NCBI GenBank assembly: GCA_030524635.1
Contig: JAUNGG010000014.1
Location: forward strand, 31,779 to 71,567
From: Lachnospiraceae bacterium
Lineage (GTDB): Bacteria; Bacillota; Clostridia; Lachnospirales; Lachnospiraceae
DNA: 39,789 nucleotides
Direction of reading: 5' to 3'
The notes under the pieces are model-generated. The model had not been told where the DNA came from and made no database searches. It worked only from the letters and a program-made list of their open reading frames with translations. Position numbers and translations under genes: made by a program. Shown one piece after another: positions 1 through 39,789 of this stretch. The stretch's first letter is position 1. Every line of letters begins with the position of its first letter.

Positions 1-32
1 GACATAAAAACAAAACAGGCAGGTGAGTGCAG

Positions 33-215
33 ATGGCTGGGAAGAGCAGCTGTGACAGTTGTGTGAATTATGTGTATGATGAGGAAACGGAAGATTACTG
101 GTGCATGGTGAATCTGGACGAGGATGAGATGAGCCGGCTGCTGGCGGATCGGCGGTATGCATGTCCCTATTATCAGCTTTATGATGAGTATAAGATCGTT
201 AGGAAGCAGATGTAG
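33..215 (+). CDS. Small four-cysteine protein (DUF6472-like)
   Basis: This encodes a 60-residue acidic protein with two CxxC-like pairs: Cys7 and Cys10 near the N-terminus, then Cys24 and Cys44. The spacing suggests a small metal-binding fold, but function is unknown. It resembles the short DUF6472-type proteins common in Lachnospiraceae; this is from memory of the family pattern, not a search. The ATG at 33 is preferred over a GTG six bases upstream because AGGTGAG lies about 8 bases before it. The next gene follows after about 45 bases, so the two are probably co-transcribed. Confidence 0.75.
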   Translation: MAGKSSCDSCVNYVYDEETEDYWCMVNLDEDEMSRLLADRRYACPYYQLYDEYKIVRKQM

Positions 216-260
216 CTGGATATAAAATACAAAACAAAGCAGGCAGGGAGACGAGATAAA

Positions 261-737
261 ATGGCATTTGAGCAGGCGAAAGCATATTTGGAGCAGAAAG
301 GATTTGGAGATCGGGTAAAGGAGTTTGCAGTTTCCAGTGCTACTGTGGAGCTGGCGGCCCAAGCAGTAGGATGTGAACCGGCCAGGATCGCGAAGACATT
401 ATCCTTTCTGGTGGATGGAAAGGCAATCCTGATCGTAGCGGCAGGGGATGCAAAGGTGGATAACCATAAGTATAAAGAGAAGTTTCATACCAAGGCGAAG
501 ATGCTTTCGACGGAGGAAGTAGTGGAGCTGGTGGGACATGCGGTAGGCGGAGTGTGTCCCTTTGGCGTGAAGGACGGCGTGATCGTGTTTTTGGATGAAT
601 CTCTGAAGCGGTTTGAGATCGTGTATCCGGCCTGCGGCAGCAGCAACAGTGCGGTGGAACTGACGATTCCGGAACTGGAACTGTGCTCCGGGTATGAGGA
701 GTGGGTGGATGTTTGTAAGGGATGGATGGAAGGGTGA
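261..737 (+). CDS. YbaK/EbsC-family aminoacyl-tRNA deacylase-like protein
   Basis: The 158-residue protein has the YbaK/EbsC (aminoacyl-tRNA editing) fold pattern: a TVELAAQA segment, then a KTLSFLVDG strand, a lysine-rich VDNHKYKEKF segment, and the glycine-rich GHAVGGVCPFGVK motif of the substrate pocket. Members of this family hydrolyse mischarged aminoacyl-tRNAs, for example Cys-tRNA(Pro) or Ala-tRNA(Pro), in the cytoplasm. The exact substrate cannot be told from sequence. Length matches stand-alone family members. A GGGAG ribosome site precedes the ATG. A stem-loop terminator follows about 90 bases downstream. Confidence 0.88.
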   Translation: MAFEQAKAYLEQKGFGDRVKEFAVSSATVELAAQAVGCEPARIAKTLSFLVDGKAILIVAAGDAKVDNHKYKEKFHTKAKMLSTEEVVELVGHAVGGVCPFGVKDGVIVFLDESLKRFEIVYPACGSSNSAVELTIPELELCSGYEEWVDVCKGWMEG

Positions 738-829
738 GAATTCTGGTATATGAGGGGTTCTGTCTGTATAAAGATCGTAGGAAAAGAAAGAGGGCTGTTG
801 GGAAAAATAAAATAACGAAGTGAAATTAG

Positions 830-872
830 AGGGACCTAAATGTGAAAATGTAGAAATTAGGTCCCTGTTTTT
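830..872 (+). terminator. Rho-independent terminator after the YbaK-like gene
   Basis: AGGGACCTAAAT (830-841) pairs with ATTAGGTCCCT (856-866) around a 14-base loop, with one unpaired A, and is followed by GTTTTTAT. This ends the first small transcription unit and isolates it from the regulator gene at 1015. The rest of the 738-1014 gap is AT-rich, and I see no convincing gene or consensus promoter in it. Confidence 0.8.
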
Positions 873-1014
873 ATATTCAGGCTGATAACTGGGAGGATAT
901 GAAACTGCAGCCCAGGTCCCATCGGGGAAAATCAGACAAAAAAGAATCTGTAAAATTACCAGAATATATGATAAACTTTTTTAATATAGCTTATGCCTAA
1001 AGGAGAGAAATACT

Positions 1015-2220
1015 ATGGACAGAACAAGAATATCTGAAAATAACATGAGTTTTCTGGAGGGAAAGGAACGGTCCCCCAGGGAACTGGTTGCTTTTTTAAA
1101 GAAAGGCGCATTATATCGAAGCTTTGATCAGGTTCTGTCCCGTGCCTGCCCGGATGAAAAGATGATGGAAAAGCTGATTCAGGGTATGATAGAGATTACA
1201 GGGGAAAAGCCGGACAGCGTGGCAAGAAAGGTGCGGAACTGGCTGAAGGGGAAAAATATACCGAAAAATCGGAAGACATTGTTCCAAATCTGTTTTGCAT
1301 TGGGATTAAATGAAGCGGAAACCGGACGAGTGCTGGGTGCAGCAGCCGAAACAGGGATCCACTACCGCAATCCGGACGAGCTGGTGTATGCGTTTGCTCT
1401 TCGAACCGGAAAAGATTACCAGTATGCGGAGGATTTGAGAAAGAATGTGCAGAACCAATACGGTTTTATGTGGAGCAGCCGGGATGAGGAATCAGAAGAA
1501 GAAACAGACAAGGCAGTCGGAAAAAAGAAGGCCAAAAAGAATAACAGGGAGAACTATGTGAAATTAGAACCGGTTTTTACCAGGCAGATATGGAATGAAT
1601 TTAGTCAGGTAACAGATGAAGCCAGCCTGATGGAGTTTTTCCAGGAACATGGAAAAGATTTAGGAGTACTGCATGAAACCGCATATCAGAAATTTATGGA
1701 ATTGATGGATTATCTGCAGCAGCCGGAAGGATTAAACGGAAAAGCAGAGGAAAAATATACCATGGATGAGATCATGGATACTTATTTCCAGATGCATATC
1801 CCAGAAGGCAGAAAAACAGCAGATTATACCTGTCTGCAGAAATTAGTTCGGAAATATTGGCCAAATGAAACCAGCCTTTTAAATATGAGAAACCGGAAGG
1901 AAGATGTAAGCCGGAAGGTGATGGTTCTTTTGTACCTGGTTACAGAGGAATTTGATTTTTGCCGGATGAATGAGCAGGGTATGGATGAGCAGAAGGATTA
2001 TTATATGGATGACGAAGAAGAGGATGCAGATACGGTGCTGGAAAGACGGATCAAGCAGATGAATCTGTTTCTGAAGGCTTATGGAATGAATCCCCTGGAT
2101 CCTGGCAATCTGTTTGACTATCTGGTGCTGTACGCAATGAAGGCCCGGGATGGGGAGCCGGTCAGTGAGCGGATGGAGCAGGTACTGGAGATTTTGTTTG
2201 AGGAGGAAGAAAAGCAATAG
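1015..2220 (+). CDS. Unknown 401-aa protein with helix-turn-helix-like N-terminus
   Basis: I do not recognise a named family. Residues about 45-110 look like a helical DNA-binding or XRE-like domain: the segment with LIQGMIEITGEKPDSVARKV, then NWLKGKNIPKNRKTLFQI and CFALGLNEAETGRVLG, has the periodicity of an HTH regulator. A lysine-rich linker (about 160-185) leads to an acidic, mostly helical C-terminal half with many Glu, Asp and Met residues. No membrane segment or signal peptide is seen. The ATG at 1015 has AAAGGAGAG upstream. Its place before the kinase-NACHT gene suggests a regulator or partner of that protein, which is inference. Confidence 0.6.
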   Translation: MDRTRISENNMSFLEGKERSPRELVAFLKKGALYRSFDQVLSRACPDEKMMEKLIQGMIEITGEKPDSVARKVRNWLKGKNIPKNRKTLFQICFALGLNEAETGRVLGAAAETGIHYRNPDELVYAFALRTGKDYQYAEDLRKNVQNQYGFMWSSRDEESEEETDKAVGKKKAKKNNRENYVKLEPVFTRQIWNEFSQVTDEASLMEFFQEHGKDLGVLHETAYQKFMELMDYLQQPEGLNGKAEEKYTMDEIMDTYFQMHIPEGRKTADYTCLQKLVRKYWPNETSLLNMRNRKEDVSRKVMVLLYLVTEEFDFCRMNEQGMDEQKDYYMDDEEEDADTVLERRIKQMNLFLKAYGMNPLDPGNLFDYLVLYAMKARDGEPVSERMEQVLEILFEEEEKQ

Positions 2221-2416
2221 AACAGAAGATGTTGTGAAAGGACGAAAACGTTGTTACGGAAAAAAGTTACAGATGAGATTCTTTTCCGATGCTATCATGT
2301 TATCATAAGAACTGCCATAAGGCTTACTAATCACTGACGAAAACTGTATGGCAATGAAACAGGTAACGGTGAAGGAGACGGAACCATTACTGAAAAAGAG
2401 GCTTAGGAGAGGGCGA

Positions 2417-5383
2417 ATGAAGGAAAAACGACAATTTCGGAAAAAAGGAGAACTGCTGAGGCTTGGCGGTGTAGAATACCGGTTGGAGTCGATGATTGGC
2501 TGTGGGGGCAGTTCGGTGGTGTATCAGGCATCTTACGAAGACCAGCTAAACTGCGGCAGCCGTCATCAGGTTCTGATCAAAGAATTATACCCATGTCATT
2601 CACGGGGATTGATCTATCGGAATGAAGCTGGTGTGATCTGCTGCGAGGGAGACGGCAGAGCAGTGATGGAGCGCTGCAGGAAAAGCTTTTTTAAGGGAAA
2701 TCAGGCCAATCTGGAACTGCTCACAAAGCTTCCGGAGAAGATATCAGGTAATCTGAATTCTTATGAGAGCTATGGTACCTTTTATTCGATCTTGACGGTT
2801 CACGGCGGGAGAAGTCTGGAGGAGCTGCTGGAGGAAGGCAGTGAATTTAACCGCTTGAAAACAATTGCAGAAGGGATGATGAAGATTCTGGATGCGGTGG
2901 ACTGCTTCCATCGGAATCGGATTCTGCATCTGGATATCAGCCCGGACAATATTTTGATTCTGCCGGAGCGGGCACTTCTGATTGATTACAACAGCATCTG
3001 GCAGATGGATGATCTGGAGGAGAATTGCTTTTTCAGTGAGAAGGAAGGCTACACGGCGCCGGAGGTCTGCCTGGAGGAGGCCTGGGATGTAGGACCAGCA
3101 TCCGATCTGTATTCGGTCTGCGCCGTTTTTTTCCGCATGCTGACAGGGAGAATTCTCTCGGAAGCAGAGACCACCGGAAATGGTTTGAAGCGATGTTTCC
3201 CGAAGGATCTGGAAATATTTCAGGGCGAACCGGTATCTGCAGCTAGAAAGGCGGTGCAGATTGTCACAAAGGGCCTGCACACTTTGGCACGGAAACGGTA
3301 TCAGTCGGTGGATGAGCTGCGTGATGAAATCAGGGAGCTTCTCAGGCGGATCGACGGCAAAGGAATTTCTCATAGTGCGGTCTGGGAAGGGAGCCGCCGG
3401 AACTGGAAAAGGCAGCGATGCCCGGAGGAGCGGTACCAGGAAAGAGTACTTTCCTTTCTATCAGATCGCGGCAGACCATTCACCCAGGAGGAAGGGTTTC
3501 AGCTTCTGGAGCAGGGGAAGCTTTTGCTTCTGACAGGGGCTGGGGGAATGGGAAAAACCAGACTTTTGATGGAGCTTTGGGGAAAAACGGTTAACGACTA
3601 TGTTCCCAGCCAGCCGGTGACCGTCTATATTCCCCTGGCCAGTTATCAGGAAGCAGAGCAGAAGGCAGCAGGAGAAACTTTTTATATAAGAAAATATATT
3701 CTTCGTTCCCTGTATTTTTGGGAGCAGGTGGATGGGATAGAGGATGGGCTTCATGAATTGGAACGTCTGATGGATCAGGAGGACGGCCTGCGGCTGATTT
3801 TACTTTTAGACGGTCTGAATGAAGCAGGAAGCCGCCAGGCGGGGCTGTTAAAGGAGATTGAGAAGCTGGGAACAAAACCAGGCGTTGGGATTTTGGTTAC
3901 AGATCGATCAGATGCAGTGCGTTCTTACGGGCTGCGGGAGTTTGCAGCGGCAGAGCTTCTGCCTTTTTCAGAAGCTATGGTGAGACAGAGCTTGGAGCAG
4001 GCGGGACTTGCCTGCCCGTCAGATCAGAAGCTGCTGAAGCTTCTGCAAAATCCCATGCTGCTTTCGCTGTATCGAAAAACCATAGCGCTGTCCAGGGAAA
4101 ATGGATTTATCGACCAGGAAACAAGAGATGAAAAAGGTCCGGTGCGCTTGGCAGAAGTCACCATGGAGGGTATGATCGGACGGTATCTGGAAAGCCTTCT
4201 GATCCATGAGCAGCGTGTGGATTCCGGAAACCAGTCGGAGCAGCTTCGCCACCAGTATCTGCTGCACCATTTCCTGCCGGAGATTGCCGGAGAACTGAAA
4301 CGCCGGAAAAGGACGCTGCTGACTACAGAAAACCTGTATGATCTGGCAGAGAAAAATTACCAGAACTTAAACCGGAAAAGCTTTTCTCTGGCATTCCCGG
4401 AATTTTTAGGGAGATCCCGGCTGATGCTCCAGGGGATCAATAATGAGAAGGAATGGTTTGATTATGCAGTAACGGAACAGCTGACCCAGCATCTGAATCT
4501 GCTGGAACGAAGCAGTGACGGAACATACCGGCTGGTTCATGATAATTTTTTGAATTATCTTGCAGAGGAGGACCGGAAGAACCGGCAGAAGGAGCTGACA
4601 TTCCGAAAAAAGGAATGGGGACGAAAAGGAATTATGGGAATTCTGGCTGCGGTTATAGTGACTGCCGTGGGAGGCATGCTTTGGAAAACACAGATGCCTC
4701 CCAGGATGACAAAGGAGCAGCAGGGTGCGCTTGGCAATGCTCTGAAGTATATGGAGGGCAATCTGGCAGTACTGGGAAAACAGATCGAAGCTCAGAAGGA
4801 GATTTTGAAAACAGCATCGGATGATTCGGTATTAGAAGGCAATGAGACAGGAATCCAAAAGTTGGAAGCTTGTATGGAAAAACAGGAAAAAGATCTGGAA
4901 ACGTATTTATACATGAGAGGGGACCGGAATGATATCAGCCAAGCCCTGAAGAATGTCAAGGCAGATGTTCCTACAACCATCATTCAGGATCTGTATACCA
5001 GAACCTTTGAAATGGACACCATCATGGAAGAAGCCCAGAGACATTTGAAGGATAAATTATGTGATGCTGACAGTGTTTATATCGGAGCAAAGAAGCGTGA
5101 GCCGCTGGTTTGTGCATATGAAAACTACTTGGATGTGTACGCTACTTATACGTATCTGGAACTGAATTGCCTGATGATCCAGTTAGATGAGGAGAACTTA
5201 AAGGAGGTCAGGGAAACGGTATCCAATATGCCGGTATTTCAGCAGTATTTGCTACAGTATCCTATGTCGAATTTGTCAGAGCAGGAAGCAGAAGAGCAGG
5301 TAAAGCAGGCCAAGGACAATCTGAAGGACGCGGCGAGGGAGATGAAAACTCAGAATTATAGGATACCGGAAGTGAAGTATTAA
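2417..5383 (+). CDS. Ser/Thr kinase-NACHT NTPase fusion with membrane anchor
   Basis: A 988-residue multidomain protein counted from the ATG at 2417, preferred over an ATG at 2348 because AGGAGAGGG lies just upstream and the earlier ATG has no ribosome site. Residues about 15-315 form a protein kinase: GCGGSSVV loop (28-35), Lys55, HLDISPDN catalytic loop (171-178; HRD changed to HLD), DYN for DFG (190-192), APE (214-216). Residues about 345-720 form a NACHT-type STAND NTPase: Walker A GAGGMGKT (374-381), Walker B LILLLDGLNE (460-469), VTDR sensor, and a closing HDNFLNYLAEE motif. A single membrane helix follows (738-756), then a helical, probably extracytoplasmic tail of about 230 residues. 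The lipoprotein gene follows after 28 bases, so the tail and the lipoprotein may meet outside the membrane. A signalling role is inferred. Confidence 0.85.
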   Translation: MKEKRQFRKKGELLRLGGVEYRLESMIGCGGSSVVYQASYEDQLNCGSRHQVLIKELYPCHSRGLIYRNEAGVICCEGDGRAVMERCRKSFFKGNQANLELLTKLPEKISGNLNSYESYGTFYSILTVHGGRSLEELLEEGSEFNRLKTIAEGMMKILDAVDCFHRNRILHLDISPDNILILPERALLIDYNSIWQMDDLEENCFFSEKEGYTAPEVCLEEAWDVGPASDLYSVCAVFFRMLTGRILSEAETTGNGLKRCFPKDLEIFQGEPVSAARKAVQIVTKGLHTLARKRYQSVDELRDEIRELLRRIDGKGISHSAVWEGSRRNWKRQRCPEERYQERVLSFLSDRGRPFTQEEGFQLLEQGKLLLLTGAGGMGKTRLLMELWGKTVNDYVPSQPVTVYIPLASYQEAEQKAAGETFYIRKYILRSLYFWEQVDGIEDGLHELERLMDQEDGLRLILLLDGLNEAGSRQAGLLKEIEKLGTKPGVGILVTDRSDAVRSYGLREFAAAELLPFSEAMVRQSLEQAGLACPSDQKLLKLLQNPMLLSLYRKTIALSRENGFIDQETRDEKGPVRLAEVTMEGMIGRYLESLLIHEQRVDSGNQSEQLRHQYLLHHFLPEIAGELKRRKRTLLTTENLYDLAEKNYQNLNRKSFSLAFPEFLGRSRLMLQGINNEKEWFDYAVTEQLTQHLNLLERSSDGTYRLVHDNFLNYLAEEDRKNRQKELTFRKKEWGRKGIMGILAAVIVTAVGGMLWKTQMPPRMTKEQQGALGNALKYMEGNLAVLGKQIEAQKEILKTASDDSVLEGNETGIQKLEACMEKQEKDLETYLYMRGDRNDISQALKNVKADVPTTIIQDLYTRTFEMDTIMEEAQRHLKDKLCDADSVYIGAKKREPLVCAYENYLDVYATYTYLELNCLMIQLDEENLKEVRETVSNMPVFQQYLLQYPMSNLSEQEAEEQVKQAKDNLKDAAREMKTQNYRIPEVKY

Positions 5384-5411
5384 AAGAAAATAAGAGATGG
5401 GAGGAGTTCAA

Positions 5412-6221
5412 ATGAAAAAAGAATCGGCAGCAAGGAATCAAAGAAAGGGGAAGAAGGCGGCAGTTTTCGGTATATTAGGCGGGATGGTAATCGTGCTGTC
5501 AGCCTGCGGATCAGGAAGCAGAAAAAAAGAAGCGGAGGATCGGAAGGCCATTGCAGATGATTACGCTCAGATTATGATGCTTCAGGATCAGGACAGCCAG
5601 GTCTATGATCAGGTTCTGGAAGAGATCGGCGTATATCTGGAGCAGCCCGCTCCGGATAAGCAGGAGCAGCTTCTGGAGCTGATGGAAAATACCATTCAGG
5701 ATATGGAGGAATTAACCGATTCCTATGTGCCTTACCAGGTGGATCAGGAGTTTGCAAAATTGCTGGATGAAAATGGAATCAGCTCTGCCGAGTATGAGAT
5801 GAATGCAAACGGAAGATATCAGATGCTTGCCATGTACATTCAGGATCTAACGATTCTGGAATTTTATGTAGAAAGCGCGGATTACGATGAGATCGCCATG
5901 GACGAGCTGGATGAGGCTTATAAAGGATATGTGGAGAATCAGAAGGATATGCGGGGCTATAACTATACAGGCGTGAATTACTGGTTTGCCGGATGGGAAG
6001 CAGAGGATGTGGAATACGTAAAGGAACAGGTGCTGGAGCAGTTTTTGTCCTTCTCTGTAGAAAACCCAGTGTGGGAGACAGAGCGGGACGCTGTGGAGGT
6101 GAGGATGAATACCTACCTGAATCGGATCGAAGAACGTCTGGATCAATCTGCGGAAAAATTAGGAGAAAAGCAGGAACGGCTGTATGAATTGGAGAAGGAA
6201 GTGAAAGGGATGGAGAGATAG
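5412..6221 (+). CDS. Putative lipoprotein, helical
   Basis: A 269-residue protein starting at the ATG at 5412, which has GGGAGGAG upstream; an ATG at 5397 would place the ribosome site inside the gene. The N-terminus is basic (MKKESAARNQRKGKK), followed by a hydrophobic stretch and an LSAC lipobox, so it should be lipid-anchored on the outer face of the membrane. The mature part is acidic and strongly helical, rich in Glu, Gln and Tyr, with a coiled-coil-like C-terminus. It has no recognised enzymatic motif. It lies directly behind the kinase-NACHT gene, whose extracytoplasmic tail is also helical, so it may be an accessory sensor (inference). Confidence 0.75.
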   Translation: MKKESAARNQRKGKKAAVFGILGGMVIVLSACGSGSRKKEAEDRKAIADDYAQIMMLQDQDSQVYDQVLEEIGVYLEQPAPDKQEQLLELMENTIQDMEELTDSYVPYQVDQEFAKLLDENGISSAEYEMNANGRYQMLAMYIQDLTILEFYVESADYDEIAMDELDEAYKGYVENQKDMRGYNYTGVNYWFAGWEAEDVEYVKEQVLEQFLSFSVENPVWETERDAVEVRMNTYLNRIEERLDQSAEKLGEKQERLYELEKEVKGMER

Positions 6222-6260
6222 GGATTATTTTTAAAATTTAACTGAAAGCGGCTTAGTTAA

Positions 6261-6301
6261 AAACCTCTGTATTTTGTTTTAGGTGCAAAATACAGAGGTT
6301 T
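6261..6301. terminator. Bidirectional terminator between convergent genes
   Basis: A perfect 15-bp stem (6261-6275 with 6287-6301) encloses an 11-base loop. A T-rich tract follows on the plus strand, and a U-rich tract would follow on the minus strand. It sits between the lipoprotein gene and the convergent XRE gene and can serve both. Confidence 0.9.
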
Positions 6302-6312
6302 TTCGTTGTTAG

Positions 6313-6636
6313 CTATAATTGTTTGGCTAGTCCTTTCATATAGGCAAGGGCCAACTGCTTATCCTTCTCTGGAAGTGCGGTAAATAAGGTAAGGCACTGG
6401 GATTGTTCCTTGGTAAGCCCGCTTAAGCTTTTGTCAGGCTCGAAGAAATCCGTTACGGAAATGCCAAAACCGTGACACAGCTTCTGCAGCGTAGGAAGAG
6501 ACGGCATATTTTGTTTATTGATCATCGTGCTTAAGGTGGAGTAGGTAATGCCGGAGGCTTTTGCCAGTTGATAATAGGACCAGTTCCGCTCGGCACAGAG
6601 TTCTTTGATTCGCTCCAAAGGATTAAAATCGTCCAT
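6313..6636 (-). CDS. XRE-family transcriptional regulator
   Basis: The 107-residue protein carries a classic HTH_XRE (Cro/CI-type) domain at residues 5-62. It shows RIKELCAERNWSYYQLAKAS, GITYSTLSTMI as the recognition helix region, and LPTLQKLCHGFGISVTDFF. A short C-terminal tail (KEQSQCLTLFTALPEKDKQL) is of the kind seen in small Bacillota phage-like or housekeeping repressors. The upstream 312-bp region separates it from the plus-strand Sel1 and GTPase operon and holds an inverted repeat (6693-6716). Regulation of that divergent operon is therefore plausible but not shown. Confidence 0.92.
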   Translation of the reverse strand: MDDFNPLERIKELCAERNWSYYQLAKASGITYSTLSTMINKQNMPSLPTLQKLCHGFGISVTDFFEPDKSLSGLTKEQSQCLTLFTALPEKDKQLALAYMKGLAKQL

Positions 6637-6692
6637 AAAATTCCCTCTGTTTTCTAAAATTGCATGACTTTATCATAGCTGAAATGAAATAA

Positions 6693-6716
6693 ATCGTACA
6701 GATACTATATTACGAT
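6693..6716. promoter_or_regulatory. Inverted repeat, possible XRE operator
   Basis: ATCGTA (6693-6698) and TACGAT (6711-6716) form a perfect 6-bp inverted repeat with a 12-bp spacer, in the divergent region between the XRE gene and the plus-strand operon. A TATAAT hexamer (6716-6721) overlaps its right end, but no matching -35 was found. Two half sites about 18 bp apart would suit an XRE dimer. The remainder of 6637-6948 contains no gene I can support. Confidence 0.35.
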
Positions 6717-6948
6717 ATAATAAGGACGTTAATACGTCACAAAGAAAGTTTTTTGTTCGTTATTATGAATATATCCTTAGTGGACAAGGGTACGGTACTG
6801 TTACAAAAATCAAGTAATAATCAGGCGTCAAGAGTTTAAAATTTGCAGATGGAAAAAAGATTCAGTTTTTGCAATGAGCGGATAGTAAAATGCAGAGAAA
6901 AGAAGCAGGAATGAATCGTTGCTGTACAAAAAAGAAGGGAATCGTAGA

Positions 6949-7290
6949 ATGAATCGGAGAATCAGGAAGCTATGGATAAAGGGATTAAGTGGGTCAGCTG
7001 ATGCTTACTGCAGGCTGGGGATCCTGTTCTTGAACGGTCTGGGATGCCGGAGAGACCGTAAGCTGGCGGGGCTGTGCCTGAGACAGGCAGCAGAGCTGGG
7101 AAGCGAGGAAGGGTATTTGCTGTATCATAAGTTTTTTTCAAAAGGAAAACGAATAATTGACAATGATTCTTATGTGGAAATATACAGAGAGTACGAAAGA
7201 GAGACTGATGAGAAAAAAAGAAGAAAATTAAGGAAATATTTGAATTTGGGAACAAAATGGCAAAAATTACAAATATTTCTTGCGAAATAA
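6949..7290 (+). CDS. Small Sel1-repeat-like protein
   Basis: A basic protein of 113 residues from the ATG at 6949, chosen because AGAAGGGA lies 8 bases upstream; a TTG at 6919 is possible. Residues about 10-60 match one Sel1/TPR-like repeat with the expected pattern: GSADAYCRLGILFLNGLGC, then a charged turn, then AGLCLRQAAELGSEEGYLLY. Sel1 repeats mediate protein-protein contacts. The C-terminus is very rich in Lys, Arg and Glu. No signal peptide is seen. It precedes the GTPase operon by about 140 bases and may be its first gene. Sel1-like repeats recur in the M48-like protein at 24280. Confidence 0.65.
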   Translation: MNRRIRKLWIKGLSGSADAYCRLGILFLNGLGCRRDRKLAGLCLRQAAELGSEEGYLLYHKFFSKGKRIIDNDSYVEIYREYERETDEKKRRKLRKYLNLGTKWQKLQIFLAK

Positions 7291-7298
7291 GACGAATT

Positions 7299-7327
7299 TT
7301 GGTATAACGTTTATAAGACTATATTAT
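7299..7327 (+). promoter_or_regulatory. Candidate sigma-A promoter of the GTPase operon
   Basis: TTGGTA (7299-7304), a 17-bp spacer and TATTAT (7322-7327) fit the vegetative consensus at 4/6 and 5/6 positions. Transcription would start near 7334, about 100 bases before the GTPase start codon. Confidence 0.45.
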
Positions 7328-7342
7328 AACGTAAAAGCGTTA
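7327..7342. promoter_or_regulatory. Inverted repeat over the start of transcription
   Basis: TAACG (7327-7331) and CGTTA (7338-7342) are inverted around a 6-bp spacer, abutting the candidate -10 box and covering the likely start site. TATAACGT also occurs twice (7303-7310 and 7325-7332), 22 bp apart. This placement would suit a repressor site. The binding protein is unknown; the neighbouring XRE protein is one candidate. Confidence 0.35.
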
Positions 7343-7432
7343 CGATAAGAAATTGGAAGTATGAAAATCGGATGTGAATCAAAAGAAGGTAACGGTACAC
7401 AAGGATGCCGAAAGGCAGAGAGGAGACAAAGG

Positions 7433-9484
7433 ATGATGGAGGAACAGGGGTACACCAGTTATCACGGGATGGTAGCGGAGGTTAATACCGCTATGACGGA
7501 GCTGTCAAAGCTTTGCGGGCAGCTTGAGATGGAGGAAAATCAAAGGAGCATTGACCAGAGCAGAAAAAAGCTGGCGGAACACAAGTTTTCTGTTGGGATT
7601 ATGGGAGAATTTAAGAGAGGAAAGAGTACCGTGATAAATGCCCTGTTAGGAGCGGAAATCATGCCGGCGGATATTCTTCCCTGTACGGCAACCATGAACC
7701 GCGTTACCTACGATCTGACGCCCCATGCGCAGGTGATATCCAGTGATGGAAGCGCTATCGACGTACCGGTGGATCAAATTAAGGATTATGTTACGAAGCT
7801 GAATGAAGAAAGTGATAAAAGGTCAGAGAGCGTGGATGAGGCGATCGTATATTATCCGTGTAAGTTCTGCCAGAATGGTGTGGATATCGTGGACACCCCG
7901 GGTTTAAACGATGATGACCGGATGGATCGGATCAGTGAACAGGTGATTCCCAAGCTGGATGCTGTGATTATGGTAGTGGTGCCTGGAGCTCCATTTGGGA
8001 AAAGCGAGGCAGATTTTGTACGAAATAAGTTGGTAGGAAGTGACTTGGGACGGCTGATCTTTCTGGTAAACAAGATCGATACCATTCGTCCCAAGGAAAG
8101 AGAGCGGTGCGTACAGGATATCCGGAATCGAATTCAGACGGCAGTACTGGATAAAATGGCAGAGGTTTATGGGAATGGATCAAAAGAGTACCAGGATGCA
8201 AAGGCAAAGCTGGGAAGCATCCGGATTTTCCCTATTTCAGCAGCAGATGCACTGGACGGCCGTCTGGAGGGAAACCAGGAATTGATAACGGAGAGTGGAA
8301 TTGTTGCCTTCGAGAAAGAACTGACGTATATGCTGACAGTGGAACGAGGTGCGTTGGAGCTGGCAGCGCCATTGTCCAACCTGCTGCGGACATCAGAGGA
8401 GGTGATTCAGGCTGCTGAAACCAGGAAAAACAGCCTGAGCCTGTCTGGAGATACGTTTCGTCTGAAACAGCAGGAGGCTTTGGAGAGGATTAACCGCCTG
8501 AGAAATGACAAGCGTGCAGAAAACAAAAAGATTAAGGCAGCAGGTCAGGAAATTCGGGTTTCTCTTTTGCCTCAGGCGGCAGAATTTTATCAGGAGCTGG
8601 AAAAAAAGCTGTATGACGCAATTGATCAGGTCAAAATTGATGAAAAAACATTAGCCCTGGATGCCGGCAAGGCAGCGGCGGCTCAACGAATCGAAGAGGC
8701 AGTGCAGAGCACATTGCAGGAGCAGATGAGCTATTTTTGTGAAAGAATGAAGAGCAAGGTCATGGAATCTCTCGGAAAGGAAGCATCACGGCTGACTGAT
8801 TTTACGTCCAAAATGGGAATGGATACGCAGCAGATCCGGATGGACCTGTCTGGTATGACTTCAAAAAAATCAAACGGTCTGATGATGGATATCGCCAGCA
8901 TCACCATTGACACACTGACAAACAGCTTTGGTATTCTTGGGCTTTCCGGTGCGTTTAAAGGATACCAGCTTGCAGGAGGGAAGGGCGCTGCAGTTGGACT
9001 GGGAGTTGGTGTCGCTACCGCATTTGGCGTAGCGGCTATAGCAGGACCATTAGGCGTTGTAGGACTTCCGCTTTGTTTGATAGCAGGTATCGCTTCCCAG
9101 AAAACAGGCGGAATGGCGGTAAAAAAGCTGTTTGGCGGAAATATTAACCATAAGGCATATTTAGAGATTGTGGATACGCTTCGAGATAAAGTAAAGAATA
9201 TGGTTGTTTCTCTTAGGCAGGAACGCCAGTTGGAACGTTATATTGAGAAGCTGGTGGACGAAGGCTTTGGGCATTTGTCTGCTGTTATGGAAGAGGAGTG
9301 TGAAAAGCTTCTGAAAGATACAGAGCAGACCATTGATTCCATTAAGCGGGATTTGACAAAGAATGAAATGCAGAAGGAACAGGAATCCAAACGATATGAC
9401 GCTGTCATTGTGTCTGTAAACCAGATTATGAAGCAGCTGCTGCCTATGTTGGAAAAAGTGAACAGCAGCCGAAGCGAGGCGTGA
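7433..9484 (+). CDS. Dynamin-like GTPase 1
   Basis: A 683-residue large GTPase of the bacterial dynamin-like family, starting at the ATG at 7433 behind GAGGAGA; an ATG at 7361 has only a weak ribosome site. G1 is GEFKRGKST (58-66), G2 threonines lie in the PCTATMNR segment (about 85-87), G3 is DTPG (154-157) and G4 is NKID (213-216). A long helical, coiled-coil-like stretch follows, then a Gly/Ala-rich hydrophobic region (about 499-555) that could insert into membrane as a hairpin, then another helical arm. Such proteins remodel or tether membranes upon GTP hydrolysis, often as hetero-oligomers of adjacent gene products. All G motifs look intact. The M48 peptidase gene follows after 20 bases. 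Confidence 0.92.
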   Translation: MMEEQGYTSYHGMVAEVNTAMTELSKLCGQLEMEENQRSIDQSRKKLAEHKFSVGIMGEFKRGKSTVINALLGAEIMPADILPCTATMNRVTYDLTPHAQVISSDGSAIDVPVDQIKDYVTKLNEESDKRSESVDEAIVYYPCKFCQNGVDIVDTPGLNDDDRMDRISEQVIPKLDAVIMVVVPGAPFGKSEADFVRNKLVGSDLGRLIFLVNKIDTIRPKERERCVQDIRNRIQTAVLDKMAEVYGNGSKEYQDAKAKLGSIRIFPISAADALDGRLEGNQELITESGIVAFEKELTYMLTVERGALELAAPLSNLLRTSEEVIQAAETRKNSLSLSGDTFRLKQQEALERINRLRNDKRAENKKIKAAGQEIRVSLLPQAAEFYQELEKKLYDAIDQVKIDEKTLALDAGKAAAAQRIEEAVQSTLQEQMSYFCERMKSKVMESLGKEASRLTDFTSKMGMDTQQIRMDLSGMTSKKSNGLMMDIASITIDTLTNSFGILGLSGAFKGYQLAGGKGAAVGLGVGVATAFGVAAIAGPLGVVGLPLCLIAGIASQKTGGMAVKKLFGGNINHKAYLEIVDTLRDKVKNMVVSLRQERQLERYIEKLVDEGFGHLSAVMEEECEKLLKDTEQTIDSIKRDLTKNEMQKEQESKRYDAVIVSVNQIMKQLLPMLEKVNSSRSEA

Positions 9485-9504
9485 ACGTACATAAGGAGGA
9501 AAAG

Positions 9505-10482
9505 ATGAATACAGATTTCGCAGAACGAAACTCCCCGCTGGCAAGTGTGGACAGCAGCTTTGGAAATTATCTTACCAAGAAGAAAATGATGGAAAGCAGG
9601 CGGATTGACGGCAATGGAATTCCCAATTATGCGTATGAGCTGGACTATGAGAGCCGCAGAAAGCTGGATGCGATTCCCGGCTTTTATGAAACGGCAAAAA
9701 CGATCACCAGACCCTCGGTCAGCCGGGAAGTACACGAATATATACGCACGTCTCTTGCGGTAGGGCCAAATCAGTTTCCCGAAATTTATCAGATTGCCTG
9801 TGAGTGCGCCAGCACTCTGGGGATTGCAATTCCTAATGTCTACATTAAAAATGCACAGGATGTTAACGCCTGCGCCTATGCAGTGGATGATATAGAACCA
9901 ACTGTAATTGTGAACAGCGGAATGCTGGAACGGTTTACCCTTCCGGAGCTGAAATACGTGATTGGACATGAATGCGGACATCTCCACAATTATCATGGCG
10001 CTTACAAGGTGCTTAGCAGTATGGTCCTTGGCATCGGTGTGGCCGGCATTTCGGCAGGGATCTCTTCTGTGCTGGGAGGGCTGCTCAGTGCAGGAAGCAT
10101 GGTGCTTTTAAATACCTGGAGCCGGGCCAGTGAGGTAACAGCCGACAGAGCCGGACTTTTATGTGCAGATTCTCTGGAGGATTGTCATAATGCAATGGCA
10201 AAGCTGATGTATGGAGGCATCATCGGTTCGGAACATCAGATCGATTTTGGAGATATCCGCAGGCAGCTTGATGATACCATGGAAAGTGTGGCAAGGTACA
10301 GTGAGATTATGAGCACCCATCCTGCCACGGCAAGAAGGATCGCTGCCATTTCCGAATTTGCAGAGTGCGCAGTTTACTATGAATGGCGTCCGGAACGGAA
10401 AATGCCTGGAGCCCTCATGCGCAGCAAGCAGGAGACGGATATGCGCTGCAACCGGTATATTGATCTGAGAGAGAAGAGGTAG
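9505..10482 (+). CDS. M48-family membrane metallopeptidase (active-site intact)
   Basis: A 325-residue HtpX/Ste24-like peptidase starting at the ATG at 9505 with AAGGAGG upstream. The zinc motif HECGH lies at residues 155-159. The third ligand is the Glu of EVTADRAGLL at about 210, and a conserved HPATARRI follows later. Two hydrophobic segments between 170 and 202 suggest membrane association, with the catalytic face probably cytoplasmic as in HtpX. The family usually degrades damaged membrane proteins. Genes for dynamin-like GTPases lie immediately on both sides, 20 bases before and 4 after, implying a role in the same membrane complex. Three related proteins downstream (22671-25836) lack the full zinc motif. 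Confidence 0.9.
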   Translation: MNTDFAERNSPLASVDSSFGNYLTKKKMMESRRIDGNGIPNYAYELDYESRRKLDAIPGFYETAKTITRPSVSREVHEYIRTSLAVGPNQFPEIYQIACECASTLGIAIPNVYIKNAQDVNACAYAVDDIEPTVIVNSGMLERFTLPELKYVIGHECGHLHNYHGAYKVLSSMVLGIGVAGISAGISSVLGGLLSAGSMVLLNTWSRASEVTADRAGLLCADSLEDCHNAMAKLMYGGIIGSEHQIDFGDIRRQLDDTMESVARYSEIMSTHPATARRIAAISEFAECAVYYEWRPERKMPGALMRSKQETDMRCNRYIDLREKR

Positions 10483-10486
10483 AAAA

Positions 10487-12244
10487 ATGAGAGTAAATTT
10501 GGAGGAACGTGTCTACTATGATACCGGTAAAGTAATGCAGGATATGGAGGCGGCACTGGACCGATTGAAGCCTTTTCAGTATGACAGCAAATACCGGGAG
10601 CTGCTGGGAGATCATCTGATCGATAAAGTTTCTTTCTGGGAAAAGAATATTCGAAGGCGCAGGGAAGATCCCTTTACCTTGGTAGTGTGCGGGGAGTTTA
10701 AAAGAGGAAAATCAAGTTTGATTAATGCTTTTTTAGAGGAAGAGGTGGCCCCGGTGAATGTAACCACAGAAACGGTGACAATGAACCGGATTTCCTATGG
10801 GATTCATAAAAACGAGGCGATTCTTTCCGGCGGAAGGAGGATGACACTGAGGGATGAAGAGCTTAGCCGATCTAGCCTGGAATCGATCATGGAGGCAGTA
10901 GGAGAGCCCATCGAACGTCTGGAGCTGCAGCGCCCCATTGAGCTTTTAAAACAGATTACAATTATTGATACGCCAGGATTGCAGGATTCTATTCGGGATT
11001 TTTCCAATCTGGTGGCAGATGCGCTGCAGCAGGCTGACGCTGTTATTTATGTTATGTCAGTTTCCATGCCATTATCAAAAAGCGAGATGCTGTATTTAAA
11101 AACCGGAATTTTACCCCAGAAATACACCAGCCTGTTTCTTGTGTCTAATTTTGCAGATATGTTGAGCTCGGAAAAGGATCTTTCCCGTGTAAGAGACAAT
11201 ATGGAAAAAAAGTTGGAGGGAATGCTGCCGGGGCAGAAGATCTGGATGGTCAGTGCGTTAGATGAACAGTGCCGCCAGCGTCAGGAGGAAAGGCCGTGCC
11301 GGATGCTTCAGGATATCCTGGCGGAAGAATTTTGCAGGCTGAGGAGCAGCATATCCAATCGAATCAGCGGGAAAAAAGAACATGTAATTCCGGATCGTAT
11401 GCAGAGGATGGTCGGCATTATGGCAGCAGATATCGGAGATGATCTGACGGCGCTGGAGAAGGGTGTGGAGATGAGCAGCCAGGAGGCAGAGGAAACGGCA
11501 GCTGCTGTAAGGCGTTTGAGCGAGCAGCAGGCAGAACGTCTGGACGAGTATTGCCGGAGAGTTGATGACAGGATCAGGCAGATGCAGAATGAGGCAAGCG
11601 TCTGGATGGGAGAACTGATCCGCAGAATGCAGGAAGAAACAAAAGATCTGGATCAATATTCAGTAGACCAGCTTTCACGATATTATCCGTTTTTCTGTAT
11701 CGATACCATGCAGGATGCCATCAGAAAATGCATCGATGTTCATATTGACGAAATTTATGAAATGCTGGAGGAAATATCTTCAGAGCTGGGTAAGAAGCTG
11801 AGCCGGGAATATGAAAAGAAAAATTATAATTTCCGCTTTGCAATTACCGGAAGAACCTGGACCCGGGGAGACAGCGTGGGCTTTATGGGCTCTGTAATGG
11901 GCAATGGACTAATCAGCCTGGCAGCAGACGGAATCGGCGGTATTATGAGAAAAAGAGAAATCAAGGACAGAAAACCAGAACTGATTCAGAATATTGTACG
12001 CCAGTATGATGCACTGCAGCTTTCTGTCCAGAGGTGCATGGAGGAGGCTTATGGACAGCTTGGAAATAAGGCAAAGCAGCTTATGACCGAATATGTGAAC
12101 GGGCAGCTTCTGAATTCCCAGGCGCAGGCGGATCAGTCCATGGCGGCTGCGCGGGCGGATCAGAAAAAGAAGGAGGAGATCCGTCAGGCTGTTGTACAGC
12201 TTAAAATGGTATTGGAGAATATTGCAGGGGGAATACATATATGA
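10487..12244 (+). CDS. Dynamin-like GTPase 2
   Basis: A 585-residue dynamin-family GTPase. G1 is GEFKRGKSS (69-77), the G2 region contains TTETVTMNR (about 93-101), and G3 is DTPG (161-164). The expected G4 N/TKxD is replaced by SNFAD (220-224), so guanine specificity or activity may be altered. Long helical arms flank a modestly hydrophobic glycine-rich stretch (GFMGSVMGNGLISLAADGIG), a weak candidate membrane-insertion loop. It starts 4 bases after the M48 gene, and its stop overlaps the start of the kinase gene by 4 bases (ATGA), which indicates translational coupling. Adjacent dynamin-like genes often encode partners that assemble together; that is inferred here for GTPases 1 to 3. Confidence 0.9.
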   Translation: MRVNLEERVYYDTGKVMQDMEAALDRLKPFQYDSKYRELLGDHLIDKVSFWEKNIRRRREDPFTLVVCGEFKRGKSSLINAFLEEEVAPVNVTTETVTMNRISYGIHKNEAILSGGRRMTLRDEELSRSSLESIMEAVGEPIERLELQRPIELLKQITIIDTPGLQDSIRDFSNLVADALQQADAVIYVMSVSMPLSKSEMLYLKTGILPQKYTSLFLVSNFADMLSSEKDLSRVRDNMEKKLEGMLPGQKIWMVSALDEQCRQRQEERPCRMLQDILAEEFCRLRSSISNRISGKKEHVIPDRMQRMVGIMAADIGDDLTALEKGVEMSSQEAEETAAAVRRLSEQQAERLDEYCRRVDDRIRQMQNEASVWMGELIRRMQEETKDLDQYSVDQLSRYYPFFCIDTMQDAIRKCIDVHIDEIYEMLEEISSELGKKLSREYEKKNYNFRFAITGRTWTRGDSVGFMGSVMGNGLISLAADGIGGIMRKREIKDRKPELIQNIVRQYDALQLSVQRCMEEAYGQLGNKAKQLMTEYVNGQLLNSQAQADQSMAAARADQKKKEEIRQAVVQLKMVLENIAGGIHI

Positions 12245-14682
12245 TACAGGCGGGCGAAATTTTATATGGAAAAAGCGGCAGAACATATCGTGTGAAGGAT
12301 AAGCTTGGGGAAGGCGGAGAAGGTATTGTATATAATATCGATGATCCCTCCATGGTGGCAAAGGTTTATAAAAAGCCAAGCCATGCAGTGGAAAAAAAGA
12401 TACTGAGCATGCTGAAGGATGGAATTGTACTCAGTTCCCCAGGGGGAATTCCGCTGATTACCTGGCCCCAGGACGCCATATATTACGGAAGCGGATTTGT
12501 GGGTTATGTGATGCCGCGGGTAACAGGCGGATTTCCCATATGGAAGATGGGGCGTGAAGACGGGCGGCAGGAGCTGTTTCGGAATCAATATGACTGGTCG
12601 AAGGCGCTGGTGGTTGCGGCAAATCTTGCGTCTCTTGTGGCATATCTCCATGACCGGAAGATTGTGATTGGGGATATGAACAGCAATAACATTTCCGTGC
12701 ACCCAAACGGATATGTGACAATCATGGATGTGGACAGTTTTGATATCAGAGACAGGGACACCGGTGAGCATTTTAAATGCACGGTAGGGCGTCCGGAATA
12801 CCTGGCTCCAGAATTGCAGGTGAGGCGTAGCCTTGCCGATGAAGCGTCCGAATTTACGGAACAGACAGATGATTTTGCACTGGCGGTTCATATTTTCCAG
12901 CTTCTTTTTCATGCGCATCCGTTTAATATGAAAATGATCGTATCTCCGGCAGGTTCCAAAGGAGAGAATCAGCAGGCGGATGCCATTGTAGAGGGAAATT
13001 GCCCCTTTGTGAAGGCGGGGAAGGAAGGAGATATTCAGCCGGGCATCCCCTGGTTATCCATGCTGCCGGATTATCTGCAGCAGGATTTCCGGGAAACCTT
13101 TGATTATCATGCGTTAAACAGTATCGAGTGTAAAAACAAGAGGACGAAGGCCAGAGTCTGGTATCAGGATTTAACCAGGCTGTATCAGGAAAAAGGGAAA
13201 AGCCTGATTCCCTGCGAAGCAAATACCCAGCATTATTACATCAATGACGGACGTGGGTGTGAACTATGCAGAGCGCAGAAGCGGCTGGAGGATCATAACA
13301 AGAGGATGATCCGATGGGATATTGAGGGCGGTTATGTGAATGAAGACCCATCTGATTTAACAACCAGTTTAACCACCATTGATTCCAATAAAAAATGGTA
13401 TTCTCACTATCTCGTAAAAAATTCTCCTCTTTCCATGGAGATGCCGCTGGCTGTGCGTTATACCTACGCTGACGGAAAATCTTCCGTGACCAGACCCCTT
13501 CCCAAATATAAAACAGGAGACAGCATTTGTGTTGAGGGAAGGCTGGAGGGGCCGCCTGGTGAGCAGGAGGGGCTTTGCAGGATCGATCTGCTGGACGGAA
13601 ATCAGAATGTGGTCGCAAGTAGCAGCGTGGAGATCAAGGCCGAACAGCCGCATCCAAAGAAGCCGGAAGAGGAGGCAGCCGCGGCAAAGATCAATGTTGT
13701 AAAAAAGCCGTTTTATAAACGGATGGGATTTGCTGCGGCGGTATTGGCATTCTTCATCGGAGCTTCCGTTATGATAGCAGCAAATATGGAAAGCAGTAAG
13801 CCTTCTGCATATGCAGCAAGGGATTATGCAGAGATCTCCACTGCAAAGTCAAGGAGAAGCCAGACGGAGGAAGCAGCAGAGACTCATGCGGAAGAAGAGA
13901 AAGCAGAAAACCACACAGAGACTCGAACGGAAGCACGGACAGAGGTCCAGACAGAAACATCAAAGGAGCCTCAGCCGGAGAGCCAATCTGGGTCGCCGAA
14001 AGCATATGATTTTGTGGTTGGGAAGCCGGATCGCAATTTTCTCCGGATTATTAATATGTCAGAAGCCAATATTTATCGGTTATACCTGTCAAAATCCAGT
14101 TCCACAACATGGGGAGAAAGTTGCTTGGGTAAGAAGATTCTGGGCGATCATAAATATATAGAGACAAATCTCGACTGGTCGGAAAGCTGGGATATGGCGG
14201 CAGAGGATATGGATGGAAATCGCTGGGAATTTATGAGGCTGGATGGGGATATGATCAAATACGGGTCAGAGGTGGTGATCTACGCTACAAACAATGGGAA
14301 AATGCTGGCAATTACAAGTAACACTTCAGATGGCGGCATGACGGAAAATTATGCAGACGCGAAGACAATTGTTCCTGATCGGACTCAGCAGCAGACGACA
14401 CAGGCCGCTGCCTCATCCAGCTCCGGCTTTATCCTGCCGGAGTCAGACAGCCGGTATTATACCGAGGCTGAGCTTGTGTCACTTTCTAAATCCCAGCTTC
14501 GCCTTGCCAGGAATGAGCTTTACGCAAGGCGGGGCCGCAAGTTTAATTCAGAAGATCTGAACGCGTATTTCAATCAGTTCGACTGGTACAGCCCAACCAT
14601 AGAGCCGGAGGATTTTAACGATGACAGTATGTTCAACAAATATGAGAAGGCGAACCGGGATCTGATCAAATCAATGGAATAA
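12241..14682 (+). CDS. TerY-P-type Ser/Thr kinase with zinc knuckle, membrane helix and YARHG domain
   Basis: An 813-residue protein. Residues 15-300 form a kinase: GEGGEG loop (23-28), Lys41, GDMNSNN catalytic loop (144-150, HRD replaced by IGD), DVD in place of DFG (163-165), APE (189-191). This divergent motif set matches the kinases of TerY-P triads. A zinc-knuckle-like cluster follows at Cys325, His331, Cys340 and Cys343, also typical of that group. A beta-rich domain (about 370-465) precedes a single membrane helix (494-515), then a Glu/Thr-rich linker, and a C-terminal YARHG domain (740-813; LARNELYARRG, FNQFDWYSP) that would be extracytoplasmic. It lies between GTPase 2 and the phosphatase. 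It probably phosphorylates operon partners (inference). Confidence 0.88.
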   Translation: MIQAGEILYGKSGRTYRVKDKLGEGGEGIVYNIDDPSMVAKVYKKPSHAVEKKILSMLKDGIVLSSPGGIPLITWPQDAIYYGSGFVGYVMPRVTGGFPIWKMGREDGRQELFRNQYDWSKALVVAANLASLVAYLHDRKIVIGDMNSNNISVHPNGYVTIMDVDSFDIRDRDTGEHFKCTVGRPEYLAPELQVRRSLADEASEFTEQTDDFALAVHIFQLLFHAHPFNMKMIVSPAGSKGENQQADAIVEGNCPFVKAGKEGDIQPGIPWLSMLPDYLQQDFRETFDYHALNSIECKNKRTKARVWYQDLTRLYQEKGKSLIPCEANTQHYYINDGRGCELCRAQKRLEDHNKRMIRWDIEGGYVNEDPSDLTTSLTTIDSNKKWYSHYLVKNSPLSMEMPLAVRYTYADGKSSVTRPLPKYKTGDSICVEGRLEGPPGEQEGLCRIDLLDGNQNVVASSSVEIKAEQPHPKKPEEEAAAAKINVVKKPFYKRMGFAAAVLAFFIGASVMIAANMESSKPSAYAARDYAEISTAKSRRSQTEEAAETHAEEEKAENHTETRTEARTEVQTETSKEPQPESQSGSPKAYDFVVGKPDRNFLRIINMSEANIYRLYLSKSSSTTWGESCLGKKILGDHKYIETNLDWSESWDMAAEDMDGNRWEFMRLDGDMIKYGSEVVIYATNNGKMLAITSNTSDGGMTENYADAKTIVPDRTQQQTTQAAASSSSGFILPESDSRYYTEAELVSLSKSQLRLARNELYARRGRKFNSEDLNAYFNQFDWYSPTIEPEDFNDDSMFNKYEKANRDLIKSME

Positions 14683-14715
14683 GCGGGACACGGGAAACAA
14701 GATGGAGGGATCAGT

Positions 14716-17004
14716 ATGGATCTAATCAATACCTTTCCTCCCCTTCAGGAGGGAAAGGCGATATATAATTCGGAATTTTCTGCATTTGCAATTTCTCTGC
14801 AGGGACTATCTCATGTGAAAAAAGGTACCCCTTGTCAGGATTACAGCGATGTGCGGATAATGAAAAACCGGGGACTGGTGATCGGAGGGATTGCCGACGG
14901 ACTGGGGAGCTGCCCTTTGTCTCACTGGGGGGCCTATATTGCGGTAACAGAAGCACTGGATTATGTAGAAAACGCGGTCAGAATGCAGGGATCACACCTT
15001 GAAGAGGAGCAGATTCATGTAATTTTAAATGAGGCGTTTGAAACGGCAGCCAGGAAAGTGGAGGAAGCTGCTGACCAGGCGATGCAGGCTGTGCGGAATC
15101 TCCAGTCAACCTTAACGGTGGCCCTGTATGACGGCAGCAGCCTGTACTGCTGCCATGTAGGAGATGACGGCGTTGTGGCGCAGACTCAAAGCGGCGTGGT
15201 CAAGCTTGCCACCCGGCGCCTGAAGGGAGAAGAGGCAAGCAGTGTTTATCCTCTTCAAACTGGAAAATGGGAGATCACCAAGCTGACCTCTGTAGCAGGC
15301 TTTGTCATGGCTACAGACGGTGTACTGGACGCCTTTGCCATGATGTATCCTGACTTTAATAAGATCAATTATTTCAACCGGATCTATTACCCATTTATGG
15401 AGCCTGCAATCTACGGGCTGGCAGGCAGAAACAGAAAGGCTGCGGCGGAGGATACGCTGGAGTACTATAAAAGATACTTAAGCAGCAGGGGCTATCAGTC
15501 GAAGATTACAGATGATCTTACGTTGGTTGCGGTCATTGCGTCAGATACTCTTTCCAGATCAAAGCATCCTGAATTCAGCATTGATACCTGGAACCGGATT
15601 GAAAAAGAAAGTGAAAGGAAAAAAGCGGAAGCGCTGGGGTATGTAAGGAAGCGTGAAAGAGAAAGGAAAGAAAGGGGCGTGATGGAGGAAGGAGAGGAAA
15701 CCGGTGAGGAGGATAGGTCAGAACGGGAAAGAGAGATCGAAAGGAAAAGAAGTCAGGAAGAAATAGAGCACCGGATGCAGCGCACCGTGGGGCAAAGACC
15801 GGCTTATGATTCTGACAGAAAAAAACCTGGGAATCCGCCATATTATGCGGAACCGCATCATAAAAATCGGTGCAGGAGGAGAACAAATAACGGGATTCCA
15901 ATGTTTGCTGTGGCTGGCGGCGTGTTTCTGACCAGCCTCATATTGGGCGGAATGATCGGGTTTGGGATCGGCAGACATTTCGAGAAAAAGGATGGAACCG
16001 CAGATCAGGTTACGGTCGCCCAATTGCAGACTGGCGGAGGGCAGGAGACCGGACAGACGGACGACCGGAAAATAGAACCCGTCGAAAACAAGGAAACCGC
16101 CGATGAAAGCGCAAAGGTAGATGAGGCGGATGAGGCGAACCCCAAAGCGGCCTTGGATGAACCGAAGAAAAAAGAACCGGTATTTGAAATCGAGGGAAAA
16201 GATCCTGGTCCTGAGGATGAGATACAGGCTGAAATCAGGGAGAAGATCGGCAGCATGACAGATGAAAGTAAGGCGGCGCAGCTGTTTCTTCTTTCTCCGG
16301 AAGCTTTGACAGGAGCCACGACAACAGTGAAAAAAGCTAAAAAAACCACAAAGGAAGCGATTCAGAAATATCCGGTATGCGGCTTGGTCTACCACAGCGA
16401 AAATCAGAGTAATCAGGATAAATTTAATGAGATGCTTTCAAATACCCAGTCTTATTTTATGGAGTTCTTAGAAATTCCGGCTTTCCTGTGTGGGGAAGAA
16501 GAGGAAATAGCAGGAGCCGGGGAAGCTCAGAATCAGTTTGAAGCGCTGGGGCTAAATGCGGTGCTGCGGAAAGCTTCGGAATCGGGGGAAACAGAGGACG
16601 GAAGCAGGAATTTCCAGCAGAATCAGGATGGATCTGACAGGGAGGTTATTATGACCGTTCAAAATCTGGATGAGCTGAATATGCTGAGGGATGAAAACGG
16701 CTACCAGGGCATGATTGCCTTCAGGCTGGAAGGTGAAAAAGATCCTGAAAAAGCAGCGGAAAAAGCGGTGAAGGCAATTACTTCAGGAGCGGATCTGCTG
16801 TTTATTGAAACGAATCGGAAGGAGTTTGAAACCGTTTATCAAGCAGTATTGCTGGCAGTAACAAACAATACCATTACGGAAGAGCGACTGAATCAGTTGT
16901 TGGAGAGGATGTTCCGCTTGAAATGGAAATGGAAGGAAAAGCAGGACAATGCTGCCTGGAAAATGGACGGAGAGACGAAAATAGAGACAGAAGTTACAAA
17001 CTGA
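14716..17004 (+). CDS. PP2C phosphatase fused through a membrane helix to a degenerate GH3-like domain
   Basis: A 762-residue protein with three parts. Residues 20-280 form a PP2C-type phosphatase: CQD (40-42), ADGLGS (60-65), MATDGVLD (198-205) and DDLTLVAVI (266-274) supply the metal-binding aspartates. A highly charged Glu/Arg linker leads to one membrane helix (393-417). The outer part (about 503-738) resembles the N-terminal TIM barrel of glycoside hydrolase family 3 of the NagZ type: a MTDESKAAQLFLLSPEALTG start, the YPVCGLVYHSEN strand, MLSNTQSY, and a GADLLFIET to ITEERLNQLLERMFRLK ending. The middle of the barrel, with the KHFPGHG histidine motif and the nucleophile aspartate, is missing. 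I infer a muropeptide- or sugar-sensing module rather than an enzyme. It should reverse the kinase's phosphorylation. Confidence 0.85.
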   Translation: MDLINTFPPLQEGKAIYNSEFSAFAISLQGLSHVKKGTPCQDYSDVRIMKNRGLVIGGIADGLGSCPLSHWGAYIAVTEALDYVENAVRMQGSHLEEEQIHVILNEAFETAARKVEEAADQAMQAVRNLQSTLTVALYDGSSLYCCHVGDDGVVAQTQSGVVKLATRRLKGEEASSVYPLQTGKWEITKLTSVAGFVMATDGVLDAFAMMYPDFNKINYFNRIYYPFMEPAIYGLAGRNRKAAAEDTLEYYKRYLSSRGYQSKITDDLTLVAVIASDTLSRSKHPEFSIDTWNRIEKESERKKAEALGYVRKRERERKERGVMEEGEETGEEDRSEREREIERKRSQEEIEHRMQRTVGQRPAYDSDRKKPGNPPYYAEPHHKNRCRRRTNNGIPMFAVAGGVFLTSLILGGMIGFGIGRHFEKKDGTADQVTVAQLQTGGGQETGQTDDRKIEPVENKETADESAKVDEADEANPKAALDEPKKKEPVFEIEGKDPGPEDEIQAEIREKIGSMTDESKAAQLFLLSPEALTGATTTVKKAKKTTKEAIQKYPVCGLVYHSENQSNQDKFNEMLSNTQSYFMEFLEIPAFLCGEEEEIAGAGEAQNQFEALGLNAVLRKASESGETEDGSRNFQQNQDGSDREVIMTVQNLDELNMLRDENGYQGMIAFRLEGEKDPEKAAEKAVKAITSGADLLFIETNRKEFETVYQAVLLAVTNNTITEERLNQLLERMFRLKWKWKEKQDNAAWKMDGETKIETEVTN

Positions 17005-17027
17005 ATAAGGAAAAGGAGAGAGCAGTA

Positions 17028-17720
17028 ATGGAAGATAGAATGCCCTTTGATTTTGAATCAATGATTCCTCAGAATATTGGAGATAAGCATATTGCATGTG
17101 TTTTGTTGGTGGATACTTCAGGCTCCATGGCGGGTGCTCCCATCAATGAGCTGAATACTGGATTAAGAGAATTCGGAAAAGCGCTGGAACAGGATGCGCA
17201 GGCGAGAGGCTGCGCCGATGTGTGTGTGATCAGTTTTAATTCCTATGTGCAGATGGAGGTTCCGTTTTGTCCGGCCATGAATTATAGTGCTCCGCAGCTT
17301 ACGGCAAGCGGTCTGACCTCGATGAATGAAGCGATTATTGCCGGACTGAATGCATTGGAGGAGAGGAAAAATCTATATAAAAATTATGGGATTCCCTATT
17401 ACAGGCCATGGATCTTTCTGATGACAGACGGCGAGCCTACTGACACAAATCGAGAGGGGATGGCCAAGCAGATGCTGGGGGATGCGATCCGGAATAAAAA
17501 AGTAAACTTTTTTCCAATGGGGATCGGAAATGCCAATATTCAGAAGCTGATGTCTTATACAGAAGGCGGAAGCCGGATGGTTCTCAAAGCAACTGCTTCT
17601 AATTTCAAGGAAGCTTTTGTATGGCTATCCAGCAGCATCAGCGCTGTGACAAATTCATTTGACGCGGAAAAGGTATCCATACCGTCTCCACCGCCGATGA
17701 TTGAAATTGAAGTTATATAA
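17028..17720 (+). CDS. TerY-like VWA-domain protein
   Basis: A 230-residue von Willebrand A protein starting at the ATG at 17028, behind AAGGAGAG. The MIDAS metal site is complete: DTSGS (29-33), Thr97 in ASGLTSMNEA, and the aspartate of LMTDGEPTD (about 134). There is no signal peptide or membrane segment, so it is cytosolic. TerY-type VWA proteins occur beside a PP2C phosphatase and a zinc-knuckle kinase, and the same three are adjacent here, forming the triad. The likely role is metal-dependent scaffolding of phosphorylated partners, from family knowledge. The protease gene follows 43 bases later. Confidence 0.9.
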   Translation: MEDRMPFDFESMIPQNIGDKHIACVLLVDTSGSMAGAPINELNTGLREFGKALEQDAQARGCADVCVISFNSYVQMEVPFCPAMNYSAPQLTASGLTSMNEAIIAGLNALEERKNLYKNYGIPYYRPWIFLMTDGEPTDTNREGMAKQMLGDAIRNKKVNFFPMGIGNANIQKLMSYTEGGSRMVLKATASNFKEAFVWLSSSISAVTNSFDAEKVSIPSPPPMIEIEVI

Positions 17721-17763
17721 GATTGGGGCAGAAGCAAACAGAGATTGGGGGGAATAGATAAGA

Positions 17764-19089
17764 ATGCATTGGAGAAAAAAAGATGTCCCATGTGTTTTAG
17801 CTTGCTTTTTGGTGCTGCTGTGGTGCTTTCCGGTATGGGCTGCTTCATCCCGGAGCAAAGCGTCAGATGCCTGCAATGGTGTGGTTCGAATTTTGACTCT
17901 CTACGAAGATGACTGCGCCAGCGCTGGCTCTGGATTTGGTGTGGGGAAAGCAGGAACAGAAACTGACATTTATGTGACCAACTGGCATGTTGCCGTGCAG
18001 CCCTGCGAGCATGGATATTCGCCGCTTGATGTATATATTTTACTGGATGACCATGCCGTCACTTATCGGGGATTTGACGAAACCCGTGCGGTTCGGTGCA
18101 CCATGCTGGCAACCACTACTTCGATGCTGGGGGTGCCGGATTATGCAATTCTGCAGGCAGACTGCAAGATTCCTGATCGTGTTGCACTTCCTCTTTTGTC
18201 TGATGCAGAATGTGAGGTTTCGGATACGGTCTATGCACTGGGCTTTCCCGGGAATGGAGATATTGCCAACGGAGGAGAATATCTGGCAGCTATGGCTTCG
18301 GAGGTGACGCTGACAAACGGTACCATTTCAAGGTTCCTGGATAATTTTTCCGGAGTTCCTTATGAGGTAATTCAGCACAGCGCTCATATTAATCATGGAA
18401 ATTCCGGCGGTCCGCTGGTGAATGAAGATGGGGCGGTGATCGGGATTAATACATACGGCTTTGGCGATAGTACGGTAAATATGTCGGAAGGCTCCGCAAA
18501 CGCAAGCGAATATGCAGTTGCAGTATCCATTCATTATGTGATGAACTCTCTGGACAAGCTGGGGATTTCCTATGATACTCATAGAAGACGGTCATATTTA
18601 TGGATGATCGTGCCGGGAATGCTCATCGTGCTGGGAGCAGCGGCCGCGTATCTTGCAATTTGGAAAAAGAAAAAAGGAATGAGGGTTGCTTCTGCCAATG
18701 GAAGGAATACAGGAGGAACGATCTCTTCCGCAGCATCTCCGGTACAGCAGCAGAAACAGCAGCCGAAGATGATTCGAACCGACTTAAAGCTGAAAGGTGT
18801 CAGCGGTTATTTCAGCGGACGAATATTCGCATTCAGCGGCGATCTATATCAGCTTGGAACCGGCTCTGCCTGCAGGCTGAAATATCCGGAAGGGACATCA
18901 GGAATCAGCTCTATTCATTGCATGCTGCTGATTCAAAACGGGGCGCTTTATCTGAGGGACGCAGGTTCTCAATATGGAACTTTTTTAAATGGCAGCAGGC
19001 TTATACCGAATAAAGAATAGCGGTTAAAACCAGGCGACATGTTTTTTCTGGCCACTTCACGGGAATCCTTTCAGGTGGTGCGAAGCTGA
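17764..19089 (+). pseudogene. Trypsin-like protease with FHA domain, interrupted by an in-frame amber codon
   Basis: The reading frame opens at 17764 and meets TAG at 19018-19020 (418 residues). It then continues in the same frame for 22 more codons to TGA at 19087-19089. An N-terminal signal sequence (1-27, ending VWAAS) precedes a trypsin-fold protease with His75, Asp126 and Ser214 (HGNSGGPLV). A membrane helix (278-300) leads to a cytoplasmic C-terminal FHA domain (about 345 on). The readthrough residues include RLKPGDMFFLA and FQVV, which are the missing last FHA strands, so the TAG interrupts the domain. The FHA arginine usually after the first glycine is Thr366, while SxxH (382-385) is kept. 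The protease part should still be made. It could be a nonsense mutation, a sequencing error or programmed readthrough. Confidence 0.8.
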
Positions 19090-19112
19090 CAGCTGACGGA
19101 GGCGGAGGGAAT

Positions 19113-20885
19113 ATGGAATTTAATTACAGGTCGTATGAATTTCAGGCGTATGATCTGATTCGTCAGATGGAAAAGCTGCTTTCTGAGGAAAGCAGCGTCC
19201 ATCAGGCAGAGCTGTGGAGCAGACAGCTCGTGCAGTCCAGGAGGAATCTGGAGCAGAGGCGGTTTCGGATCGCTGTGGTGGGGGAATTTAACAGGGGAAA
19301 AACCAGTTTTGTGAATGCACTTTTGGGGAAGGAGATTCTTCCAGCAGACTATATCCCAACTACAGCAGCCGTAAACCGGATTACTTACAGCGATGAGCCG
19401 GGAGCCTATCTCCTTTTTAAAAACGGGAAGAGAGAAAGTGTTCAAATATCGGAGCTGTCAGGATATGTGACGAAGCTGACAGAAGCGTCTGCAGAGCAGG
19501 CTTCAAATCTGAAGGAAGCTGTGGTGGAATATCCGTCTCTGCTGTGCAGAAATGGTGTAGATTTGATCGACACGCCGGGAATGAATGACGAGGATGCCAT
19601 GAATGCAGTTACCATATCGAAGCTGATGGATATTGATCTGGCGATCCTTGCAGTTGATCCCTCCATGCCCTTTAGCATGACAGAGTGTATGTTCACGGCA
19701 CAGATGCTGGAAAGTCAGCAGATTTGTCAGATCATTGTGGCTGTTACAAAAATAGATATGGTGCGGGAAAAAGAGAGGGAGAAAACAGTTGCTTTTATCA
19801 AGCAGCGGATTCAGGACAGTGTGAAAAAATACCTGCTGCAGTATTATGAAGAGGAAAGTGAAGTTTTGAAAAAATATCACCAGATCTTTGACGATCTGCA
19901 GATCTTTCCGGCAGCATCCTTGGGAGCGCTGGAAGCATTGGCATGTAATGATATGGAAGCCTATGAAAGAAGCGGATTCCGGGAGCTGAATGATCGGCTG
20001 CCTCTGATTATTTTGAAAACACAAAACAGAAGCGTTATTTTGAATACAATCCGGGATCTGAAAAAAACAATAGAACAATATCGGGATCAGATTCAAGAAA
20101 AACAGAAGCATAATCCTTGTCTGCTCCGGCAGCTTCAGGCGCTAAAGCAATCATTTGAGCAGTACAAAACTGCACAGACCATAAAGCTTTTTGCACCTCT
20201 GGAGATGGAAATTGATTCGATATTGCCCAACGCAGAGAAGGAGCTGCTTGCAAATCAGGACCGTTTTTTTCAGGTGATTGGAGCAAAAAGACGATTCCGT
20301 TTTGAAGAGCTGGAGGAAATCATTGCCCCGGTCATGGATGAGCTTTCCATGGAATGGAATGAAGCGTTTCATGCAAAGGAGGAACGGTATCTTGACAGCT
20401 ACCAGCAGGGAACCCTTTCTCTTGCAGGAAGGGAATGCTGCCGGAAGCTGGAGGAAATACTGCGGCCCGTTTCCTCCCTTCATTTGGCAATGAATCCGGA
20501 AATCTCCAGATTCTTTCAATCCTTTTCTTTGATTCGAAATGAGGAGCAGGCAGAGTCCTTTCGATGGGTGGTCAGCCCGGCTGCCAGACCTGAAACCCAG
20601 GGGGAGAAGCTGAATTTTGCGGCATCGGTAAGGCTGGCGATCCTAAGAAGCATTGAGGATTACCGGGAGCGGAGAGAAGGACAGCTCAGGAAGATGATTG
20701 AAGAATCCAGGCAGAGGATGGATCGGGAGATGCAGAAACTTATGGAAGTTCTGCATAAAAACATAGAGATATTGACCGGAAACATAGAGAATGAAAGTCA
20801 GCTGCAGCAAAAGTTGGAAAAGCTGCAGCAGACAGAATGTGATTGTGACCGGCTATATGATCAATTTTTGAAAGAAATGTCATAA
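19113..20885 (+). CDS. Dynamin-like GTPase 3
   Basis: A 590-residue dynamin-family GTPase: G1 GEFNRGKTS (57-65), G2 PTTAAVNR (82-89), G3 DTPG (153-156), G4 TKID (212-215), all intact. The rest is long alpha-helical arms with heptad character and many Glu, Gln and Lys. Unlike GTPase 1 it lacks a clear hydrophobic membrane-insertion segment, so it may act as the soluble partner of a hetero-oligomer. The ATG at 19113 follows GGAGGCGGAGGG. It starts 23 bases after the restored end of the protease-FHA frame and lies 12 bases before the zinc-ribbon gene. Confidence 0.92.
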   Translation: MEFNYRSYEFQAYDLIRQMEKLLSEESSVHQAELWSRQLVQSRRNLEQRRFRIAVVGEFNRGKTSFVNALLGKEILPADYIPTTAAVNRITYSDEPGAYLLFKNGKRESVQISELSGYVTKLTEASAEQASNLKEAVVEYPSLLCRNGVDLIDTPGMNDEDAMNAVTISKLMDIDLAILAVDPSMPFSMTECMFTAQMLESQQICQIIVAVTKIDMVREKEREKTVAFIKQRIQDSVKKYLLQYYEEESEVLKKYHQIFDDLQIFPAASLGALEALACNDMEAYERSGFRELNDRLPLIILKTQNRSVILNTIRDLKKTIEQYRDQIQEKQKHNPCLLRQLQALKQSFEQYKTAQTIKLFAPLEMEIDSILPNAEKELLANQDRFFQVIGAKRRFRFEELEEIIAPVMDELSMEWNEAFHAKEERYLDSYQQGTLSLAGRECCRKLEEILRPVSSLHLAMNPEISRFFQSFSLIRNEEQAESFRWVVSPAARPETQGEKLNFAASVRLAILRSIEDYRERREGQLRKMIEESRQRMDREMQKLMEVLHKNIEILTGNIENESQLQQKLEKLQQTECDCDRLYDQFLKEMS

Positions 20886-20897
20886 ATTTAGGGAGGA

Positions 20898-21392
20898 ATG
20901 GATATGGGAGGATTCCGGGTCAATGGGTGTGGAGTAACCGATCATTTCAAAAAGATCAAAAGTCTGGGGACACATGTTTGCCCTGACTGTAAAAATCCAG
21001 CGGAGTTTTTTCTGGAAGAAGTAAAGCAGAAAATTGATATTATATTTATTCCTACTCTGACATTAAAGTCCCAATATGCAGTTATGTGTAAAAAATGTCG
21101 CAGAGGATCATTTTGTTCCACAGAATGGGCCGGATATCTGCTTCGGCAGACAGAAGATCCGAAGGTGATTTTCGAGAGCGATGCAGAAGCAAAGGGATGG
21201 TCCAAAGAATTTGGAGGATTTAGCAGTAGGGAGAGACAGGCAGAAGAACCGTCTTTGCAGATGACGGCTAAGCCTTTGCAGGCTGTGCAGCCGCAGGAAC
21301 CGGTGCAGTCTGGAAAAGTTTGTCCGAAATGCGGCAATCGAGCAGAGACAGCAGTGCTGTTCTGTCCCAGATGCGGAACCTGGATGGGATAA
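20898..21392 (+). CDS. Zinc-ribbon protein
   Basis: A 164-residue soluble protein with two predicted zinc-binding units. The first has Cys28 and Cys31 (CPDC) with Cys64 and Cys67 (CKKC), around an FIPTLTLKSQYAVMC strand pair typical of zinc-ribbon-15-like proteins. The second lies at the C-terminus: Cys142 and Cys145 (CPKCG) with Cys156 and Cys159 (CPRCG). A flexible Gln/Pro-rich linker joins them. GGGAGGA lies just before the ATG at 20898; an ATG at 20904 is also possible. No enzymatic motif is seen. It is packed between GTPase 3 and the amidase and may be an adaptor. Confidence 0.82.
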   Translation: MDMGGFRVNGCGVTDHFKKIKSLGTHVCPDCKNPAEFFLEEVKQKIDIIFIPTLTLKSQYAVMCKKCRRGSFCSTEWAGYLLRQTEDPKVIFESDAEAKGWSKEFGGFSSRERQAEEPSLQMTAKPLQAVQPQEPVQSGKVCPKCGNRAETAVLFCPRCGTWMG

Positions 21393-21409
21393 GGGAGGAA
21401 GCGAAGGAT

Positions 21410-22426
21410 ATGAAGAGATGTTTCAGGAAGAAGGAAAAATTGATTTTCTCAGGATATTGTTTTCTTTTATGTTCACTGGCTGCTGTCGGCTGCGGGGCGA
21501 AAGACGAAGTGGCTCGTCATCCGCAGCTGTTGCAGACACAGCTTGCTGCGGACGGCGAGCCGGAGGCTGAGGAGAAAAAGATTGCTTTGGGAGCCGATCA
21601 CGCAGAGGCAGAGTCATTGATGGAAGCCACTCCCTCTGACGCGGAAGAAATAATTGCAGAAATCTCACCACAGGAAATCAGCCTGAATCCAGAGTGGGAG
21701 TATGCGGAGTTTTCAAAGATTACTGAGGGAAGGGCAATACTATATTATTCGTCCAGTCGTACCCATAGGGACAGGATCGTATGTGTAAATGCCGGGCATG
21801 GGACGGAGGGCGGAAGCAGTGTTAAGACCCAATGCCACCCGGACGGTACGCCAAAGGTAACCGGAGGAACAACGGGAGCCGGGGCATATACAGCGGTTGC
21901 GGTTTCTGGAGGTATGACATTTACGGACGGAACACCGGAGGCAGAGGTAACCTTAAAAATGGCGCATATTCTGAAAGATAAGCTGCTTGAAAACGGCTAT
22001 GATGTTCTGATGATTCGAACGGAGGCGGATGTGCAGCTTGATAATGTTGCCCGCACTGTGATTGCCAATCATTGCGCCGACTGCCATATTGCTCTGCACT
22101 GGGATTCTACAGAAAATGATAAAGGGGCTTTTTATATGAGCGTGCCCGAAGTGAAATCCTATCGGGAAATGGAACCGGTAGCATCTAACTGGGAAGAATC
22201 GGAACGGTTGGGAGATTGTTTGATTGCTGGTTTAAAGGAGCAGGATATTAAGATTTTTTCGGGCGGAAGCATGGATATGGATCTGACTCAAACCTCTTAT
22301 TCAACTGTTCCGTCAGTGGATATTGAGCTGGGAGACAAAGTGTCTGATCATTCTGATGAATATCTGGAAAGGCTGGCAGAGGGACTGGCTGTTGGAGTAG
22401 AACAGTTTTTTCATGATGGGACATAA
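21410..22426 (+). CDS. Lipoprotein N-acetylmuramoyl-L-alanine amidase (Amidase_3)
   Basis: A 338-residue protein from the ATG at 21410, behind GGAGG. A positively charged start and hydrophobic stretch end in AVGC28, a plausible lipobox, so it is likely anchored outside the membrane. The Amidase_3 domain (about 120-335) shows the first zinc ligand in VNAGHG (His130), a candidate Glu177 or Glu179 in the PEAEVTLKMA helix, and His230 in IALHWDS. Such enzymes cut the amide bond between N-acetylmuramic acid and the stem peptide of peptidoglycan. An insertion between the first His and the Glu helix (about 131-172) is longer than usual. As the last gene of the operon, followed by a terminator-like hairpin, it ties the locus to the cell wall. 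Confidence 0.85.
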   Translation: MKRCFRKKEKLIFSGYCFLLCSLAAVGCGAKDEVARHPQLLQTQLAADGEPEAEEKKIALGADHAEAESLMEATPSDAEEIIAEISPQEISLNPEWEYAEFSKITEGRAILYYSSSRTHRDRIVCVNAGHGTEGGSSVKTQCHPDGTPKVTGGTTGAGAYTAVAVSGGMTFTDGTPEAEVTLKMAHILKDKLLENGYDVLMIRTEADVQLDNVARTVIANHCADCHIALHWDSTENDKGAFYMSVPEVKSYREMEPVASNWEESERLGDCLIAGLKEQDIKIFSGGSMDMDLTQTSYSTVPSVDIELGDKVSDHSDEYLERLAEGLAVGVEQFFHDGT

Positions 22427-22448
22427 GATTCAGAGTAGGATGGGGTGA

Positions 22449-22482
22449 GGGTGTATTCTTTTTTAAGAGTATGCCCTTCTAT
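22449..22482 (+). terminator. Terminator-like hairpin after the amidase gene
   Basis: GGGTGTATTCTT (22449-22460) can pair with AAGAGTATGCCC (22465-22476) through a TTTT loop, with three G-U pairs, followed by the short pyrimidine run TTCTAT. It is only moderately strong. The 22427-22670 gap also contains two TATAGT hexamers without a good -35, so the promoter of the next operon is not located with confidence. Confidence 0.5.
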
Positions 22483-22670
22483 ACATAATCTGACAGATGT
22501 TATGCAGCGGAGAAAGCTTAAAAATGCAGAGCAGAAGACAGGATGGAAATAAGTTTTAGGTTATGAAATTTTGTTGTGTATAGTAAGAGTATAGTTACAA
22601 AACAGAAGATGTTAAAAGAGATATATTCTGGTTGCGGAAATAATTATTATTTTTTGAAAATGAAAATGTT

Positions 22671-23501
22671 ATGCTTAAGAAAAACGAGGACAATGTAAGA
22701 ATTATGAAAAAGAAAGTATTACAAGGATTGAATCAAGAAGAGTATATTCATGATGAGGAGCTTGCGATTATGTTGGGGACATCTGATGACATAATTCATA
22801 AGGGTCTTGATAAGATAAACGATATTAGCGTTGCTTTAATGAGAAGGATGACATTGGGAAGATATATTGCGGTTGATGAAAGCAGCGCACCGGAGTTATC
22901 TGAAATCGTAACGTCAGTTTGCCGTATTTTAGATTATCCTGAAGTTCCTAAGATATACATCTGCCATCAAGCTGCTCAGACAATTTTCTGTGCAGGGACG
23001 GATACTATGATAATTGTTATTTCTGATTATATAATAGAAAATTTCGATATGGATATGCTTTACTACACAATCGGAAATACGATTTCGATGTTTAAATCTG
23101 GGCATGTAAGTATGGTGACGGCTTATGCAATTATGCCCGAGATGTTACTGACAGCGCCTGTAGAACTTGGAATCAAAAAATACCTCAGAGCAGCCGATAT
23201 GACGTCTGATCGTGGAGGATTACTTGCTTGCCAAAACATATCAGCTGCATTGAAATGCATCTTATGGGAAGCAGGAATTCCGTTAACTGAAATAAGATAT
23301 TTGGATGAAAAAGAAACAATACAATTAGCCAGATCGTATATCAAAAGCGTAGAGAATATTTCTCTGGATTGTGTGACAGGATTAGCGGCGCATCTGAAAG
23401 AGTATAATATGGATTTTATGCCGCATCCATATCGAATTAATGAATTGTTGAAGTGGTATGAAACAGGGTATCAAGAGCTTATTAAAAAACGAGGGGGATG
23501 A
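22671..23501 (+). CDS. M48-like protein lacking the zinc-binding motif (pseudopeptidase 1)
   Basis: A 276-residue protein that lines up with the intact M48 peptidase at 9505. The helix IGHECGHLHNYH of that protein corresponds to IGNTISMFKSGH here (about 134-145), so both histidines and the catalytic Glu of HExxH are gone. The downstream EVTADRAGLL corresponds to DMTSDRGGLL (about 176-185), and a late HPYRINELL echoes the family's HPxxxxR. The fold is probably retained without catalysis. The hydrophobic segment between these motifs remains. Start is uncertain: ATG at 22671 or 22704; neither has a strong ribosome site. The gene opens the AT-rich operon. Confidence 0.65.
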   Translation: MLKKNEDNVRIMKKKVLQGLNQEEYIHDEELAIMLGTSDDIIHKGLDKINDISVALMRRMTLGRYIAVDESSAPELSEIVTSVCRILDYPEVPKIYICHQAAQTIFCAGTDTMIIVISDYIIENFDMDMLYYTIGNTISMFKSGHVSMVTAYAIMPEMLLTAPVELGIKKYLRAADMTSDRGGLLACQNISAALKCILWEAGIPLTEIRYLDEKETIQLARSYIKSVENISLDCVTGLAAHLKEYNMDFMPHPYRINELLKWYETGYQELIKKRGG

Positions 23502-23507
23502 TATTTC

Positions 23508-24311
23508 ATGGATAATAGAATATTGCTTCAAGAGTATCTCCATCCAACAGACAGGGCATTATCGCAGCGAATTATGGAATTCCCTGTCATAAAGCAACTA
23601 CTGAATATTATCTTTGAAAAAAAGTTGGATGCCGTTAATTATTATCTTTACAATTCGTCATGTATAAAGCTTCCGGGAGAACACCCTGCGGTGAAAGCCT
23701 TTCAGGATGGAAAAAGGCGGTTTGGAATTAATACAGCTGATCATGTGTATGTGGTTCGCAGCTATGATTTTGACGTTAGAATTGTTGGATATACAGAGCC
23801 TGTGGTTTTAGTATCATCCAGGTTGATTGAGGAAAATGATTCTTTTTTATTAAAAGAGAGAGTAGCCACTTCTTTAGCGGCTATTTCCGCCGGTCATCAT
23901 AAGTTGGAGTTTCTGCTATGGATTTATGAAAATTTTAGCGGCATGATTCAATTGCCTGTATTAAGTACTGCTTTAACTGGTTTAATCAGTGAATGGCAGA
24001 GAAGCCGTCAATATACATTAGATCGGGCGTTTCTTCTTTATACAGGAAACTATTTAATGACTAAAAAAAATATTCTTTATGGCACGATTCCATATAGTAT
24101 TTTAAAGAATTTTAATTTCGGTGGAAACGACACATATTTTTTACAGGTATGTGACTTTTACCGCCAAAATAATCTGGTTGATATCGCAGCTTCTGTTTTT
24201 AGCGTGCTGCAGCATGAAATCTGGATTCCGGCTCGATACAAAGAAATACAAACTTTTTACCAGGGAGGAGGTGAAAAACATGGAATGGATATGCAGCACT
24301 CCAACAATTGA
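23508..24311 (+). CDS. M48-like protein lacking the zinc-binding motif (pseudopeptidase 2)
   Basis: A 267-residue relative of the preceding protein. The expected zinc helix reads VATSLAAISAGHHKL (about 119-133), with no HExxH. The later conserved block is SRQYTLDRAFLLYTG, with the third-ligand Glu replaced by Gln while the Asp-Arg pair is kept. A hydrophobic segment (around IQLPVLSTALTGLI) lies between them, as in M48 proteins. GGGGGATG precedes the ATG closely. It lies 6 bases after pseudopeptidase 1, and its 3' end overlaps the start of the next gene by 32 bases. Assignment rests on the paired motifs and on gene order; function is inferred to be structural or inhibitory. Confidence 0.6.
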   Translation: MDNRILLQEYLHPTDRALSQRIMEFPVIKQLLNIIFEKKLDAVNYYLYNSSCIKLPGEHPAVKAFQDGKRRFGINTADHVYVVRSYDFDVRIVGYTEPVVLVSSRLIEENDSFLLKERVATSLAAISAGHHKLEFLLWIYENFSGMIQLPVLSTALTGLISEWQRSRQYTLDRAFLLYTGNYLMTKKNILYGTIPYSILKNFNFGGNDTYFLQVCDFYRQNNLVDIAASVFSVLQHEIWIPARYKEIQTFYQGGGEKHGMDMQHSNN

Positions 24312-25836
24312 CAATTTGATTCATCCTGATGAAAAAGAAGCTTTGCTTTCCATACAAAAAAGTAATTTTTATACAGCCGTAGCACAGTATTGCGGCGATA
24401 TTGTCGCTAATATGGTTTCTATTCCGCATATGGTTTTAACAGAATATCCAGTCACAAAAGAAAGTGCGCCGCGTATTTTCAGATGTTATAAGAAGGCTCT
24501 TTCCCGATTGGGCTGCCGAGAAGAATACCCTTTATATGTGGATTTTGGCTATGAGCTGAATGGAAAGATATATGGCTCAGATGAAAACGGTTATCATCTT
24601 GTTATGAACAGTGAATGCGGAGAAAAGCTTACGGATGATGAATTAACTGCCTTTTTAGGGGGTGAAATTGGTCATATACTTGCCGGTCACCCGCAAAATT
24701 ATGGATTGCTGGATCACTTGGATGTGATAACAAAAAGAATACCGTTTGCAGGTGAATTGGTAAAAAATAATATTGTGGGATTATTTGCGTCCTGGATTAT
24801 TGCATCGGAATATACGGCAGATCGCTTTGCGCTGCTTGCAGCAGAGAATATTGATGCGCTGATATCTCTGCGAAAAAAACAAATGGGGTTTGATACCGTA
24901 GAAACAAAATATATTTTAAATCAAGCGCAGAGGGAGCCACCGGAAAATCCAGGTATCTATTATGTGCTGATGGCACAGGAACTACCGATCCTTGGGGCGG
25001 TAAGTCGAATCCAGCAGCTTTGTCGTTGGGTTAACACAGAGGATTTTGCAGGCAGATATACGCCTCTTCTATATAAGTTGTGTTTAAACAGTAAAGAGCT
25101 GCAAATCAAAAGTAATGAATCACTGCTTGGATGGCATCGCAAAGCGGCAGAAAATGATGTTTCTCAAATGGAGATCCTTGGAGAAGCATATTTATTCGGA
25201 AAAATGGGCTTGCCTCAAAGTGCCGTTACCGGGGAAAGTTTCCTGAGACAAGCTGCATTTCGAGGCAGTGCAAGGGCAATGTTTCTGGAAGGCGGCTGCC
25301 TGGAGTTTGGAATTGCTGGAAATTGCAAATGTCCGAAACATGCGCAAATGCTTTATCGCGCAGCGGCAAGCAGAGGAATTGCAGGTGCCGGATTAAAAGT
25401 ACTGACAGAAGGCCGGAAAAATCCGCCGCCGCAGGTTCTTTCCGCAGCGAAGGAGCTTTGTAAGACGGTATCCGAGCAGTATTGGATATCATTTTCTGCA
25501 AAGCCGATAGATAAAGAACTAATTTTTACTGCTCTTAATCGTTTTTGGGCTCCCATCAATGAAGCGGTGCTTGCATTGGATGTTGGCATAGCTGGCGATG
25601 ATTTGCTAGGTGCAATCGTAACTGCAGGCGGAATATATGGACGGTTAAAGGAAAATGATCTCCCATTTTATATTTCATGGCCTGAATATCAAGAATTACC
25701 ATTGGCACAAATGGAATTTGATGAAAAACGCTGTTTATACTGCGGTGATTTACCATTTTATTTTTGCAAATCCAATATTCGAGGAACAATGGCGGAGTTG
25801 TTTATAAAAATAAAAAGCAAAATGAATGCATATTAA
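24280..25836 (+). CDS. M48-like protein with GEIGH motif plus Sel1-like repeats (pseudopeptidase 3)
   Basis: A 518-residue protein from the ATG at 24280, chosen because GGAGGAGG lies 8 bases upstream; longer in-frame starts lack this. The M48 zinc motif is partly kept: GEIGH (128-132) instead of HExxH, so the first histidine ligand is Gly128 while the catalytic Glu129 and His132 remain. SEYTADRFALL supplies the third ligand, Glu177. Residues about 290-385 contain Sel1-like repeats (KAAENDVSQMEILGEAYLFG, then AAFRGSARAMFLEGGCLEFG). A C-terminal segment has CLYCG. It may bind but not cleave, or use weaker metal binding. The large overlap with the preceding gene implies coupled translation. Confidence 0.7.
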   Translation: MEWICSTPTIDNLIHPDEKEALLSIQKSNFYTAVAQYCGDIVANMVSIPHMVLTEYPVTKESAPRIFRCYKKALSRLGCREEYPLYVDFGYELNGKIYGSDENGYHLVMNSECGEKLTDDELTAFLGGEIGHILAGHPQNYGLLDHLDVITKRIPFAGELVKNNIVGLFASWIIASEYTADRFALLAAENIDALISLRKKQMGFDTVETKYILNQAQREPPENPGIYYVLMAQELPILGAVSRIQQLCRWVNTEDFAGRYTPLLYKLCLNSKELQIKSNESLLGWHRKAAENDVSQMEILGEAYLFGKMGLPQSAVTGESFLRQAAFRGSARAMFLEGGCLEFGIAGNCKCPKHAQMLYRAAASRGIAGAGLKVLTEGRKNPPPQVLSAAKELCKTVSEQYWISFSAKPIDKELIFTALNRFWAPINEAVLALDVGIAGDDLLGAIVTAGGIYGRLKENDLPFYISWPEYQELPLAQMEFDEKRCLYCGDLPFYFCKSNIRGTMAELFIKIKSKMNAY

Positions 25837-25868
25837 CATTGCACAAGGAATTACAGGGAGGTTAAGTA

Positions 25869-26309
25869 ATGGGAAAAACAAAATTAGGAAATTTTTTTGC
25901 GGTTTCAGTTATAGTAGGAACAATAGCTGCGCTGACAAAGTTGCTTGAATACCTAAATGAGCAGGAATCAAAATATTGTTTGGCGGAATTTAAGGATTTG
26001 TTGGAAAATCAAAAAACGGTTGATGTGTTAAATGCGCGGGAAATTACAGATTGGATTAAGAATATCAAAAGTGAGAATGATGGAAAACTTACATATATTC
26101 TTGCGTATCCAACTACTGAGATTCTTAAGAAGTATCGGTTAAAAGGATTTCCGGAGAATATTGACAAGAAGCATACTATGATTTTCTTTGCTGTTTATGA
26201 GCAAACCGGATCACCTGTAAAAGTTCAGTTAATTAGCTTTGGGACGATAGACAGCACGATTGAAGCACAATTATTTAACGGCGAAGATTACGCTGTTGTG
26301 GAGGAGTAA
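25869..26309 (+). CDS. Small membrane-anchored protein, paralogue A
   Basis: A 146-residue protein of unrecognised family. Residues about 8-25 are hydrophobic (FFAVSVIVGTIAALTKLL) and probably form one membrane anchor. The soluble part is shared with the next gene: ENQKTVDVLNAREITDWIKN, a central strand ending TYILAYP, and a final LISFGTI ... DYAVVEE. The start has GGGAGG 8 bases upstream. The next gene begins 2 bases after its stop, so this is a tandem duplication that has diverged. I cannot assign a function. Confidence 0.7.
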   Translation: MGKTKLGNFFAVSVIVGTIAALTKLLEYLNEQESKYCLAEFKDLLENQKTVDVLNAREITDWIKNIKSENDGKLTYILAYPTTEILKKYRLKGFPENIDKKHTMIFFAVYEQTGSPVKVQLISFGTIDSTIEAQLFNGEDYAVVEE

Positions 26310-26311
26310 AG

Positions 26312-26785
26312 ATGCACATTTCAATGGTTACATGGATTGTTATTGTTGCCGCCATAGTGGTAGGCTGCGGAATCGGCGTTTATTTAGGAAAGAAAAAAAA
26401 TAAAGCTTTCGGTGAGAAGAAGCTGGAACAGGCGATGGATCGTTCTGCTTTAAAAAAAGAAGAGAACACGTGGAACGAATTGATGAAATCACAAAAATCA
26501 TTGGATCAGTTAAAAATCGCGGATATTTTGGACTGGGCCAATAATTATAAAAATGAATTAAAAAAGGATGATTCATATTTTTTGTTCAAAGCAACAAAAG
26601 CTAACATCGAAAAGCTTGGATTTATGTACCCGGAACAGATTGATAGTGAAACAAATGTGCTTGCATGTGTAATTAATACAGAATCCGGAAATGTTTCACA
26701 TGTTCAATTATTTACATTCGGAACCATATCGGATCATGTAATGGAATTATTTGCTGGATTTGATTATGCAGTAATTACTCTTTGA
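26312..26785 (+). CDS. Small membrane-anchored protein, paralogue B
   Basis: A 157-residue protein with an N-terminal membrane helix (about 5-23, WIVIVAAIVVGCGIGVYLG), followed by a basic stretch and a domain clearly related to the preceding protein. KSQKSLDQLKIADILDWANN matches its ENQKTVDVLNAREITDWIKN, and LFTFGTI ... DYAVITL matches its C-terminus. The domain should face the cytoplasm if the basic region follows the helix as the inside flank. GGAGGAG precedes the ATG. Function unknown; the two may form a heteromer. Confidence 0.7.
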   Translation: MHISMVTWIVIVAAIVVGCGIGVYLGKKKNKAFGEKKLEQAMDRSALKKEENTWNELMKSQKSLDQLKIADILDWANNYKNELKKDDSYFLFKATKANIEKLGFMYPEQIDSETNVLACVINTESGNVSHVQLFTFGTISDHVMELFAGFDYAVITL

Positions 26786-26799
26786 AGGGAGGTGTACCA

Positions 26800-27099
26800 A
26801 TGCTGCTATGGTTGCTATTAGGGGCATTGATAATTGGATCTATTGCAATTACAGTAAGTTATATGCTTACACGCTACAATCTGCTTGATACAGTTAAATC
26901 TGCATTAAACAATGCCGCCACAGATGCTGCAAAACACGCCTTAGCTAGTGAATTTAAAGCAGTTATAAAGGAAAAAAAGGAAAATGTCGTAAAATTAGAT
27001 GTCCTAATGGAAAAAAGCGAGAGACTGGAAGTTACTATAAATTGTAATGGAGTTAATGCAGATATTTATGATGGCATGATGTTGAAAAATGTTATATAG
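26800..27099 (+). CDS. Small single-helix membrane protein
   Basis: A 99-residue protein starting at the ATG at 26800, behind GGGAGGT; an upstream TTG overlapping the previous stop is less likely. Residues 2-21 (LLWLLLGALIIGSIAITVSY) form one membrane helix. An Ala/Lys-rich helical region follows, then a short end with INCNGVNADIYDG. No family was recognised. Its membrane-helix plus helical-linker design resembles the 27498 gene. Confidence 0.6.
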   Translation: MLLWLLLGALIIGSIAITVSYMLTRYNLLDTVKSALNNAATDAAKHALASEFKAVIKEKKENVVKLDVLMEKSERLEVTINCNGVNADIYDGMMLKNVI

Positions 27100-27131
27100 T
27101 ATCTAAAATAAAATGAGAAAGGATAAATATT

Positions 27132-27467
27132 ATGGAAAATTTATTTGAACAGTTTGAGCGTGCTCTTTATGAGAAGGTCCTGGCGAGAGATGAATATGTT
27201 ATTACAACATTTAAAATGGCAAATGCATGGAAGTTTTTTATGGAGTGTGCAGAAAAAAATAAGAGCGTTAAAAGCTGCGTTCTGGATATTGAACCCAAGG
27301 GCAGTATGTATAAGGTTTCTCAGCTAATGCTTGACGAAGCTGGAATGCCTGTTTATGCAAACAAGAACAGCTATGTAGGCCGTGTTATTAAGGCTAAGGT
27401 TTTAGATGATGACGTGATCGAATATATGAAGGGCGATCATCGTCAGGTTATGAAAATGCCGTATTAA
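27132..27467 (+). CDS. Small soluble protein of unknown function
   Basis: A 111-residue protein without a membrane segment. It is an alpha-beta mixture, with a helical N-terminus (ENLFEQFERALYEKVLARDE) and strands later (SCVLDIEPKGSMYKVSQLML). No motif is recognised. AAAGGA lies about 9 bases before the ATG. It sits between two small membrane proteins and is probably co-translated with them. It is the only member of the five small genes with no N-terminal hydrophobic stretch. Confidence 0.6.
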   Translation: MENLFEQFERALYEKVLARDEYVITTFKMANAWKFFMECAEKNKSVKSCVLDIEPKGSMYKVSQLMLDEAGMPVYANKNSYVGRVIKAKVLDDDVIEYMKGDHRQVMKMPY

Positions 27468-27497
27468 TACATTACAAAATTTTAGGAGGAAACGGTT

Positions 27498-27884
27498 ATG
27501 TTGATTGCTATTTTGGCTCGTATTATTGTTTTTTTAGGAGTAGCTGCCCTTGCTGCGATTATTGTTAAGCTTGTGATTATAACCTTTAAAAAGTTTATCA
27601 GCATTATCAAAGAAAAACTAAGAACTAAAATCGGCGGCACGGTAGCAATAATTGAAATTAAACGTGTGGCAAATGAAGCAATCGCTGAAGCGCATCGAAC
27701 GGGAAACAAAAAGAACCTGGCGGAGCTTGAGCGAATGGCGGAAATGGAAGGATTTGCAATGGCTACGCAGGATGCAAATGGAAACATTTCATCCAAGGAT
27801 GTTGAAATATACGAAGGTGAGAAAATGGATGCGCAGATTTATGGAGCTATGGATGAGGATGGAATCCTGATAATCGAAGCTTAG
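27498..27884 (+). CDS. Small membrane-anchored protein
   Basis: A 128-residue protein. The N-terminal 28 residues (AILARIIVFLGVAALAAIIV region) form a membrane helix; a basic, helical segment (KFISIIKEKLRTK) would lie in the cytoplasm. The C-terminus is acidic and ends in an IYEGEKMDAQIYG-type strand segment that echoes NADIYDG in the 26800 product, so the two may be distant relatives. TAGGAGG precedes the ATG. It lies 24 bases before the AAA+ gene. Function unknown. Confidence 0.6.
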   Translation: MLIAILARIIVFLGVAALAAIIVKLVIITFKKFISIIKEKLRTKIGGTVAIIEIKRVANEAIAEAHRTGNKKNLAELERMAEMEGFAMATQDANGNISSKDVEIYEGEKMDAQIYGAMDEDGILIIEA

Positions 27885-27908
27885 ATCGGAACGGAGTAAG
27901 GAGCGATA

Positions 27909-29285
27909 ATGACAAATATACAGATTGTAATTCTTTTTGCAAAGCTTAGTGATTTTTCAGATGAAATGAAAGAAAAAATCAAGATGATTGTAAAAGAAGA
28001 ATATTGCAGTGTGTTTGGCTGTGAAAAAGAAAAGGTACAGACCATCTTATATGGTGGAAATGCGAATGGAAAAACCACAGATATCCATTTATTTATAGAA
28101 TCCGATGAGCCACATTATAATGAAGGTGCGCTTAGATTAGAGATGCGGAAGGCGATATCTTCCAGGTTAAGACTTCTTTTTCCAAGCAGTCTTGGATTTA
28201 ACGGGGTAGTTACTGCCGCAGATGGAAGTGGGAAAATCAGCGGTTCTGTTGATGAAAACAAGAAGCACCATCAGCCATCAGATTCTGAAGACAGTACTCA
28301 GGCAGGTGATTTTAGTGATATGGAAAAGCGCGCCAGGATGTATGAGGCGGTAGAGCCTAAATATTCATTTGATATGGTGCGGCTTCCGCAGGAAACAATA
28401 GAGCAGATTAACCGTGCTTTAGGACGGATTGAGTTTGAAAAAAAGGTGTTTGATGAGTGGGGGCTATATGCAATTATGCCAAGTCCGGTTTCCGCACTAG
28501 GATTCTTTGGCCCGCCAGGAACAGGTAAAACTCTCGCTGCAGAAGCAATTGCCAGCAAAATGGAGAAAAAAATTGTCCGCGTAAGCTACGCTGATATTGA
28601 AAATAAGTATGTGGGCGAGGGACCTAAAAACGTTAAAGCAGTATTTTATGCCGCCGAAAAGCAGAATGCCGTTTTATTTATTGATGAAGCAGACTCTCTG
28701 TTATCAAAAAGGCTGACAAATGTATCGGATGGAACCGGACAGGCTTTTAATTCAATGCGCAGTCAGTTATTAATGTCATTGGAAAATTTTCATGGGATTG
28801 CCATTTTTGCTACCAATCTTGTTGTAAATTATGATAAAGCTTTTTTGTCAAGACTGATTAGCGTGGAATTTAAGAATCCGGACGCGGCGCTTCGGCATAA
28901 TATTTGGGAAACCCATTTATTGCCGAAGGTGATGAATGGCCATCAGCTTTCAATTCCTTTGTCAGAGGATGTAAATATTGATGAGCTTGCTGTTAATTAC
29001 GATCTTTGCGGCAGAGATATAAGGAATGCGGTCGTGGATGCTTGTGTAGAAGCATGCTTAAAAAATAAAAATGTGGTTGACCAGGAATGTCTTCGGTTTG
29101 GCGCACAATCCCGGGTTGAAAGTAATTTAGCGATTGCAAATGCAAATGATCACACTAAAACGGAGACGAAAAATCCTGCGGCGTCAGTTATTGCGAAAGC
29201 AATGGAAGAAAAGCTTAAGTCTAAGAATCATCAAAAAATAAACATTGACGAACTTGATGGGAAGAATGAGGAGGAGGTCACATGA
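27909..29285 (+). CDS. AAA+ ATPase with unrecognised N-terminal domain
   Basis: A 458-residue protein. The AAA+ core shows Walker A GPPGTGKT (201-208), a pore-loop-like YADIENKYVGEGPKNV (227-242), Walker B LFIDEAD (256-262), sensor-1 Asn303 and a candidate arginine finger at 315. This resembles FtsH- or Cdc48-like cores, which remodel or unfold proteins. The N-terminal about 110 residues (including LFIESDEPHYNEGALRLEMR) are not recognised. There is no membrane helix, so it would rely on the small membrane proteins upstream for localisation (inference). Its TGA overlaps the ATG of the Cys-rich peptide gene. TAAGGAG precedes the start. Confidence 0.9.
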   Translation: MTNIQIVILFAKLSDFSDEMKEKIKMIVKEEYCSVFGCEKEKVQTILYGGNANGKTTDIHLFIESDEPHYNEGALRLEMRKAISSRLRLLFPSSLGFNGVVTAADGSGKISGSVDENKKHHQPSDSEDSTQAGDFSDMEKRARMYEAVEPKYSFDMVRLPQETIEQINRALGRIEFEKKVFDEWGLYAIMPSPVSALGFFGPPGTGKTLAAEAIASKMEKKIVRVSYADIENKYVGEGPKNVKAVFYAAEKQNAVLFIDEADSLLSKRLTNVSDGTGQAFNSMRSQLLMSLENFHGIAIFATNLVVNYDKAFLSRLISVEFKNPDAALRHNIWETHLLPKVMNGHQLSIPLSEDVNIDELAVNYDLCGRDIRNAVVDACVEACLKNKNVVDQECLRFGAQSRVESNLAIANANDHTKTETKNPAASVIAKAMEEKLKSKNHQKINIDELDGKNEEEVT

Positions 29286-29452
29286 ATACGGTAGAATTAA
29301 CGCAAGGCGGGCAGATAAAATCAACACTATTTTTTAAAATCGATGAGACGCTTAATAAACAGCCTTTGATTCGATGTATTGCAACGGCCTGTGAAAAGCA
29401 ATGTATACGTTGCAATGTGAATTCACAGAAGCTGGGAAGAACGAGATCTTAA
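29282..29452 (+). CDS. Cys-rich 56-aa peptide, candidate RiPP precursor
   Basis: A short gene encoding 56 residues, starting within the AAA+ stop codon (ATGA overlap), with GAGGAGGT upstream. The first 30 residues (MNTVELTQGGQIKSTLFFKI and on) look like a leader. The C-terminal half has four cysteines at 32, 37, 41 and 44 in a C-x4-C-x3-C-x2-C pattern and ends LGRTRS. The next gene is a radical SAM/SPASM enzyme that could modify the Cys-rich core, for example by thioether crosslinks as in ranthipeptides. The peptide was missed by length-based ORF calling. A strong hairpin follows it. Precursor status is inferred from position and composition; no database match was checked. Confidence 0.6.
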   Translation: MNTVELTQGGQIKSTLFFKIDETLNKQPLIRCIATACEKQCIRCNVNSQKLGRTRS

Positions 29453-29464
29453 TACATAGTAAAT

Positions 29465-29506
29465 GGCGTATAATGGTGATGAAAAGACAGAAAACTATTA
29501 TACGCC
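29465..29506 (+). promoter_or_regulatory. Intercistronic hairpin between peptide and maturase genes
   Basis: GGCGTATAATGGT (29465-29477) pairs with ACTATTATACGCC (29494-29506), 12 of 13 bases, around a 16-base loop, 12 bases after the peptide stop. No U run follows, so a full terminator is unlikely. Such hairpins often protect or attenuate precursor mRNA in peptide clusters, giving more precursor than enzyme. Confidence 0.55.
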
Positions 29507-29531
29507 GAAATTATAATAAGGAATTAAAATT

Positions 29532-30887
29532 ATGGAACGATTCGGTGTTGTTATTCAAACAGATTCTGGAAATTACTATGCGTACAATATGGCGACAAAT
29601 CAGATCATATCAATCGATAGAAGCTGGTATAAAACAATTTCAGGTTTAGGAAATGATGAAAGGGTATTTAAAGAATTATCTGATTACGGAATCGTCATCG
29701 AAGGGGTTCCTGACATTATTGAGTGGGAATTAAGCGACAAAGCGTATTTAAAAACCATCGATGAAGCGATTCCTGCTTTAATATTGGAATTAACTCAGGA
29801 ATGTACATTGCGCTGTGAGTATTGCGTCTATTCCGGCAATTATGAAAAAATACGGACACACAGCAAAAAACATATGAGCTATGACGTGATTAAAGATAGT
29901 CTTGAATACTATGCAGAACATAGCAAGGCCCTTAATGCAGCAAATATTTCGTTTTATGGCGGCGAGGCATTGATGCGGTTTGATGAAATAAAATTCGCTG
30001 TGGAATATGCCCGTAAATTATTTTTTAATAAACAGCTTTATTTTCGTATTTCTTCAAATGGAACCACATTAACGGATCAGATCATTCATTGGCTCGATCA
30101 AAACAAAGATGTGTGCGTTACTGTTACTGTAAACGGTTTTGCCCATGATAAGTACAGAAAATTTGCCTCAGGTGAAGGAAGTTTGAACGTGATAACTGCA
30201 AATCTTGTAAAAATAAAAAATAATTATCCTGATTTATGGAAAAGAGTTGATTTCATTGCAAATGTAGCTACTCTTCAAGAACTGCTTGATTTGCGGCGAT
30301 ATTATTTGAAATATATTGAAAAACCTCCTCTGCTTATAACTGGAATTTTAGAATATGGAGGAAATGACAAAATAAGGGAAATAGTGAAAGCCCAAGATTC
30401 CAGTGATGTGGTTAATGAAGTACAAACCCTTCTTTTTGATAATCTGGATGATTATATTTTGCCGTATTATAAAAATGAGTTAATAGACATTAATACAAGG
30501 GATATTGGACAAAGAAGCAATAGGTGTATAGAGACTGCTTCCTGTATGCCATTTACAAGCTCTTTGTTTGTCTCCGCAGATGGAGAATTTGGAGTATGCG
30601 AAAGAGCTGGTGAATGTAATCAACTGGGCAATTTGTCTCAGGGTATAAATACAGAATTTGTAAGTAAATTAATTATGGAAATGTCAAAAATCATCAATAA
30701 TCAATGCAGAACATGCTGGTGCCAGAGACTTTGCTCTATGTGTATCAAAGATTTTGCCATATCGAAAGAGGGAGAAATATCTTTCGATGAAGAAATCTGT
30801 TTCGATATAAGCAATAATATTAAATCATCGCTCAAGCTGTTTTGCGAGATTGCAGAACATAATCCAGATGCACTGGATAAGATTTAA
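29532..30887 (+). CDS. Radical SAM/SPASM peptide maturase-like enzyme
   Basis: A 451-residue radical SAM enzyme. The N-terminal about 75 residues resemble a peptide-binding RRE/PqqD-like fold (YYAYNMATNQIISID then LSDYGIVIEG). The SAM-binding cluster motif is CTLRCEYC (Cys91, Cys95, Cys98), followed by the GGEA-type FYGGEA (141-146) and a later SSNG. The C-terminal SPASM region carries many cysteines (332, 338, 356, 362, 392, 395, 397, 401, 404, 423), enough for two auxiliary clusters. These features match Cys-rich-peptide and ranthipeptide maturases more than methylthiolases. It lies 79 bases after the 56-aa Cys-rich peptide, its likely substrate. AAGGA precedes the ATG. It ends the AT-rich operon. 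Confidence 0.9.
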   Translation: MERFGVVIQTDSGNYYAYNMATNQIISIDRSWYKTISGLGNDERVFKELSDYGIVIEGVPDIIEWELSDKAYLKTIDEAIPALILELTQECTLRCEYCVYSGNYEKIRTHSKKHMSYDVIKDSLEYYAEHSKALNAANISFYGGEALMRFDEIKFAVEYARKLFFNKQLYFRISSNGTTLTDQIIHWLDQNKDVCVTVTVNGFAHDKYRKFASGEGSLNVITANLVKIKNNYPDLWKRVDFIANVATLQELLDLRRYYLKYIEKPPLLITGILEYGGNDKIREIVKAQDSSDVVNEVQTLLFDNLDDYILPYYKNELIDINTRDIGQRSNRCIETASCMPFTSSLFVSADGEFGVCERAGECNQLGNLSQGINTEFVSKLIMEMSKIINNQCRTCWCQRLCSMCIKDFAISKEGEISFDEEICFDISNNIKSSLKLFCEIAEHNPDALDKI

Positions 30888-30930
30888 TAGTGAAGCTTGC
30901 CGAGTCAGACTAATCAATGGGAAAGCAATG

Positions 30931-30970
30931 CCGTTTTTCCCCCTGCAGGAACATGCTGCAGGGGGAAACG
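30931..30970. other. Strong stem-loop between convergent genes
   Basis: CCGTTTTTCCCCCTGCAG (30931-30948) pairs with CTGCAGGGGGAAACGG (30955-30970), with two bulged T residues. It lies between the radical SAM gene and the convergent AlbA_2 gene. It lacks a U run on both strands, so it is a terminator-like structure of unproven function. The rest of 30888-30998 shows no gene. Confidence 0.45.
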
Positions 30971-30998
30971 GAACCAGGAGGCACGGCAGAACCATCGA

Positions 30999-32315
30999 TC
31001 AATTTAATCGATACTTCTTTGCGGAACCTCTGCCGATAATCTTAATCAGTCCATACTCTCTCATCTGACGGGCAAGCAGATAGGCTCGTGTTTTTTTCAC
31101 ATTCAACAGCTCTTGCAGTTCTTCGTCATTCATTTCACCGTACTCTGCCAGATAATCCAAAATCGTTTTCATCTGCGGTGTGACCGCAGGCGGAGCCGAT
31201 TTATTTACAGCAGATGCCGGTTCCAATGCTTCGGTCTCAGTATTCATATTAGGCAGAACCAGTTTGAACGTGTTTGGTGTGACTTCGATGCGGGGTTGTA
31301 CGGAACAGTTTCTATAGAGATTAAAAATCTTTCGAATTCCGGTGCCGTAAGATTCAATCAGCTTCAATCGATGGAAAATCTCTGCCAGTTTGCGGTTGCG
31401 GGGCTGAGAAATGCCGCTGCGTATATCCTCTGGAGACAGACCAGGCAGAAGACCGCCAATGGAGATAAACTCTATGCAGACATCATTGATGTTAATGATA
31501 ATGCTCCCGCTATAGCTGTAGTCTCGATGAACAAGGGCATTTAGTAATGCTTCACGCAATGCCTCTTCGGGATAATCTGATTTTTCGATTCTTTCCAGCC
31601 CTTTGAAGGCGGCTGTGGTACGGTTGCACAGCGACAAATAGGCATAGCTGTCGTCCAATTGATTGAAGATGGAACCGCCGAATTCTTTTGCATCCTTAAA
31701 GATGGTGTTTTCAGAATCACCGAAAACAGCAATTTTTGTAGTATGCTGGCATTGGTCGGAAAGAATCAACGCAAGATTGGTATATTGGTCGTCATGAATG
31801 TTGCGAAGCCCCAGTGCAATGTATTTATCTTCGGAGAATTCTACATGATATCGCTTAAAAGCATGTTCTGCATCTTCAAAGGTCAGTTCCTGCTGCACAG
31901 TGCGCATTTCTTCAAATACATCGCCGTCAGCTTCCTTGATCATTCTGCGAATTTGTTCAGGAGAAGCCGGTACACTGGATGCACCCTGCCGGACATAAAC
32001 TCCCGTGGGTTTCAGACCTTTGGATTTGAGATAATAAGGCTTGTAGCTGCCTTCGCCGACTTCCATTCGGATTACCCTGTTTTCTTGGAGGATATACCGA
32101 ACAAACATGGTCACATCTGGCTGGATAGCATCACGGATGCCGTTGGTCAGGCGAGTGTAAGTTTCATCTACATTGTCGATGCCAGTCAAATTGCCCTGAT
32201 CATCGATGCCAATATAGATGATACCGCCGTCGGTATTTGCAAATGCAATGACTTCCTTGTAAATATCATTAAGCATCTGGGATTTATATTCAATGTGTTC
32301 GCTCTCATATTGCAT
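30999..32315 (-). CDS. AlbA_2/Schlafen-type putative regulator with ATPase-like and winged-helix domains
   Basis: A 438-residue protein of the COG2865-like group. The AlbA_2 (Schlafen-like) domain at residues 1-125 shows ESEHIEYK, NTDGGIIYIGIDD and a GVYVRQGASS ending. A middle HATPase-like part has EALLNALVHRDYSYSG (251-270) and the GTGIRKIF helix (325-331). The C-terminal about 60 residues form a winged helix: LDYLAEYGEMNDEELQELL, then KKTRAYLLARQMREYGLIK. These proteins bind nucleic acid and often act as regulators near accessory loci. AAGGAGCT lies about 7 bases before the start. The promoter region carries two palindromes, a candidate autoregulatory site. Confidence 0.88.
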   Translation of the reverse strand: MQYESEHIEYKSQMLNDIYKEVIAFANTDGGIIYIGIDDQGNLTGIDNVDETYTRLTNGIRDAIQPDVTMFVRYILQENRVIRMEVGEGSYKPYYLKSKGLKPTGVYVRQGASSVPASPEQIRRMIKEADGDVFEEMRTVQQELTFEDAEHAFKRYHVEFSEDKYIALGLRNIHDDQYTNLALILSDQCQHTTKIAVFGDSENTIFKDAKEFGGSIFNQLDDSYAYLSLCNRTTAAFKGLERIEKSDYPEEALREALLNALVHRDYSYSGSIIININDVCIEFISIGGLLPGLSPEDIRSGISQPRNRKLAEIFHRLKLIESYGTGIRKIFNLYRNCSVQPRIEVTPNTFKLVLPNMNTETEALEPASAVNKSAPPAVTPQMKTILDYLAEYGEMNDEELQELLNVKKTRAYLLARQMREYGLIKIIGRGSAKKYRLN

Positions 32316-32341
32316 ATACAGGTAGCTCCTTTTTTATTTAT

Positions 32342-32369
32342 ATTATATCCCTTTTTTTTATTTTTTCAA
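32342..32369 (-). promoter_or_regulatory. Sigma-A promoter of the AlbA_2 gene
   Basis: On the minus strand TTGAAA (32369-32364), a 16-bp spacer and TATAAT (32347-32342) match the vegetative consensus at 5/6 and 6/6 positions. The start site would lie about 20 bases before the start codon, just upstream of the ribosome site. Confidence 0.75.
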
Positions 32370-32376
32370 CAGCATG

Positions 32377-32413
32377 AAGTGAACATTCACTTTTTGTTCA
32401 CTTGCGAAGTGAA
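32377..32413. promoter_or_regulatory. Double palindromic operator upstream of the AlbA_2 promoter
   Basis: AAGTGAA-CA-TTCACTT (32377-32392) and TTCACTT-GCG-AAGTGAA (32397-32413) are two perfect 7-bp inverted repeats built from the same half site. They begin 8 bp upstream of the -35 box of the minus-strand promoter. Four copies of one half site in 37 bp is a strong sign of a specific binding protein. The winged-helix gene beside it is a natural candidate. The rest of 32316-32545 is AT-rich with a TATAAT (32506-32511) before the plus-strand gene, but no good -35. Confidence 0.65.
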
Positions 32414-32545
32414 AATTTTCAAACGAAGGGTCCAGGTTGTGGGAGGAAAATGCTGCATGAAGGAAAGCGGGGAAACAAGTTCCATAGAACGAAACGCGTT
32501 CCTAATATAATAGGGTCATAAATAATAAAAAACAAGGAGGACATT

Positions 32546-33565
32546 ATGAAACGAACAGGCAAAAACATGAAAAACCATCTGGCAGGCTTTATCCTGCTGC
32601 TGTTCCTGCTTGTCACAGGATTGTCTATGAATGCAATGGCAGGAAGCACCCGCTCCTATACCATGTCGGTAGGGGATACGAAAACACTGAAATTCAGCGC
32701 CGGAAGCAAAGTAATCCATTCTGCTTCCTGGTACAGCAACTCTATGGCAGTAGAGGTTGTGAGCCCTGGAGTTACCTCTTGTTATATTAAGGTTAATTCT
32801 TTTATCAAAAGTACGGTAATTGTCCGATGCGATTATTACTACTGGCTGAATGGAAGGCTGAAATCGGATTACGCGGATTTCTATATTACCATCCGGGAAT
32901 CTGGAACCAACTCTGGTTCTGGGTCTGGAAGTTATTCCCTTTCTGCAGATCCTTCGACCGTCAAGCTTGATTTGGCAGGAGAAACCAACTCACAGGTTAC
33001 GGTAAAGCTGACTGGTGCTGTCCCGGAAAATTGGGATATCCGTGCAGATGCCGGTTCCAACAGCTGTGTGAGCGTTGGCACCACAGGAAAGCAGGCTGAT
33101 CGAGTCAATCTGATTCTGTTTGCGGAAAAAACAGGGAGTAAGAAGCTGACGTTAGAGCTGTGCGATCATGTCAGCTCCTCGAAAACGATTATTCGTGGGA
33201 AGACAACTCTTTCTGTCAAGGTTACCTGCTCCCACGCTTATGACAACGGTGTGATCACAAAGGAACCAACCACAATTTCAAAGGGCACAAGAACCTACAC
33301 CTGCCGGTTTTGCGGGGACACAAAGAAGGAATCCATTCCCCGGCTCGAAGAGACGGAGGAGGAAGAAACAGAAGCAGAGCCAGATGAAGAACCAGATGAG
33401 AGATATGATGATGAATCGGACGAGAGAGATGATGACAAACTGGATGAGGAGCCGGGAAGGGCTGATATCGAATTGGAACCGCCGGTTGAGAATCCAGATC
33501 CGGTATATACAGAGTATCTTCCAAACAATGCAGCGGATTCATGTGGTGAGCTTTCAATGGAATGA
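32546..33565 (+). CDS. Secreted protein with Ig-like domains and acidic tail
   Basis: A 339-residue exported protein. A basic start and hydrophobic core (FILLLFLLVTGL) end in NAMAGS, a typical signal-peptidase site. The mature part has a beta-rich BIG2-like segment (YTMSVGDTKTLKFSAGSKVI; ADFYITI), then a second beta domain (SLSADPSTVKLDLAGETN), and a short Cys-containing unit SHAYDNGVITKEPTTISKGT with CRFCGD. That unit is common in clostridial surface proteins. The tail is very acidic (runs of Glu and Asp). No sorting motif is seen. The ATG follows AAGGAGGA. It is probably a cell-envelope or extracellular protein; its partner is unknown. Confidence 0.78.
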   Translation: MKRTGKNMKNHLAGFILLLFLLVTGLSMNAMAGSTRSYTMSVGDTKTLKFSAGSKVIHSASWYSNSMAVEVVSPGVTSCYIKVNSFIKSTVIVRCDYYYWLNGRLKSDYADFYITIRESGTNSGSGSGSYSLSADPSTVKLDLAGETNSQVTVKLTGAVPENWDIRADAGSNSCVSVGTTGKQADRVNLILFAEKTGSKKLTLELCDHVSSSKTIIRGKTTLSVKVTCSHAYDNGVITKEPTTISKGTRTYTCRFCGDTKKESIPRLEETEEEETEAEPDEEPDERYDDESDERDDDKLDEEPGRADIELEPPVENPDPVYTEYLPNNAADSCGELSME

Positions 33566-33580
33566 ATCAACGCAAAGACG

Positions 33581-33609
33581 TTGTAAATATTATGCGGAAT
33601 TGATATAAT
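33581..33609 (+). promoter_or_regulatory. Sigma-A promoter upstream of the EcsC-family gene
   Basis: TTGTAA (33581-33586), a 17-bp spacer and TATAAT (33604-33609) match consensus at 4/6 and 6/6 positions, with optimal spacing. Transcription would begin near 33616. It lies 15 bases after the secreted-protein gene, so the EcsC gene appears to have its own transcript. Confidence 0.7.
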
Positions 33610-33678
33610 TTACACAAAACGGAACTGATATTGGGACGAGGAAAAAGAAGTGGGTCAGCAGGGAGGTATCAAGCAGCC

Positions 33679-34527
33679 ATGGCCAAAACGAAAATTCAGC
33701 GCTGCCGATCCGCAGTAGAAAAGGAATTAAAGGCGGTAAAAAAGCAGGAGGAGGCTCTGCTGAAAGCAGCAGGAAGGCAGGAAGCGCCAAGGTGGAAGCA
33801 GACTCTGGAAGAGAAAATTCCGGAAGGCGTATATCAGAATCTGCAGAAGGCGTTTGGCAAAGCGTTTTCCATTATCTTTACGAAAGGGACGGGGATCATT
33901 GAGAAGAGCTTTCATCGGGAGGCAATCCAGGAGGATCATCAGGTTCAAAGCTTTGCCTTCCAGGTGAAGGCCAGCCAAAAAGCGTTAAAAAGGGTTCGAG
34001 GAAGTGCGGGGGCTGCAAACAGAATGAATCTGGCAGTTACCGCAGCAGAAGGGATCGGATTGGGCATTTTCGGAATCGGCCTGCCGGATATTGTGATATT
34101 TGTTGGTGTTCTGCTGAAAGGGGTGTATGAAACCGCGCTGCATTACGGATTTGATTACACCTCTGACGGGGAACGGTACTTTATTCTGAAGCTGATGGAA
34201 ACGGCTATGCTGAAAGGAGAGGTGTGGATAGACAGCAATGCACATATTGACCAGTTGATTGACGAAGGTATTTCCAAAGAGCATCAAACTGACAATATCG
34301 ATCAGCAGATTCATGAGACGGCAAGCGCATTTGCAATGGACATGGTATTCATGAAATTTGTTCAGGGGCTTCCGGTTATAGGTATCATTGGCGGTGCAGG
34401 AAATCCGATGTACTACAGCAGGGTTATAAAATATGTGGAATTGAAGTATCGGAAACGGTATCTTCTCAATATACAGAAGCGGCTGGAGGAGGAAGAACTG
34501 TGCAGGTGTAACTACGAGAGTCCTTGA
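33679..34527 (+). CDS. EcsC-family protein
   Basis: A protein of 282 residues from the ATG at 33679; a TTG at 33631 would add 16 residues. The core matches the EcsC family: a helical YQNLQKAFGKAFSIIFTKGTG segment, then a glycine-rich TAAEGIGLGIFGIGLPDIVIF hydrophobic stretch that may contact membrane, then ETALHYGFDYTSDGERYFIL. EcsC-type proteins occur with ABC exporters or stress genes; their biochemical role is not settled. GGGAGG lies 12 bases before the ATG, slightly far. The gene has its own promoter and is followed by the ADP-ribose region. Confidence 0.75.
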   Translation: MAKTKIQRCRSAVEKELKAVKKQEEALLKAAGRQEAPRWKQTLEEKIPEGVYQNLQKAFGKAFSIIFTKGTGIIEKSFHREAIQEDHQVQSFAFQVKASQKALKRVRGSAGAANRMNLAVTAAEGIGLGIFGIGLPDIVIFVGVLLKGVYETALHYGFDYTSDGERYFILKLMETAMLKGEVWIDSNAHIDQLIDEGISKEHQTDNIDQQIHETASAFAMDMVFMKFVQGLPVIGIIGGAGNPMYYSRVIKYVELKYRKRYLLNIQKRLEEEELCRCNYESP

Positions 34528-34584
34528 ATGGAGGGTGCAGATTATTTTTAATAAGGAGTATGCAGCAGTAAAAGGGAGAAGATG

Positions 34585-36108
34585 GAATGAGGAAAGATTT
34601 AACAGAAAAACTGGCAGTAATCGATGCCGGCTTAGATAGAATATTCCCAGGCAGAGGACTTGATTGGGAAGGATCGATGCGACCGGATTTTCTTTCCTCA
34701 TATAGGCGCTGGGCATTTCCATTTCCCACTACATATAAAATTTCTGTGGCCTTAAGGCCGCAGATCATGAAACTGCTGAATAGGTATCAGAAGAATATAC
34801 AGGAGCACTGGTATGTATATGGAATGTATCTGCGTATCGAATATATTCGTAAAGAGATTCACAGGGCGGCAGAAGAAAACGGAGGAGCTCCTTAAGGATT
34901 GCTTCGATTACTGAGTATCAAGATGAAGGAGGTACATCAACTATGACGGGAAATGAAACAGAGTACAGAGCAGAAAAGAAGCGTTGCGAGAATGCAGTCA
35001 GAGGCTGCATGGTGGGTGGCGGCGCAGGGGACGCCCTGGGATATCCGGTGGAATTTTGGTCGGAGAATGAGATCCGCCGTGCATATGGAGAAGCAGGCAT
35101 TATCTCCTATCAGTGTTCTCCGGAGGAAGGGCTGGCAGTGGTATCGGATGATACACAGATGACCATGTTTACTGCCACCGGCATTCTTTATGGTTATACC
35201 AGAGGCTGGATGCGGGGAATCATGGGACCAGTTTCCGGCTATGTGTATGAGCACTATCTGGACTGGCTTCATACCCAGGAGCCGGAGATGGAGGGGGCCG
35301 GCATGTCATGGCTTCGGGAAATTCCATCGCTGCATGTGCGCCGTGCCCCGGGAATGACCTGCCTGAGCGCACTTAGAAGCGCACACCGGAACAGGCGTTG
35401 GGGAACCTGTCAGGACCCCTTAAACCACAGCAAGGGCTGCGGAGGCATTATGCGTGTGGCGCCGGTGGCACTGCATGTCTGCGATTATCATGAGTCAGGG
35501 CTTTCGCTGGAAGAGCTTAAGAAGCTGGACCGCGACGGGGCGGAGGTGGCGGCCATTACCCACGGCCATCCGCTGGGATATATTCCGGCGGCAGCCCTGG
35601 TGCATATCCTGAACCGGATTGTATACGGCGGCTGCACCATGGGAGACAGCCTGTATGATATTACGGCGGAATGCCGCATGACCATGGAGCAGCTGTTTGA
35701 AGGAGAGCCGTATCTGAAAGCATTTTTAAGAAAGCTGGACGCTGCGGTAACTCTTTCAAAGAACAGCGCCTCTGATTCCGAGAACATCAGACAGCTTGGA
35801 GAGGGCTGGGTAGCAGAGGAAACCTTTGCAATCGCCCTGTACTGCAGCCTGCGGTATCCTGATGATTTCTCGAAAGCCATTACTGCATCTGTGAATCACA
35901 GCGGCGACAGCGATTCCACCGGAGCGGTTACTGGAAACATTGCAGGGGCGCTTGTGGGATATGAAGGAATCGATGAAAAATGGAAGCGTCAGCTGGAATT
36001 TCATAAGCTGCTGCTGGAATTGGCGGATGATCTGTGCTATGGCTGCCCTATGTCAGAATACAGCGAAGATGTGGATGAGAATTGGGTCAATAAATATATG
36101 ATGGGAAG
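34585..36108 (+). repeat. First copy of the duplicated unit, shortened by deletions
   Basis: The region aligns to 37390-39377, apart from three deletions in the unknown gene and the short intergenic stretch. Homology begins at the start codon of the unknown gene and fades about 20 bases before the hydrolase stop. Confidence 0.75.
34587..34895 (+). pseudogene. Internally deleted copy of the 239-aa gene at 37392
   Basis: An open frame of 102 residues whose ends match the unknown gene at 37392 (MRKDLTEKLAVIDAGLDRI and RWAF to IHRAAEEN). Aligning the two, 296 bases and then 109 bases are missing relative to the intact copy. The sum, 405, is a multiple of three, so the end is back in frame. The 48 bases between the deletions are read in another frame (FPGRGLDWEGSM). 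The second deletion lies between repeats of the form GACCGGxTTT. A third, 67-base difference near the 3' end changes the last residues. It is probably a nonfunctional remnant, though it could make a short protein. Confidence 0.7.
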
Positions 36109-36127
36109 AAGAACTGCCGGACGGTAA
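34943..36127 (+). CDS. ADP-ribosylglycohydrolase-family protein 1
   Basis: A 394-residue DraG-type hydrolase. The conserved blocks are GCMVGGGAGDALGYPVEF (21-38), the metal-binding DDTQM (69-73), KGCGGIMRVAP, HGHPLGYIPAAAL (208-220) and the second metal site GDSDSTG (321-327) within VNHSGDSDSTGAVTGNIAG. Such enzymes remove ADP-ribose from arginine, other residues or small molecules in the cytoplasm. The specific substrate is unknown. AAGGAGG lies 9 bases before the ATG. A second copy at 38210 is nearly identical except at the very C-terminus. Located between the deleted remnant and the NadD-NADAR gene, it fits an NAD/ADP-ribose module. Confidence 0.92.
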   Translation: MTGNETEYRAEKKRCENAVRGCMVGGGAGDALGYPVEFWSENEIRRAYGEAGIISYQCSPEEGLAVVSDDTQMTMFTATGILYGYTRGWMRGIMGPVSGYVYEHYLDWLHTQEPEMEGAGMSWLREIPSLHVRRAPGMTCLSALRSAHRNRRWGTCQDPLNHSKGCGGIMRVAPVALHVCDYHESGLSLEELKKLDRDGAEVAAITHGHPLGYIPAAALVHILNRIVYGGCTMGDSLYDITAECRMTMEQLFEGEPYLKAFLRKLDAAVTLSKNSASDSENIRQLGEGWVAEETFAIALYCSLRYPDDFSKAITASVNHSGDSDSTGAVTGNIAGALVGYEGIDEKWKRQLEFHKLLLELADDLCYGCPMSEYSEDVDENWVNKYMMGRRTAGR

Positions 36128-36202
36128 GGGGAAAGGGAAGTGCCGGCTGAAATGGAATTTGCTGCGGCTGGAAGGATAAAGCATGTGAAAGGAAGAGAGC
36201 AT

Positions 36203-37387
36203 ATGACAGATAAAATATTGAATGTTGAGAAGAACGATAAAGGTCAGGCAGATCCGGCCTGGCCCAATGAAGGGAATCAGGATTCCGGACAGCCGGCGCT
36301 GGTCTGCATCCCATATGCAGAGAAAGACAGCGCTAAGAAACGGATCATTGTCATGGGCGGTTCCTTCAATCCGCCTACCCTTGCACACTTCCGTCTGATG
36401 ATGGCGGCAGTGGAAGCGGTGGGAGCGGAAAAAGGAATTTTTACGCCATCGAATCACACCTATGTATCGAACAAAATGCGGCGTCAGAAGCGGCAGGAGG
36501 AGGTTCTTTCTGAACAGACCCGCCTGGATATGCTGAAGGCCATGTGTGCGGAGGACGCCCGCCTTGGGGTGGATACCTGTGAATACGGCAGGGACAGCAG
36601 GGCAAAGACATATGAAACCATGGAAACCATTCAGGAGAAGTATCCAGATGCTGAGTTGTATTTTGTGGTTGGAGGAGATAAGCTGTCTATTATTCCACGT
36701 TGGCACAGAAAAAATGAGTTTCTTCAGCGGTTTAAGCTTCTGGTGGTTAAGCGGGATGGAACGTCTCCGGAGGATATGATTGCCGGAAATCCATTTCTGA
36801 CCCGTTATGCAGACGCGTTCGTTCTCCTGCGGGAGCCGGATGGATTGGAAGGAATCAGCTCCACCAGCGTCCGTGACCTTCTGCGGGACGGAAATGAGAA
36901 CGGGGCAAAGCAGGTGCATCCCAAGGTGTGGAAGCTGCTTCTTGAAGAAGGATGGTTAAAGATGGATATTACAAGTTTCAGAGGAGATTATCATTTTCTC
37001 AGTAATTTTTACGAAGCTCCGGTGGAATACGGCGGCTTGATCTACGGCAATAATGAAGCGGCTTTCCAGGCCCAGAAGTGCAGGACAGAGGAGGAGAGGA
37101 AGGCCTTTACAGAGCTTCGTCCAAGTAAGGCGAAGCGGGCCGGGCGGCAGGTGCAGCTTAGGCCGGACTGGGAGAAGGTAAAGGTGGGACTGATGGAAGA
37201 GATCGTCCGGGCTAAGTTTGCCCAGAATCCGGATCTGGCTGGCAGGCTTCTGGCCACCGGTGACCGGAAGCTGGTGGAGGGCAATACTTGGGGAGACACT
37301 TGCTGGGGTGTTGACAGCAGAACAGGACAGGGGGAAAATCATTTTGGAAGGATCCTGATGAAAATTCGGGATGAATTAAGAGATTAA
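36203..37387 (+). CDS. NadD-like nucleotidyltransferase fused to NADAR (YbiA-like) glycosidase domain
   Basis: A protein of about 394 residues from the ATG at 36203, behind AGGAAGAG; a GTG at 36140 would add 21 residues. Residues about 47-251 form a nicotinate-nucleotide adenylyltransferase-like domain: GSFNPPTLAH (53-62) and ISSTSVR (218-224), both classic. This reaction makes NaAD, the NAD precursor. The second half (about 253-391) is a NADAR/YbiA domain: ITSFRGDYHFLSNFYEAP, an NNEAAFQAQKC segment with the conserved Glu (about 285), and GNTWGDTCWG (360-369). NADAR domains cleave N-glycosidic bonds and can remove ADP-ribose from guanine. The domains are joined in one frame with no stop. It lies between two ADP-ribosylglycohydrolase genes. 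Confidence 0.87.
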   Translation: MTDKILNVEKNDKGQADPAWPNEGNQDSGQPALVCIPYAEKDSAKKRIIVMGGSFNPPTLAHFRLMMAAVEAVGAEKGIFTPSNHTYVSNKMRRQKRQEEVLSEQTRLDMLKAMCAEDARLGVDTCEYGRDSRAKTYETMETIQEKYPDAELYFVVGGDKLSIIPRWHRKNEFLQRFKLLVVKRDGTSPEDMIAGNPFLTRYADAFVLLREPDGLEGISSTSVRDLLRDGNENGAKQVHPKVWKLLLEEGWLKMDITSFRGDYHFLSNFYEAPVEYGGLIYGNNEAAFQAQKCRTEEERKAFTELRPSKAKRAGRQVQLRPDWEKVKVGLMEEIVRAKFAQNPDLAGRLLATGDRKLVEGNTWGDTCWGVDSRTGQGENHFGRILMKIRDELRD

Positions 37388-37391
37388 TCGA

Positions 37392-38111
37392 ATGAAGAAA
37401 GATTTAACAGAAAAACTGGCAGTAATCGATGCCAACCTAGATAGAATAAAAGAAATCTGGAAGAGGGAGTTCACAAACCAGTTTGTTATCGTTCCTATGA
37501 GGCTTCGTTCGGAATGGAATGCACATTTTGGAGCGATGAATCGCATACCTGGAGGACGGTATGGCCTGGCATTTAAGCTTCCGTTTCTGATCCGGCGTCC
37601 GGAGGAAAATGAAAAATTGATTTACAGCTTTGTTTATCCGGTGCTGCAGGAGATTCAAACCTATGTGCTGGCCCGGATAAAGGGCGTGGAACAGAAATTT
37701 ACCACTCCAGATAAAGCATATGAGCTGCTTATGGATCAGGTTACTTCCCAGGCAGAGGAATTGATTGGGAAGGATCGATGCGACCGGATTTTCCAGGCTG
37801 CCTCTTTGTATGAGCAAAATGAGAAGGCTTTATGGCTTTCCCGGCATAGAGGATTTATCTGTGAGCCAGATGAAATCTGGAATCAAGTCAGACCGGCTTT
37901 TCTTTCCTCATATAGGCGCTGGGCATTTCCAGTTCCTACTGCATATAAAATTTCTGTGGCCTTAAGGTCGCAGATCATGAAACTGCTGAATGTGTATCAG
38001 AAGAATATACAGGAGCACTGGTATGTATATGGAATGTATCTGCGTGTGGAATATATTCGTAAAGAGATTCACAGGGCGGCAGAAGAAAACGAAGGAGTAA
38101 CTGTTCAGTAG
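37392..38111 (+). CDS. Unknown 239-aa helical protein (intact copy)
   Basis: I do not recognise the family. The protein is mostly alpha-helical, with basic and aromatic residues, and contains SYRRWAFPVPTAYKISVALR and QEHWYVYGMYLRVEYIRKEI. No membrane segment, metal motif or catalytic motif is evident. It begins 4 bases after the NadD-NADAR stop; no strong ribosome site is seen, so translation may be coupled. A shorter, deleted copy occurs at 34587, each copy directly before an ADP-ribosylglycohydrolase gene. That conserved pairing suggests a functional partnership, possibly as substrate adaptor or regulator (inference). Confidence 0.65.
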   Translation: MKKDLTEKLAVIDANLDRIKEIWKREFTNQFVIVPMRLRSEWNAHFGAMNRIPGGRYGLAFKLPFLIRRPEENEKLIYSFVYPVLQEIQTYVLARIKGVEQKFTTPDKAYELLMDQVTSQAEELIGKDRCDRIFQAASLYEQNEKALWLSRHRGFICEPDEIWNQVRPAFLSSYRRWAFPVPTAYKISVALRSQIMKLLNVYQKNIQEHWYVYGMYLRVEYIRKEIHRAAEENEGVTVQ

Positions 38112-38153
38112 GTCTTCGCAGGATGTGAGGATACTGAACAGTTGCACGGAGGA
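38099..38153. repeat. Inverted repeat at the 3' end of the 239-aa gene
   Basis: AACTGTTCAGTA (38099-38110) and TACTGAACAGTT (38142-38153) are perfect 12-bp inverted repeats around a 31-base loop. The left arm contains the last codons and most of the stop codon of the 239-aa gene. The hairpin lies inside a 67-bp stretch (38091-38157) that is absent from the first copy of this region. Confidence 0.7.
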
Positions 38154-38209
38154 GCTCCTTAAGGATTGCTTCGATTACTGAGTATCAAGATTAGGGAGGT
38201 ACATCAACT

Positions 38210-39394
38210 ATGGCGGGAAATGAAACAGAGTACAGAGCAGAAAAGAAGCGTTACGAGAATGCAGTCAGAGGCTGCATGGTGGGCGGCGGCGCAGGGGATG
38301 CCCTGGGGTATCCGGTGGAATTTTGGTCGGAGAATGAGATCCGACGTGCATATGGAGAAGCAGGCATTACCTCCTATCAGTGCTCCCCGGAGGAAGAGCT
38401 GGCAGTGGTATCGGATGATACACAGATGACCATGTTTACTGCAACCGGCATTCTTTATGGCTATACCAGGGGCTGGATGCGGGGAATCATGGGACCGGTT
38501 TCCGGCTATGTGTATGAGCACTATCTGGACTGGCTTCATACCCAGGAGCCGGAGATGGAGGGGGCCGGCATGTCATGGCTTCGGGAAATTCCATCGCTGC
38601 ATGTGCGCCGTGCCCCGGGAATGACCTGCCTGAGCGCACTTAGAAGCGCACACCGGAACAGGCGTTGGGGAACCTGTCAGGACCCCTTAAACCACAGCAA
38701 GGGCTGCGGAGGCATTATGCGTGTGGCGCCGGTGGCACTGCATGTCTGCGATTATCATGAGTCAGGGCTTTCGCTGGAAGAGCTTAAGAAGCTGGACCGT
38801 GACGGGGCGGAGGTGGCGGCAATTACCCACGGTCATCCACTGGGATATATTCCGGCGGCAGCCCTGGTACATATCCTGAACCGGATCGTATATGGCGGCT
38901 GTACCATGGGAGACAGCCTGTATGATATTACGGCGGAATGCCGCATGGCCATGGAGCAGCTGTTTGAAGGAGAGCCGTATCTGAAGGCATTTTTAAGGAA
39001 GCTGGACGCTGCGGTAACGCTTTCCAAGAACAGCGCAGGGGATGCTGAAAATATCCGGCAACTGGGAGAGGGCTGGGTAGCAGAAGAAACCTTTGCCATC
39101 GCCCTGTACTGCAGCTTGCGGTATCCTGATGATTTCTCGAAAGCCATTACCGCATCTGTGAATCACAGCGGTGACAGCGATTCCACCGGAGCGGTTACTG
39201 GAAACATTGCAGGGGCGCTTGTGGGATATGAAGGAATCGATGAAAAATGGAAGCGTCAGCTGGAATTTCATAAGCTGCTGCTGGAATTGGCGGATGATCT
39301 GTGCTATGGCTGCCCTATGTCAGAATACAGCGAAGATGTAGATGAGAATTGGGCCGGTAAATATGTGGCGGGAAGAAAGAGGTTAATCGAATGA
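38210..39394 (+). CDS. ADP-ribosylglycohydrolase-family protein 2
   Basis: A 394-residue near-copy of the protein at 34943, with all conserved blocks intact, including DDTQM (69-73), HGHP and GDSDSTG (321-327). Differences are few in the body (for example I54T, G63E, T247A, S277G and D279A-type changes) and concentrated in the last 12 residues, where it ends GKYVAGRKRLIE instead of the first copy's NKYMMGRRTAGR. GGGAGG precedes the ATG. The stop codon overlaps the next start by 4 bases (ATGA). High identity over the length suggests recent duplication or gene conversion. Confidence 0.92.
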   Translation: MAGNETEYRAEKKRYENAVRGCMVGGGAGDALGYPVEFWSENEIRRAYGEAGITSYQCSPEEELAVVSDDTQMTMFTATGILYGYTRGWMRGIMGPVSGYVYEHYLDWLHTQEPEMEGAGMSWLREIPSLHVRRAPGMTCLSALRSAHRNRRWGTCQDPLNHSKGCGGIMRVAPVALHVCDYHESGLSLEELKKLDRDGAEVAAITHGHPLGYIPAAALVHILNRIVYGGCTMGDSLYDITAECRMAMEQLFEGEPYLKAFLRKLDAAVTLSKNSAGDAENIRQLGEGWVAEETFAIALYCSLRYPDDFSKAITASVNHSGDSDSTGAVTGNIAGALVGYEGIDEKWKRQLEFHKLLLELADDLCYGCPMSEYSEDVDENWAGKYVAGRKRLIE

Positions 39395-39789
39395 GGCTGG
39401 ATCAGGTGAAATGGGATAAGGTAAGCGCTGTGATTCAGGAAGTGTTTGCAGAACGCATAAGAGATAGAAAAGTAAAAAACAAGGGAATGAAAAAATATAT
39501 ATTGACAAGCGCAACAAAAAAGATTAGCTTTTCTTCCAAAACGGTAATACTGCACCGTATCCAGGCAGTTACAGCATTTGGGACGGTTAAGGCCGGTGAC
39601 TTTGGCGGCTGGATTGAGAAGGAAGAAAATCTCTCTCATGAGGGAGAGGCGTGGATATACGGCAACGCTCAGGTATTCGGAGATGCTCAGATTTACGAAG
39701 ACGCCATGATTTATGGCAGGAAGACCAAGGTATATGGCAGAGCAAAGATCTATGGAGACGCCCAGGTCTGCAATAACGCCCAGGTCTAC
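39391..39789 (+). CDS. Beta-helix repeat protein, cut by window end
   Basis: A reading frame of at least 133 codons that begins in an ATGA overlap with the hydrolase stop and runs off the window. The first 60 residues are basic. From about residue 85 it shows short repeats of the form YGNAQVFGDAQIYEDAMIYG and VYGRAKIYGDAQV. These are hexapeptide-like and typical of left-handed or right-handed beta-helix proteins found in Bacillota and prophages. A second ATG at 39487, behind AAGGGA, may be the real start. Function is unknown. Its position in the operon suggests co-transcription with the ADP-ribose genes. Confidence 0.65.
   Translation, partial: MRLDQVKWDKVSAVIQEVFAERIRDRKVKNKGMKKYILTSATKKISFSSKTVILHRIQAVTAFGTVKAGDFGGWIEKEENLSHEGEAWIYGNAQVFGDAQIYEDAMIYGRKTKVYGRAKIYGDAQVCNNAQVY

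Follow-up and report, generated by a model that had tools for sequence, protein, structure and literature searches.

For most of the known radical SAM peptides, the assumed role is that of an antibiotic, a signal or a cofactor. The available part of PMC7876137 describes QhpC as a radical SAM-crosslinked peptide that becomes a structural subunit of quinohemoprotein amine dehydrogenase. CcpM, in the portions of open-licence PMC text that could be consulted, is named merely as an annotated enzyme group. The locus described here lies in a window of 39,789 nucleotides from a Lachnospiraceae contig (the whole stretch of DNA analysed), where a radical SAM/SPASM maturase and a small Cys peptide close a cassette of eleven genes, all of them on the forward strand. 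The best curated match of this maturase is CcpM (TIGR04068, 251.8 bits over residues 12–443), and the two systems also have in common a precursor gene directly upstream of the enzyme and a Cys-containing core. In contrast to CcpM, our maturase scores half of the family cut-off of 500 bits, so that the type of bond formed is unreadable from the family, and its system has two fixed Cys only and nine extra operon genes. The enzyme and its peptide constitute a new branch beside CcpM.

Three other described systems resemble parts of the locus. With the SCIFF maturase model (TIGR03974), our enzyme reached 93 bits against a cut-off of 425 and, unlike SCIFF, the peptide lacks six Cys, with two invariant ones, and lies in another genomic setting. 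The QhpD model (TIGR03906) was matched with 122.8 bits, below its cut-off of 453, and no subunit, flavoprotein or QhpE-type protease of the QhpD/QhpC kind was recognised in the cassette. Finally, the cassette ATPase matched the IetA models of the IetAS anti-phage system, the best with 83.1 bits, and matched PAN and Cdc48 at least as well. Its partner IetS is a protease, and no match to it was found at E ≤ 0.01 among the ten cassette proteins scanned (all except s3).

The Cys peptide and its maturase

The peptide gene (29282–29452) encodes 56 residues, with a leader (1–32) carrying an F-x-h-D-x-x-L-N box and a conserved tail (33–56). Its ATG sits within the stop of the preceding AAA+ gene in an ATGA overlap (29282–29285), behind a strong Shine-Dalgarno sequence, GGAGGAGGT. 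An earlier note on this DNA, which placed a 56-residue Cys gene across the AAA+ stop and a radical SAM gene after it, was correct at these coordinates. On its own, an ORF of 56 codons carries little weight; we regard it as real because it is conserved. No Pfam or NCBIfam model matched the peptide above its cut-off, a single Pfam model appearing at E 0.11, and among the 23 members of the family described below, one or two reached unrelated NCBIfam models at E values from 0.012 to 0.13. The peptide adds a family that no NCBIfam model names.

A single-sequence search of 5.8 billion proteins returned seven clusters at E ≤ 1, the one of the window included, the other six being 51–88% identical to the window peptide. 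With a profile, 23 clusters were collected at E ≤ 10 (again with the window's own), all of them at E ≤ 2.2e-11. An additional member was found by position in a Roseburia sp. MAG from water buffalo colon (L040), in which a 55-residue peptide lies between the AAA+ and maturase genes; its alignment to the window peptide (z 12.0 against 100 shuffles) identifies it as the positional orthologue. Besides the start, residues N25, I33, T35, A36, C37, E38, Q40, C41, V46, K50, L51, G52 and R55 are invariant in the 23 members, and the Roseburia peptide departs from them at T35, L51 and R55. The pattern C-x4-C-x3-C-x2-C that the earlier note had reported is present in the window peptide as C32, C37, C41 and C44, but it does not define the family. 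When Cys conservation was checked, as that note had proposed, C37 and C41 were kept in 23/23 members, whereas C44 was found in 14 and C32 in only seven.

The leader box was present in all 24 peptides, the Roseburia one included, in the loose form [FYI]-x-[ILVMCAF]-[DE]-x-x-[LF]-N, and in 16 of them in the strict form F-x-[ILVM]-[DE]-x-x-[LF]-N. It resembles the FxLD recognition sequence that the accessible part of PMC12710340 names for lanthipeptides. The tail, of near-fixed length, reads IATACExQC...VNSxKLGRTRS, with 19 residues from Cys37 to the C-terminus in 22 of the 24 peptides and 18 in the other two. Near this C-terminus, KLG[RL] appears in 23/23 members and KIGL in the Roseburia peptide. 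In conservation, KLGR equals the Cys stretch IATACExQC. Over 55 pairs from 11 peptide/enzyme couples, mean identity was 47% for the enzyme and 25% for the leader and reached 80% for the tail, the latter value being biased upward because the protein search requires shared five-residue words. For the Roseburia pair, which was found by position, the tail was identical at 15 of 24 residues (63%), the leader at 5 of 31 and the enzyme at 48%. Compared with the enzyme, the tail is thus the less variable part, a contrast due in part to search bias, and the leader the more variable one.

The maturase (29532–30887) carries the radical SAM motif CxxxCxxC (C91, C95, C98) and the SPASM cysteines C338, C356, C392, C395, C401, C404 and C423, both conserved in all 31 maturases aligned (of 124 hits). 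The latter, SPASM by the usual definition, include the spacing C-x2-C-x5-C-x2-C. A confident structural model predicts RRE, radical SAM and SPASM parts as in CteB. The RRE-like N-terminus proposed in the earlier note is supported by this model, with the elements E5–9, E15–19, E24–28, H30–35, H41–51, E62–64 and H69–78, and by its alignment to CteB from model residue 2 onwards, in a search made with the whole model rather than with the RRE domain alone.

As the protein database gives no gene neighbours, the pairing of peptides and maturases was followed indirectly, through contigs of equal length. For 10 of the 22 other peptide clusters, the longest contig is exactly as long as that of one of the 43 close maturase clusters (P0002–P0044), where about 0.06 chance matches would be expected from near-misses; one of these 22 shares its length with a cluster among the 76 distant maturase ones (P0045–P0120) as well. 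The 12 peptides and 33 maturases without such a partner are neutral evidence, given short contigs and missed small ORFs. Together with the unbroken peptide gene of the Roseburia MAG, these results bear out the expectation that the peptide is conserved beside orthologous maturases. The pairing is well supported, and the maturase very probably acts on the peptide encoded at 29282–29452.

Among loci with related maturases, 79 distinct ones were kept from 167 relatives, with flanks of up to 10 kb and many ending at contig ends. A small Cys-rich ORF upstream of the maturase in 29 of the 79 bears a LGKK-type box N-terminal of its Cys cluster, a pattern that was defined after examples had been seen and is thus an observed, not a curated, feature; in one locus (L054), the longest reading has two further Cys before the box. 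In contrast to these precursors, a similar KLGR closes the C-terminus of the window peptide. A shift of a recognition box to the other end is possible, although a likeness of five residues in sequence could be due to chance. For KLGKK in connection with radical SAM enzymes, nothing was found in open-licence PMC text.

Between the peptide and maturase genes, an RNA hairpin with a 14-bp stem and no T-run behind it was computed (29464–29507; z −7.2 against dinucleotide shuffles, with none of 200 shuffles equally stable). The same gap in the Roseburia MAG contains a hairpin that differs in sequence (z −3.9, 0/200 shuffles). Neither of two other gaps of the operon folded stably (z 0.5 and −1.2), these being a weak control at 30 and 24 bases. 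The persistence of a hairpin despite the turnover of its sequence suggests selection on the expression ratio of the two genes.

An eleven-gene cassette present in two genomes

The genes named in the earlier note were correctly described, but the conserved unit is larger and spans eleven genes (22671–30887). It begins with three M48-like pseudopeptidase genes: M48a (22671–23501), in which NTISM replaces HExxH and which is 52% identical to its Roseburia counterpart; M48b (23508–24311; 41%), also without HExxH; and M48c (24280–25836; 36%), with a longer C-terminal region, which matched Pfam M48 with 21.6 bits (cut-off 20.3). The probable start of M48c is 24280, behind GGAGGAGG, and the query used in the Pfam, NCBIfam, IetAS and 397-genome scans began at 24169; the motif reads GEIGH in the window and YEIGH in the Roseburia MAG. 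HExxH is absent from all three proteins in both genomes, as it should be for the upstream pseudopeptidases that had been claimed, and is kept in the aligned M48 relatives, namely, the protein encoded at 9481–10482 of the window and two others (in L138 and L139).

Five small proteins follow. The first, s1 (25869–26309), has a weakly hydrophobic N-terminus and is a paralogue of s2 (26312–26785), which has a predicted N-terminal membrane segment and a soluble domain with no convincing match in the PDB. Such a membrane segment is also predicted for s3 (26782–27099; 38% identical to the Roseburia protein) and s5 (27498–27884; 30%), and s4 (27132–27467; 39%) is devoid of any hydrophobic segment. The next gene (27909–29285) encodes a classical AAA+ ATPase (Pfam AAA, 95.1 bits; 51%) with a Walker A (GPPGTGKT), a Walker B (LFIDEAD) and a pore-loop-like (KYVGEG) motif. 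Its N-terminal 150 residues or so fall outside the AAA match, and its nearest PDB relative by sequence is Cdc48/p97.

In the Roseburia MAG, tblastn found ten of the eleven window proteins, and global alignment recovered all eleven in the same order, with z values from 7.6 to 68.4. The complete cassette was seen in these two genomes only. Among the other 78 related maturase loci, a second cassette gene was detected in only one (L062), as a partial AAA match of 30% identity. Scans with Pfam (without s5) and NCBIfam (without s3) recognised neither an exporter nor a leader protease among the cassette proteins. Two findings lend weight to the idea of the earlier note that the product could serve within a larger system: the eleven-gene synteny, shared with a single second genome, and the lack of any protein in the cassette recognised as an exporter. 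Nothing on an AAA+/pseudo-M48 cassette with a peptide of near-fixed tail was found in open-licence PMC text.

Proposed mechanism and rival explanations

The explanation that we prefer, at about even chances, is that Cys37 and Cys41 are cross-linked by the radical SAM/SPASM maturase and that the product stays inside the cell as a fixed part of a putative complex of the AAA+ ATPase and the pseudo-M48 proteins. Translation of the AAA+ and peptide genes would be coupled through their ATGA overlap, and the hairpin 3' of the peptide gene would let the peptide outnumber the enzyme. The predicted RRE fold of the enzyme would then bind the leader box F-x-h-[DE]-x-x-[LF]-N, and the enzyme would link Cys37 and Cys41 via thioethers to nearby side chains, the best conserved candidates being T35, E38 and Q40. 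We propose thioethers because the maturase is related to the CteB, QhpD and PapB maturases and, by this analogy, their formation at C37 and C41 seems somewhat more probable than another outcome. The mature peptide, with its conserved VNSxKLGRTRS C-terminus, would dock on the AAA+ ring or on the protease-like proteins, or be threaded by either, with the small proteins providing the tether to the membrane. These last steps are proposed in view of the synteny, the tail conservation and the lack of a recognised exporter. As no intact M48 or other recognised leader protease is encoded in the cassette, maturation may be incomplete or may need enzymes from outside it.

What we infer here is the chemistry of the cross-link and the role of the peptide. 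That the mature product works intracellularly with the AAA+/M48-like complex is, taken by itself, a claim that we hold at even weight. A more specific version, in which the cross-linked miniprotein is a built-in working part of an AAA+ unfoldase machine and its recognition box now sits at the C-terminus after a shift from the other end, is put forward tentatively and is somewhat doubtful. If true, it would be the first RiPP to function in a membrane complex of ATPase and pseudoproteases, be it as subunit, key or threaded ligand. A tail that changes less than its probable modifying enzyme, in a conserved AAA+/pseudoprotease cassette with no recognised exporter, suggests that peptide cross-linking can serve to make parts of machines within the cell. 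Against the machine reading, an exporter could be encoded elsewhere in the genome, as the searches covered the eleven cassette proteins.

An export of the modified peptide has to be weighed in two forms. It could be an extracellular signal, as proposed for the SCIFF ranthipeptides of Clostridium, with the AAA+ and M48-like genes responding to it or releasing it. In favour of this, the core is conserved and non-hypervariable, the accessible part of PMC8326336 lists quorum sensing as a role of SCIFF peptides, and the maturase does give the 93 bits mentioned above with the SCIFF maturase model. However, neither an exporter nor a receptor was recognised among the eleven proteins, and SCIFF is widespread in Clostridia according to the parts of the literature available, whereas the window system was found in one of 11 genomes of its genus and in one of 397 of its family, the window's own; we consider a signal possible but rather unlikely. 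Possible too, but very unlikely, is an exported antibacterial sactipeptide or ranthipeptide. Distant relatives of the maturase match the models of two bacteriocin makers (RumMC with 169.6 bits and lachnocin with 123 bits), ruminococcin C being listed as antimicrobial and lachnocin by name only in the accessible text, and the cassette is sporadic and, in the window, AT-rich. Nevertheless, the near-invariant tail with its near-fixed C-terminus and the conserved order of the nine remaining genes count against a bacteriocin, and no immunity gene, like no exporter or leader protease, was recognised among the eleven cassette proteins.

Two further explanations dispense with export. The conserved tail could be carved into a small redox cofactor used by the complex, comparable to PQQ or mycofactocin; PQQ arises from a radical SAM-crosslinked peptide through the subsequent action of PqqF/G/B and C, as stated in the accessible part of PMC8326336, and the concentration of conserved residues in the short stretch IATACExQC would suit such a product. 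Yet KLGR, whose conservation equals that of the Cys stretch, would be lost by carving, HExxH is missing from the M48-like proteins, and neither Pfam nor NCBIfam recognised a dehydrogenase or flavoprotein in the cassette, which makes this possibility highly improbable. The peptide might, instead, be an unmodified iron-sulphur or other small metal protein, since C37-x3-C41-x2-C44, found in 15 of 24 members, is the cluster motif of radical SAM enzymes, and radical SAM models were matched by a few of the 23 members (ArsS by two, best E 0.012; HxsB by one, E 0.047). We give it scant probability, and as a general reading of the family it was rejected: the third Cys is replaced by Thr, Ala or Gly in nine of the 23 members with no other Cys conserved, and the adjoining RRE and maturase would be left unexplained.

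Distribution of the cassette and the upstream module

Clear matches to the peptide were obtained in one of 397 sampled family genomes and one of 392 order genomes, in both cases the window's own. Two other family genomes gave matches to the peptide profile that were rejected, one at E 2.0e-4 with an in-frame stop and the other at E 0.006 inside a frame of 510 residues. The cassette AAA+ was present in one of the 11 genomes of the window's genus. M48c had matches in 11 of the 397 family genomes, the best other one 29% identical, and M48a in two, G430 and one with 25% identity; in the genus of the Roseburia MAG, M48a was matched in three of 62 genomes, two of them weakly, the strong match being that of the MAG itself. 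Within the window, the GC content of the cassette is 37.8%, against 47.0 and 48.3% in its flanks, whereas the Roseburia cassette (37.0%) shows no contrast with a neighbour gene (38.7%).

Such a sporadic spread would fit rare horizontal gain. No mobile carrier of the cassette was identified in the viral contigs or plasmids searched: 45 and 21 pattern matches to the peptide and maturase alignments, respectively, were found in viral contigs and none passed tblastn at E 1e-3, for which a 56-residue peptide is a weak query, and the plasmid search returned five records with maturases of 25–41% identity.

The cluster of dynamin, M48, kinase and PP2C genes located upstream (2348–22426) was considered as part of the same system and was instead treated as a separate module, because its active M48 occurs in four of the 11 genus genomes and the cassette AAA+ in one, and because no cassette gene scored above 60 bits when three stretches beside that M48 were searched by tblastn. 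One of these stretches (G005) ends inside the amidase gene, and in another (G003), only the M48, the adjoining dynamin-like genes and a zinc-ribbon match were found. For dynamin/M48 in Lachnospiraceae, nothing was found in open-licence PMC text. The dynamin/M48 module is carried by both known hosts of the cassette.

The dynamin/M48 cluster upstream of the cassette

The region upstream of the cassette is occupied by a large collinear cluster (window 2348-22426) with genes for kinase-NACHT, three dynamin-like GTPases, an active M48 (HECGH), kinase-YARHG, PP2C, VWA, trypsin-FHA, zinc ribbon, and amidase proteins. The M48 gene of this cluster was found in four of the 11 genomes of the genus, and the three stretches examined beside it contained further parts of the same cluster.

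Dynamin-like genes were also seen flanking an M48 with HECGH at two loci of other genomes, L146 (3179-9799, detected by tblastn) and L139 (8961-18173, GTPases judged by eye). The genome that holds the Roseburia sp. locus with all eleven cassette genes is among those with this arrangement, which is an association without a name.

Genes downstream of the cassette

Just outside the AT-rich cassette, and convergent to the maturase gene, lies a Schlafen AlbA_2/HATPase_c_4 regulator-like gene (window 30999-32315, minus strand). Beyond it, genes for EcsC, an ADP-ribosylglycohydrolase, and a nucleotidyltransferase-NADAR fusion stand in a consecutive row (window 33631-37387), which is suggestive of ADP-ribose chemistry.

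Small proteins of the cassette and precursors of CcpM relatives

The small cassette proteins s1 and s2 (window 25869-26785) are paralogues, with 33% identity over 104 residues; a PDB comparison of the s2 soluble domain, based on a model of moderate confidence, gave no convincing match.

As for the CcpM relatives, their precursors were located directly upstream of the maturase at loci L043, L044, L050, L055, and others, with a layout consisting of a (K)LGKK box at the start, then a T-x-x-A-[YF]-like stretch, and finally a Cys cluster. An LGKK-type box was present in 29 of the 79 loci.
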